This document shows positions 1 to 64,000 of a stretch of DNA of 64,000 nt, one piece after another. The stretch is from Ceratorhiza oryzae-sativae (lineage: Eukaryota; Basidiomycota; Agaricomycetes; Cantharellales; Ceratobasidiaceae). The notes below the pieces were generated by a model, which saw nothing but the letters and a program-made list of their open reading frames with translations, made no database searches and was not told the DNA's origin. Every line of letters starts with the position of its first letter. The first letter of the stretch is position 1. Where the stretch lies: assembly GCA_030998015.1 (NCBI GenBank), contig JARWMV010000087.1, positions 1-64,000 of the forward strand, read 5' to 3'. Made by a program: the position numbers and the translations under genes.

Positions 1-962
1 CTTGATGCAGTGATGCGTTCACGAGCAACCCCATTCACGGGCTGCGATAAAAGAATAGCATAAATATGTCTATGACACCCTTCTGTTTGGTCCCTATTCG
101 ATACGCGACAAAGAGGTCGTCCGATCTTGCTACATTGCCACTCATTCACCCGTCCATCCTCTCACACGGCTCCTTTACGCATCCTCCATCACACAGCCCC
201 ATGCCTCGCCCCGACCTCCACGTATGGAGTAATCGACGCCGGCTACGTCTCACCATGGCTTGTATGCTATGTATGGGCGAACGCAATAAGCAGCACCATT
301 CGAAATCCATGTCGAATATACCTGTGTGGGTCGAGTTCACCTGAAACAAGCTGCCCTTGCCCTTAGCTGGTTTCTTTCCCCAACAACGATCAGTCGTGCT
401 ATTTTGGCAAGGCTCGTTTGTCCTGACGACTCCTTGCAATGTGCGTAGGAACTGGGCAGCGCTTCAGATGCTCTGTAGCTCGCATCCGGTAGACACGCCC
501 TGTTTGACCTCACTTTGGCATACTCGCCCTCCTGGATGTCCACGAACGTGATGGTTTTGGACCCGTTTGATTTCTGCAATGCATTCTCCGAATAGGAACT
601 TAGGCCTCCCGAGTCCGAGGCGTGCAGCAAACGCCACCACCATCCCGAGCTGGGAAACAGGCCATGATGTGGAGACGAGCGAGAAGCATGACTCTGAATG
701 CAAATCTCATCACCATTCATTTCTTACCATCACAGATCTTGTCATGTACGCCCGAGGGTTCGTTTTCAACAGGATCACGACCAAAGGGCAAGTCATCGTT
801 ACGTGAGTAACAACGCGTTGGCGTCATAGGTTTACGCATATAACTGAGTTGCTACTTTAGTAAGAGGGCGCGATCCCCCAGCCTACTAAAGGTCAACTTT
901 GACGCAGATTTAAATCCCGAATCAACCTTGCCTTCCATCCCTTTCTCATTATCCTAATTGAT
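1..962. other. No supportable gene at the left edge
   Basis: Several short overlapping open frames exist on both strands, but none shows a recognisable domain or a consistent exon chain. The stretch may hold a 3' part of a gene lying outside the window or simply intergenic DNA. I see no repeat, RNA gene or clear promoter element. Confidence 0.4.
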
Positions 963-1484
963 ATGTCGCAGGCAGGCAATAAGCTATATATTGGTTAGTA
1001 GACGCACCAGTCTCAGCCATGATTGAGCGCAAACATGATCTATTCAACTTCCTGGCTCACGAAATCTTTGTCCACACGCAGCGAACCTATCTCCAAAGAC
1101 TAATGACGAAGAACTTCGTCAGGTTAGCCACTTGTCTGTGTTCGGTTGTTTTATTTACAAACTGATGTTAAAATCGGTGTACTCCTGTCAGCTCTTTTCG
1201 CAGTACGGTAGGGTCGTCGAGGTCAGTTCTCCTACTCTTGCCATTCCTGCCTTCTGATTTCTGTGATTAGGCAAATGCGGTTCGTGATCCTGGCGCTGAT
1301 CACGGGCGCGGCTTTGGGTACGTCACATTCGCCGCGCATGACGAAGCGGAAATCGCTATGAACCAGTGAGTATTGCCCGTTCACGTTCGTCGAAATAAAC
1401 AAATATAATATGAATCTTAGGCTGAATGAACATGAGATCGATGGTTCGCGCATCCAGGTCCTTCGCATTGGCAGGGATGTCTAG
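963..1484 (+). CDS. Small single-RRM RNA-binding protein (86 aa, five exons)
   Basis: Single-stranded RNA binding by one RNA recognition motif, so probably a nuclear or cytoplasmic RNA-processing factor. Proposed exons are 963-993, 1082-1122, 1192-1221, 1271-1365 and 1421-1484. All introns are GT-AG and the exons sum to 261 nt, exactly 87 codons. RNP2 is visible as LYIANL (residues 9-14) and RNP1 as RGFGYVTF (about 47-54). The domain runs from about residue 8 to 84, followed only by GRDV, so the protein is practically a bare RRM without the usual RS or glycine-rich tail. The start is the ATG placing RNP2 at residue 9; a further upstream exon cannot be excluded. No single exon is longer than 95 nt, which makes the gene invisible as a simple ORF. 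The fold assignment is firm, the precise role unknown. Confidence 0.85.
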
Positions 1485-1955
1485 GGCTCCAAGGTGCTGT
1501 ACGTGAAGCACGGATAGAAATTGTACATGATGTTACCGCTGTCTAGCGTTGGTTGATCACTGCTACAGTTAAAGCTTGAAAAATTAATTCTCAGTCCGAA
1601 TATTTGAATACCGTAAATAGCCCGACCTGAGTGGTACTTATCCGAGACGCCCAAAGCGATTCACAAGCCTGCGCAGAGTTGCCAAAGTGGGGAACATAAC
1701 AGGTACTGAATTTATTTGCTCAATATTAGCTTAATTTAGATGTAGAAACTTGCTGGAATGAGCTGTTGTAGAGGCGTAGAAAATATCGATGGAGGGATGT
1801 GCACAAGGAGTGTGCCTTTGTAAATCATGGTAGGGTGCACGTGAAAGTTGTGGGTGGAAGGCCCTCGCTAGCCGCTCGGCGCCTGCCTCCCCCGCGTCCC
1901 ACCACTCCCTCGGCCACTTGAAACCCCCAACACCTAGACTGTCTCCCTTTATTCG
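1485..1955. other. Intergenic spacer
   Basis: 471 nt between two genes on the same strand. It presumably holds the 3' end of the RRM transcript and the promoter of the next gene. No TATA box or other element stands out. Confidence 0.5.
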
Positions 1956-4734
1956 ATGAAGCATCCCGAATGCGAATTGCGCACCAAAGAGTTCCCATAC
2001 GAATATTTTCCTGATCATTGGGGTCCTTTCGAAATACACGACATTTTCCCTATCGAAAAGCACTTGAAGCCTCTAGATGTCGAGTTCTTCTACATCTGCA
2101 CAACTCCCTCCAAATCTTCGCACCCAATCTTCCTCGGATTCGATGACTTTGCTCCCGTATGGCCTGTCGATCCTGAACTCTCTGAGAAGGCGATCAAACG
2201 GCGTGACAAGTTTCGGGAGAGGGCTGAGTTTCGGGCTCTCGTTCGTGTCAAGAAGGTGAAGCACTTGACCGTCGAAGGCATTGAAAGGCTACGGGATGCA
2301 GGAGCGGATGTGAGCGAGGCAGCTTGCCGGGAGGGGGCGCTGGTGGTTGCGGTGACAGGAAAGTACAATAACTTCCCCTTGTACTACCGTACGTCCAGCT
2401 TCCGAGGATTCTCCACCGTCTGGTCTAATCATGAATGCAGCGGACAGACCACGCAAGTCTGGTACTCTATTTTTACAGTATATTCACCAGTTCGACTCGG
2501 GAACTGCCTCTAGCCAGCACCGAATGGCGGAGCGAAACCTTCACCTATGTACGATTGACGGACGGACACTCATTCGCTCGATGCTATATTTCGAGCGAAT
2601 CAAACTCAGATGCTTCATGATCAACACTCATCGGGAGAACCGAGATGCCGTGCCTGTAGACGAACGGGATGTGGAGTGGTTCATTACAAAGGTATGGTGG
2701 GTCCTGATCGAGGTTCGGTCAGATGGCCAATGAACTGTCCCATTCAGTATATGGAAAAGTACCCATTCGCAGAAACAGCAATCCGTAAACCGAAGGAGTA
2801 TCGTGGGGCTCGTAAACATACGTCGGAAGTTCGGCACTGCTTCGTCGTTCATGCAGAGTGGTTGTTGCATCACGCCGGACTTTCAAGTGGCCCAGTAAGC
2901 AAATCCGCGGAGCTATTGCTTGTGAGATGCCTTACACTGAGTAGGACCGAGTCATCAACCGAAAGGTACTCGATAAATGGGCTGCGGAGGCTCCCGCTAA
3001 ACGCGAAGGCGCCGCGCGAGACGGCCGTGATGGGTGGGGCAAGTGGGACTCTCAGTGGGACCGAGATGACGTGATGGAAGTGGTTAGTACACTGTTGTGG
3101 ACGTAAAACATCTAACAATCTAAACCTTATTTTAGAACAGAAAGGAAATGATGCGTTTAAAGTACTATATGACTCAGATCCAGTGCAAGGTGGAAGAAGT
3201 GGGCTCGGGGAACGAGGCAGGGGATGAGGATGGGGATATAGAAATGACACCCATACGCTCTCGGGAGGAATACAGAAACGATGTACTTACTCGGGGAGGC
3301 AAGGTCAAGGGTGGAAACTATATGCACGCATGGATACAGGTCAACCGGGTACGTCTTCCCGTCAACTGATTTCCGGTGCAATATCTTAACTTTGCATGCA
3401 GTCCACGGATAAGCCTGGTCAAGCTCAGCTTCAAGTAGCAGAAGAAGACGAGTTAGCATCGCTAGATGAAGAAGACGACGGCTCGAGCTCTAAACGTCGC
3501 AAATCAAACTCGGGCACGAGCCTCTGGTCGCGACAGAGCGCATCAACCCGACCAACGAGCAGCCCTAGTCGTTCAGGATGGGGCTATCAACACCCTAGTC
3601 CATCTCTTGAGACGCGGCCCTGCTCACCTGGAGCTCCGAGCCCGAGGCACAACCAGTCGTTCGGGGCCGGTCCCTCTTCAAACCAGTCGCTGAGTGGAGG
3701 GCCGCGGGTCTCTTTCTCTCGTTCACCCTTCCGACCAACCTCTGTGGGCCCAAATGGTTCGTCTACGAGAGGCGCTGGTCCGTCAGGTACTCGCCATCCT
3801 TCAGGTCCAACGAAAAATGTCGAAGTCATCGTGCTATCATCGGACCATGATGATGAACCAACTCGGGAACACTCGGCACCGACATTAGTGAGTCGGCAGT
3901 CGCTATATATACCGCCATGCTGAACATGATACTTCAGAATATCGCATCGTCTAGCGATGAAGAAATGGGCGACCCTATTCCCTCACCGCCTCCATCTCGG
4001 AATCTTGCCCCTCCCGTGCGGGTCAAACGTGAATCCGTAGCCTCCAGTGCCAAAATTTCAGACCGACCCAACCGCTCAGACGATGAAGAAGTGATCCCTG
4101 ACAGCGAGGCTGAATCGGCCGCTCACAGCAGCGATTCCGAATCTAAGTACATCAAGAAGTCTCGGACACCTATTTACACGCCCGAAGACCTCAAGAGGCG
4201 CAAGGCAGAAGGCATCCATCAACAGGTTAGGAAGTTTGCGGACGTGAGTTTTCTCATATTCTCCCTCTTGACCGTGCTCACTCGCTTCGTTTGAAAGGTG
4301 GTATTCTACCCCCTGGAGATGCCCGAAAGCTGGGCACCATGGCACTGCGAATGTCCGCCGATGTCAATGCCGTTTTCAGCGCCACAGTCGCTCTCCAGTA
4401 GCCACAAATGCAAGTTTCTGATCGATCTACGTAAACCATCTGACGACGTTATTCGACTGCTATCGAACTCGGCTGAACCCATTGACACAGAGCTACGGAA
4501 GTACTTGCCGATAAGATCTAACGGGGCCCGTCCATGGGATGAACTCTCTCAGAGGCTACTGAAGAGAATCGTCGAGTTGCACTGGGCAGAGCATTACGCG
4601 GTTTGGGGAGTGAAAAAGGTACTCGTAACGGTGAGTATCCTCGTGATTGTATTCGATATAGATGTTTACTGATCGGTTGATTTTAGCAACCGGATGGAAC
4701 GAGGAAAGCGCGTTTCGTGTGCGCTGAGGAGTAA
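1956..4734 (+). CDS. Unknown 784-aa protein, nine exons, acidic/Ser-rich middle with SIM-like motif
   Basis: I do not recognise a catalytic domain. Nine exons fit one frame: 1956-2388, 2441-2691, 2748-2894, 2945-3082, 3136-3348, 3402-3887, 3938-4243, 4298-4630 and 4687-4734 (2,355 nt, all GT-AG). The N-terminal 300 residues look globular, with WFITK running into a YMEKYPF segment across a splice junction. Exons 6-7 encode a low-complexity Ser/Pro/Arg-rich stretch with a basic SSKRRK patch, a VEVIVLSSDHDDE segment that resembles a SUMO-interacting motif (hydrophobic core then acidic/serine), and acidic SSDEE and SDDEE clusters. The C-terminus (FYPLEMPESW onward) again looks folded, with Cys-Glu-Cys and a final charged tail. 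A nuclear role is plausible but inferred only from these motifs. The first exon junction at 2388/2441 is the least certain, because another frame is also open there. Confidence 0.7.
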
Positions 4735-5095
4735 TTATATGCGGGACTAATCGAAATGTGAATTACTAAATTATCATAATGTGTACGTAGCCATTTAAGG
4801 ACGAGTAGTCTATGCAAGTAGTCGAGAACTCCAAGTATGACACTTTCAGGGTGAGACACCACGCAGTAATATTCATCATCTAGACTATCTCTATGAATGC
4901 TTCTCGAGCGTCATCGCCGAAATACTCAATAGTCGAGCATGGTTCATCCGTCCATCCTATAAGCGAAACAATACAACTGTAACTTGTAGTATCCCGTGGT
5001 ATCATGTATCTCTTATGTACAACGTGTCTGAAATGAATGTTTCCGTGTAACGGAGTGTGTCCATGCATCAATGTCCGGCCATAGGTGTCCTGGTA
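4735..5095. other. Convergent intergenic spacer
   Basis: 3' ends of the unknown + strand gene and the GH9 gene face each other across 361 nt. This must contain both polyadenylation regions. Nothing else is visible. Confidence 0.5.
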
Positions 5096-7406
5096 TCAAA
5101 TCAACAAGGAAGCGATAAGCCCACCGACCATAGCAGCGACCGTAAACCCAACCGGAAACACAAGCACAACACCACTCCCCGTTGAGCCTTCACTATTCCC
5201 GCCTCCATCCCCACCCCCACTCCCACTCGGCGCTGTGACCGTACTGTTTCCGCCCGGCACGGCAGTCAAGCACGTTGTTGCGCACGTATGATAACAGTCT
5301 CCCTCGGGCCAATTCGGTGGGCTGCTCGCGTTTGGATGACTCCATCCAAGATCGAGCCCACAGTCGGAAAACGGCTTGAACTGGTTGCCTGTGTTCGAAT
5401 AGTATTCGATCATGGCGGCGTTGACGCCAGTGAATGCGGCATTGTAGTCCTGGGTCACCTGTGTTGGCCAAGAGATAAAAACCTGGAGGAGGGACATATG
5501 CAATCGACTTATCTGTGTATTCGTATGCACTTCGATCATCCTTGAACTTGTCATCCCAAGAAGGTCCACCCTCTAGGGCACCTAAATTGAACCAAAAATA
5601 TAAGTCCTGATTCTCGGGTAGACCCCCTTGATAACTCACCATACAGAATGAACCGGTTCAGTGTCAGCGAATTCAAGAAATCATCCCCCTGAATACCGTT
5701 GTCTTTCCCCCTCAGTGGGTAGTCGATAAACGAGTTGTAAGATGACTTGTGATACGGCCGAACTGGTGAGCCTTCACCAAACCCTACAACCCAGGAACGG
5801 CCTGTGTCGCCGAGCATATAGTTGATCTGCTGAGTCGAAAACGAGAGCGCTTGGTTCGAAGGAGACCAGGATTTGAGTTTGGCATAGAGCATCATCAAGA
5901 AGCTCGTGTTTGAGGCGTAGCTATTTGTGGGCTTGGGTAAGGTCATGGGGGCTTGGACTTGGCTATGGGGACGCACCGAAGGGACCCCCAGCTGTAGAAG
6001 AACGATAGTCCTTTTGCTGTTTGTTTGACAGAGCCGTCGGGGAAGTAGTTTTTGAGGTATGATTCGACTCCGCTCTCGTAGGTCGTGTTTTTAGTGTGCA
6101 TCCACAGGAGTGCGTAGGCACCAGGAAGCTTCTCATCCCAGGAGTACTATATTCCAAAATTAGTCAATGCAGCTAATTGAAAATAAGCCCGAACGTACCT
6201 CTTGATTATGGCTCGACGACTGCGCGATCCACTGGTCCGCCCTTGTACGATACGTCTCGTCCCCAGTGGCAACGTAAATCCACGCTGCCGACCATGCAAG
6301 TTCGTCTGTAAAGATGGAACTTGGGTACCACTCTTTCACGGTCTGTAGATTTGGGTGTGTGCTTTTCATGTAGGTGCCTTGGTATGTGGTCGCCCGGGTA
6401 TATAGGTCGATGGCATGATCGAGGAGCTTTTTGGAGTAACCTTGGTCCGTGTCTTTGTAGATGACAGATGTAGCAGCGAGGGCTGCGGCAGACTCGCCAA
6501 GAATCTCAGAGGACGGGTTGGACGAGTTGATATACGCGATGCCGTCAGTGTGGGTGAGTTTTAGTGGGACCCACAGATTGTACTCTTCGGGCTGAAATAA
6601 GAGTGAATACAACCGAGTACGGACGACGGTATAGTGTTACGTACGGGTCCGAAATATCCGAAATCAACGTCAGTCTCGCCGACGGCAGAGACGCCAAGCT
6701 AAGAAGCGAGTGGGCGGACGTAACATCCGAGATGAGAACTGACTCACCTGCCCCACAAATTGGTCCTTGTTGGCGATGCAGTTGACGATGTAGTCGGCTC
6801 CCCACTGTCGAGGCGTGAGAGATTGTTTGTGGCAAAGGCTAAGAGCACGTACCTTGACACCTTCCATCGCTTCTTGCCACTTATGGGGATCATAGTTATA
6901 AGCTCGGATACTCATGTACCCAAATGTGACCAACCTCGTTGACAGACCTATAGCCATCGGGAAACGCATGGATGTTGAACGCGAGCTGGGTGATCGTCCA
7001 TGCCAGCGGCAAACCCCATTTCTATCCTGGTGATGAGCGAGCCGGCCTGTTACTGCCGTGTGCGAAACGCACCATGGTGTTCGCAGCCTCATAATATCCT
7101 CCCCGCAGATCCTCGCCAAAGAGACCGATGCAGTCCATGCACGAGTTGCCTCTCCAGGCCAGCCGACGATTCGGACCGAGGTCTCCCGAACGCTGGGCGT
7201 GGTAGAAGAGCAGGCTCTGTGGTCGCGTCAGTCACCGTTGTCCTTGATGGCCATGATAGTCAGACCTTGTGCAAGACCTCGGCATAGTCGTACTTTGGAG
7301 TCGACGGGGTTGTGTACGGGACCGTCGAGTTGGCGTGGTTGGGCGGGTCCTGGGCAGACACGACCAGCGCGTGCAGGGCGAGCAAGACAGCGACCAGCCC
7401 AGCCAT
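5096..7406 (-). CDS. Glycoside hydrolase family 9 (endoglucanase-like), membrane-anchored, catalytic residues altered
   Basis: GH9 enzymes cut beta-1,4-glucan with an (alpha/alpha)6 barrel. Exons on the minus strand: 7406-7266, 7216-7073, 7021-6948, 6910-6853, 6804-6748, 6698-6645, 6591-6199, 6146-5977, 5920-5640, 5581 to about 5496, and 5458-5096. The start gives a clear signal peptide (MAGLVAVLLALHALVVSA). Family blocks are DVDFGYFGP, SSEILGESAAALAA, INYMLGDTGRSWVVGFG and QDYNAAFTG. The C-terminus has a Gly/Ser linker then a hydrophobic segment of about 24 residues, as expected for a cell-surface anchored form. Two oddities: the DAGD motif carrying the catalytic aspartates reads EAAN, and the usual Glu shortly before DYNA is missing because the exon 10/11 junction has no good donor. 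Two introns in this model are only 37 nt. The fold is clear; activity is doubtful. Confidence 0.8.
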
Positions 7407-7548
7407 GGAGGGGGAGAGCAAGCGGGGCTGAGCAGTGTCGGCACGCCCGCATTTTGACGAGCTGCAATTTCCGTTGTCCCTCCGCGTCGTCGTGGCCAAG
7501 TCACTCCCTTCATGAAGATCGGGCCTTGGGAGACTTGGCTTGCGTCAT
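7407..7548 (-). promoter_or_regulatory. Residual GH9 upstream region cut short by LINE insertion
   Basis: Only 142 nt of native sequence lie between the GH9 ATG and the left target duplication of the LINE. Any promoter elements further upstream have been displaced by 7.7 kb and now start at 15283. No TATA box is obvious in the short remnant. Confidence 0.45.
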
Positions 7549-7564
7549 GTCACGTGCACCGAAC
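7549..7564. repeat. LINE target-site duplication, left copy (16 bp)
   Basis: GTCACGTGCACCGAAC occurs here and again at 15267-15282, exactly flanking the LINE. The perfect match implies a fairly recent insertion or little later mutation at the flanks. The site contains a CACGTG palindrome. Confidence 0.93.
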
Positions 7565-7581
7565 TTTTTTTTTTTTTTTTT
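7565..7581 (-). other. LINE 3' poly(A) tail
   Basis: A run of 17 T on the plus strand directly abuts the left target duplication, giving a poly(A) tail at the 3' end of the minus-strand element. Confidence 0.9.
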
Positions 7582-7756
7582 GCATTCAATTTTAACGAGC
7601 TACATGAGCACATCGGTCAAACCGCTCGGGACACAGCCCGGGAAACAGGAAGAGGCAGCCCTAAGGGCGGGGAACATCAACGAGGCAGGAGAAATAACAG
7701 GGGCGTGTACAGGGGGGGTAAAAAGTAGGGCCCGAAGGCAACGCGGACACGACGAA

Positions 7757-10700
7757 CTAAATAGTAACCGAGTCGGTATAATTAATTTTACGGAACGCAG
7801 AAGTGAGTTTCAAGAAAGTGGCCATAACCCGAAGGCCCGAGATGGTGCCAAACAGGTCGGATAGAAGCAGAGGCTTGGAGGCCTTGCGTAGAATGTGACG
7901 GCGCGTGTCAAGGGGGCCCAGCAAAATAAGCGCCGACCCGGGGTATGGGTGGGTGGGTCCCCCACAACCCAGCTCAAGAATTTTCTGAGAATTTTTGTAC
8001 CTATATAAATGACCCATATAAGGAAATATAAAACTATGATCTGCCTGAAAGTTTGTTATGGAACAAAGATACTGATTGCAAACAATGCGACAATGCCACA
8101 AATGAGCAGAATAGTGCCTAAACCGTTTGCATCGGGGTAACAAGCTCCCGTAGGTCAGTAGCGCTGTCATGAGAAGTAAGCCTGGTGACTTCCTTGGGGG
8201 TTTGAAGTTTGTAATCAACACATGAGACTTTGCTCAAACGCTTGTACAGGCTACTTGTCTAGAAACCTACCTGATAGTGCACTAGCGTGCTTATTTTGTG
8301 TTGAGTTAAACAGCTCTCAGGCATTCCGTGGAATCGAGGATTGTCTAGCAACTGGTTTGTGCGAAAACACTTCATGGAACTATTTCTGTATGCACTCACT
8401 ACATGAGCTGCTTTGGCAATGATCAAGTCAACTAGACAGCTTACAGTCAAATAGGCTTTCCCATGCTTGCAGATCAGTTTAGTGTACTCAAAACTCAGAT
8501 GAACGCAAGAAATTTGTTCTAGCGCTTGGGATAGATCGAGGCATTCTCTGCGGAAATCTCAAAGTCTAGTTAGTGCATAGTAGGTCTTGGGGGTCTAACT
8601 ATGCTCTGGAGCACTCAGTAAATCCCGGTAGCACCAGTAGCCCATGCTATTTTGGCTCCAGCAAGTATTCAGGAGCATAGTTGGACATGTGGAGCTACCA
8701 CATGCTAGCTAGATTTTGGGCTTTTGGCTGAGTTCAGCCTGTTGGAGCACTGGTTGCAGTTGCCATAAAGCATAAGTTGGGGATTAAAGGGAGGAGTTAG
8801 CTAGCCAGGTGGTCTAGAATGTTCTGTTGTAATATCTTAAGGCTCTCTTTATGTTTCAGCTCATTTAAAGCTATTCCTGTCTCATTTTACAGCTGATTGG
8901 TGTTATCGCATGCGTATTGTACCCGATTTGGAACATAATGTATGACATAATACTTGTCAGGGTGGGTGGGTCAGGTTGATCAGTAGTCCTGCAAAAACCA
9001 ACCTTGGGCAGGAATTTTTTTTTCTGGACCCCCTTGGCATGTGTCCCACAGTGTGCACTCCCTGAGCATGTGCAAGATTGTTTGCCTAGTCTGAAAATTG
9101 CATTGACATACCACCATATTGCCCCCTGGTGGTGGTGACGTGAGGTTGAAGCGGTTGTAGTATTCCCCAAAGAATCTGTGACCAAGGATAATCTGAATGA
9201 GGCAACAGTGTACAGCCCTATCTCCTGTGTACCCAATATGGAACTTGTGAAGTTTCCATGTCGGTGGGCAGTTGAGTGATATTTGGGTGTGGTCAGAATG
9301 GGGTTTGGACTTCCACCTGTGTTTCCAGTGGGAGAGGGCTCTAGACTTGGCCCTTGCCCTTGCCCATGATATGGTATGGCTAAAGAGGGGTGTGGGTGTT
9401 AGGGATGTAGCTTTGAGTGCTAGGGTGTCTGCTTGTTTGTTGCCTGCAATCTTTGAGTGGCCTTTGACCCATTGGATGGTGACAGTTAGGTCTGGGTGGG
9501 TGTCCAGCAGGTTGTTGATTGCCTTTCAAAAGATGATGGAGGTGGCCTGGGCAGTGTGGGTGGACAGGCTAGTGATGGTCTGGACTGCTGCAAGGTTATC
9601 CGATGAGAAAAGCATGTGTTGTACCAGTGTGTTGTGGGATGGGTGGTTCACTAGTACTGCTGTGCGCTTGGCAGCAATGGTGAGGGCCATCATTTCCACA
9701 TCATAGACGTCTGAGTGTCAGCTGAGGCTGAGCATGCCAGTGGAGACCTCTTCTCCAAACCTGGAGATGGTGAAGCCACTGCCGACCTGTCACATGTTGT
9801 GCAGGATGCACCTGGACCCATCACTGAAGGTTAGGATAGATCTGTCTGCTTGGGCTGTGCTGATGCAGCCCTTGGCAGCCTCAAGGTAGATTTTGCAGTC
9901 CTCCTCAGATGAACTGCATGTGGGGAATAGTGTGCGAAGGCGTGGCAACCATGGATGCAGGAGTTCCCACAGGGGTGACAGGTAACGGGTGGTGAACTTG
10001 GCATCTGGGTGGGACATATCTGCAAGGTGGTGGATAATGGTGGTCTTGGCCAGGGGCAGCTGAGGGGTGTACAGGCAGTGGGTGTCCCAGTTAGCAGGCA
10101 AGCGTTTGGCAACCTCAGATTGTGCAGGGAGGCAGCAGAGTTGGACTGATGCATTCTTGGAAAGGTGGTGTAGTGTGATGGGGATGGGGGGGATGGATGC
10201 AATGTGTTCCATGGCTGAGGCCAGTGAGGTGTGCAATGCGCTGAGTAGCCAGCGAAGCCCTGAGTTCTGAGCATGTGTGAGGGGTTCAATGAGGGCTTTT
10301 TGCCTGATGCCAATGTACCAGATGACAGAGCCATATGTCAGAATGGGAATGACACAGGCACGATACAGGAGGCAGGCGTGTTTGACTGTGATGCCACAGA
10401 TGGAGTTAGCTGTGATGCATAGACCAGCAATAGCTGACATTGCTTTGGTGGCCATTTTCTTGATGTGCTCTTTCCACTGGAGGTGGTGGTTGAACCAGAA
10501 ACCCAGCCAACAAATGCAAGCCTTGGCATGAACCCATTGGACTGGGGACCCTGGGGGGGCAAGGTTGATGCCAGGGTTGGTGGCAGTGTCCTTCTTCTGG
10601 GAGGCAAAGTGAATGAGGTTGCACTTCTCCAGCTCAAAAGACAGACCAAGCTTTCGTAGTATGGACAAGGCAGTGCCAACAGCTTCCTGGATGATCTTGA

Positions 10701-12847
10701 TGTTCTCACTGATAGAGTGCAAGTGTGCAAGGATTGTGAAGTTGTTGACATAGCCCTTGATGTCCACATTAGGTTTGGCAGCCATAGTGAGCAGAAGGGG
10801 TAGGGAGTAGATAGAACTAAGAATCGGCAAGAGCGGGGAGCCCTGCAGAATCCCAATTGGGGTGATAGACAAGATGTCACAGAGAACCAAGTCAATACAA
10901 AACTGTACAGTACAATCTGAAAAGTAAGAGTGCAGCCAGTTACAAATATTCACAGAAAAACTGAGTCTAGAGAGGATGAGTAAGAGGAGAGAATGATTGA
11001 CATTGTTGAAGTAGCCTTTGATGTCAAGAGTGAGAAGGGAGGCTTTTTGTTGATTTTTCCAGTAGCTTTGTATATTGTGGACCATAGTGAGACCAGCATC
11101 AGTACAGGAAGAACAATCACAACCACCGAACTGAGTAAAGGGAACAAGAGAGAATTTGCCAACTTCAAACAGAATCCTAGTAGTGATGATTTTTTCCAAG
11201 CATTTACTGAGAGTTTCTAGCAGAGAAATGGGACGATACAAGTTGGGGTTAGACATGTCAATTTTCTGGGGTTTGGGGATGACAGCAACCACAGCATTAC
11301 ACAAGCAGGCAGGCTGTACGCTGAGGTCTAGACAGCCATTGTAGAGTTTGATGAGTGCCTTGGGTACCAACTCAAACACCCATTTGAGAACACAGTAGTT
11401 TGAGCTGAACACTCCAGGGGCAGAGGTATTCAATGAACATGATAATGCCTCATGGATCTCCTCCCTTGTGATTGGGTGGTGAGCACAAGTTTCCTGTATA
11501 GGGATGCAGTCAATGCACAACATGTCAACCTCAGGCGGTACCATTGGGAAAAAGCTATTCTGAAAGGCAACAGATTGGGTGTTAGTTGTGTTAGCAAAAC
11601 TGGTTTCAGTGCAGATGGGGGGGGGTCTTGGTGATATGTTTACCATTAGACCACTGGCGCATGTGGAAGGTGCTGGCTTCTGAGCACATCATGGCAAGGC
11701 AGAGGTCTGCATGCTTCCTTCACGCAGCTTGGATCACCCTTTGGACTTCCCCTCAGAGGCTTGCACACTCTTCAGGGTTGTCCCCTTGTTTGCAGTAGTC
11801 CACCAGTAGTTGGACAGCAGTGGTGCAGTTGTCATCCCACCAGGGGGCTTGCCTAGCTCTGTTGCCTACTTGCAACTTTGGCATGGACTTCTCAATGGCT
11901 GTCTTCATGGCCCCCATGATGATGAGGGCCCCCTTTTGGCAATTGTCGCCCAATAAGTAGGACTCTGGGAGAGGTGTGGCTTTGAGTGCCTGGGTGAACG
12001 CATCAACCCACTTCTTGAAGTTCTCCTTGTTGTCCACAATTTGATATTGATAGAGTTTGGGTTGGGGTGTGAACTTGGGGGCTTCTGAGATGTTGATGGT
12101 CCAGGTGATCGTGTTATGGTCTGACCCAACACTGAGTGCCTGGACACTGTCCCAGTCAACGACCAGGTCAGTCTCATATGCAGGTCTGTTAGTGAGTGTC
12201 AGATCGATGATGGAATCCTGCTGGCCGCTGTGTCCTCATCGAGTTGGCATGTTCGCGCTATTCAAGATGGAAAGGCTGTTAGTAAGGATCCACTCTGCCA
12301 AATCACTTGCTGGTCCTGAGGTGGAGCCTGGAACTCCATCTTCCAGGGACCAGAGCTTGTGGTGGAGGTTGAAATCCCCTGCATAGATGCAAGGGTTCTC
12401 TAGATTGGGTGGGGTCTCTAGAAGAGTAGTGAGTCCATCCTTGGCTGTGGAGCCATGGAAATAGAGGTTAGTGATAGTGCAGAGCAAGCTGTAAATAGAG
12501 AGGTCAAGAGCAAGGAGGTGCATGGAAGGGGGGTAATGGGACAAGAAAGAATAATCCAGCCATCTTAGGCCCTTGCGCACATAGGTGACAACAGAGGGGC
12601 CAACTGTGAGATGCGGCATGCCACAGTGGGCACACCACCAGTCACTGCTATTGACAGTACCGTAAATACTAGAGGAAGATGTGTGATTGTCTCCAATACA
12701 GCCCCACCAGGGGTCCTGAATAAGGAGAATATTAAAGTCAGAATACATATCATTATTTAGGAGGGCGTGTGTGTGGGCATTCAATTTGGCAACATTGAGC
12801 TGTAAGACTTGAACATGTTTGCCAGGTGTTGACCTGTTGTCACTCAT
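7757..12847 (-). pseudogene. LINE ORF2: AP endonuclease / reverse transcriptase / RNase H, broken
   Basis: The order along the minus strand is endonuclease (12847 to about 11750, with GDFNLHH), reverse transcriptase (11646-9790) and RNase H with a C-terminal Cys motif (about 9850-8960). A short C-terminal tail follows at 7958-7757 beyond the nested insertion. RNase H is recognised by FSDGS, DVEMMAL and WVKGHSKIAGNKQAD. The RT box that should read YxDD reads GYVNNF, so both metal-binding aspartates are lost. Premature stops at 12236, 9790 and just downstream are TGA where arginine is expected; at least one frameshift lies near 11700. Many Arg-to-Cys and Pro-to-Ser/Leu changes fit the same CpG decay. 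Original function: target nicking and cDNA synthesis. It starts with an ATG overlapping the ORF1 stop. Confidence 0.9.
7960..8959. mobile_element. 1,000-bp non-coding insertion nested in the LINE
   Basis: GGGTGGGTGGGTC is repeated at 7947-7959 and 8960-8972. Reading across a single copy of this 13-mer brings the two parts of LINE ORF2 into frame (PPT then PYPGSALI), which shows that the 1,000 bp between them are foreign. The insert has no long ORF, few CpGs, no terminal inverted repeat that I can see, and no A tail. Its left end begins CCCCACAACCC and its right end is ATACTTGTCA. It could be a SINE or another non-autonomous element; the class is unresolved. Confidence 0.75.
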
Positions 12848-15245
12848 TCAATCTCCTGTTCAATGGTGGCCTGAGATGTCGGGATGACTTCAACAGAGGG
12901 AGCAGGCTTGACCTCCATTTCCATCTGGTCCATAGTCTCTTGTGGGGTGTTCTGGGTCTTGGCAGGGGCTGTAGGTTGGGTGGCATGGGTGGCAAGGGCA
13001 GCAGGGCTGGTGGTCACATTGGGAGCAATCAGTTGTGTGATCAGGATGTGGAACTGTTTGCAGGCTGGGCACTCATGGGAGAGCACCTGGTGAGTGCCGT
13101 TGTAGTTTGCACATTTGTACAGGTGGGGGCATTTGGCTTTGGGATCAGTCTTGTCAGTCTTGCATTGCTGGCATTGGTAGTGGTGGTTCTTTGTTCTGTG
13201 GTTGAGGCTGCAATTGCCACACCAGGTGTGTTCTTTGCAAGTACAAGCGCTGTGGTCAAGGTGCTGGCAATTTGTGCAGCCTTGGAGGAGGGGCTTCTCC
13301 TTCCATTCTTCAACTGTGACCTTGCTGCCAAACATGAAGGTGATGTTAGCACATACATTGCAGGTTTGAATATCATCCTCAAGCTTGAATGCAAATGTGA
13401 TGGAGGAGTGTGAGCCCTCCATCTTTTTGGCTTTGGTGATCCAGTGTGGCTGCATGTGATTGTAATGAGCTCTGTGATTGGGTTGTTATGTTTGAGTTCA
13501 TCGAGTAGTTGGATTTCATTGAAACGGCAAATGCAGCTGTCGCCAAGGCTGGTCAGGACTCAGTGAATGATCACCTTGCCCCATGGCCTGTCCTTGTTGG
13601 CTGTGGAGCCTTTTGGGAGACTGCATGCGTCCACAATTTCAGTTTCAACTTTTCAAAAGTCCTTGATACAAGACCCAGGCTTGAACTGGAGGATGAGATT
13701 GCCTTTGATGTTGAATTCTGCACCCACAATCCTAAGGCTGGGGGCCTTAGACTTGCATATAATGCTGATGTTCTTGTACATGATGTAAGAGCCAAGCCTG
13801 CAGAAGGGGCCCTTGTCCTCCAAGAAGAAAACATAGCGATCAAATTCCTCAATTTGGGTTTTGGGTGTTGCCTTGTGGGCGGGAGTGGGTTGTGGTTTGT
13901 CCTTAGCTGCAGCAGCTGCCACGGCAAAGGAGACCTTAGCCTTGCCCTTGTCAGAAGCCACCTGTCCCGTGCCAGAGCTGTGGATGGCAGCCTTCTGTGT
14001 GGCAGGCATATGGTTAGACTTGGGTGCTTTCGTTTTGGCCTTGAGGGCCTTCACTATGGTGGCCTTGGTCTGCCTGGCCAGCCTCTTGGCTTTCTTCACC
14101 TGGTTCTTGGAGATGGTGACTGGTTCGGGAGCAGGCGTGGCCGGTGTGGTGGTGCTGGGGGGTGCTATTTCAGGTTGTGCCTCTGGTTTGGGTGCATGAA
14201 TGGAGGTGCTTGTTCCAAAGAATTCGTCACCATCCTCCATCATTGATTCAAAACCCTTGAGGTCTTCAGTGCTCAGCTGTGAGACAACTATGGGCATATC
14301 GGTGGGTGCTGCACGCGTCAGGTTCCAGTTGGCATCGAGGGCCCCAGGCTCTCAGGTGACACCTGGAATGGGAACCCTCATCTTGAGGTTGGATAAGCAT
14401 TCATTCATGTCAAGCATGGTGTCATAAACAAGTTGCAGGGTGGCTGGGGTGCCAACCTGCTTTACCTTGGTCTTGTTGACCTTGTAATCTTTGTCGAAAA
14501 GGCTGCAGCCCCAGTTGGAGGCCTCGATGGCTGTGTCTAGTAGTGCCTCCGCATGGCGGGTGACCATGAGGCGATAATCCTTGAGGAGTTGGAAGTTGTT
14601 CTTGAAGACCTTAGCTGTGGGATTGAGGTCTTTGTTGTGTAGGTAGTCAGTGAAATGGCCTTCGAGTTGGTCGAGCAAAGTCCCCAGAACGCCGAGGACA
14701 GTGTTGTTGGTGGGGTGGGTATTGATCTTTGTATGCGCCACTGAGCCTGCCCTATAGACGTAGTCGAGTAGCCCGTTGTGGAGGCCTAGATCGGGGAGTT
14801 GAGAGAGGCGAAGCTCGCTTTCGGTCCAGTTGCGGCACGGGTCGCTTGGGTGGGTTGCGGCGGGACCCAGAACTGGGGAGTTCATGGTGCTACCCGCAGC
14901 GCTAGCTTTGGGGGTAGGGGTATTGTCACGGTTAGTAGGGTTGCAGGCAGTAAAAGTAAAGTCATCCGATCCAGTGCGCAAACCAGTTCGCAACCGTACG
15001 GACATATGGGAATCAGAGCCAGAGTCAGAGTCACTTAAGTCAGAAGAGAGGCTGCGTCGAGTCTTTTCTGGGTTTTTGGCGTTATGAGCAGCAATACGAG
15101 AGGAGGAGACGGAGACAGCGTGCTCGCGTATTTCGCGGGTGCGTTTACGGGTGACAGGGCCAGACGAGAGGGGGCTAGAGAGTTCAAATTTGAAGCTGGA
15201 GAGTGCTGGGACGTCGATAATACCTTTGCCTAGGTTGTCGGTCAT
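12844..15245 (-). pseudogene. LINE ORF1: zinc-knuckle nucleic-acid-binding protein, broken
   Basis: ORF1 proteins coat LINE RNA. The chain starts at the ATG at 15245 (MTDNLGKG) and runs through a Ser/Asp-rich N-terminus and a helical middle. It ends in a Cys/His array (CTNCQHLDHSAC, CANYNG, HECPACKQF) that resembles the zinc knuckles of fungal LINE ORF1 products. In-frame TGA codons interrupt it at about 14352, 13653 and 13570, each where CGA would restore arginine, and a 1-nt shift occurs near 13455. Its terminal TGA overlaps the ORF2 ATG in an ATGA arrangement at 12847-12844, a layout suited to termination-reinitiation. The copy is non-functional. Confidence 0.85.
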
Positions 15246-15266
15246 GGTGGTCGTCACACACGGCAC

Positions 15267-15282
15267 GTCACGTGCACCGAAC
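15267..15282. repeat. LINE target-site duplication, right copy (16 bp)
   Basis: Identical 16-mer to 7549-7564, immediately preceding the 5' end of the minus-strand LINE. Confidence 0.93.
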
Positions 15283-16975
15283 ACCTAGTTTCAATGAATT
15301 GACCTCACTTTGCAAGCCGGAACGTAAGCTAGTTACGGAACAAGTAGCTCTTTGTCCGTGTTGATTCCAAAATGCAATGTGGCTGGCATTTGCACACAGC
15401 ACTCAATATCGACGGAGCGTCCTATGAACATATAGGCGAGCTTGGTTCGAAGGGCGTGAAACATAAACAACACTACTTTATCGAATACAACAAGTTGGAT
15501 ACCGGTCCATATCCCACGCGCCGAATCAGGCGACAGTAATGCTCGTTACCCCAACGAGTCCCAATAATAGCCGACCCATACTACCACTGGCGTCCATTAT
15601 CAACTAGATAGGGCCCTTACAAACTCGGGTTTCGATGCGCATAGAACGGCAAAAGAACATATAGAACAAGCAATGAATGCGATGCTCTTTTAGCAAACCA
15701 ATAATTGAAGCTCAAACAGAATGGATAAAGGCGTTCGGCTTCAAGCCTGTATTAAAAACCTACGACGACTTCGACGATGGTTTGGGTGAAAAAGAATTCA
15801 TCAAAAATGTTGCCCAATACCCTGCTTTACCAGGTTTGTAATTACCTCGAGGCGAGACCTTTTACACAGTCACGGCCCGTTAGGCCGTTTGACCTCCGTC
15901 CCCCGTTCCGCCCCTCTGTCCTGATCGCCCCGTTTGTTTGTTTAATTTGTTGTGCTAGACCGGTTCGAGCACTGCGCTGGTGTAGTTATTTAAATATGTA
16001 TGCAATTTTTTTTTTAAAAAAAACCCCCTAATCACGGGATGCCGCATATACTTGGCTTTATTTATCAATTAATGCCTAGTGCCGAGGTGTTTCAGAAGGA
16101 GGCTACATTTTCTTGGAGCTAACATCAATATCTTGTTTCTCGTTTCTTATTCGGATTGAAATCAAGTGAATTGAGACTCAACGACAATCCAGCGACCCTC
16201 TCTACTTAATCAAAGGCTGGGTTCAACAGAGTGGTATATCGACTATCATCCCCCATCCCACGATTGAATATCTTATACATCGAGTATCCTTGTGGGCAGA
16301 GCTTTGGATACTCCCTACCGCAGGAATGTTTTGTACACCCAGCTTGTGGCTATCGCTCATCCCCCAAGTCTCGTGTTAGAGTACCGCAGTGATCGGCCTC
16401 ATGAGCCCGATCGCGCGAAGCTGAACGCTCCATACGCACGTACCCCGTTTTGGTGAAAACAACCGTTGACATTCCGTGTATCTAGCTATACAACTGGTCG
16501 TAAAAAAACACCAACCTGACGAATACACATGATCTTTCAACACACCCAAACCAACACCAACAACACGAATAACAGCAACAATAGCCGGGCCGGGTATGGG
16601 GGCGAGAGCGACGATCCAAAAAGAGTGACATTCCAGCAACGAGTCGATGTTGTTACGAGTGGACCTGACAGCAATGGGTATCCAATTACCTCACCTCCCA
16701 GTCTAGGACGGGCCAGGCCCTAGACATGACATCCACCTCGAGCGGGCCAGACTCGAGGCAGTGTCTACTCGCTCACGATACACAAACAGCCCCTCCGCCG
16801 CTGAACCAGCAGCGACGGTTGGCCTAGAGGCTGTTGATGCACGGAGCGAGCGACTTTGGAAGGGGTAGAGAGGGGGAGAGTGGGGTGTCGCTGCCGGCCG
16901 GGTATGCTTTATGTCACTGGGGTATTCAGTCACCATCGTCGTCTCTACGGAGATTCCATCCAACCCGTTGGCTAC
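15283..16975. other. Intergenic region, displaced GH9 upstream sequence
   Basis: About 1.7 kb without a supportable gene. The first part would have been the GH9 promoter before the LINE inserted. A T10/A8 low-complexity run occurs near 16008-16022. Small open frames here (for example 15777-16031) look random. Confidence 0.5.
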
Positions 16976-19515
16976 TTAGCCGCCTCCTCGCTTCCGCCTG
17001 ATTCTCCTCTGGGCGAACCACTGAGGGCTCGAAGACGTCTGCCCTCCGGTTCCACCCCCACTACCTTCGCCTCCATTACCACCCGTGCCTTTCCTTCCAC
17101 TTCCACGACCACCAGAACCTCTCCTAACTCCGCTTCCTTCTCCATTTCCTTCCACATTTCCAACGACAGCAACCCTCCCTCCCTCTCCAACGACAGCAGG
17201 CGCTCGACTAGTCCCATCCGTCATTCCACCGTTCCGTATTTGTTTCGCTCGATTGCCATTTCCCTCGTGATTTCTTGCTAGCCCATCGGATCCATTACGT
17301 CGTTGGCTGCCGCTCGAAGACCCCGAGTGCGTAGCCCACCTACTAGACCCCGTTCCAGAGGACCGCGCTGCGGGACGCGAGTTGCGCGGCTCGAGTTGGC
17401 GAAATGGCTCCTGTGCCGGAGCAGCTTTCGGTGTTGTGTTTGGCGCCGGCACTGGTTCTGGGGGAGGAGGCGGCGGAGGCGGAGGCGGAGATGGTGGAGG
17501 TGGCGGGGGTGGAGGCAGGGGAGGCAGCGCCCACGGTCGCTCGTCGACGTTCGAGTTGTCCCATTCCAGTCCCTGGTATACGTTGGACCAGCTAAAACCA
17601 ACCGATCTGCAAGCCCTTGGCTTTTGTTGCTTGCTGGACGAGCTAGCAACGACCGGTTTGGGATCCACTTGTCGCGCGGCCTCCTTGCGTGGCGCGCTCG
17701 CCTTACCCCCAATATTGATCCGGATCACCTTTAGTCCGGGGGGATTGGGTATCTCCAATGGTGGATTTGCGACCTTTGTGTCTCGTGGGCGCTCGACCGC
17801 TCCAGAGCCAGGCAGAGGTCGATCTTCTTGGGGTGACACTCCAGGGTTCAACAAGCAAGAGTCCTTCAATCTGGCTGATGATCCAGGGGGGCTCGGCAAA
17901 GGGGGCGCAGCCTCGGACTCGGCGGTAGCTCCAGGGGACGTTTCTTGACCTTGCACAACGAGGCCCGCTCGTGGGCGTTGGTTCGAGCCGGCGCTCTGGA
18001 GTTCGGGTGGGTTCTCTAGCGGCTCAGTTGCCTTGTTGTCCCGATCTTCGACGGTGCTGACCATGTTCTCTGTAGCTGATCCCTGTGAGGGTGGTGCATC
18101 TATATCACGCAGACCCGACTCGCTTGGTCCATTTGCTGCTTTCTTTGATTCGTTGTCGACGCCAAGCGAGCCAGGCCCTCCGCTGAGATGTGGCGTAAGC
18201 GGATCTATCACTCGTCCAGGCCCATTCTTGCGGCCTAATATGTCAAAGAGCTCATGAGTAAAACTCAGAACGTATATGTACCGAGTGAACTTGCCAGCCG
18301 AGTCATCACGCGGTCCTGGGGCGCATGGGACTGTATAGCGACCATGAAATAAACACCAAAACATGGCATAGCCAGAGAATACCACTTACCAATGTCCAAG
18401 CCCAAACAGGCGTGATCAAGTGCGTATTGAAGAATGTTCGCCGACGTCTGGATACTACCCCGGGGTAGGCGGCATATCACTAAATCGAACGCTGAAAAGT
18501 GAACGTCAGCAAATCAATCCATAGCCACCCACGTGATTAGTCCATGACACTTACCCAAAGACAATAAAACCACACATATCATAAACACTAATAGCTCCAG
18601 CCAAGGGACGCCAGTAAATTGTACACCTCCTACGGAGCCATCGTTTTGGCTCGTAGGGATTTTCCATGTCGAAAATACCGACGTAGGGAAAATAGTAGTG
18701 TCGATATCCCAGGGTCCTCGTGCAGTGATCGTCAGGTCGGGCATGAGTCGTGGCCAGGAGCAGGGCTCAGCCGGTAACGAGAGGGGCGTTTTGGGCCCTG
18801 GTAATCCTAGAAGCTCTGGGCGGCCGGGCAGAGTCAATATCCGAATAATCTGAGGCGCCGGTAGCATAAGGAGGCGAGGCGAGGCTGGAAGGGAGAGAAG
18901 TTGGGGGGAGGGCGGGAGTGTGAGCCGAGGAGTGAGTCCTGGGAGTGTGAGGAGAGGAGTGGGTCCCGGGAGTGTGAGGAGAGGGGTTGGTGCCGGGAGA
19001 GTAAGAATGGGTGGTGGGGGGATGCAAGTCCGAATCTCCCTGGATTGAGAGCGCCACCAGCTGGTCGCGGCGTTGCCGGTGCGCCAGCCGGCAGGAAGAC
19101 TGCCATACATCGCATCATGCGCGCTCAGTTCGGCGCGCAGGACGGAGCTCAAATTCACGGCCATCGTCGAGAATTCATTGACAAGACCAGTGACGGCACG
19201 AATCCGAGCGTGTAGAATAGGGGATGAGCACCGCCAAGTATAGCGTGCTAATGGGGCCGCATACGGGAGTACGTCTGCGGATGACTGCACCCGTAGCACG
19301 TCTGTAATAAAAATATGTGGCACCGAGGGATAATATTCGAGCAGAGCGCTAGGGGTAAGCCACGTCAGCGTATGGTCCAAGCTCCAGACGGCCACCAGCA
19401 CTTACCTGGGAATGCCAGCGTGGGCAACGGTCGAGAGTCGGACGTCGCCTATGAGGGTGTCCGAGACTCTTGAAACAACCGTTGAAAAGCCTACCAAGAT
19501 CCTTGTGAAGTACAT
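16976..19515 (-). CDS. Unknown membrane protein with LTLP repeats and polyproline tail (781 aa)
   Basis: Four exons on the minus strand join cleanly: 19515-19406, 19348-18555, 18491-18390 and 18315-16976 (2,346 nt, GT-AG). The N-terminal ~180 residues look extracellular or lumenal. They are followed by tandem degenerate LTLPxPTPL-type repeats (about residues 165-230) and a strong hydrophobic segment (LELLVFMICVVLLSLAFDL) spanning the exon 2/3 junction. The C-terminal half is disordered: acidic/Ser, then a long polyproline block near 17460-17530, then Gly/Arg/Ser-rich sequence ending in RIRRKRGGG. This suggests a single-pass membrane protein with a proline-rich cytoplasmic tail that could bind SH3, WW or profilin-type partners, but that is inference. 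The start Met is the first that fits; an upstream exon is possible, as the frame is open to 19737. No family recognised. Confidence 0.65.
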
Positions 19516-20773
19516 GGTGTCTTCTGGGTCAATGGTCGGCGTACGAAGAAGGAGAATAAGGTTTGAGGTCTTTTTATCTGGTACGCGGGTGCAAATTCGG
19601 GCATGGCTGGTGGCAGCGGTGTGCAAACGCATACACTCACGTGAGATATGTCGGCTCGTCCGAAACTGGAAGTGGTTGTATGCGAGTTGCCGCCGAGCGT
19701 GTCTGTCGGTAATATATATAGAGGAAACGGTCTGCAATCGCTATTAAGTATGCGTTCGGTTGTGTCGTATCACTATCCCTAGGAAAGGAGGGCAAACAGC
19801 TCGACACAACCTCAGTAGACATTTGTCTACAAGAACAAGATGGAGGTGAATGTTGAGAATTATGTGATCGGGTAACTATTGACTGTTTCGCCACTCATTG
19901 GGATGAAGCTGCAAAGCGCTTAGGAACTAGATATACGAGTGAATAAGTGTGAATTAAACCAAATGATTAACTAGAGACAGAGTGCCGGCGTATTTATGCC
20001 ATCTGTACCTTTAGTAAGAGAACGAGGGACGCGAGAGACAAATGTGTGAGAGATACACGGAGGAAAGCGACATAGAGTAAGATGGGAGAGCAGAGACGAG
20101 ATCCACGGGCTGATGGTACGCCCCATCAAAGCGTTGATATCATCAAGACGTCACATCAACGCTGAGCAGATCGAAGCGATCAGCGGTTCGCACCGTTTCG
20201 GGCGATCTCAATCGACGTCCTCAACAGTGAATGTGGACCATAAGAGGCGCGGAATCTGGTCATGCAGTATAAAAGATAGTGGCATGTGTAGAACGGGCAC
20301 GGCATTTGCCTCAGCCATGGGAGGGGATAGCAAAGCGAGCTTGAGGTACCGACGAACCTGCATTTTGACAGGTCTCAATTCCGGTTGTGTGTTTGTGTGA
20401 GCCGTGGTTATGATCGCTCCCTCCGCGTTCGGGGCACGTGATCGGGCTTTAGAGACTCGGTTAGCACCATTTCGCGTGCGGCTGAGAATCCGGATACAGT
20501 GGTTCAGCGCTCACTGTTAGCTAGAGCGCAAGGCTGCGAAGAGAATTTGACCTCATTATCCCATAATTATTATATGTTATGTGGATGAGCACAATTCGGA
20601 GGACCCAGAATAGGCAAAGCTCAGTTGAATTCTGACCTGTCGATCGGGTTTCGAGCACAAGGACTAAACTCCAGCCACTACAACCACATTTGCCCTTGTA
20701 ATAAAATTTCAAAAGGTATATTAAAAACTCATGTAGTGGCCGCCCAGCGGGTTGGCAGTTTTTCATGTTCGAA
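19516..20773. other. Intergenic region between two minus-strand genes
   Basis: About 1.26 kb holding the promoter of the membrane-protein gene and the 3' end of the Old Yellow Enzyme gene. No convincing ORF, repeat or RNA gene is seen. Confidence 0.5.
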
Positions 20774-22161
<1,388 letters not shown>

Positions 22162-23465
22162 GTTCGTGGATGAGTTTGGTGATGTAGGCGGGGGGGGGGG
22201 TGAGATTTTATCGTTCCTCTCCCGCAAGTATCACTAATCATTGAACGTTTGCTTTATCAGCGAAGTGGTTTGGATCCTCCACATTGCTTATGCAGCATGC
22301 TTATTTATCATATGAACGTATTTGTAGCGGCGGGGGAGCCGTGAGGGACGTTTGGTTGATGCCCATTGTATGTGCTCATTTGTCGTCTCGGCTGTAGCTG
22401 ATGTCAGACGCAGAGCACGGCAGAGCACTGCAGAACATACTCTGCCAATCAAGGCGATGGTCCTGGCTAACTTTCAACGAGTAACATCATACCTATGAGC
22501 GAAAATTGAATTCCAAGCATCTATTGTTCATGGTTCTGTGCTGCTCCTGACGAACAGCCATTCGTAAATTTAGGTACGGCTGCTCAGCTCAAACAAACGA
22601 TTGAATTCTAGACAACATTGTGACAACAAAATTATCGAAACGGTTCTAGCGATACGTGGTAGCAAACATGTGACATGGAATTCAAATCGTTGGACTATGA
22701 GAGCCCTCCGCATAAGCATAGGAGTCCACCACATACAATCGTGCAAAGCCCACCGCAGGCTTGGTGAGGAATAGTATAGGCGCATAAGCCTCTTATCTTC
22801 TATTGTCGTGCGATTAGTTCTCTCCCTGATTGAGTAGATCTTATCGAAGCATAGCCACCTTTTTAGACTCGGGTTCGGTTTCTTGGGAATCCATCACGTT
22901 CTGAGTTGTGTCTATTGAGTGGAGGTCTACGGCTAGAAAGAAAATCAAAGAATGATGGAAGGTAAAATCAACAGAACTAAGCGCGTGTGGTCATTTCGTG
23001 CGTACGCTGGGGTTGGTTGTTCACTTGAGTCGCACCCGAGTTCAGCCTAAATTGAATGGTAAAATATCAGGCAAGTGGGCAACAGGGACGAGGGAAACAG
23101 GTGCGCAGTTTGCCTCTGCTCTTGAGATTATATCAGAAAAATCTGTGCGATGGGATACACAGCCTTCAAGCTTAAACCACAGAGCCGAGCCGACATCAAG
23201 GGGCATGTGACAACGCAAGACTCGCTTGTAGGGGCCGGGTTGGACGAGTCCATAGCCAAACAGAGAACTTCTGACGCTGATTTTGTGCATACGAAACGAT
23301 GGCCTGTGTGGCATAGCTCTTGGCATTCTCCACCATCTATGCAGTTATGCGACTGAAATCACGGATCGCATTGTGGCGGTGCTGCTATCGCAGACACGAT
23401 CACGTGCGAACGTGTCGACACGTGACTTTCTGTTGGACTGTTTCCTAACGACGACATCGGCCGCT
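22162..23465. other. Divergent intergenic region (OYE and Ase1 promoters)
   Basis: 1.3 kb between the divergent starts of the Old Yellow Enzyme and Ase1 genes, so both promoters lie here. A G9 run at 22191-22199 lies 30 nt before the OYE start. No gene or repeat supported. Confidence 0.5.
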
Positions 23466-26128
23466 ATGAGCTTAACAGCCGAAACGCTCCTCGCGTCTCT
23501 GCACGAGCACTTGGCTTTCCACACTGCACTCCTCCCACAACTTCATGCACAGCTGGGCTTGCCTGCGACGGCCCTGGCGACGGAACTAGAAGAGCTGAGG
23601 ACGGTGCTAGCTAACGCTGTCGAAGCTCGGGTAGACAGGAGAAGAAGGGATGTCGCGGTGTGGGCGGAGAGGTGTGAAGAGTTGGAGAGGAGGTGTAAAG
23701 AATATGCGACTGCTGTGGGGGGCCCGACGATCATTTCGACGATCAAGGGTGTGAGGAATGTCGCGGAGCTTGCCAAAGAGCAGGTTGGTCGTTATTTCAG
23801 CCTCATATCTGTATCAGTAGCTAATCGAATAGGCCATATAGAACTATCCCAAGCGATATGAACTCCTTCAGAAAAATTTGCAGGCTGTTGCGCGAGTTCA
23901 TGCGACAAAGCTAGAACAGCTATCAGCCCTTCATACGAGGCTCCAAGCACTTGCGGAGGTCGTTGGTCACGACTTTTTCCCGGCAGATCTGCTTCCTCGT
24001 GCAGAAGACGCGTCCGGTCAGCCAGCAGCATCGAGTTCGGCTGGGCCGTCTGCTCGATCTTCCCTGCTTGCCGTTAGCACCTTTAATCGGCACCCGGACC
24101 TTACGCTCTCGGCGCTGGGTCCTGTTCCAGGATCTGTCGCATCTTCGACCAGTTCCGTGGCACCTCGATCGTTGTCGCCAGCCGATGCGTCCACATCGCC
24201 CCCATCCGGGTCGACCTTGCCCCTTCCACTTCCACTTCCTAAATCCTCGTCGCCGCCGCAAGATGTCTCACCAGCCCATTTTGCGCGCCTTGATCGGGAA
24301 CTTCAGCGAGCGAAACAAGCTCTCACGGAACGACGGTCCCAGCTCGCACGTACGCTCTTGCATGCCTCTTGGCTTATGCTCGAAATGGGTATGACTCTCC
24401 CGTGCGAGGAGGACGGATGGGAGAACAGTGGGGACGAAGGCGATCAAGTGTTTGTCAAATTCCTGAAGGGTCTGGGAGAGGCCGAAGCCGAAATTGAGGC
24501 GAGCGGGCAACTAATGGGTGAAGATGATGGAATGAAAGCCGCAATGAAAGCTGTGGAGGGAGTTGTACCAAAGGTGGAGATTGTGGCGTGGGCGACTGAA
24601 CTGGTTGCTGCTGTGAGTGTGATTACTATTAGGACCTCAGGGCTCGAGCTGATGGTTGGGGCTTTGCCTTGGTAGCTGGAGACTGAACAATCGTCTCGAG
24701 AACAACGTATACAAGATTTGTATAATCAGCTTGCGCCGCTCTGGGCGCGGCTAGGCGTTCCGCCAGAGGAAGTTGAAGAATTTATCGAGAGAAACCAAGG
24801 GTGTTCCGAGAATTCTGTTCTGGCTGTGCGTCACCTGCTCATTTTCTACCTGGCGAAAAAGTTAATGACTTGTTTAGTACGAGAACGAGCTCGCACGAAC
24901 CAAAGCGTTGAAGAGCGAGCAGATGGTTACGTTTATCGCGAGCGTTCGAACCGAGATATCTCAGCTATGGGAGGCGTTGATGATGAGCGAAGAGGAGAGA
25001 GCAGAGTTTGCTTGTTTCTGGGATGGTACGTTTATTTGGCTAGCTGAAGTAACATTATACTTACTCCTACCCGAAGATGAACCTTCTGAAGATCTTTTGA
25101 CGCGCCACGAGGATGAAGCGGCGCGGCTGCGATCCGATCTTACGTCCAAACACGCGCTTCTCGCTAAGGCTCAGAAATGGGAGGCTATTGTGGGCGAGCA
25201 ACGAGCATTGGCAGCGGCTGCCGCCGACCAGAGTCGACTGACCGGGAGAGGTGTGCGCGGAGATCCTGGTCGACTGTTGAGAGAGGAAAAGATGCGCAAG
25301 AGAGTTCAGAGGGAGAAGCCCAAAGTGAGCTCTAGTGTTTCAAATGAAGTTAGACCGAAGCTGATGTGGTTGGCATAGTTGGAGGCGGAACTACTGAAAG
25401 AGCTGACGGCTTGGGAGGAAGAGCGGGGTCGGCCATTTACAGTCGAGGGAGTCAGGTTTTTGGACACGATCAAGGAAGTGATCGAGGCCGAGCAGATCGA
25501 CAAGGAGAATCGAAAGGTATGCTCCGACCCGCCTCTTTTACTTGTATGTTTCTGACATCGATCCCAGCGCGGGCGAGCTGTGACACCTACCCAGGCGCCA
25601 CAACAGCAGCGGGCTCCATCAAGGCAAGGTCAAGGGCGCGCACCAAGTCAGGATCCGCCTACGAAGAAACAACGAACTGTCTCTGGAGAGAAACCGCGGG
25701 TCGCGTCGGGAGGGAGTGTGTTTGCAGAGAAGCAGAGGTCGGTGTCTGGTCCGGTCAAGGCAACCCCGCTTCGAGCAACGAAGAACGCGACAGCCGTTGC
25801 ACCCTTGGCGAATGGTGCGAAACGAGCAGGGGCAACCAAGCCACCACCCAAGTCTCCGACTAAAGGCCCAGGAGGTGATTTTGTGGTCATGGGTCTTGGG
25901 TTAGGCATGCCTAGCAAACGGCCTGCATTTCCTAAACCAGCAGACCCAGCCGGGGAGAAGACGCCGGTAGCGAAACTAGCAGGCCGCCGACAGAGCTTCA
26001 GACCAAGACCTAGCTTGGACGCTTGGGTTGCTGGAGGAATGGCCGGTGGTGCTGCACGGTTACCTGGGATGTTGTCTTGTGCAGTTGTTGAAGCTGTTGG
26101 AGGTGTGAAAGAAGAGGACGAATGTTGA
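23466..26128 (+). CDS. ase1: Ase1/PRC1/MAP65 antiparallel microtubule bundler (777 aa)
   Basis: Cross-links antiparallel microtubules in the spindle midzone at anaphase and in interphase bundles. Seven exons sum to 2,334 nt: 23466-23783, 23842-24612, 24676-24825, 24878-25025, 25077-25324, 25379-25516 and 25568-26128. The N-terminal half is coiled coil, with a Ser/Pro insert around residues 160-220. The spectrin-like microtubule-binding core is unmistakable: LAPLWARLGVPPEEVEEFIE, EISQLWEALMMSEEER, ADQSRLTGRG, DPGRLLREEKMRKRV and WEEERGRPFTVEGVRFLDTI, all family landmarks. The C-terminal tail is basic and disordered, with a TKKQR nuclear-localisation-like cluster and SP/TP sites (for example KSPTK) that would suit CDK control. 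Intact; the symbol is by homology. Confidence 0.95.
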
Positions 26129-26797
26129 GAACATTTAGAGAGTTGAAGGAGACGTAAATTATCGCTGTGACATGCCATTTGATGAAATTTTTCGTATCGT
26201 ATACCATTTGCTCTCTCTCTGTGCACTTGTTTTTTTGTTTTGACATATCTGGGCTAAAAGATGTATTATGCTTGTACCATTCATCCGGCGACATCCCAAA
26301 ATAGAGATGATTAAAGCCTGTCGCAATCGGTGGCATACAGTCCAATCTCTTGATACGCAGATTTCGATATGCAGAAAGCAGCGTAAACATCGGAAACACC
26401 GGAGCGCGAGTCGGCTCTCTTGCTTAGTAATCCCACCACTTGCTTCTCGGCCTCCACCACCACGCCTCAGTTGAGTGATGACACAGCCACTGTATAGCTG
26501 CTGTCAGTGTTGGCAATAGCACATGTTATTGTGTTAGTCATGTTACTTATGTAATCAGTGAATGTAATGTCAAAGTTAATGTCATATGCCAGAGTCATGT
26601 GATTACATGCATAACAAAACAGGCCCTGGACAAAGTGTAGAGCAGAGATACACACAATCTATTACTTCACAATATCACCCAAATACCCTACTTAGATAAA
26701 ACTGGGCAAAATATCTCCCTTGTAGCTAAATGATATATCTCAAGCTCTTTCTGCAAGTTAACAAGCCTGCCTTTCATGAAGACATCCAGACCTTGGC
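26129..26797. other. Gene-to-repeat transition
   Basis: 3' end of the Ase1 gene, then an abrupt change near 26.46 kb from CpG-containing to AT-rich, CpG-poor DNA with no coding potential. This marks the left border of the repeat block. Confidence 0.5.
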
Positions 26798-27251
26798 TGT
26801 CATGACCTGACATGCATATATTCACCATATAATATTTTCCCAAATTATTACAATTTTTAAGAACATTTTCAAAACACACTTTCCTTTTATGGGATGACTG
26901 TATCATGTGACTCATGGAATGTTCCAGACTGCTTACTGAGATGTATTTCAACTTTGATGTGAAACTCCACAGCTTCACAGCAGCTTCTATCACTTAGTGA
27001 TATGACTTGTAGTATAGTTGTGTTTGTTTTGATGTGGCTTGAAGATTGTATATAAACCAGGTCAAGTTCAACAAGGTCTCCTCACAAACTTGACCTCCTT
27101 GTCAATTACAAGTCTTGTTCTCTCTTGCTCACTGTCTTGCAATGCATTGTTGTTGCCCTTACCCTCCTCCTTGTCACTGCCAAGTTGTCTCCAGGCTCTG
27201 CCTTTGTGACCTAAGGTGTCCACACTGTCACTTGACTTGTTGCCATTGACA
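26798..27251 (-). repeat. Degenerate family-1 gypsy LTR, reverse orientation
   Basis: Starts TGTCATGACCTGACATGCAT and ends TTGCCATTGACA. It follows the same path as the family-1 LTR at 59761-60129: TTTTATGGxATxxCTGTxTCATGTGA, GATGTATTTCAACT, TATATAAACCAGGTCAAGTTC. It is diverged and carries about 85 extra nt near its right end. No internal element is attached. Confidence 0.7.
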
Positions 27252-27373
27252 TTGGCCCTCATATAGTTGAATAATTCACCAAGTGAAATAATTACTGTAT
27301 GTGTGCTGAAGAATGTTTGCAGCTGTCAAGAGCCAGTGTTGTGCTCTGGTTTCATTGCTGCACCCAACTTCAT

Positions 27374-27675
27374 CAGGAAAAAAACCCCTGAATTATTATT
27401 GTAAATAACATGAAATAACTGTGCATAAAACAGTTGCAAGAATTGCTGTCCCCCCCCTTTTGTCACCTATAATAAACTGTCTTGAGGTGTTGATTATAGG
27501 CAATTGCAGTGAATAAATCAGGATTATAGCTATAAACCCATTTGAAATTTCCCCAACACATCCCCAAAGTGCCTTGTGGGAGACATGCAGGTTTATAAAG
27601 AATGGATTTCACAAATTTTTGAAAATTTGCTACAATTTGTGAAATCCTGATTTATAAAAAATCCATTTTTTCCTG
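27374..27675. mobile_element. MITE-like element, copy A
   Basis: About 302 bp, non-coding, bounded by CAGGAAAA and TTTTCCTG inverted ends and flanked by AT on both sides. A second copy lies at 39397-39674 with the same internal landmarks (C-run then TTTTxTCACCTATAATAAACT, GGTGTTGATTATAGG, GAGACATGCAGGTTTATAA). The inverted ends and small size fit a miniature inverted-repeat transposable element. Confidence 0.7.
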
Positions 27676-27718
27676 ATATTGTCATCTAGTGGGTCTTTCA
27701 GAGCCAATGACCTGATTG

Positions 27719-28380
27719 TTAACACCTAACACTTGTGAGGCAAAGGCAGATCCTAAGGTTATAATGTCAAGGATCAAGGCCACAATGTCTAGGGGTGGAT
27801 GTGTGATATATGTGGGGAATATGTAGGAAACTACTGACTTAAGTAGTCAAGTGTCATTGCACAACCTTGTAGTAATATTCCTATATTTTTCCCTATTTTC
27901 TGACTACACATATATCCACTCAAAAACAGTTCAATTACAGTCTTGCTTGTACTTGTTCCCACTGCAGCAAGCTGCAGAATGCAGCCATGGAGTCTGTGCA
28001 GTCCACAGCATATCCAGCCCAAGCATAGCCCACAGTTACTGCAATGTGCAGCCTGCAGTGACTGTGCAGCAGTCTGTAGTCACTGTGCACACAGTCCACA
28101 GTAACTGTGCAGCAGTCCATAGTCACTGTGCAGCAGCATGTAGACCCTGTGTTTGTTGTCTCCAAAATGTATATAAGGAGGGCCTCCCAGGCCATTGAAT
28201 ATCACCTCCCTCTTTCACACCTTCATCTCTTATACACTTTGCCTAAGCAAGCCAGAGACATTGTTGAGCACCACTCTGACTATGTTGAGCTCAGCTCTGT
28301 CATTAGCCTGCACAGTTAGCTACTCCAAGTGTACTCCTATAGTGACTGCCATATGCAAGTTTGCCAGTCTGTGTCACTAG
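27719..28380 (+). repeat. Possible degenerate LTR with TATA box
   Basis: Begins TGTTAACACCT, has a TATA-like TATATAAGG at about 28171 and a pyrimidine-rich leader after it, all typical of a fungal LTR. The 3' boundary is not clear and no PBS, duplication or coding region follows. Inside, around 28040-28140, imperfect copies of a CAGTCxxTAGTCACTGTGCAG unit are repeated at least three times. Confidence 0.35.
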
Positions 28381-29256
28381 GCCTGGTAAGTCCCAACATA
28401 GACCAGGTAGCCCAGCCATAGCATGCAAGATCTGGAAGACCAATACATAAGGGAGGCAAGCACTTCAGAGATACTCCCACACTGTATGACTCATAGGACT
28501 ATACAACAGACATACACCAGTAGATGTCTCATATAAGGAAACCATCTGCAATTACAATAGTAGATCCAGGAACAGAACTCACACCTGTTGTACCTTTAAT
28601 TAGGCTCATGATGGCTACTTGTTACATATACTCACTACTCACAGCCACTGACTATGCAGTAGTCCTTGCTATTAATTACATCCCTACACAACCAATACAA
28701 ATGTGTATATTTAACAGGATGTGCAGCAAAGGGAGGGGTTGTGTTATGGGTCAGGGTACACTTGAACATCTAGAGCTTAAGCAAATGTAGATATGTTAGT
28801 ATACACTAATCATACTCAATACTTCTTAGACTAGAGTAAGAAGGCTCAAAGTAGTTGCAATGTGATCAGGTAACACTCAAGGTAGTCTTAATCTTTCATG
28901 GTGTAAACTGACTAATTTATAGGTATAAAGAGCAAGACTACTATGGTCAGGTTCCCTTAGATATCTTAAATGTAGTTCAGCCCTAGTTGCTTGGACTAAC
29001 TGATACTAATCTTAATACTAGACTTAAGTGATAGCTTATAGGATAGATGGTGGGCTGCCTAATGCATGTACTTCCTCAGCTACAGGTACTTAGATTTCCT
29101 CTAATAGCTGGTACTTAATGTCACACTCAATCAGGCAATATTGTATCCTTATATATCTCTGTATATAAGATACAATGAATCAGACAGTATATAACTAATA
29201 TGGTACTTTATTCCTCAGTACTAGTTATATAAGAAATCACACATGGACAAGAGAAA
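28381..29256. other. Non-coding, AT-rich, probably transposon-derived
   Basis: CpG-poor sequence without recognisable ORFs or terminal repeats. Nothing specific can be assigned. Confidence 0.4.
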
Positions 29257-30155
29257 TGTCATGGCCTAGACCATGATGCAGATTTTATTATGATTTTTGT
29301 ATATTTTATAAATCTCTCTTTTTTTCATATCTTTGGACAAGTCCTGTTTAATTGGATATATGCATAGAATTACTTACATGATCATGTGACCTTGTTGTTG
29401 TTTACATTCTGTTTGTACCTTCTGGAATATTCTGTTACATGGCACCATTCTTACATTGTACAATAGTTGTCTCACACCATATGTATTTGATATAGCTCAT
29501 TGTATGAATATGTCGACGACGACAAGTCAGGCGACGAGGAAAATAGTAAGAGAAATAAAAGAACTTGTATTCGACGAGAGGTCAAGTTCTTGAGGAGTCC
29601 TCTGCGAACTTGACCTGGTTTATATACATAGTACGAGCCACATCATAACAAACAAGTCTGTACAGTGAGTCACGACAGATAAGAGATAGAAGCAGTAGAA
29701 GCGACTGCGGAACTGCGGAATTTCACATTGGAGTTGAAATACATCTCGGTTACCGGTCCGGAACATTCCCTGAGTCACATGACACAGATATACCATAAAA
29801 GGCAAGTATGTTTTGAAGATGATCTCATAAAATGTAGTAAATCAAGAAAATATTATAGAGTGGATATATGCGTGTCAGTTCGTGACAGAATATATAAGGG
29901 AGAGTCTGAGAGCCTTAAGCCTCAGAACTCAACCTCCTGTCATATCCCCTCTACTACCTGTGTGACTTACCAGTCCATAGTCCCTGCCCAGTCCTCTTCA
30001 GGACAAGTGCACTTACTTCAACCTCTGTGTCTTATTGCACCCTTGCTGTGCGTCCTACCTTAGACGTTGTCAGTAAAGCCTCTGGCATTGCTGCCCATAG
30101 GCTTGTCATTGCCACTTAGGTGTTTGACGTTGCTGTTCAGGTCATAGCTCTGACA
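29257..30155 (-). repeat. Family-2 gypsy solo LTR, split by a family-1 solo LTR
   Basis: Reads TGTCATGGCCTAGACC at the left end and GCTCTGACA at the right, flanked by the 5-bp duplication AGAAA (29252-29256 and 30156-30160). After removal of the nested LTR it is about 517 bp, close to the 510 bp of the family-2 LTR at 60247-60756, of which it is the inverse orientation. No internal sequence, so it is a solo LTR left by recombination. Confidence 0.88.
29511..29887 (+). repeat. Family-1 gypsy solo LTR nested in a family-2 LTR
   Basis: 377 bp from TGTCGACGACGACAAG to GTTCGTGACA, flanked by the perfect 5-bp duplication GAATA (29506-29510 and 29888-29892). It keeps most of its CpGs, unlike the family-1 LTRs at 40486 and 59323, and so is probably a younger insertion. 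Confidence 0.93.
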
Positions 30156-30160
30156 AGAAA

Positions 30161-30906
30161 TAGAAAGAGAAAAGAAACCAATAACCAGTCTGGGTTGAGT
30201 AAGAGTGGGAGGTGGTCTGGAAGGGCCTCAGAGGAGGTCCTTTTATACCCTGAGGAGGGCATTCCAGAGCCAAATAGATACATGCATGCCAGTGCAATCA
30301 TCAAAAGAGGGTACTGCTATACTTGGGGTACACCCTACCCCAGTATAGGATAAGAGAGTAAAGACAGGGTGTGGATCAAAGGCATTGATGCATCTGAGAC
30401 CTGCTATTGGCTTGTAGATCATATTATCATAGTATATACATGTAATGAATGGAGGCTACATCTCAGTGAGTTGTAAAGTGAGTCAGAGAAGCTTCTGGAT
30501 CAATTTGGAAGGCTCTCCTGACTCACTGGAGTCATTAGATCTTGATTTGTGGTCCAGTAAGATTCTAATGATCTTTGGGCCATTCCAGTGCAAGGATCTG
30601 GTGGATCATCACGATCTTCAGGCAGCAGATACCACTGAAGATTAGCTATCAATAGAGCATAAGATTGCTTTGATAGTGTAAGTGGTTGCCAAGATATGAG
30701 TGGTGCAATGTTGTAATCAATATCTCCTGATAAGAGGAAATATCACAACCTCTGTATCTCTCTGAGATCTTATTGTAAAAACTTAATAAAATATGTGTTG
30801 GAAAGCAGGAAATTTGTACTATTTAATGGAATGGAAAATAGTACAATTTGGAGTGCATACAAATTCAAGTATTTCACAAATTAATTACAGAGGCATCACT
30901 TGAGGT
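30161..30906. other. Non-coding repeat-block sequence
   Basis: AT-rich DNA between two family-2 LTR copies with no supportable gene. Nothing specific recognised. Confidence 0.4.
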
Positions 30907-31355
30907 TGGCAGAGCAGACTAAAATAATAGAAAATGTTAGTAATCCATAACAGGTTGCAACGACATGCAGGAGGGTTTAGATGTGTGCTTGTGCTAAAGA
31001 GCACTGGGCAGAAACTGCTTGGCTTGGTGACTGTGCAGGTAGAAGGTGGATGTTCAACAGGAGGTCAAGTTCTGAGGCTCAAGGCTCTCAGACTCTCCCT
31101 TATATATTCAAGGATGAGGCATTACATATGAAATAGGAAGCAATGTAAAGTCATACAATATGTAAAGTGGTGCCATGTCAACAGAATATTCCAGAATACA
31201 TCAACAATGGTCAACAACAACAAGGTCACATGACTCAGTCAATAATTCTACACATATATCTGAATAAACAGGACTTGTCCAGAAAATAGAAAATAGAGGT
31301 AAAATAAAATAGTAAAAATCTGAATAAATTTGTGCTCATGGTTTAGGCCATGGCA
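30907..31355 (+). repeat. Degenerate family-2 gypsy LTR
   Basis: Starts TGGCAGAGC (TGTCAGAGC in the better copy) and ends GTTTAGGCCATGGCA. It shares GGTCAAGTTCTGAGGCT, GACTCTCCCTTATATATTCA and CTGAATAAACxGGACTTGTCC with the LTR at 60247-60756. No matching target duplication is visible. Confidence 0.75.
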
Positions 31356-32242
31356 GGGTCCTTGCCATCCAAAATGTCTTGCTGAAGCTTTGCTGTGAGC
31401 ACTACAATATCATGGGATGCAGGATCTTTGTCCATTATATCAGTATCAGCCATTTCTTCAGTAGCATTGTCCTATTAATCAGCATTGGGCTCTAAACTAG
31501 GAGCAACTGGACTTTGGGTGTCAAGAGATAGGCCCCAAATTGGCACTGCAGACAAGCTCAAGTCAGGCCTTCAGTGGCATGCCTGTGCTTTAGGGCCATT
31601 CATACAACCACTGTATTGATTACCTTATCAAAGGCAAGTCAAGCCCAGCACTTCATATGAATATGGCCATTTTGCTGAGAAGGCTCTCACATCCTGCTGA
31701 GTTAGCTACAATAGATAGTGCATGGATAGCAAGATGTGCTAGCTGGTGTCAGCTGGAATTTGGCATCTTGTATGTGAACAGCTCTGACCAAATGCTGACA
31801 AGGTTGATAGGTCACCCCTATAGTGATTTAGGACAAGTATTGATTGTATATTTATGCATGGTGAGATATATCATGTACTGCATGTTCATAAGATAGTTGA
31901 AGCTCCTTGTAGCCCCATGTAAGGGCTCTGCCCCCAATAAAACCATACTTAAGGTCTTGAATTGCCTTGTGCAGCAATAGAACATGTGTACATAGAATAT
32001 ATTACTTGAGTAAAACAAATGGTGATAGTAAAAAACAATACTGGACCCCATACATCAAAATTGTGATGCATATATGAACTATAAGCAGTCATGTGACCAC
32101 TACCCTTACACCCCATCTGTCAGGATAGAACTCATTATGACCCTTGTAATAGTCCAAAAATGTCTCATGTAACTCCAGATCATTATCCATTTGGAACACC
32201 CAATGAAATACACACTTTGCAATAGCATGCAGAGATGATTGA
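31356..32242. other. Non-coding, AT-rich
   Basis: No gene, terminal repeat or duplication recognised. It may include the decayed 5' part of the Tc1 remnant that follows. Confidence 0.35.
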
Positions 32243-32867
32243 TTGAGCCACATATTTTGGGGGTTGAAGAGTCAAGCTCAAATGAATGGATTTAAGAAAA
32301 TAGCCAAGGAGGTGCTATTTCAGCAAGATAACACCAGCTCTCACAAGGCAAAAGACTGTCTTAACTGGTTCAAGGACCATGGGATTGAGCTACTTGAGTG
32401 GCTAGCAATGTCTCCTGACCTAAATCCAATTGAAAATCTATGGGCAGAGCTAAAACAACTCCTAGGGGAGTATGAAGATCCCTCAGGAGGAATTCTGGAG
32501 CCTTGGGATCACATCCAGGATGTGTGGGATGGTTTTGGCAAAGACTACTGTCAGAAGTTAATCAATAGCATGCCCAAGTGCATGGCTTTAGTTTTAAGGG
32601 CAGGTGGCAGGCTAATTTCCCATTGATTCTATGCAAGCCATGGTTGACATGTGCTGGGTACAAAACTGTTTCAGTCTTTTTCCTATGTTGTTTCATCTAT
32701 AGCTCCACCATTGTTATGTCTTATGTTTTTTACTTGTATGCGTTTTGTAGACATGATCAAATGCTATCGATTGGTACTAGTTACATCATAACGTGTGCTC
32801 TGGCTCGAGCTCCGTGAGTGTTTCATTGCAGGTGATCAAAACACTGGAATCGTTTTGTCTCATACTG
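32243..32867 (+). pseudogene. 3' remnant of a Tc1/mariner transposase element
   Basis: An open stretch at 32243-32626 matches the C-terminal third of the intact transposase at 44005-45024: QQDNTSSHKA (second Asp), SPDLNPIENLWAELKQ (the Glu) and GKDYCQKLINSMPKCMA. The N-terminal DNA-binding region and first catalytic Asp are gone. An inverted terminal end CGTTTTGTCTCATACTG at 32851-32867, followed by TA, marks the right boundary. The left end is not found. Inactive. Confidence 0.85.
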
Positions 32868-33877
32868 TATGAGTGAGAAAACATGCCAAATGAGGGTTTT
32901 ATAAGGTTCTGAAACGATTCACATCACTCATTTGCCTTGAGCTGGCTGGTTTGACAGTAAACAGCGAGTGCGCATTCAGGGGGAATATTTCTGTAGAAAG
33001 AACGCTCACGATCTCCATGCATAAATTTTTATATACCAAGATAAGGGCATCATTGGAAAGCTACGAATTTTGTGAATTTATTGAGCTACCAAAGTCACAT
33101 TTTTAATGTGTTTTCAAAACCTGCCCCTTTTAATGCAGTCTTGTAAACAAAAATGCCCGGCAACGGGCACTACAATTTTTAACACTGAGTGATATATACT
33201 GTTTATGAGCTGGGAACTTTCTCTATTTAATGATATATACATCATGACTCTGTGACGAGTTTCAGTACTCTTGCGTTGCTCTTGCACAACATGTCTCCCC
33301 AGGATGCCCGCAAATGCCGCAATGTCACGGGAATTCCTCATTCCCGCGTGCGGGTGCAGGTGTGGGTGCAGGAGTGGTCAAATTTTGACTCATTTCGGCA
33401 CGCCGGTGCCGATTTTCGGCAAAGTTCCTGCATCATCCTTAATCCGGGGTTACCCCTGTAAACTCGCTGTGGTGCAAGAACTTGGAGAAGCTAGGGCCGA
33501 TCACAGACGAATCAGAGTCTAATCGCTGTCTTTGCCCTCACATCAGGCATCCAGGTGCATATCTCCACTCGAGCCTGGATATACGTAATCCTCCACCACC
33601 ATCTGACAAAAATGACTTCCCCGAACACCCCGCCTCGGCGAGAAGCCCTAGTCTTTTATTGAGAGGCAACATGGGCAGCCAGGGGCGGGGGACTTGTTTA
33701 TCCTCGGCTAGCACAGCCAGGTTCAGCGCCGAAGTCTGGTACGGCATAACCTGTGCGATCCGGGCATCTAGACTTGGAAATTCGAAGGCTTGGCGCCGAG
33801 TGCAATATTTTGACTACAAATCTCTGCACATAAAATGTGGTGAGCCAAGCTGATGCACCACCAAACACGTTGTCGCC
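32868..33877. other. Repeat-to-gene transition and GH88 copy-1 promoter
   Basis: Composition shifts near 33.25 kb from AT-rich to CpG-containing gene-type DNA. A TATA-like CACATAAAA at about 33827 lies some 50 nt before the GH88 ATG, and an equivalent TATA-like site precedes the second copy, as expected from a shared promoter. No other gene supported. Confidence 0.45.
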
Positions 33878-35683
33878 ATGCATGTCCTCGCCCTCGTTGC
33901 GTACGCTACTGCCCTCCCGCTGGGCCTCGCGCAGGCTCCGACATATTCGGATACGATCTTTTCGCCTGCAGTCGCAGAGAAATATGCTCGAGTCGGTAGC
34001 GCCTATCGCCCAGGCATGTTTCCGCACCTTACGGATGCCCAAGGTCTGGCTTTATTCTTCTTACAAATGCGCATCATTACTTACCCAGCTCATAGGAACT
34101 TGGGTGTTTGTAGAAGCCGATTGGTGGACGAGCGGGTTCTTGCCATCTAGTTTCTATCTCTTACATGAGCGGAAGCAGCTCTGCCCGAGCCATCAGGACC
34201 TGAGTTCGGTTGACTGGCTGGCGATTGCGCGCCGCTGGAGGTGAGTCTTCTGTGGCAATCGAATGGGTATGGGTTTAATGTTATTGCTAGCGACTCAGTA
34301 GCTCCATTACAGTTCAACAACTCGCGAGGCCACGACCAGGGATTCTTGTCATATCCATTCATGCACGAGCTCCTAGTGTACGTCACAGATCAGCCTTGGA
34401 ATGCGCTGGCAAACTAACTGCGCTGTTCAGGAACCCATTCAACGCGACCGCGGCAGATGCTGTAAATCACTTCTCACAGCGCTTGGCTGATCGATTCAAC
34501 AGCACCGTTGGGTGCACACGCAGTTGGTCTGGAGCTCGCCAGGGCGTGACCGACCCTAATGGACCAGACTTCTTGGTCATTATCGACAACATGATGAATC
34601 TCGAGGTACGATTTTATTCGTCTAGGCCGTTTATAACAAACATAAAAATCTCGTAAAGGTTCTAGAGCGGTCGTACCAACTTACGAACAATCAGACGCTC
34701 AACGAGATGGCGATTAGTCACTCCAACAAAACGATGGAGAACCACCTCCGGCCCGATGGCATGTAGTCTGAACTCTTTCCCGGATTTCATATATTGATAT
34801 TATGATAGCCTCGTCCTATCATGTTCTGAATTATCATGCGCTCACGGGCGAGGTTATTTGGAAGCATCAGCATCAGGGATACGCAGATAACAGGTAGCAT
34901 TTTTCCATTTAATTAATCGGCTGGGCTCTGAATTGTTCTTTAGCACATGGACAAGAGGTCAAGCGTGGGGGATCCACGGATTTGCTACGAGTGAGCTGTG
35001 TTGAGTTTTGTTATCTGGAGCGCATACATGCTCACCAACGAATCTCCCCAAGTGTACAACTATAATAAACGGCCCCAGTTCCTCGCGACCTCTCGTAGAA
35101 TGGCGGACCTGTTCGTCTCGCGGATACCATCGAGCGGTATTGTCCCTTGGTATAGTCTTCACCCCCCACCTTACACGGCTGATGCTAATTCACCAACAGG
35201 GACTTTGACGCCCCATCCGCGAGCGAGGTAGCCGACACTTCCGCCGCGACTATTGCAGCACAGGGAATGTTTATCTTGGGTGACGGTTTGATCGACGTAT
35301 GTTCTTCTTCACTCTTAGTCGAACGCCGGTCTGACCCAACATTAGTCTGGCAATTTAACTGGAGGACAGTACTACCAACAACAGGGAGTCAAGGTACTTC
35401 GTTTGCCATACCGCTGCCCTTTAATACTTTCCCTGACATACCGAATTAGCTCTTGGTTGACACTTTCAAATTTGCGTTCAAGCCGTCGCAGTCTTGGGAT
35501 AGTATTCTGAGCAACGGCACATCGAACAATCCAGCGGGGTCGAATAATACTGGGATCGTGTACGGCGATTATTTTGCGCTTCAGGTGTGTACAAGGCTTC
35601 CCGTCTGTGGGGGACCGCAGGTTGATTTCTGAAAAAAATAGGCCGGGAATACTATGCTGAAACTTGGGCTGGCCTCTTGCTAA
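33878..35683 (+). CDS. GH88-type unsaturated glucuronyl hydrolase, secreted (407 aa), copy 1
   Basis: GH88 enzymes remove unsaturated uronic acid from the non-reducing end of oligosaccharides left by polysaccharide lyases. Twelve exons sum to 1,224 nt: 33878-34043, 34096-34240, 34291-34377, 34431-34605, 34659-34758, 34809-34893, 34944-34990, 35053-35149, 35200-35296, 35346-35393, 35450-35584 and 35642-35683. The signal peptide is MHVLALVAYATALPLGLAQA. The catalytic-type aspartates are in GHDQGFLSYP and VIIDNMMNLEV; SGIVPWDFDAPS and AGSNNTGIVYGDYFAL are further family blocks. The intron after exon 5 has a GC donor (GATG|GCATGT) where the sister copy has GT. All exons are in frame, so this copy appears intact. 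A paralogue lies 0.9 kb downstream. Confidence 0.85.
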
Positions 35684-36578
35684 GCGGGTGTGTTATCGTT
35701 TGAGTTGTGGGGCTAAATGTAGCCTTGGTCATACCATCATACACAAGTCGGTAAAAATCGAAAAAATAGAATATACTTGAAAACTTAGAGTGCAACACGG
35801 TATAGAGGCTTCGTTAAATGAGAAGAAATTCACCACCAGGCGCGCTCCAGATTGGTGAGAAAGCGCCAGAGATAAAATCAGAATGGGCAGCGGTAATTAA
35901 AGACACCCGCACGAATGTGGTAATGCGCGTTCAGTAACACGCCCCGCCATCAATATTCATGTAAAGTTATTTTGCCTTCACTTAATCATTGGGGTGTCTT
36001 TGGGGTGGCAGGGGTCGGCGCAAGTGGCACGATGAACCAAACGATTTGACATATTTCGACGAGAAATGTGCATACAAGCGTCCTCTCAAGCGGCGTGCAC
36101 TATTAAAAGCGGCATTCACGTAGGCTGGGCGTCCAGAAAAGCGCAAGCTTTTGAGTGCCAGGTTGGTTCGTGACCAGTTGTTGACTCGTCGTTTGGCAGA
36201 TTCCATGGGTTTCAAACTATTTCAGACCTCCACAGTGACTCGGGCGAGAAAGATTGAGTCCCTCTTCGGAGCTGACCCTGTTAAGTCAACATTTTAATAC
36301 AACCTTGCTTGCTTTCAGTCATATATTTTCAATGTGGCAGATAAGAATCAGCCGGCAAAGGCGAGATCGAGCCGCCGGACGCTGAGTAAGCACACCAAAA
36401 ATGGATGTTTGGCTCGACGCCGGGCAGGGCCGGGCGTCAATCTGGGATGAATACAGCAGCTGTGCAATCCGGGCATCCCAAGTACGGAAACGCTTGGCGT
36501 GGACAGTGCTCCTGTGACTTTCCGATCTCCACGCATAAAAATGGGCCGGGTTCATGCGCGGCCAAACACGCTCTGGCC
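35684..36578. other. Spacer between the GH88 copies
   Basis: Contains the copy-2 promoter. A TATA-like GCATAAAAATG lies at about 36533, and the last ~130 nt resemble the corresponding region upstream of copy 1, so the duplication included promoter sequence. No other gene is supported. Confidence 0.5.
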
Positions 36579-38392
36579 ATGCATCTCCTCGCCCTCATCG
36601 CCTGCACTACTGTCCTCCCGCTGGGTCTCGCCCAGGCCCCGACATATTTGGATACGATATTTTCACCTGCAATCGCGCAGAAATATGCTCGCGTCGGTAG
36701 AGTGTATCGTCCGGGCGTGTTTCCGCATGTTACGAATGCCCAAGGTCCGTGTCTGCCCCTCTCGTGGAATCGAGCTGTCGTTTACCTAGTCTACAGGAAC
36801 TTGGGAGTATGTCCAAGCCGATTGGTGGACGAGCGGTTTCCTACCGTCCAGTTTCTATCTCCTGCATGAGCGGAAGCAGCTCTGCCCGAGTCGTCAAGAC
36901 TTAAGTTCGGTGGATTGGCTGACAATTGCGCGCCGCTGGAGGTGAGTCTACGAGGTCAGCCAAGCCGATACGCATCCAACGGCTTGGCTAGCGACTCGGT
37001 GGCCCCACTTCAATACAGCAACTCGCGCGGACACGACCAAGGGTTCCTATCGTATCCATTTATGCACGAGCTCCGGGTGTACGTCATGGATCGCCTATGG
37101 AATGCACTCGGAAATTGATCATACTGTTCAGGAACCCATCCAACGCAACCGCGGCTGCAGCCGTGAATCGCTTTTCCACGAGATTGGCTGATCGATTCAA
37201 CAGCACCGTTGGGTGTACACGCAGTTGGTCTGGTGCTCGCGCAGGTGTCACCGATCCGAACGGTCCTGACTTTTTGGTCATCATTGACAATATGATGAAC
37301 CTCGAGGTAGCGGTCCGCTCACGTTGGCCTTCTTCCCCCAACTAAGACGTTTCGTAAAGGTCCTGGAGCGTTCGTACCAACTCACAAAGAACGAAACGCT
37401 CAACAAGATAGCAATCAGTCACTCAAACAAGACACTCATCAATCACCTTCGCCCCGATGGTGCGTGATCCGAACTAGGTCCCGGATTTTTATGTATTGAT
37501 GCCACAATAGCGTCGTCATATCACGTTGTGGATTACAATGCGCGCACGGGTAAGGTTATTTGGAGGCATACGTTCCAGGGTTATGCGGATAGCAGGTAGG
37601 TTCTCGATATCTGTATCCGATGCTTTGAACTAGCTTAACCGTTTGGTACAAGTACTTGGGCAAGAGGTCAAGCATGGGGAATTCACGGATTCGCTTTGAG
37701 TAAGTTGGCTTGATGTTGGGCATTGGTAGTGCATACATTCTCATCAGTGGGAATTTTCAAGTGTACAACTATACCAAGCAGCCCCAGTTCCTCACTACCT
37801 CTCGTAGAATGGCAGACCTGTTCATCTGCGTGTACCCTCGAGCGGCATTGTCCCCTGGTAAAGTCTTATTACCCTTTTGGCCGTCACCGCTAATTCACCA
37901 ACAGGGACTTTGACGCCCCATCCGCGAGTAAATTGGCAGATACCTCTGCCGCGACGACCGCGGCGCAAGGAATGTTTGTCCTAGCCGACGGATTGATAAA
38001 TGTATGCCTTTTTTGTTACCAGTTTGACGATTAGTCTGACTGGCAACATCAGTCGGGAAATTCGACTGGGGGAAAATACTACCGGCAACAGGCAGTCAAG
38101 GTATATCACCTATCACGCCGTTGCCTCCTGATAATTTACATAACGTTCTGAACTAAGCTCATGGTTGACACCTTCAAATTTGCGTTCAAGCCGTCGCAGA
38201 CTTGGGATAGCATTCTGAGCAACGGCACATCGAACAATCCAGCGGGGTCGAATAATACGGGAATCGTGTATGGCGACTATTTTGCGCTCAAGGTGTGTAT
38301 AACGTGTTCTATCGGAACCGAGTTGCAGACTGATTCTTGAATCATCATAGGCTGGGAATACGATGTTAAAGCTTGGACTTGCCTCTTGTTGA
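36579..38392 (+). pseudogene. GH88-type unsaturated glucuronyl hydrolase, copy 2, 1-nt deletion in exon 8
   Basis: Same twelve-exon structure as copy 1, and eleven exons have exactly the same length: 36579-36744, 36797-36941, 36992-37078, 37132-37306, 37360-37459, 37511-37595, 37653-37699, 37762-37857, 37905-38001, 38053-38100, 38158-38292 and 38351-38392. Exon 8 is 96 nt instead of 97, with one base lost around 37833-37839 (TGCGTGTACCCTCGAGC against TCGCGGATACCATCGAGC). This shifts the frame for the last third of the protein. The upstream catalytic blocks (GHDQGFLSYP, VIIDNMMNLEV) and signal peptide (MHLLALIACTTVLPLGLAQA) remain. Either a young pseudogene or a sequence error; all downstream exons are otherwise clean, so the break is recent. 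Confidence 0.8.
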
Positions 38393-39396
38393 TTGGGTTC
38401 AATGTGGAGTTTCACAAATATTGGGTATGAAATAGTGTGTATGATATGTAAAGTGTATATGTGAATGTAGTCCCCGTTGCTCTGACATTGAGCTGGTTGA
38501 AATAAGGTATTGCTGCTAATAGGAAACCACAACATAATAGGAAACACATCATGAATTGGTTGACACTGATAAAGCCCAACAGCAGAAAAAAGAAGTCAGA
38601 CAGTTATAGCAAAAGCCCCCTGAAAGGCTCAAGCAGCTCAGGTATCACAGAACAATCCAGTAACATTCCAGGCCAATGAAAAAGTGTTGGAAAGAGAAGC
38701 AGGATGAGCAGAGCGTCTGAGGTGCTTGAGGTGTCTGGGCCAGAGAGGTTCAAGATTCCAGGCTCTTGACACCTCCAACATCCAGAAAACTTGGAGGTAG
38801 GCAAAAGATAATTGACGTTAGTCAGTGGGATTTGATATACCCTGCACACACCAATATCAAATCCCCCTCCCTTGTTACTCCCCAAATTGTCTGTGTTGAA
38901 AACTCTGAGTACAGGCTCAACTTAGAGATTTTGTGGTGGGACTCAAAGCCTTGAGCATGGGAGGCTAGGCACCAACCAGAGCAAGTGCCAGAGGAGCACG
39001 CCAAGAACAGCTGAGCATGTAGTGCATAAATTTTAACAAATAAAGAATGGATTATCCAGTATACTGTGTACAAAAAAAATCAAAAATAAGCTAGGAGATG
39101 GGAAAACAAGGTCAGCTAGCAGGATACCTGAATAGAACCCTTAGTTCATTGAGCATTCAACAGTGACTGTGGAAGTCCTGCAGCAAGTGGGGCTGGTGGT
39201 GAGGGAATCAATATGGCACTGGCTTTGATGAGGCATAATTGTGCTTTTGAGAGACACTGAAAAATGTAAAATTCAAGGTGCAAATGGGCAGAGGATGGAG
39301 CAGTGGATTGGGGGTGTTTATGTGCACTAGGGAATTGGGTCTGGCAGTTCTGGATGGTGGAAAAGAGTGGGAATGGGTGTTGAGAGGTTACAACAT
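38393..39396. other. Non-coding, AT-rich repeat-block DNA
   Basis: CpG content drops sharply just after the GH88 pair. No recognisable coding region or terminal repeat. Confidence 0.4.
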
Positions 39397-39674
39397 CAGG
39401 AAAACCCCCCCTAATTTATTATTGTTTATAACAGGTAATTGCTGTCCCCCCCCCTTTTATCACCTATAATAAACTCTGGGAGGTGTTGATTATAGGGAAT
39501 TGCAGTTGATAAACCAGGATTGTAGCTATAAACCAATTTGAAATTCCCCCAACATATCTTCAAAGTGCCTCTCAGGAGACATGCAGGTTTATAATAAAAA
39601 ATGGATTTCAAAAATTTACATAAATTTGCTATAATCTGTGAAATCCTGATTTGTAAAAAACCCAGTTTTTCCTG
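39397..39674. mobile_element. MITE-like element, copy B
   Basis: 278 bp with CAGGAAAA and TTTTCCTG ends, flanked by AT on both sides. Clearly homologous along its length to 27374-27675. Confidence 0.7.
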
Positions 39675-40332
39675 ATGAATTAATCATCTGACTGGCTATG
39701 CAGGTGCACTGAACATTGAGTTGGAAATGCAAGGCATTGGGGGAAATGGAGCTGTATAGCAATGCATTGGACCTAGCTCTAAACAAGTAGGATGATAGGT
39801 CAATGCACTGTCCAAGTGTGGAAGTTTGGAGGGTCAAGTGTATTGAAGCAGCTTTTTGTCTGCTTGCTTGTCTGGTTTTTGAGCTAAGATATGACAAATA
39901 CAGTCCATAGCAATCTCACAAACCTCATATTTTTGCTCTCCCAAGTATCCTTGCCATCATGTGTCAATGGCTGGTGTTTTTGATGTCATGCTTACAGATC
40001 ACCAGGGCCTTGATGCACTTGAAGTTGTGGTTAGAGTGGAGGGTCTGGGTGTGGGTTGGGAGTTTCATACAAGCAAAGACCCAGAAGCAATAGGCTTGAG
40101 TGACTCAACAGGCAGGGCAAACCCTCCAGCTTTGAATGCTTCCCACATTGATTCAATCTGTGAGTTGACATAGGGCCATTTGATGAGATACAATTGGAGG
40201 TCATTGATGGAGGGAACAGGAGTGCAATTTGAAATGTGCTCATGCTTGATGTTGCTAATCAATGCAGATGAACTGAACATATGCAAGACTCCAAATACAG
40301 GGTAGAACACATTTGCCTGCCAGGTGCAAAGG
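39675..40332. other. Non-coding sequence before the transposon nest
   Basis: No supportable ORF. Weak open frames here are CpG-poor and look like decayed transposon DNA. Confidence 0.4.
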
Positions 40333-40485
40333 TGTCATGGCCTAGACCATGAGCACAAATTTATTCAAATTTTCTAATATTTTATTTTCACCTCTATCTT
40401 CTACTTTTTTTTTGGACAAGTCCTGTTTATTCAGATATACACATAGAATTGTTGACTGAGTCAATTGACCTTGTTTGTCAACAAC
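40333..40485 (-). repeat. Family-2 LTR, left fragment (host of the nest)
   Basis: Starts TGTCATGGCCTAGACCATGAG and breaks off at TTGTT (40481-40485), where the family-1 gypsy element inserted. The LTR resumes at 59701, is interrupted again by a family-1 solo LTR (59761-60129), and continues to 60246, where the next element begins. Confidence 0.82.
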
Positions 40486-40853
40486 GACAAGTCAAGCAAC
40501 AAGGAAAATAGTAAGAAAGAAAGAAAGAACTTGTATTCAACAAGAGGTCAAGTTCTTGAGGAGTCCTCTGCAAACTTGACCTGGTTTATATACATAGTAT
40601 GAGCCACATCATAACAAACAAGTCTGTACAGTGAGTCATGACTGATAAGAGATAGAAGCAGTAGAAGTGACTGCGGAGCTGTGGAATTTCACATCAGAGT
40701 TGAAATACATCTTGGTTATTGGTCTGGAACATCCCCTGAATCACATGACACAGATATACCATAAAAGGCAGGTATGTTTTGAAGATGGTCTCATAAAATG
40801 TAATAAATTGAGAAAATATTGTAGAGTGGATATATGTGTGTCAGTTCATGACA
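40486..40853 (-). repeat. Family-1 gypsy 3' LTR
   Basis: 368 bp, TGTCAACAACGACAAG to GTTCATGACA on the plus strand. Aligns end to end with 59323-59700 and with the solo copies at 29511 and 59761. Most differences from the 29511 copy are CG to CA or TG. Confidence 0.93.
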
Positions 40854-40865
40854 CTTCCCCCCTTC
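40854..40865 (-). promoter_or_regulatory. Polypurine tract of the family-1 element
   Basis: CTTCCCCCCTTC on the plus strand, so GAAGGGGGGAAG on the element strand, directly next to the 3' LTR. This is the expected primer site for plus-strand DNA synthesis. Confidence 0.82.
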
Positions 40866-43657
40866 AAGGCACAGGGGTCCTGGGGTGCCTCTGGATGTGA
40901 CTTGACATGGTCAGCAATGAGTTCTGGTGCATTCACCAGGTCATCATAAGTTAACCATTGTTGCTTGTCATAGCCAAGCCATTTGACATAGTATTCGAAG
41001 GTGTTAGACCTTTTGTTGTATTGTGACTTTATGATCTGCTCTATTTCAAATTCTTCTTCTCCTTCTGGAGTTACCACAGGTGGAGGTGGGGGAGCTTGAC
41101 ATCCATAGGGATTGTCTTTATGTTTGGTCAGGAGTGAGACATGAAATACTGGGTGTATTTTCATGGTTACTGGCAAGTCCAGTTTGAAGGCGTGAGTGCC
41201 ATGTTGTGCTACCACCTTGAATGGTCCAACTCTCTTGTGGGCCAATTTCCTGGAGGCCTGTTGTGTGTGTATGTTCTTGGTGTTGAGCCAGACTTTGTCT
41301 CCCACCTTGATGGCTTCTGGGGTCTGATGCTTCTGATCATAGTATTCTTTGGTCCTCTGGTTTGCTAATTCCAGAGCAGCCTTGAGTTTGTCATGGCCCT
41401 TTTGAAGCCATTCTGCATGATTGTCTGCTAAGGGGAATTCTTGTTCCTCCTTGTCCCCAACTGCCAGTCTTGGATGGAAACTGTAGTTTGCAAAGAACAG
41501 TGATTTGCCAGTTGAGGCATTGACACCATTGTTGTAGGCAAATTCAGCCAGAGGTAAGAGTGAGACCCAGTTGTCTTGCTGATCTGATACATAGTGTCTC
41601 AGGTACCCTTCTACTACTTGGTTAGCCCTTTCAGACTGGCCATCTGTTTGGGGGTGGTATGCTGTGGAGTAGGATGGTTTTATATTCAGCCATTTGTACA
41701 GGTGCCTTAAGAATTTGGATGTGAAGTTGGGACCATGGTCTGAGATGGTTTTTCATGGTAACCCATGGAGTTTCCATACATAGGTTAGGAACAAGTTTGC
41801 ACAATCCATGGCACTGGCCTCTGACTGACATGGAATAAAGTGGACCATTTTTGTCAGGCGGTCCACAACTGTAAATATAGCATCGAACCCTTCTGAAAGG
41901 GGTAGCCCAGTGATCATATCATAGGTAATTTCCTCCCTAGGTTTTTCCAGTGCTGGTATTGGGTTTAGAACCCCTGGGGGAACCTGGTTACTGTGCTTGT
42001 TCCTAATACAGGATCCGCAATGTGTGACATATTCATTGACTGATTTTTTCATTGATGACCATGTATATTTGTGGTTTAACAATTCATATGTTCTGAACTG
42101 TCCTGGGTGTCCTGCAGCTGGGTTGTCATGACGGCTTTCAATGATCAGCTTGCAAAGTTCTTTGTTATTTGGGACGTAGATTTGGCCCTTGTATTGTAAA
42201 AGTCCTTTGTCCCATTCCCAGTTTTTGACTTTTTCATTGTTGTCTAGGGCTTTTAGCACTTTTGACAGGTGCTTGTCCCCTGGGATGGCATCCCTAATGA
42301 GTTGTTCCAGGTCATGGTCTGGTGTGATTGCTTGTAACCACAGAGATTTTAATTCCAAAAATTGGTTTTGTGTAAGCAGAGCTTGGCTCTCACCCCCCTC
42401 TTTAGGGATGTGCCTTGACAGCCTAGAGAGTATGTCTGCCTGGCCATTCTTTGCCCCTTCAATGTATAGAATCTTGAATTCGAACCTGGACAGGAACTTG
42501 TGCCATTGTGTAACTTGGCCATTCAGTGGCTGGTTTGTCTTCCAATATTCCAGATTCTTGTGGTCACAAACAATGTTTACCAGGTGTTCAGCCCCTTCTA
42601 GTAAGTGACGCCAGTGTTTGAGGGCTTTTATAATTGCCAGCATTTCCTTGTTGTAAATATTGTAGTTTCTTTCTGCTGGGACCATTGCTTTGGAATAGTA
42701 GGAGATTGGGTGAAGCATTCCATCTTCTCCATATTGCAATAATACAGCACCTGTGGCATAGCCTGAGGTGTCTGTTTCCAAAATAAATGGTTTGCTGGGT
42801 TCTGGCTGAATTAGGAGGGGGGCTTCTTTCAATTTCTGCTTCAGCAGGTTCCACACCTGATCCCTTTCTTCTGTCCATTCCCACTTTGTGTCCTTCTTGA
42901 CAAGTTTGTCAAGACATTTTGTGATTTTTGAGAAGTCTTTTATGAAGTGCCTTAACCAGTTTGCAAACCCCAACCCTTCCAGGACTTTGGTTGGGTTTGT
43001 AGGGGTTGGCCATTCAACAGCCTTTTCAACCTTGGCTGGGTCTACTTTAATTCCCTGGGGAGTCACTACTATTCCCAGGTAATCAACTTTGGTGATGTCA
43101 AAAACACACTTCTCCAAAGTGCAGTATAGGCCAGCCTTTTGGAGATGACACAGGACTTCTTTGACATGTTTGTCATGTTCTTCTTGGTTTTTGGAGAACA
43201 CTAATATATCGTCCATATAGATTACAACATAAATGCCCTCAATGTCTTGGAACTCTTCCCAGATCATAGCCATGAAAGTTCCCGGTGCATTCTTTTGGCT
43301 GAATTGCATGACTAAGGGCTTGTACAGCCCATATTTGGTCTTAAAAGCAGCCTTCCATTCATCTCCTTCCCAAATTCATATGAGGTTGAAGCCCCACTTT
43401 AGGTCAAACTTGGTGAATATCTTTGCTCTGCATAGGGTCTCCACAATATCATTGATGTGTGGGAGTGGGTACACATTGGAGATGGTCATTTCGTTTAGCC
43501 GCTGGTAGTCGATGCACATACACAGCTTCCCATTTTTCTTTTTAACAAATATAACTGGGGAAGCCATTGGTGACCTTGAGGGTCTAATGTGACCTGCTTT
43601 CAATTGGTGGTCTAGGGTTTTGTGCAGTTCTGCGTCTTCTTTGACACCCACACTATA

Positions 43658-45264
43658 CAGTTTGGGACAAAACTGCTTGCAGCAATCAAAGTTCTGACTT
43701 TGAACGCTAATAGCTTGAGACTTAGCACACAAGACTGCATGTATTTAGTACTGTTCGATAGCTATACATCTGAGCTACAAAATTAATATATATGTAACAT
43801 GTTTCATCATGTGGTCTCAGAGATAACCTTAAGACAAAACAGAAGGTACATGTGAGCAGTTTTGTCCCCAGTTTCATAATCTGCATGTTTTCCCTACCTG
43901 TTTGAAACTACTCAGTCTTGCGATCTGCAGTGTTTTTGGCAGCCTATGTATAGCATATATAGCGCATATAGCCTTGAGATCAATAACAAACCAGTCATCT
44001 AGGTATGCCCCCTCCACTCACTCAGGATCAAATCAACTCCATGCTTTCACTACTTGATTCTGGGCATAAACATTCTCAAATTCAAGCTAGACTGACAATT
44101 TCATCTGCATCTATTACAAAAATATGTGCTAGGTATTGCCCAGACCTCTGCAAATCAAAGGGTGGGCGTCCTTGCAAGCTGAATCCAACAGCAATTCGCC
44201 ATGCTGTTCGACTTGTAGCCAACCATAACTCAGTCTCCACCTGTGAGGCCACCCAATTGCTCTGCAATCTTACGGGACAGTCCATACATTGTAAAACTGT
44301 CTGTCGTGCACTGAAGGGGGCAGGTTTAAGGCCAGTCAAGGGCACTAAAAAACCAAGGCATACCCCACAGCAGATCCGTGATCAGATTGCATTTGCTGAG
44401 GCACACAAAGACTGGACAATGGAGGACTGGAAACAGGTATTATGGTCAGATGAGACAAAAATCAATCGGTTAGGGTCAGATGGGATTCACTGGACATGGG
44501 CTCGCCAAGGGGAAACACTCACAGATCGGCAGATTGTTCCAACTGCAAATTTTGGTGGAGGATCACTCATGTTTTGGGGGTGTATGGGATGGTCAGGAAC
44601 TGGCTTTGGGTGTTGTTTGGAGCGCACCTTGAACAAGGAGTTATACCTGGAGATTTTAGGTGATGAGCTTTCACGAAGCCTTGAGCTCTTGGGATTGGAG
44701 CCTGGAGAGGTGATTTTTCAGCAAGACAACGCCAGCTCCCATAAGGCAAATGTTTGCCTTAACTGGTTCAATGATCACAAAATTGAGGTAATGGAGTGGC
44801 CAGCCAACTCTCCAGACCTCAACCCAATTGAAAACCTTTGGGCAGAGCTTAAACAGCGCCTAGGCAAGTACGAAGCCCCACCTGCAGGGATCCTGGAGTT
44901 ATGGGATTGCGTCCAGGATGTCTGGAACCAATTTGGCAAAAACTACTGCCAAAAGCTTATAGAAAGCATGCCTAGGTGCATGGCTATGGTTTTGAAAAGG
45001 AAAGGAAAGGCGATTCCATATTAAATATCTCTGGACAGATATCTGGATTTTTGGGGACAAAACTGCTTGTATGCACATCTTGTATTGTTTTGCTCATATG
45101 TATGCGGTTTCACAATCAAGTATGCTTCATGTATATTTATTTTGTAGCTGAGATATAAGGCTATCAAACGGTGCTAAATACATGTGGTCGCATGCGCCGG
45201 GTCTCAAGTTATTAGCATTCGAAGTCTGAACTTTGATCACTGCGAGCGGTTTTGTCCCAAACTG
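43658..45264 (+). mobile_element. Tc1/mariner DNA transposon, apparently complete, inserted in gypsy pol
   Basis: 1,607 bp flanked by TA target duplications (43656-43657 and 45265-45266). The terminal inverted repeats start CAGTTTGGGACAAAAC and remain alignable for roughly 140 bp. The motif GGGACAAAACTGCTT also recurs internally at 43854-43870 (inverted) and 45052-45068, giving four potential transposase-binding sites. Joining the flanks at a single TA restores continuity of the host gypsy reading frame. It encodes an uninterrupted transposase. Confidence 0.93.
44005..45024 (+). CDS. Tc1/mariner transposase, DD34E (339 aa)
   Basis: Cut-and-paste transposase. The N-terminal ~110 residues carry two helix-turn-helix regions: HKHSQIQARLTISSASITKI and a second around residues 60-105 preceded by the GGRPCKL AT-hook-like basic patch. 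The catalytic triad is visible: Asp in WSDETKI (about residue 150), Asp in FQQDNASSHKA, and Glu in SPDLNPIENLW, 34 residues after the second Asp, which is the Tc1 spacing. Length of about 340 aa is typical. No stop or frameshift, and it lies centrally between the inverted repeats, so it could be functional. A related but truncated copy lies at 32243-32867. Confidence 0.93.
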   Translation: MPPPLTQDQINSMLSLLDSGHKHSQIQARLTISSASITKICARYCPDLCKSKGGRPCKLNPTAIRHAVRLVANHNSVSTCEATQLLCNLTGQSIHCKTVCRALKGAGLRPVKGTKKPRHTPQQIRDQIAFAEAHKDWTMEDWKQVLWSDETKINRLGSDGIHWTWARQGETLTDRQIVPTANFGGGSLMFWGCMGWSGTGFGCCLERTLNKELYLEILGDELSRSLELLGLEPGEVIFQQDNASSHKANVCLNWFNDHKIEVMEWPANSPDLNPIENLWAELKQRLGKYEAPPAGILELWDCVQDVWNQFGKNYCQKLIESMPRCMAMVLKRKGKAIPY

Positions 45265-45976
45265 TATATGGGGCCATGCCTTGGCTCAGCACCTGGTTTT
45301 AGGTCTATCTCCATGTCCCACTTCCTATGGGGTGGCAGTGGTTGGACATCATCTTCTTCAGCAAATATTTTCTTGAACTCCCTATATTTTGCTGGGAGCA
45401 AATCTAAAGAGTCCAGCTGGAGCTCCTTGGGTTCATTTGCTTGCACATGTAGGGGTTTTGTAATGCAGTGCTTCAAGCATATTGGCAAGTTGAACTTCAT
45501 ATCCTTTCCATCCCAATCAATGTCTGGGTTATGGAATTTGAGCCACAACATGCCCAGGACTAGGTCATTTTTGCCAACATTCACAATGTAAGCACTGAGG
45601 ATCTCTTGGTGCTCTTGAATGCACAACTCAAAGGTGCAGTAATGGGTCACAGACCCAGAGTCTATCTCCCTTCCATCAATTACCCTCAGTTTCTTGGGTG
45701 TTTTTAGGGTGATGGTAGGAATATGGTATTGTTTAACCAAATCTTCATGTATAAATACTGACATGGCCCCTGAGTCAATCATGGCCCATCCATTGAATTT
45801 TTTCATGTTATATGCAGACTTGTGTTTGGGGGTTACATGCAGAGGGAATGCATGAAAGAAAAACTGTAGTTGTGATTGGTTTCCTAACAACATACATTCC
45901 ATTTCCATATTTTTATTTTCATTATGCACATTTTGTAACATAGCACCCAAGACTGCCCCCCTGGCATGGTTTGAGC

Positions 45977-46604
45977 TCATTCTTTTACCAACTCATCATT
46001 GGTTGTTTCTACGTCCTCAACCACTGCCTTGTATCCTGACATCTTGGCTGAGGGGCATTTGGCAGCAATGTGGCCGTGCCCTCCACAGTTATAGCAGGTG
46101 TTTGTCCCCTTCCCTTTTCCTGTGCTATCCAGATCCATTGCATCTGGATCCTTTGCCTTGGGGGCTGCTGGTGGATGATTATCCTTCTTTATGTCCTTAA
46201 AGGATTCTTATATGTTAGCATTGCTGCCATTGTAGCAGATGGTTGGAACTGTCAAGCCCTTTGCGTTAGGCCTGATAGCTACAATTTGACCTTTTACAGC
46301 CCTGCCATCCTTAATCTTGTATACTTGTTCCCCATTCTTGAATTTCTCCTTTTGGGGAGTGCTTTGGGGGTTATTTGTCAGCCTACTGGTTGGGGCATTG
46401 TTGCTGCTGGACTTGTTACCCCCATGAGATGTCCTCTTGCTACTGAAAGAAATGAGGTGGCAGTCGATTTCCAGGGCCCGCTGTGTGAGCTGAGTGAATG
46501 TCTTTGTGTGGGGATCATAATTTTGGGCTACCATGCTGTCCATTACATCAGATGACAAACCATCATAGAACTGATCATGCATAGCTGCATCATTGTAGTT
46601 GAGC
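45977..46604 (-). pseudogene. Family-1 gypsy gag, C-terminal part with zinc knuckle
   Basis: Includes ALEIDCHLISF, a basic linker and a CCHC zinc knuckle CYNCGGHGHIAAKC near 46100 (CX2CX4HX4C), ending ELVKE with TGA overlapping the pol ATG. A frame break lies around 46205. The N-terminal part resumes at 57284 beyond the nested element. Confidence 0.85.
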
Positions 46605-46609
46605 CCAGT
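46605..46609. repeat. 5-bp duplication CCAGT, left
   Basis: CCAGT precedes the 5' LTR and recurs at 57279-57283 after the 3' LTR, marking the insertion of the Rep-bearing gypsy element into gag. Confidence 0.93.
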
Positions 46610-46699
46610 TGTTATGACCTGTCAAACGGACATAACAAAACAACCAAATATTTCTACAGATTTATGGCATTTTTCCTAAGCGGAACAAGCCATAAACAT

Positions 46700-47185
46700 G
46701 GTCACATGACCTTGGCGCTTAGCCGGCGCTTACGGTGGTTACCCTGAACTCGCTCCAGCATTTCTCTCCATTGTTACTTGGAGCGAGGAGCAAGTTGTCA
46801 CGTGATCTCCACGCTTACAGCAGGATCACGTGACCTCAGCGCCTACGGTGGTTACCCTGAACTCGCTCCAGTATTTCTCTCCCTTGTTACTTGGAGCGAG
46901 GAGCGAGTTATCACGTGATCTTGGCGCTTACAGCATGATCACGTGACCTCAGCGCCTACAGTGGTTACCCTGAACTTGCTCCAGCATTTCTCTCCCTTGT
47001 TACTTGGAGCGAGGAGCGAGTTGTCACGTGATCTTGGCGCTTACAGAAGGGTCACGTGACCTCCGCGCTTACGGTTGTTACCCTGAACTTGCTCCAGCAT
47101 TTCTCTCCCATGTTACTTCGAGCGAGGAGCGAGTTGTCACGTGATCTTGGCGCTTACGGCAGGAACACGTGACCTCAGCGCCTAC
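46700..47185 (+). repeat. U3 tandem repeats with paired CACGTG sites
   Basis: About four units of ~113 bp, each with TTACCCTGAACTxGCTCCAG, a TTACTTGGAGCGAGGAGCGAG block and mostly two (T)CACGTGA palindromes. The 3' LTR has only two units; the 226-bp LTR length difference equals two units. CACGTG is a typical bHLH target, so these may act as upstream activating sites. Confidence 0.85.
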
Positions 47186-47328
47186 CCCTCGGACCTTGCG
47201 CAGCTCTATAAGATTTGGAGCTGCACAAACTTAAGACAAACAATTACCTAACCCATAGTACTGTACATAACCTACACCTACTGCGGAGTGTGCTTAGATA
47301 ATACGTCCGCAGCCACCGCAGCCACAGG

Positions 47329-47337
47329 TATATATAA
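47329..47337 (+). promoter_or_regulatory. LTR TATA box
   Basis: TATATATAAGG starts 36 nt upstream of AGCTTGCTTTAT (47365-47376), the stretch complementary to the PBS. The spacing fits transcription starting at or just before that stretch. Confidence 0.7.
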
Positions 47338-47506
47338 GGAGGATAAAGCAAGACTGGACGCCTCAGCTTGCTTTATCTTGTCAACCACCATAGACCATAG
47401 CAAACACTGTAACTAGAACACTAAATACATACTGCATAGCACCAAACTGTAAACGCAGCCACTACTTAAGTGCTCCACAAGGGAGCCTCCAGAGGGTCAC
47501 GACATT

Positions 47507-47518
47507 ATAAAGCAAGCT
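47507..47518 (+). promoter_or_regulatory. Self-complementary primer-binding site
   Basis: ATAAAGCAAGCT lies two nt after the 5' LTR and is perfectly complementary to AGCTTGCTTTAT at 47365-47376, near the predicted RNA 5' end. No tRNA 3'-end complement (TGG...) is present. This matches the self-priming layout known from Tf1/sushi-type elements. Confidence 0.65.
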
Positions 47519-47624
47519 CTTAACTTAACTAGTGGCAAACATAAGTATACTACACAGATACTAAGGGCTGAGTACACAAGAAAACCAGCTAAACTCCTGT
47601 GATACATAGAGACATAAAGAAACT

Positions 47625-49458
47625 ATGTCACAGAGACCACAAACTCAATCTCAAAGCAGAGTGGCAAATAGTAGGCCACAATCACCCAAACCCATTGCTT
47701 CCCCAGAGGCTGAAGGTAACCCAGATGAGACCCTCCAAGGAATGCCAGGGGGGTTGCCACAAAACCCACAACCAGTGGCTCAACCCAACCCCACTCAGGC
47801 CCCCATCCTGGGAGGGGAAATAGGGGGAATACCACTCCGCAGCCCTCAACCGCCAATTCACCTGATAAATCCAGACCCAGAAGATACCTCAAATCCAGAG
47901 AGGGATGAGGTGGAAGATATGACCCGAACCATATACGAACAAGGCACAGCCTTGGCGGAAGAGGCAAGGACACAACCCCAGCCAGGTCCCGGAACCATAG
48001 CCACTGCCAACCCTATTCACACCATTGCCACAGCCATCAGGGCGGGGCTCAAGGAACTTAGAGACAATAATCATAGGGAACTAGAAAAGGCAATCACAGG
48101 TATAAATCAGTGTCAAATATCACTAACCCGACAAGAAGGAAACGTGGACTGGATGGTAAGGTCAATGGAAACATCCAACAAAAATGTCCTCTATGTGGCA
48201 AAGAACCAGGACGACCTAAAAGCAGAAATGGGGAACCTGATAAAAGAATTAAAGGACATCTCCATGGAAATAAACCGGGTACTGGGAATGCAAGAGCGAA
48301 AGCTGAAAGCTTAGAGAAGAAAACGAAAACACAGGGGAGATCCTAATCGCACTAGAACAACGGGTAACCGATCTAGGAAATGAGCTCCGGAAAACAACTG
48401 AAGCAGGAAGGCCAAGGGAAAGGACAGAAGAAACCAGGGGAAGAACTAGGGTGGTCATAGGAAGCCCCTCACGATCCCCCTCAGCCTCCCCAGTACGAAC
48501 ACCCTTTCTGGGAAGAACCTTCCAGGCTGAGTCCACAATAAGACCCCGAACAGAACCTCCATCCCAAGCAAACCAACCTACCCTTGCTGCAAACCACACT
48601 CCTAAGGAGGCGAGACTAGGGAGACCCAGCAAATTTAATGGGAAAAAGGGGAAGGAAGCAGAGAACTTCATAATCAGCATGGAACTTTTCTTTGCTGACT
48701 ATGACGAATCAGCCTTTGATGACCGAAAAAAGATATCTGCTGTGCTAATGAACATGGAGGATGGGGAAGCAGCAAACTGGGCACAACCTTACCGCCGGAA
48801 ACTACTAGCAGGCGAACACACAGGTATTCTTGCATCCTGGAAGGATTTCAGGAAGGGATTCCTGGATGCTTTTAATGACCCAGTCATAAAGGAAAAGACC
48901 ATCCGGAAACTAAGGAAATTAACACAGACCAAGAGTGCATTGGATTATGCTACCCAATTCCGGATCCTGATCCAAGAGGTAGACTGGAACCAGGAAGCCC
49001 TCAAGGACCAATTCAGGGAAGGGTTAAAACCCGAAGTACGACAAGAGATCTTAAGGATTGAAGTACTGGCAAATGAGGCTGAAGGTCCATCATATACCTT
49101 AGATCAATTAATTGACTTTGCCTGCAAAATGGATGACATGCAGTTTGCAAACCAGAAAATGAATACAAGGACCAGCAACTCATCAAATTCAACCTGGGCA
49201 CCAGCGAAATACAAACAAGGGGGGAACAAGCCTTTAGGGACCAGCGGCAAACAGGGAAATACCCAAACCAACAACATGGTAAGGATACCAAACAGTGAAA
49301 AGGACAGGCGAAGGAAAGAAGGACTCTGTATCAAATGCGGTAAATCAGGGCATGTCCTGAAGGAGTGCCGAGGCCAGTGGACCTACGACAAAGCTAAGAT
49401 ACAAGGGAAGGCCAGCAGACAAGTTGAGGAAGAAAGCAGCTCTGAGTTGGAAAACTAA
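47625..49458 (+). pseudogene. Gag of the Rep-bearing gypsy element, broken by a 7-bp duplication
   Basis: Structural protein of the retrotransposon particle. The first frame (47625-48314) encodes a Pro/Gln-rich N-terminus and a helical segment. The second (from about 48311 to 49458) contains the retrotransposon gag core (WKDFRKGFLDAFNDP, LDYATQFRILIQEVDW) and a CCHC knuckle CIKCGKSGHVLKEC near the end. The two frames meet at a tandem GAAAGCT GAAAGCT (48298-48311); one unit is in excess and shifts the frame into an immediate TAG. Apart from that the gene is open. Confidence 0.88.
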
Positions 49459-49475
49459 TTGGTCCTGCCACTTCC

Positions 49476-52400
49476 ATGTTGGAGGACCCCAATATAACCC
49501 CTACCGCAGATGTATGTTACCTCAAGAAGTCTAGTAATCAATCAATAATATACACTACGGTAGAGGGAATCATGGAACCAGCTAAGACGCTGATTGACTC
49601 AGGATCTTCAACCAACTTCATCGATAAGGCCTATTCAAGGGAAAAAGGGATCCCAACCACTCCCCTCAAACACAAGAAATCAATTGTGGCCATTGATGGG
49701 AATGAAATCAAGGATGCCATAGAAGAAAGGGCAGAACTAAACATCGAAGTGGAAGGGAAGACACTAAAATGCTCCCTTTATGTAATGACCCTAGGTGACA
49801 CAGACATAGTCCTAGGGAAAGAATGGCTTGAAGAAGCAGAACCTATCATAGATTGGAAAGACCTTACCATCTCATACCCAAACAAAATCAAGGCAAGGGC
49901 AGCAAGTGAAGGCCTACAAATCCCAGAAGAATTTAGGGATTTTGAAGACCTATTTGGGGAGGAAGGTTTCCGAGAACTTCCACCCCACCAAGGTAACCTA
50001 GACTTCAAAATGGACCTGATCGAGGGAGCAGAGCTGCCAAAGCCTGCAAAGAGGTACAGTATGTCGCCAGCAGAAACAAAGGTGCTCAGGGAGTACCTAG
50101 AGGAGGAACTAAGAAACGGGAAAATAAGGCCCAGCCAGCCAGTTGTAGCTGCACCCTGCTTCTATGTGAACAAAGCAGATGGAGGGCTTAGGTTGGTAGT
50201 CGACTACCGTAAGATGAATGACATCACCAAGCCAGACAGGTTTCCACTTCCAATCCAAATAGAATTGATTGAGAGACTGAAGGACGCAACCATCTATTCA
50301 AAAATGGATGTTCGATGGGGGTTCAACAACATCAGGGTAAAAGAGGGAGACGAATGGAAAACAGCTTTCAGGACAGGAGAAGGCCAGTTTGAATGCTTGG
50401 TCATGCCATTCGGAGTAAAAGAAGGACCAAGAACCTTTACCAGGTTCATGATGGAAAAGTTCTGTGATATAATAGACGATTATGTGGTAATCTACATGGA
50501 CGATGTACTAGTGTTTTCCAGAAACAGGGAAGAACACGTACAACATGTCAGGGAAGTGTTAAGAAGAATGAGGGAAAACCACCTCTTCCTCAAACCACAC
50601 AAGTGTCAGTTCTTTGTGAAGGAGGTAAGCTTCATAGGAATTGTCATATCCCCAGAAGGGATATCGATGGAAAAGGAAAAGGTAAAGGCAGTTCTAGAAT
50701 GGCCAGAACCTAACACAGTAAAAGAAGTCCAAGCCTTCCTAGGCTTCGTGGGGTTCTATAGAAGGTGGATAGAGAAGTTTAGTACCTTAGCCAAACCCCT
50801 CACAGATCTCACCCAAAAAGATGTCAAATTCCTGTGGGAAAGAAAACAACAGGAAGCATTTGAAGCTATCAAAGAAGCAGTAGCAAGAGAACCAGTCCTG
50901 ATCCACCCAAACCCAAACAGGCCATACATACTGGAAACAGACGCCTCAGGAGTGGCCATGGGGGCAGTACTAAGCCAAAAGGGTGATGACAACCGATTGC
51001 ATCCAATTGCCTTCCTATCGAAGAGCTTCACCCCACCAGAGAAAAATTATGACACCTACGACAAGGAGTTGCTTGCAATTGTTAGGTCCTTAGAGCACTG
51101 GAGGTTATACTTAGAAGGGACAGAGGAACCTATTGTGATATACACTGACCATAGGAACCTCCAGTACTGGCAAAATGCCCAGATGTGGAATAGAAGGCAT
51201 GCCAGATGGTATCTCACTCTGGCACCCTTCAATTTTCAGATTGTGTATAGACCAGGGAAACTCTCACAGAAGCCAGATGCCCTTTCCAGAAGGAGCGACC
51301 ATGGGGATACCCCTATGGAACCACAGATCATGATTCCAGAAGAAATGTTCATAGGTTTCATGGCAGAAGTACAGGGGAATTTCTGGGAAGAGCTTAAAGA
51401 AGCTCAGGAAGAAGACGAATCTATCAGATCCTTAAGGCTGAGTGTGGCAAATAAAGAACAACTACCGCCCTCAGTACAGAAGGAATTTAGACGGTATGAA
51501 ATGAAGGAGGGCCTATTAAGGTATGACGATAGGCTCTACATCCCAGATGACAAGGACTTGAGGTTGAGTCTCCTTGAGGAGTGCCATGACGCCCCAGTGG
51601 CAGGTCATCAGGGACAAGCCCGAACACTAGAATTACTATCAAGGGATTACTATTGGCCAGGAATGAAGGCCCAAGTAAACCGATGTGGAATCTTGTGAAA
51701 CATGTCAAAGAAGCAAAGGACACAAACAAGGCACTCCCCTGAAGTCCTTACCAATCCCATGGAAACCATGGGCAGATGTCGCATATGATTTCATCGTCAA
51801 ATTACCTGTCTCAAAGGGGTACGACAGTATCTTGACAGTTGTAGATCGCTTCTCCTGGCAGGCCCATTTTGTACCATGTCTGGAGAGCACCAATGCAGAA
51901 GAACTGGCAGAAATATTCATAAGGGAAGTATGGAGACATCACGGGACCCCAGAAACCACTGTCTCAGACCGAGGGCCAACCTTTAACAGCCAATTCCTAA
52001 AGCCCTATACAAAGGAATTGGGACAAAGCCCAGATTCTCCACTGCTTTCCATCCAGAAACAGATGGTCTGTCGGAAAGGACAAATCAATGGGTAGAAGGG
52101 TTCTTAAGAACCTTCTGCAATTATAGACAAGATGATTGGGTAAAATGGTTACCCATTGCCGAATTCTGCCATAACAACCACGTAAATGCTACAACAGGAC
52201 AAACCCCATTTGAAACAGTATATGGAAAAAACCCAAGATGGGTTGTCCGAGAGGGAGAAGAACCATCTGAGGCACCCGCTGCAGACAACATGCGTAATCA
52301 AATGGAAAAGGTATGGGATGAGGCAAGAGCCTCAATGGAATTACACCAACAAATGGAAAAGAAAGGGAGGGAATTCAAGGTAGGAGACAAGGTTTGGCTG

Positions 52401-52884
52401 CTCCTAACAAACCTCTCGTCCAAGAGACCCTCCAAGAAACTGGACAACCGAAAAGGGGGGCCCTTTGAAATCACAGAAAAGATCTCATCCCATGCATATC
52501 GCCTGGACCTACCTAAAACATACGTGTACACAATGTATTCCATGTAAATCTCCTTTGCCATTCACAGAAGATAAAGACTTCCAAAGAAGGCAGGCCAAAC
52601 CACCACCAATCATAACGGAAAAAGGAGAGGAGGAATACAAGGTGGACCACATTGCAAATTATGAATGGCGGAATGGCAAGCTGTTTTACCAAATCAGATG
52701 GAAGGGCTACGACCCAATAGAAGACACAATGGAACGTGCCAGCAAGTTTGCTGACATGAAAGAGGTTCTAAATGACTTGCAAAGGCGCTTACCAGACGCA
52801 CCAATGCCAGTCAAGACAAGTCAGCACTCAGGTGACTCGAAAGGCAGGCCAAAGAGAACCAAACGAGGATCTGGAAAGCTTTAA
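49476..52884 (+). pseudogene. Pol of the Rep-bearing gypsy element: protease, RT, RNase H, integrase, chromodomain; frame-broken
   Basis: The open section 49476-51698 holds protease (LIDSGSSTNFID), RT with VVIYMDDVLVFSRN, RNase H (LETDASGVAMGAVL, YTDHRNLQYWQ) and the integrase zinc-binding H-H part (HQGQARTLELLSRDYYWPGM). The frame then changes near 51690 (integrase CxxC, DRFSWQAHF, SDRGPTFNSQF), again near 52040 and again near 52530, before the C-terminal chromodomain-like part (YQIRWKGYDPIEDTMERASKF). Each change looks like a loss or gain of one or two nucleotides. RT and protease active sites are intact; integrase would not be made from this copy as a single protein. Confidence 0.9.
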
Positions 52885-52937
52885 AAAGAGCCATCCAGGA
52901 TACCCAAGAAAGGCCAGAGCCTGCTCTACCACCTCAC

Positions 52938-53790
52938 TTGCACCACAACACACCTGCGAAACCCCAAAACATGCCTTTCGTCACTCACCCAGTCGCACAT
53001 CCCAACCGTTACACCCCACTTGCTGAAAATCAGGTGGCCCCACTTCGGCAGCCACCCACCACCAGGCGGCCAGCACCCTACCCTGGCAGGGAAAATCGTC
53101 CTAAACCAGGGATGTACTGCTCCAGTGTGGAAGACGCCCAGAGGTACGCTGAACGACTGTTGCCAGGGGCTAACCTAGTATACATCCCAAAGAAGTTAAG
53201 GGATGAAAGGAACTGGATTGACGATGACAAGTACCTGGATCCCAGGTTAGGGGTCCTGACATGGCATGGAAGCCGGAAGCCAACAACAAGAAACGCCTTG
53301 TTAAGAACACCGATGTATGTGTCGACAATATCGTGGGACCAACAGTCGACGTGGTGACCAAGGCAGCAAGACAACAGAGGAGGGCCACAGGCCAAATGGC
53401 AGACGGAGGGGACTGGGAGGTGGAGCGCCGGGCAAAGGCATTGCTGGAAGAATGGAAGTTGACACCAGCTGCACCGTATGTGGGACTGCTCGAAGCAACT
53501 ACCACTGATGAGATGTTTACTGCTATCAGGACAAAGCAGGCAAACATGAATGACTTCCGAAATTGGGTGAAGGTGCACCCAAACAAAAACACCAATTACG
53601 ACACTGATATGACAAGCCTTACATCAAGCCTAGAATCACTGGTCTGTGGCTGAGGAAGAAGCCAAGCCAGAAATAAAGGAACCCACCCTGGACCCAGCTG
53701 CGGAGGAAGCCAAACAGGACTGGGACGGTGGGAAAACGAGCTTGTCGAAGCTCTGGAGGAGGTGCCACTGTTGGAACCAACCCCCATATG
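52938..53790 (+). pseudogene. Accessory sense ORF after pol, unknown function, frame-broken
   Basis: Open frames 52938-53357, 53261-53653 and 53646 to about 53790 can be read as one decayed gene. Visible content: a Pro/His-rich start, PGMYCSSVEDAQRYAERLLP, DDDKYLDPRLGVLTW, then KAARQQRRATGQMADGGDW and an acidic C-terminus. I recognise no domain. Its position between pol and the antisense ORF suggests an extra retrotransposon gene; whether it was ever expressed is unknown. Confidence 0.4.
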
Positions 53791-53872
53791 ACCACTTTGC
53801 CTCCCACAAATTGTCTCCCGAATGTATAAGAGTTTTTATTTTCTTTTACACACCAAACTTAATACATTTCTT

Positions 53873-54409
53873 TTACTCTCTATTTTTACGTTTGCCCTTG
53901 AGGGGCCGGGTATAGGGCTTCTTGCCCCTGTTATCCTTCTTATTGGTCTGAACAACTGACCAGGTAGTGGGCTGCAGCCAAGGAGCCTCCCCCCCTGGGA
54001 AGTCGGCCATGTAGTTCTGGAAACACCCAGAACCAGACGCTGCAAAGGGCAAAGCCTCATCAAACAAGGGAGCAGAGCCCTCCTCGAAGAATTCGGCAAG
54101 AGCAGCCTGGTGAGAGCTCCTCAAAGGACTTGTCCTGATCAACGAGCGCCCAGACACGCTCAAGGGTGGCCTCATGGGCCCGACCATCAAGGAGGATGTG
54201 CTCTTCTACAGAACAAGTTAGCTACGTGAGAATGACAAAGAACGAACACACATACCTGGCACCCCACAGAAGAACCAGTCCCCAACACCTTGATAGAAGT
54301 CTTCAAGGGAGGCGTCGCACACAGCATCACAGTAGGCGCAGTACTCCCCCTCAGGGAGAGACCAGCAGGTGCAGTCAAGGGGATTGTAGTTAAGGGAAAT
54401 AACACGCAT
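53873..54409 (-). pseudogene. Antisense spliced ORF beside Rep, basic C-terminus, unknown
   Basis: Minus-strand gene model: exon 1 54409-54256 (MRVISLNYNP, then a Cys-rich stretch with CTCW and CAYC), a 50-nt GT-AG intron 54255-54206, and exon 2 from 54205 (EEHILLDGRAHEATLERVW). The frame breaks near 54115 and resumes in another frame to the stop at 53873, with a very basic end (GKKPYTRPLKGKRKNRE). An intron in antisense orientation would survive retrotransposition, because the sense RNA cannot splice it. Divergent from Rep across about 600 nt. No known family; a role as nucleic-acid-binding or capsid-like protein is only a guess from the basic tail and the ambisense layout. Confidence 0.45.
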
Positions 54410-54528
54410 AGTAAAGAACGGGATGAGGAAGGAAAACAACAAAACCACAAACATTAAAAAATCACGGTGCAACACAATAACTTGCACAAACATCAAAACA
54501 AGGACTGGTCAGGTGACACCAACAGACA

Positions 54529-54719
54529 CGTGACCATCTGCCAGAAAACAAACAACAAAGCATGGGAATCACATGACCTAGCCTAGTCACATGACCACCT
54601 GCCAGAAAACAAACAACAAAGCACAGGAATCACATGACCTAGCCTAGTCACGTGACCACCTGCCAGAAAAACAAACAACAAAGCACAGGAATCACATGAC
54701 CTAGCCTAGTCACGTGAAT
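54529..54719 (+). repeat. Three 61-bp direct repeats upstream of Rep
   Basis: Three near-identical units of 61 bp, each with CTGCCAGAAAACAAACAACAAAGC, ATCACATGACCTAGCCTAGTC and a CACRTGAC motif. CCAGAAAA starts at 54541, 54602 and 54663. They lie between the divergent antisense ORF and Rep and could be promoter elements or Rep-binding iterons. Confidence 0.8.
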
Positions 54720-54745
54720 ATACACTATCCCCTAACTACCGGAGG

Positions 54746-54767
54746 GGTCGGAGAGGGGGCACCGACC
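54746..54767. other. GC-rich hairpin between repeats and Rep
   Basis: GGTCGG, a 10-nt loop AGAGGGGGCA, then CCGACC. It sits about 250 nt upstream of the Rep ATG. The loop is not the TAxTATTAC nonanucleotide of geminivirus origins, so an origin role is speculative. Confidence 0.35.
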
Positions 54768-55013
54768 GAAGTGGGGGAGCAGAGGCCCCGAGCGTAGCAA
54801 GGATCAAGGCCGACGCGGAGGAATGGATGGGAGGGCACCCCTCGGAGATGCGTCATCACCGAAATAAGGTCATGTGATCACAACAAATGCAAGACGGAGT
54901 CATGTGACAATCAAAACAGACCTTGCAGCTTATATAGACAAGCACAAGGCCCGAGATAACCCGCACTCTCATGCTCTCTTCCCAGTCCCCAAATACCTCT
55001 AAAACTGTAAACG

Positions 55014-56300
55014 ATGCAAAGCGGAAATGGATCGAACGTGGCAACACCCCAGCCAAGTGGATCAAGCAAAGGGCAGAGGTTGGCGTCGCCATTGCCAGCG
55101 CCCTCGGTATCAAGCCGAGCCCCCTCGCCCGCTTCTATGCAGCCTACGCCGATGGATCGAGGGTCCGAAGAGCTGACCGAAACCGCGCCGGCCCCTCGGT
55201 TCCACGTCCAGACCAGGGTGGTGCTGCTGACCTGGTCGAAGCTACATGATCAGCCCTCAAGTGGGCTTGTCGCCCAATACAAGGCGTTCTGCCGCCAACG
55301 GCCAAATCATTGGGCGACTTTGGTGGTGGTGGAACGCCACAACCCCGAGGAACCGAACTACGACCCAGCCCGGCCCCTCCATGTCCACGCCCTCTCCATC
55401 AGTCAGGAGCGGAAGGGTGGCTGGAACACCCAGAACACCCGGTTCTGGGACTTCGAGGGGCAACACCCCAACATCCTGCCGAAGGACCTCAAGGACGGAC
55501 CAGGAGGCAACCCAGCAAGGGATGCCTTCAACTATCTCTGGAAGGACGTTGGAGCTAATGGCAAGGAGATAGAGGACCTGATGGCAGGGGACCTAACCTT
55601 GGAAAGGTTGGAGGAGATTTTGGTAAAGGGAAAGGGCAGAAAAAGGTCAAGGATGGAGGCAGACTTGGAGGATGGGACAGAGATTGTTGCCTCAGCAACA
55701 AAACAGGAGTACTACCAGGCGTTCAAGCGCCTCCGCCCCCTCCAGATGGTGACAACGTGGAACTCGGTACGAGCATATGCCGAGTACACATACAAGGAAG
55801 ACCAGGGTTGCATGCCTGCAATCCCTGTGGAGTTAGAGGTCCCGGAAGACCAGGAGCACATTGACCGAGCAGACAGATGGTTTGCCGAGGAGGTCGAGAA
55901 GAAGGGAAGAGGGGTGCGCCATCGCATCCTGGTGATAGAAGGAGAAACTGGAACAGGGAAAACGGCATATGCACGATCCAAGGGCTGCCACAGCCAGATG
56001 TGCAATGTGTGGAATATGGGCAACTTGTCGGAAGATGCCAACATTTGGATCCTGGATGACATGGTCCAGTCGAACGGGAAGTACTCGCTCAAGGCCCTGA
56101 GCCAGTACAAGGCAGACTTCACAGGCAGGTACGCGCACGTGAAATCGATGAAGGTACGGCCAACAGTCATTCTGGGAAATAGCCGGTCGGCAATCATGAA
56201 ATGTTGGTCAGACATAGAGGGGGAAGAAGGGGACTTATGGGTATCAAGAAATGTGGAATGGGTGTATGCAGGAGGAAAGCCATTCTTTGTATTCCCTTAG
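55014..56300 (+). CDS. CRESS-type replication initiator (Rep): HUH endonuclease plus SF3 helicase (428 aa)
   Basis: Rep proteins of circular ssDNA viruses nick and join the origin for rolling-circle replication and unwind DNA. After a Ser/Pro-rich N-terminus of ~60 residues come motif I (RVVLLTW, 68-74), motif II HVH (123-125), a GRS-like RFWDFEGQHPNI (143-154) typical of geminivirus/genomovirus Reps, and motif III YLWK (174-177) with the nicking Tyr and the Lys. The SF3 helicase has Walker A GETGTGKT (310-317), Walker B IWILDD (344-349) and motif C with Asn in VILGN (385-389). A basic GKGRKRSR patch lies at 206-213. All key residues are present and the frame is open, while gag and pol of the same element are broken. 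It is sense-oriented and intronless. Horizontal capture from a fungal genomovirus-like agent is the simplest reading. Confidence 0.93.
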   Translation: MQSGNGSNVATPQPSGSSKGQRLASPLPAPSVSSRAPSPASMQPTPMDRGSEELTETAPAPRFHVQTRVVLLTWSKLHDQPSSGLVAQYKAFCRQRPNHWATLVVVERHNPEEPNYDPARPLHVHALSISQERKGGWNTQNTRFWDFEGQHPNILPKDLKDGPGGNPARDAFNYLWKDVGANGKEIEDLMAGDLTLERLEEILVKGKGRKRSRMEADLEDGTEIVASATKQEYYQAFKRLRPLQMVTTWNSVRAYAEYTYKEDQGCMPAIPVELEVPEDQEHIDRADRWFAEEVEKKGRGVRHRILVIEGETGTGKTAYARSKGCHSQMCNVWNMGNLSEDANIWILDDMVQSNGKYSLKALSQYKADFTGRYAHVKSMKVRPTVILGNSRSAIMKCWSDIEGEEGDLWVSRNVEWVYAGGKPFFVFP

Positions 56301-56417
56301 AATAATTTATGGTACTGTACAACTTCTGCTATGCCCATCCAAACAGTTGGGGCTTTCTGAGAAGAAGCAGACAAATCCTCACCCCTAAATAACCTCCACA
56401 ACAAAGAAAAGAAAAAC

Positions 56418-56544
56418 AATCTCATGTAACAGAGAGGTTAAGGGGTCTAGCCTGACTCAGCCTGACCTCATCGAACGATACTGAATCAGCCGAAAGGTCG
56501 TTGGTTCGAGTCCAGTGCCCTTAACCTCCTTGGTGCATGAGATT
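56418..56544 (+). ncRNA. tRNA-like hairpin with Pol III B-box
   Basis: Two nested perfect stems enclose this segment: AATCTCATG/CATGAGATT (outer, 9 bp) and GAGGTTAAGGG/CCCTTAACCTC (inner, 11 bp). The interior contains GGTTCGAGTCC (56503-56513), an exact match to the tRNA B-box consensus, and TAACAGAGAGG upstream is close to an A-box. It does not fold into a normal cloverleaf by eye, because extra bases separate the T arm from the outer stem. It may be a tRNA-derived insert or a structured RNA element of the retrotransposon. Confidence 0.4.
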
Positions 56545-56595
56545 CCTTTTGCATAAGGAACTAAACCATGTCTCGAGGTCCCCCAAGACATGTCC

Positions 56596-56609
56596 AAAGG
56601 GGGGGATAA
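56596..56609 (+). promoter_or_regulatory. Polypurine tract of the Rep-bearing element
   Basis: AAAGGGGGGGATAA immediately precedes the 3' LTR, as required for plus-strand priming. Confidence 0.8.
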
Positions 56610-57278
56610 TGTTATGACCTGTCAAACAGACATAACAAAACAACCAAATATTTCTACAGATTTATGGCATTTTTCCTAAGCGGAACAAGCCATAAACAAG
56701 GTCACGTGACCTCGGCGCTTAGCCAGCGCTTACAGTGGTTACCCTGAACTCGCTCCAGCATTTCTCTCCATTGTTACTTGGAGCGAGGAGCGAGTTGTCA
56801 CGTGATCTTGGCGCTTACAGAAGGGTCACGTGACCTCCGCGCTTACGGTTGTTACCCTGAACTTGCTCCAGCATTTCTCTCCCATGTTACTTGGAGCGAG
56901 GAGCGAGTTGTCACGTGATCTTGGCGCTTATGGCAGGAACACGTGACCTCAGCGCCTACCCCTCGGACCTCGCGCGGCTCTATAAGATTCGGAGCCACAC
57001 AAACTTAAGACAAACAATTACCTAACCCATAGTACTGTACATAACCTACACCTACTGCGGAGTGTGCTTAGATAATGCGTCCGCAGCCACCGCAGCCACA
57101 GGTATATATAAGGAGGATAAAGCAAGACTGGACGCCTCAGCTTGCTTTATCTTGTCAACCACCATAGACCATAGCAAACACTGTAACTAGAACACTAAAT
57201 ACATACTGCATAGCACCAAACCGTAAACGCAGCCACTACTTAAGTGCTCCACAAGGGAGCCTCCAGAGGGTCACAACA
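56610..57278 (+). repeat. 3' LTR of the Rep-bearing gypsy element (669 bp)
   Basis: Same ends as the 5' LTR (TGTTATGACC to GGGTCACAACA) and highly similar throughout, with the same TATA box and 11-bp inverted repeat. It has only two U3 tandem units. Confidence 0.93.
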
Positions 57279-57283
57279 CCAGT

Positions 57284-58042
57284 CAAGTATAGGTTGAACA
57301 GAGTGAGGTAGTCTTGGACTGTCTTGGATTGTTTCAGTTTCCACCATTTGTTGCAGTTATTTTCGGTACAGTTCAAGTCCCCATATCAGGTGGTGAATTC
57401 CTGCCAAAACAGGTTGGCATCATGAAGCCATGGGATTGCAGTTCCAGGGTTTAAGATTTCAAATTCCTTGTAGGAGTTGACCCATTCAGCTGCAGACCCT
57501 TTGAGATAAGAGGTGATGAAGGTGACCACTTGATCAGCCAAATGCCCACTCATGTTTGTATTGATGTATCAGGTACATGCGATTCTGAATGAGATGGTGT
57601 CTTCATGTTTTGTGCCATCAAATTTTTGAGGGGTGGCCATCTTAACTTTTGCAGTTGACCCACTAGAGGGAGCAGGTGCTGTTGGTTGTGGTTGGGCTGC
57701 ACTGGAGGGAGCTAGTACTTGAGCAGCACCCAAGCCACCTGTGGAGGTGTTGATTTGTGCTTCAATGCATGTGATAGTGGTTTGGAGAATGGCTAACATC
57801 CCCACTAGGTTGTTGACATTGGTGGCTAGTCTGGCTACATCTGCATCAATTTTTGTCTGATTGGTGGTAAGTTTGGTCTTGAGTGAGTCCGTGTAGGTTT
57901 TATTATTGTGTTTGACATCTCTGATATCATTTTGGAGATTGTTGGTTTGCTCTTGCAGTTTGTCCATTGATTGAAGCATATAAATGACCTTATCTCTGTC
58001 AGACATATTTGCCCAAGCAGGGGCAGGGGTTGGTGATGCCAT
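57284..58042 (-). pseudogene. Family-1 gypsy gag, N-terminal part
   Basis: Starts at the ATG at 58042 (MASPTPAPAWANMSDRDK) with a coiled-coil-like, Gln/Asn-rich segment, then a Pro/Ala/Ser-rich linker and TPQKFDGTKHED, typical of the entry into a gypsy gag core. A frame break occurs near 57570; the remainder to 57284 reads in another frame up to the CCAGT insertion site. The zinc-knuckle end is at 45977-46604. Confidence 0.8.
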
Positions 58043-58138
58043 TTCAGAAGGAATTCAAGTAGATTTTTAAAGGTGACAGAGACAGTAAGGAAGTACAGGG
58101 AATTGGGAGTTATTTTGATAATAAAGAATTTCTGTTCC

Positions 58139-59001
58139 TCACACAAGTCTATAGATTTCAAAGTTTCCAATCCCTTTGAATCTTAACCACTTGTTGTCCA
58201 AGTCCCAACTTTTGGTGTCTTGACAACAGTATGGGCACTCCACCCTCTTCAGTTTAGTTTGGTCCCAAAGGAGTGCTTCCTTGGGCAATTTGGGCTGCCG
58301 GAAGGGGTGCTTCTTCCTGAATTGGCAAGCTTGTGCCACTTAGAAAGGTGGGGTGAGGAAGGTCTGACAGTGTTGAGAAGATGGGGAAGGTGTACTTGTG
58401 GGGTTCAATTGTTTCTCAGACTATAGCTTCTAGTCTGAGATGGTCTTGGAGGAGGGATAGGTAGTCCTCCTGGTGTTTGCACAAACACTCAGTTAAGTAT
58501 GCGCAATGGGACTTGGCTTTGTGAAAAATTTCCCAAGTTTCTTCATATTTATTTCGGTAATAACAGTACCTGTCTTGGAAGTTTTTGATGGTATTTAACA
58601 GGTGACAAAGGAGTTGTTGGCCAAGGTTCTCCAGCTTATAGCTGGTTGCAGGGGATGGTGTAGTAGTAGAGGAATTTGTCCTTCTTAGGACAATAAGGGC
58701 AGTGCGCTGGGAAGGTGGCTCTGTTCACCCGATGGCAGATTTTGCACTCAGGGGCACCTGGCTCAGTAACAAAGGCTTGTTGGGCATGTCCAACTCTCTG
58801 GGGGTGGACTTTGACAATTACTACTTGATTAAAATTGATGTGCCCAGCCTCTTCAAGGATACTTTCAACCAAATTGAGGGTGAAGCAGTGGATAGACAGG
58901 TGTCCAAACCACCCACACAGATGGCAGCACTGGTCTTCTGTAAAAGGTTGTGCCACTTGAGGGCCATGCATTCCATCAGAGATGTACTTGAGCAAGAGCA
59001 A
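58139..59001 (-). pseudogene. Leader ORF of the family-1 element with Cys/His motifs
   Basis: Between the 5' LTR and gag, minus-strand frames 59001-58636 and 58339-58139 look like pieces of one decayed gene. The first contains CHLCGWFGHLSIHC (CX2CX4HX4C zinc knuckle), then CKICH and AHCPYC, another possible zinc site; the second contains ECPYCC. A stop after IPCNQL and a frame change separate them. Gypsy elements do not normally encode a separate zinc-knuckle protein ahead of gag. Function unknown; perhaps an RNA-binding or regulatory factor. Confidence 0.5.
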
Positions 59002-59307
59002 GATAAAAAGAAAAATAGACCCTTTCCTGAGTCTATTGGAATAGGAAGGTGACCTCTGTTGCTCAACTACTTAAGGGCAATGAGCAACCCCACCTCTTGT
59101 CAATGGAAGAGATTAGAGAACCAAAGCTTGTTATGACATGTGAGGGACCTGGCTATGCAAGGTTTCACAGAGGCACGTATAGGGCAACAATGTCTTGTGG
59201 CTGTGGATAGGTGGAGTGGGATTGGGGAAGGCAACAGGGAGTTATCTCAAGACTACACCAATGGCATTCCAGATGTATCCCAGACAACACTGAGACTTAC
59301 AATTGTC

Positions 59308-59321
59308 AAGAACTTGACCTG
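59308..59321 (-). promoter_or_regulatory. Self-complementary primer-binding site of the family-1 element
   Basis: On the element strand AGGTCAAGTTCTTG follows two nt (TC) after the 5' LTR. Its complement CAAGAACTTGACCT is present in the LTR itself (plus-strand AGGTCAAGTTCTTG at 59392-59405), downstream of a TATATAAAC TATA-like box. This again is the Tf1-type self-priming layout. Confidence 0.65.
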
Positions 59322-59322
59322 A

Positions 59323-59700
59323 TGTCGACAACAACAAGTCAGGCAACAAGGAAAATAGTAAGAAAGAAAGAAAGAACTTGTATTCAACAAGAGGTCAAGT
59401 TCTTGAGGAGTCCTCTGCAAACTTGACCTGGTTTATATACATAGTACAAGCCACATCATAACAAACAAGTCTGTACAGTGAGTCACAACTGATAAGAGAT
59501 AGAAGCAGTAGAAGTGACTGTGGAGCTGTGGAATTTCACATTGGAGTTGAAATACATCTCAGTTATTGGTCCAGAACATCCCCTGAATCACATGACACAG
59601 ATATACCATAAAAGGCAGGTATGTTTTGAAGATGGTCTCATAAAATGTAATAAATTGAGAAAATATTGTAGAGTGGATATATGTGTGTCAGTTCATGACA
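59323..59700 (-). repeat. Family-1 gypsy 5' LTR
   Basis: 378 bp from TGTCGACAACAACAAG to GTTCATGACA (plus strand), followed by the TTGTT duplication at 59701-59705. Confidence 0.93.
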
Positions 59701-59760
59701 TTGTTGTTGTTGACCATTGTTGATGCATTCCAGAATATTCTGTTGATGTGGCACCACTTT

Positions 59761-60129
59761 TGTCATGAGCTGACATGCATATATCCACTCTATAATATTT
59801 TCTTGATTTATTACATTTTATGAGATCCTTTCAAAACATACTTGCCTTTTATGGTATATCTGTGTCATGTGATTCAGGGGATGTTCCAGACCAATAACCA
59901 AGATGTATTTCAACTCTGATGTGAAATTCCACAGTTCCGCAGTCACTTCTATTGCTTTTATCTCTTATTGGTTGTGACTCACTGTACAGACTTGTTTGTT
60001 ATGATGTGGCTCATATCATGTATATAAACTGGGTCAAGTTCACAGAGGACTCCTCAAGAACTTGACCTCTTGTCAAATACAAGTTCTTTCTCTCTATTTT
60101 CCTTGTTGCCTGACTTGTCATTGTTGACA
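59761..60129 (-). repeat. Family-1 solo LTR, opposite orientation
   Basis: 369 bp from TGTCATGAGCTGACATGC to CATTGTTGACA, the reverse complement of the neighbouring LTR. Flanks ACTTT and AATTT are a 4-of-5 match to a target duplication. It interrupts the family-2 LTR that hosts the nest. Confidence 0.85.
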
Positions 60130-60246
60130 AATTTGCTTATTGTACAATTTCCCCTTGCTTCCTATTTGATATGTACTGCCTCCTGCATGAATATATAAAG
60201 GGAGAGTCTGAAAGCCTTAAGCCTCAGAACTCAACCTCCTGTCAAC
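60130..60246 (-). repeat. Family-2 LTR, right fragment
   Basis: Continuation of the LTR started at 40333 (contains ATATATAAAGGGAGAGTCTG and AGCCTCAGAACTCAACCTCC). It stops where the next family-2 element begins at 60247. Confidence 0.75.
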
Positions 60247-60756
60247 TGTCAGAGCTACAACCTGAGCAGTAACGTCAAACACCTAAGTGGTGATGACAAG
60301 CCTATGGGCAGCGATGCCAGAGGCTTTACTGACAACGTCTAAGGTGGGACGTGCAGTGAGGGTGCGATAAGACGCAAGGAGGTAGGGAAGTAGGTGCACT
60401 TGTCCTTAAGAGGACTGGGCAGGGACTATGGACTGGTAAGTCACACAGGTAGTAGAAGGGATACAACAGGAGGTTGAGTTCTGAGGCTTAAGGCTCTCAG
60501 ACTCTCCCTTATATATTCATGGCCGAGGCAGTACAAAGCAAATACCAGGACCAATAAGAAGCTAACAGTGCCACGTCACTACAGAACATTCTGGCAACAC
60601 CAAACATTGAGTCAACAACAACAGGGTCACGTGACATGAAGGTAAATAAACTGCATATATCTGAATAAACGGGACTTGTCCAAAACATTGTAAAAGGAGG
60701 TTATAAAAATATAGAAAATTCATAATAAAATCGTGCTCATGGTCTAGGCCATGACA
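60247..60756 (-). repeat. Family-2 gypsy 3' LTR (510 bp)
   Basis: TGTCAGAGCTACAACC to TCTAGGCCATGACA on the plus strand. Other copies lie at 29257-30155 (split), 30907-31355 and 40333/60246 (split). Confidence 0.9.
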
Positions 60757-60766
60757 CTTCCCCCCC
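60757..60766 (-). promoter_or_regulatory. Polypurine tract of the family-2 element
   Basis: CTTCCCCCCC on the plus strand, so GGGGGGGAAG on the element strand, directly abutting the 3' LTR. Confidence 0.8.
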
Positions 60767-60767
60767 A

Positions 60768-63670
60768 TTAAGGCCCAGGCGTGTCAGGGTGATCTTGGTG
60801 GAAATTGGATAATGCTTCCGGTGCATTCTTGAGATGGGCTTTAGGTTCCCAACTATTTTCTTCTGCACCGTAGCCTTTCCAGCTGACATAATATTCGAGT
60901 CTCCAACCAACTTTGCGTGAGTCCAGGATACACTCCACTTCATATTGTTCCTCTCCTTCAGGGGTTATTACCATGGGTACTGGGACAGGGTCCCTTTGGT
61001 AATTGTCCACTGGCTTAGGATACAGAAGGGCAGTATGGAAAACCAGGTATACTTTCATGGACTTGGGCAAATCCAATTTAAATGTATATTTCCCGATTTG
61101 TTCAACAACCTTGTAGGGACCGAAGCACCTATTATCCAACTTCTTGGATGGTCGGATGGTTTTGATATTTGATCTGTCTAAGAAAACCTTTGAGCCTACT
61201 TCGATCTTGGTTGCCTCACAATGCTTCCGGTTGTAGTATTCTGAGTAAGTGCGATTTGCAATCATGAGTGCAGCCTTGGCCTCTTCATGGATAGTTTTGA
61301 GGTGATCGGCATATTCATCAGCTTGAGGGACACTGCTTTCTTTGGTATTTCCGACCGTAAAGTCTGGATTGTAGCCATAGCAGGCAAAGAATGGAGTATG
61401 TTTTGATCCAGCATGTTTCCCATTGTTATACACGAATTCCCCAAGAGGTAGTGCAGCAACCCAGTCTGTCTGCCAATGGTTTATATAATGACGCAGATAG
61501 ATTTCGATGAACTGGTTGAGTCTTTCACTTTGACCATCTACCTGTGGTCGGTAGGCTGTGGAATAATGTGGCTCTATACCGAGGCGACTGTATACTTGGC
61601 GTAGGAATTTGGCGTTGAAGTTGGGGCCGCGGTCAGAGATTGTTTTTCAGGGAAGTCCATGTAGTTTCCATACAAAGTTTACAAACAGGTTTGCGACATC
61701 TACCGCAGTGGCGTTTGAGTGAGTTGGTATAAAGTGCACCATCTTCGATAAACGATCAACCACCATGAGTATTGCGTCATAACCTTCAGACATCGGCAAT
61801 CCGACAATCAGGTTGTAAGTGATTTCCTCCCAGGGTTTATTGGGTAAGTCTATAGGTTGGAGTAAACCCAGAGGAGCCTGATTTGAATGCTTGTTGCAGA
61901 TGCATGAGTCGCATGCCTGGACATATTTGACAATGGACTTTTTCATTCCCGACCAATAGTAATCCCTCAATACAAGATCTAAGGTTCGGAAGTGCCCTGG
62001 GTGCCCTGCTGCAGGATTATCATGCTGGCTTTCTATTACCGCACGTCTGATTTCTAACTCACTTGGTACGTAGATTTGGTCGTGGTAGTACAGCAAGTCA
62101 TTTTCAAGACGCCAGCCTTTAACCGGAATGTTTTCCTCAAGGGACTTGAGGATCTTGGATACAGACTTATCATCTGGTAACACATCCCTTATCATGTCAT
62201 TGAGGGAGTGGTCAGTCAGAATTGCTGAAATGAAAAGCTCGGGGCTGATAAGCGGCGGGATTTCACCCCCCTCTTTAAGTGCCTGTTCCCGGAGGTCTTC
62301 TCGACAGGAGAGGATGTCCGCTTTGCCATTTTGTGCCCCTGAGCGGTATTTGATCCTATAATTGTAATTGGCTAGGAATCCCATCCACCTTGCTTGTCTT
62401 CGATTCAGTTCCCTCTTTGTCTGGAAGAATTCTAAGTTCTTGTGATCCGACAGTACTTTAATTGGGATTACTGATCCTTCGAGCAAGTGACGCCACTCTT
62501 TAAACGCCCTTATCATTGCCAGCAACTCTTTGTCATGTATATCATAGTTACGTTCGGCTGGTGTTAGGGTTTTGGAATAAAATGCCACTGGATGTAGTTT
62601 TCCGTCCTTGCCTAACTGATTGAGGATTGCACCAGTGGCGTAGTCAGAAGCGTCGCATTCCAGGGTGAATTCCTTGGTGACGTCAGGTTGGATGAGGATG
62701 GGGGATTCTACTAGGGCTCTTTTAAGAATGTTAAATGAGCTTTCTTCGTTTTGACCCCACCGCCAAGGATTTTCTTTGCGGAGTAATTGGTAGAGCAGAT
62801 ATGCTTGTCCAGCAAAGTCCTCAATGAATTTGCGGTAGTAGTTCACAAATCCTAGGAATTCCTGCACGCCTTTCACGGTTTTTGGTGTTGCCCAATTCAC
62901 CGCTTCCGTGATTTTTGCCGGGTTAGCTTGGACTCCTTCGCCGTTAGTGATGACGCCTAGATATTCCACTTCAGGAGCACTGAACACACATTTAGACAAG
63001 TTGCAGTATAGTTGATGAAGCCTTAATCGGCGTAGTACTTCTGCGACATGCTTGGCGTGATCTTCCGAGTTTTTCGAGAATATGAGGATGTCGTCTAGGT
63101 ATACAATTACGTAGACGTCTAGGATATCTTGGAAGATTTCATTCATGAAGTTCTGGAACGCGGCTGGAGCGTTGCATAGTCCAAACGGCATGACCAGGTA
63201 TTCGAACAGGCCATACTTTGTTTTGAACACGGTTTTCCATTCGTCACCTTCCTTGATCTGGACAAGATTATAACCCCATTTCAGATCCAAGGTAGTGAAA
63301 ACTTGTGCACCCCGTAATTTTTCCACCAATGTAGATATTAGTGGAATGGGGTACAAGTTTTTAACTGTATTTTCATTAAGCGCACGATAGTCGACACACA
63401 TTCTCCTTTTGCCATTCTTTTTGGGTACGAAGATCACCAGGGAGCTATAACGTGACTTGGATGGTCTAATTAATCCTTTGTCAAGCTGCTCTTTGAGTAT
63501 CCGGCGAAGTTCTTCATCATCCGAAGGGCGTAAGGGATATACAGGTCCTTTAACTGGTTTTTGGGGATCTTGGAGGACTATCTCCAGATCATATGGACGA
63601 TGGGGAGGTAATTCCGTCACCACATTATCATCTGCAAAAACATCTGAATAGTCTCGGTATTTGACTGGGA
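60768..63670 (-). pseudogene. Family-2 gypsy pol (RT, RNase H, integrase, chromodomain) with one in-frame TGA
   Basis: From 63623 the frame holds LPPHRPYDLEI, RT with VIVYLDDILIFSKN, RNase H (LECDASDYATGAIL), integrase HPGHFRTLDLVLRDYYW with CDSCICNKH, then VVDRLSKMVHFIP. A TGA at 61649-61647, after KLHGLP, interrupts the integrase catalytic core. Immediately after it the same frame continues (TISDRGPNF) without another stop to 60768, ending in a chromodomain (YEVECILD, YYVSWKGYGAEENSWEP). The single TGA sits at the same codon as one in the family-1 element. It could be a CGA-to-TGA mutation or a readthrough site. Upstream of 63623 the frame stays open to the LTR insertion at 63671. Confidence 0.88.
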
Positions 63671-64000
63671 TGTCGACGACGACAAGTCAGGCGACGAGGA
63701 AAAGAGTAAGAAAAGAAAAGAACTTGTATTCGACGAGAGGTCAAGTTCTTGAGGAGTCCTCTGCAAACTTGACCTGGTTTATATACATAGTATGAGCCAC
63801 ATTATAACAAACAAGTCCGTACAGTGAGTCACGACAGATAAGAGATAGAAGCAGTAGAAGCGACTGCGGACTGCGGAATTTCACATTGGAGTTGAAATAC
63901 ATCTTGGTTACCGGTCCGGAACATTCCCTGAGTCACATGACACGGATATACCATAAAAGGCAAGTATGTTTGAAGATGATCTCATAAAATGTAATAAATC
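63671..64000 (+). repeat. Family-1 LTR inserted in family-2 pol, cut by window end
   Basis: Starts TGTCGACGACGACAAG and matches 29511-29887, with CpGs largely preserved. The left 5 nt are TGGGA; the right flank is outside the window, so it could be a solo LTR or the end of a complete element. Confidence 0.88.

Follow-up and report, generated by a model that had tools for sequence, protein, structure and literature searches.

The window, the whole stretch of 64,000 nucleotides that was analysed, contains a Ty3/gypsy chromovirus that spans positions 46610-57278. Its retroelement features are as follows.

46605-46609 (no strand): left target-site duplication, CCAGT
46610-47504 (+): 5' LTR, 895 bp, U3 with tandem 113-bp repeats
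47329-47339 (+): TATA box of the LTR promoter
47365-47376 (+): 12 nt complementary to the primer-binding site; presumed RNA 5' end
47507-47518 (+): primer-binding site, ATAAAGCAAGCT, starting two bases past the end of the 5' LTR
48451-49458 (+): gag (Ty3 capsid, with a weak zinc-knuckle match; Pfam)
49476-51698 (+): pol, with protease, reverse transcriptase, RNase H and integrase zinc finger, its frame broken at the end here (Pfam)
51685-52095 (+): integrase core in another frame (Pfam rve, E = 0.00033, under its cut-off)
52465-52884 (+): chromodomain (Pfam)
56596-56609 (+): polypurine tract, adjoining the 3' LTR
56610-57278 (+): 3' LTR, 669 bp, with two hairpin units
57279-57283 (no strand): right target-site duplication, CCAGT

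The LTRs, target-site duplication and polypurine tract that characterize a Ty3/gypsy chromovirus are thus all present, and gag, protease, reverse transcriptase, RNase H, integrase and chromodomain were found by Pfam, with the integrase zinc finger above its cut-off and the integrase core below. A Tf2-1-like SH3 domain in the integrase C-terminus was matched in a related copy. The earlier note had claimed that both LTRs and the CCAGT duplication could be placed exactly, and they are indeed found at the positions above. The two LTRs are 97.6% identical (16 mismatches over 669 aligned positions) and differ in length because the number of U3 repeats differs; AAAGGGGGGGATAA directly precedes the 3' LTR. 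The 12 nt complementary to the primer-binding site are located 36 bp downstream of the TATA box. Such complementarity between primer-binding site and LTR is the arrangement of Tf1/sushi-type self-priming, and, judging from its sequence, the element has this arrangement.

Two other classes of element were considered and rejected. A Helitron, which would have no target-site duplication, an SF1 helicase and no reverse transcriptase, is ruled out since the duplication and reverse transcriptase are present and the ends are LTRs, and a TIR transposon is ruled out by the LTR ends and the duplication. No transposase was found among the ten element ORFs scanned with Pfam. The window element is not intact, because pol and a further ORF are broken; the split of pol between frames indicates that this copy is probably no longer functional as an element, although its Rep-like gene is open.

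The element interrupts another gypsy chromovirus (40841-46600 and 57569-59001, both on the minus strand), in which Pfam identifies reverse transcriptase, RNase H, integrase, a Tf2-1-like SH3 and a chromodomain. An empty site occurs in L027, which holds another copy of the interrupted repeat: its match to the window reaches 46609 and starts again from 57288, with four bases between the match ends, as one unduplicated target would give. Among the matches listed from the two Rep searches described below (full query and first 149 residues), none lies in the interrupted chromovirus. A DDE_3/Tc3-type transposase ORF is found within the pol of the latter (44005-45024), and large imperfect inverted repeats, with arms of 171 nt and 76 nt, occur at 59460-60000.

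The Rep-like gene and its probable descent

Between the pol/chromodomain region and the polypurine tract, the element carries an open Rep-like gene, whose recognizable motifs are listed here.

55014-56300 (+): Rep-like gene, 428 aa, open ORF
55380-55388 (+): HUH motif II, HVH, aa 123-125, both His invariant in all 21 gapless copies
55440-55475 (+): GRS-like motif, RFWDFEGQHPNI, aa 143-154, between motifs II and III
55533-55544 (+): HUH motif III, YLWK, aa 174-177, Tyr and Lys invariant in the same 21 copies
55941-55964 (+): Walker A, GETGTGKT, aa 310-317
56046-56060 (+): Walker B, WILDD, aa 345-349
56166-56180 (+): motif C, VILGN, aa 385-389

The translation confirms the previous description of an uninterrupted 428-codon gene with HUH motifs, a GRS-like segment, Walker A and B, and motif C. 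Motif I was read from the translation as LLTW at aa 71-74, and the order of the motifs is I, II, GRS-like, III, Walker A, Walker B, C. Conservation was checked in all 21 gapless Rep copies, including those bearing stops, whereas a set of 14 proteins comprises stop-free copies only. The Gly and Lys of Walker A and the Asn of motif C are invariant in the 21 copies, the last Thr of Walker A being altered in L013 and L037. In Walker B, one Asp is altered in the old copy L038 and the other in the old copy L037. The GRS-like motif was compared with the general GRS consensus; its first Arg varies in 5 of the 21 copies, and F, D and HPNI are invariant.

Similarity to known Rep proteins is marginal. 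With the whole window Rep, the geminivirus Rep profile PF08283 (Gemini_AL1_M) gives E = 0.027, second to the unrelated PRMT5_TIM (0.016). With the C-terminal half, PF08283 becomes the best Pfam match (E = 0.0053, model positions 13-106 of 107), PRMT5_TIM being hardly worse at 0.0069. The scores of PF08283 for the window Rep are 15-17 bits, against a curated cut-off of 24, and it is found at E ≤ 0.1 in 3 of 14 Rep copies. The catalytic domain PF00799 gave no match at E ≤ 10 with the domain alone, the whole-genome search having had no positive control, and no Pfam SF3 helicase profile matched Rep, though Walker A, Walker B and motif C are present and conserved.

A protein search of Rep had been proposed beforehand and was run against PDB, viral, phage, plasmid and profile sets, among which the sub-threshold PF08283 match is the best relevant one. 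No significant homologue outside its own genome was found among PDB sequences, IMG/VR viral contigs, phages and plasmids. In the PDB sequence searches, the one low E-value belongs to a repeat protein, with no single stretch passing alone; PHROGs and NCBIfam gave weak ATPase-type matches only, tblastn in phages and plasmids gave no Rep relative, and one viral-contig search gave five matches, on contigs of 11-148 kb. AlphaFold models from the single sequence were unreliable (pLDDT 38 and 54) and were not used as evidence; Foldseek with a low-confidence domain model returned nothing at E ≤ 0.001 and no recognized HUH protein among the best 50 in either library.

The name "CRESS-virus-type" that the earlier note gave to this gene therefore holds in part: it agrees with the motif order and with the sub-threshold PF08283 match in the right place, and is weakened by the missing PF00799 match and the lack of a significant outside homologue. 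Based on the motif order and this one Pfam match, the protein is probably a strongly diverged CRESS-type Rep. Alternatively, it might be an HUH-SF3 protein of another mobile lineage, such as a plasmid or a TIR transposon like that of Tuber, not directly derived from a CRESS replicon. The marginal similarity to the geminivirus Rep profile would fit such an origin, as would the existence of geminivirus-like TIR transposons in fungi (PMC3198968). Nevertheless, we consider it decidedly unlikely, given the Gemini_AL1_M match in the correct order and the GRS-like motif; according to PMC7468197, GRS occurs in geminiviruses and genomoviruses and is absent from the cruciviruses surveyed there.

Rep in the other copies of the element

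All genome searches were made in one 48.8-Mb assembly, of the same genome as the window. That the host is a fungus is supported by 28 Fungal_trans matches, and a search for hydrophobins, which had no positive control, gave no match. The full Rep query gave 99 rows at 80-100% amino acid identity (98 of 253 candidates scored), of which 29 are full length and stop-free and 70 interrupted or partial, and the first 149 residues gave 150 matches (150 of 201 candidates scored). The stops in Rep are mostly TGA, as expected if they arose by later CpG deamination. Two more distant Rep matches, at G000:C7:195800-196246 and G000:C240:21736-22017 (57% and 70% identity), may belong to other Rep-bearing families.

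The linkage of Rep to the element was followed from three sides. Among the best 60 of 1431 pol candidates, Rep lies at most 5.2 kb downstream on the same strand in 46 and at 5-17 kb in 10, while 4 are without a listed Rep, one of them because its contig ends nearby; with the shorter full-query Rep list instead, 27 of the 60 have Rep within 4.5 kb. The 10 copies with a distant Rep are likely nested insertions, as seen directly only in L027. Downstream of a marker taken from 52700-53200, Rep occurs at 1.7-2.3 kb in 38 of the 40 copies scored (of 149 candidates), the remaining two having Rep at 3.1 kb in one case and no Rep near on the same strand in the other. Finally, all of the 20 Rep loci of ~10 kb run into the LTR of the element, and 14 are colinear with the window element through pol. 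The others show inserts (L017 and L019), a break within pol (L022), an internal deletion (L023) or rearranged upstream parts (L027 and L028). These figures apply to the candidates scored (60 of 1431 for pol, 40 of 149 for the marker, 98 of 253 for Rep), distant Rep-less gypsy families lying outside the survey.

A later insertion of the Rep block into one gypsy copy is ruled out by this linkage. The proposal that Rep is a genuine gene of a Ty3/gypsy element has been borne out, as other copies carry it at the same place with respect to pol, marker and LTR, and we regard the gene as a strongly supported part of the element.

The copies were divided into subfamily A (the window and 12 loci, i.e., 13 copies), subfamily A2 (7 loci, 4 of them profiled along their length), and B, a single older copy (L038). 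From gag as far as Rep codon 166, A and A2 hardly differ, except for an alternative block at ~53.3-54.1 kb, which occurs in A copies too, and for the variable 61-bp repeats. In the remainder of Rep their identity falls to 82-88%, and in the 200-bp bin behind it, in the 3' UTR, to 60-78%. This mosaic suggests that Rep may travel with the 3' end of the element by template switching between co-packaged RNAs.

Over 20 coding sequences, we count 88 fixed differences between A and A2, all from codon 167 on, with 71 in third, 11 in first, and 6 in second codon positions. The codons that differ are synonymous in 66 cases and replacements in 16, whereas placing the same substitutions at random, in a neutral simulation, gives on average 20 synonymous and 58 replacement codons (3 of those stops), with a maximum of 32 synonymous codons in 500 runs. 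The NG86 dN/dS of Rep is 0.098 between A and A2 (0.25 in the N-terminal half and 0.046 in the C-terminal half), 0.30 between A and B, and 0.18 between A2 and B, B being one copy. The higher values within subfamilies, 0.38 in A and 0.22 in A2, fit neutral decay after insertion. A truncated copy (L028), two gapped copies (L037 and L039) and three frameshifted ones (L040-L042) were kept out of these counts. Rep is under purifying selection: dN/dS among copies, which the earlier note had set as a possible refutation of its reading, is well below 1.

These values bear on the idea of Rep as a passive passenger, descended from a viral or transposon sequence that had inserted into a single gypsy copy and multiplied with it. 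The many interrupted or partial Rep rows would be in line with such a passenger, but the remaining rows are full length and open, the stops are mostly of the type predicted by later CpG decay, and the strong synonymous excess between the subfamilies lies beside a strongly diverged non-coding neighbour. A neutral passenger is refuted by the 66 synonymous codons compared to about 20, unless the Reps of A and A2 accumulated their differences outside the element, and we consider the passenger explanation extremely improbable. Rep looks like a working gene of the retroelement.

Other conserved segments and candidate sites for Rep

Four further segments of the window element deserve mention.

46749-47126 (+): four tandem U3 hairpins (46749-46787, 46862-46900, 46975-47013, 47088-47126), candidate Rep origin
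52938-53653 (+): remains of ORF3 (~300-aa frame), broken in the window copy
54481-55013 (+): region upstream of Rep, with three 61-bp repeats (54524-54707), eight octamers, and a TATA-like box at 54930
56434-56528 (+): 3' UTR block resembling a tRNA or pol III boxes, retained in both A and A2

ORF3, a frame of at least 300 aa between chromodomain and Rep, is open in 13 of the 21 copies examined (e.g., L020:4153-5109 and L038:707-1663) and had no Pfam match in the two copies searched. Its average dN/dS between copies is ~0.2-0.3. It exists in two versions, 64-80% alike at the DNA level over its end, and the dN/dS groups are not cleanly split by allele. Between ORF3 and Rep, a possible spliced antisense gene (53850-54450, minus strand) diverges from Rep; if coding, it would give an ambisense layout as in ssDNA viruses.

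The tRNA-like block is present in the window and in 18 loci (L010-L020, L023-L025, L028, L039, L041, L042). In the window it has a perfect end stem of 11 bp (GAGGTTAAGGG/CCCTTAACCTC), and it contains a perfect B-box-like GGTTCGAGTCC, this motif having been part of the search pattern. The block is preserved between A and A2 though ~30 bases in its middle and its flanks differ. ARAGORN (window and block) and Rfam (46000-60000) gave no match. It is possibly a pol III promoter, a tRNA mimic, or an RNA signal.

The U3 hairpins of the window have the stem CTCGCTCC / GGAGCGAG, and their loop ends in ..GTTAC next to the 3' arm. They were found in 22 of the 23 sources scanned, with 64 units in total, L037 giving no match; across sources the arms are CTCGCTCCAG / CTGGAGCGAG or a G-U variant, and their variation is mostly C-to-T decay and not compensatory. 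The nonanucleotide of CRESS origins also has TTAC as its end, adjoining the 3' arm. The U3 loop, of ~19 nt, does not contain TAATATTAC, and its end is TGTTAC, with the core TATTAC unmatched; the likeness to a CRESS origin is short and could be chance. By eye, the A2 LTR of L024 (8585-9463) has a second perfect hairpin, GGCGCTTA...TAAGCGCC, in each U3 repeat, which the window LTR does not have.

A second feature links U3 with the region upstream of Rep, where the ATG follows the TATA-like box by 84 bp. In the window element, octamers of the TCACGTGA type (TCACRTGA/TCAYGTGA) are confined to these two regions: there are 8 in the 533 bp upstream of Rep, 8 in 757 bp of the 5' LTR, and 4 in 531 bp of the 3' LTR, against a background of 12 in 53 kb of flanking sequence. 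The same two clusters are found in the five other 10-kb copies checked, with one extra octamer inside Rep in L018, L024, and L026, and one in unmatched or flanking sequence in L009 and L020. The octamer could simply be a host bHLH site.

Possible role of Rep and comparison with known systems

The explanation that we tentatively favour, at somewhat less than an even chance, is a self-priming chromovirus with a standing Rep gene after pol, whose product acts on the element's own unintegrated DNA. The position, linkage, copy number and selection of Rep are the parts of this explanation that were observed directly. Most likely, a single capture from a CRESS-type replicon would have given rise to Rep prior to the split into subfamilies, and the gene would be driven by its own promoter region, which has the octamer in common with U3. 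After reverse transcription had brought linear and LTR-circle DNA into the nucleus, Rep would bind U3 and use its HUH tyrosine to nick at the tandem hairpins, and its SF3 helicase would then unwind the DNA. Unintegrated DNA could thus be copied or extended into more integration substrates, and Rep would be inherited as the genes of the pol region are, by retrotransposition and template switching. The U3 hairpins and octamers would offer a place for Rep to act and LTR circles a circular template, from which we infer its action on the element's own DNA. The more specific possibility of a dual-mode element, in which reverse transcription is followed by Rep-driven rolling-circle amplification from origins duplicated in the LTRs, is on balance unlikely.

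Rep could also be a selected DNA-binding regulator of U3 and of its own upstream repeats, which would tune transcription or push the host toward DNA synthesis favouring integration, without replicating element DNA. The dense occurrence of one octamer in U3 and upstream of Rep, its absence elsewhere in the window element, and the recurrence of both clusters in five other copies are consistent with such a regulator. Nevertheless, the octamer may instead be the site of a host protein, and the nuclease Tyr, His, and Lys and the Walker A Gly and Lys are invariant in all 21 copies, none of which a mere binder needs. Conservation of the nuclease residues speaks for an enzymatic role over mere binding, and we regard pure regulation as rather unlikely.

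Finally, Rep might serve as a defence of the element or of its host, hindering the replication of related ssDNA mycoviruses or plasmids. Endogenized viral genes are sometimes kept for interference with related viruses, and Rep is under selection here. However, the collections searched, in which fungal viruses are few or absent, yielded no exogenous relative, and the retention of the gene by a selfish element, in an unchanged position while A and A2 diverged, speaks for a role at the level of the element. We regard protection as very unlikely.

Among mobile elements, those that use reverse transcription and the ssDNA replicons that encode Rep form distinct branches. A high-copy retrotransposon family in which Rep works and is maintained by selection would demonstrate a stable union of the two replication modules, and would hint at the fate of unintegrated LTR circles in one lineage or more. 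The reading of solitary "endogenous Rep" genes from fungal genomes would change as well, because some of them may sit in retroelements.

No Rep-bearing LTR retrotransposon was found in the open PMC literature, as judged from titles and the starts of abstracts among the matches listed, subscription papers being mostly outside this collection. The available text of a plant survey (PMC7758297) contains neither retrotransposon nor LTR, and geminiviruses appear in PMC4112212 only in a reference.

The closest relatives of the host element are the Tf1/sushi chromoviruses of the Ty3/gypsy type, with which it shares gag, the order PR-RT-RH-INT, the chromodomain, the self-priming primer-binding site, the 5-bp target-site duplication and, from a related copy, the Tf2-1-like SH3 in the integrase C-terminus. 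We know of no Rep gene, ORF3, or U3 hairpin array in Tf1/sushi elements.

The geminivirus-like TIR transposon of Tuber melanosporum (Liu et al. 2011, PMC3198968) also combines a geminivirus-like Rep with tens of genomic copies in a fungus. According to the available text, it differs by its 37-bp TIRs, its transposase ORFs, the lack of an obvious target-site duplication, and an interrupted Rep, and the word "retrotransposon" does not occur in its main text. Compared to geminivirus and genomovirus Reps, the protein described here has the same motif order (I-II-GRS-like-III-Walker A-Walker B-C) but is longer (428 aa, with an extra low-complexity N-terminus), has no PF00799 match, and is encoded by a retroelement, with no capsid gene recognized beside it. 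Helitrons likewise have an HUH nickase and a helicase within a transposon, whereas the element described here combines SF3-type motifs with LTRs, a target-site duplication, and a reverse transcriptase.
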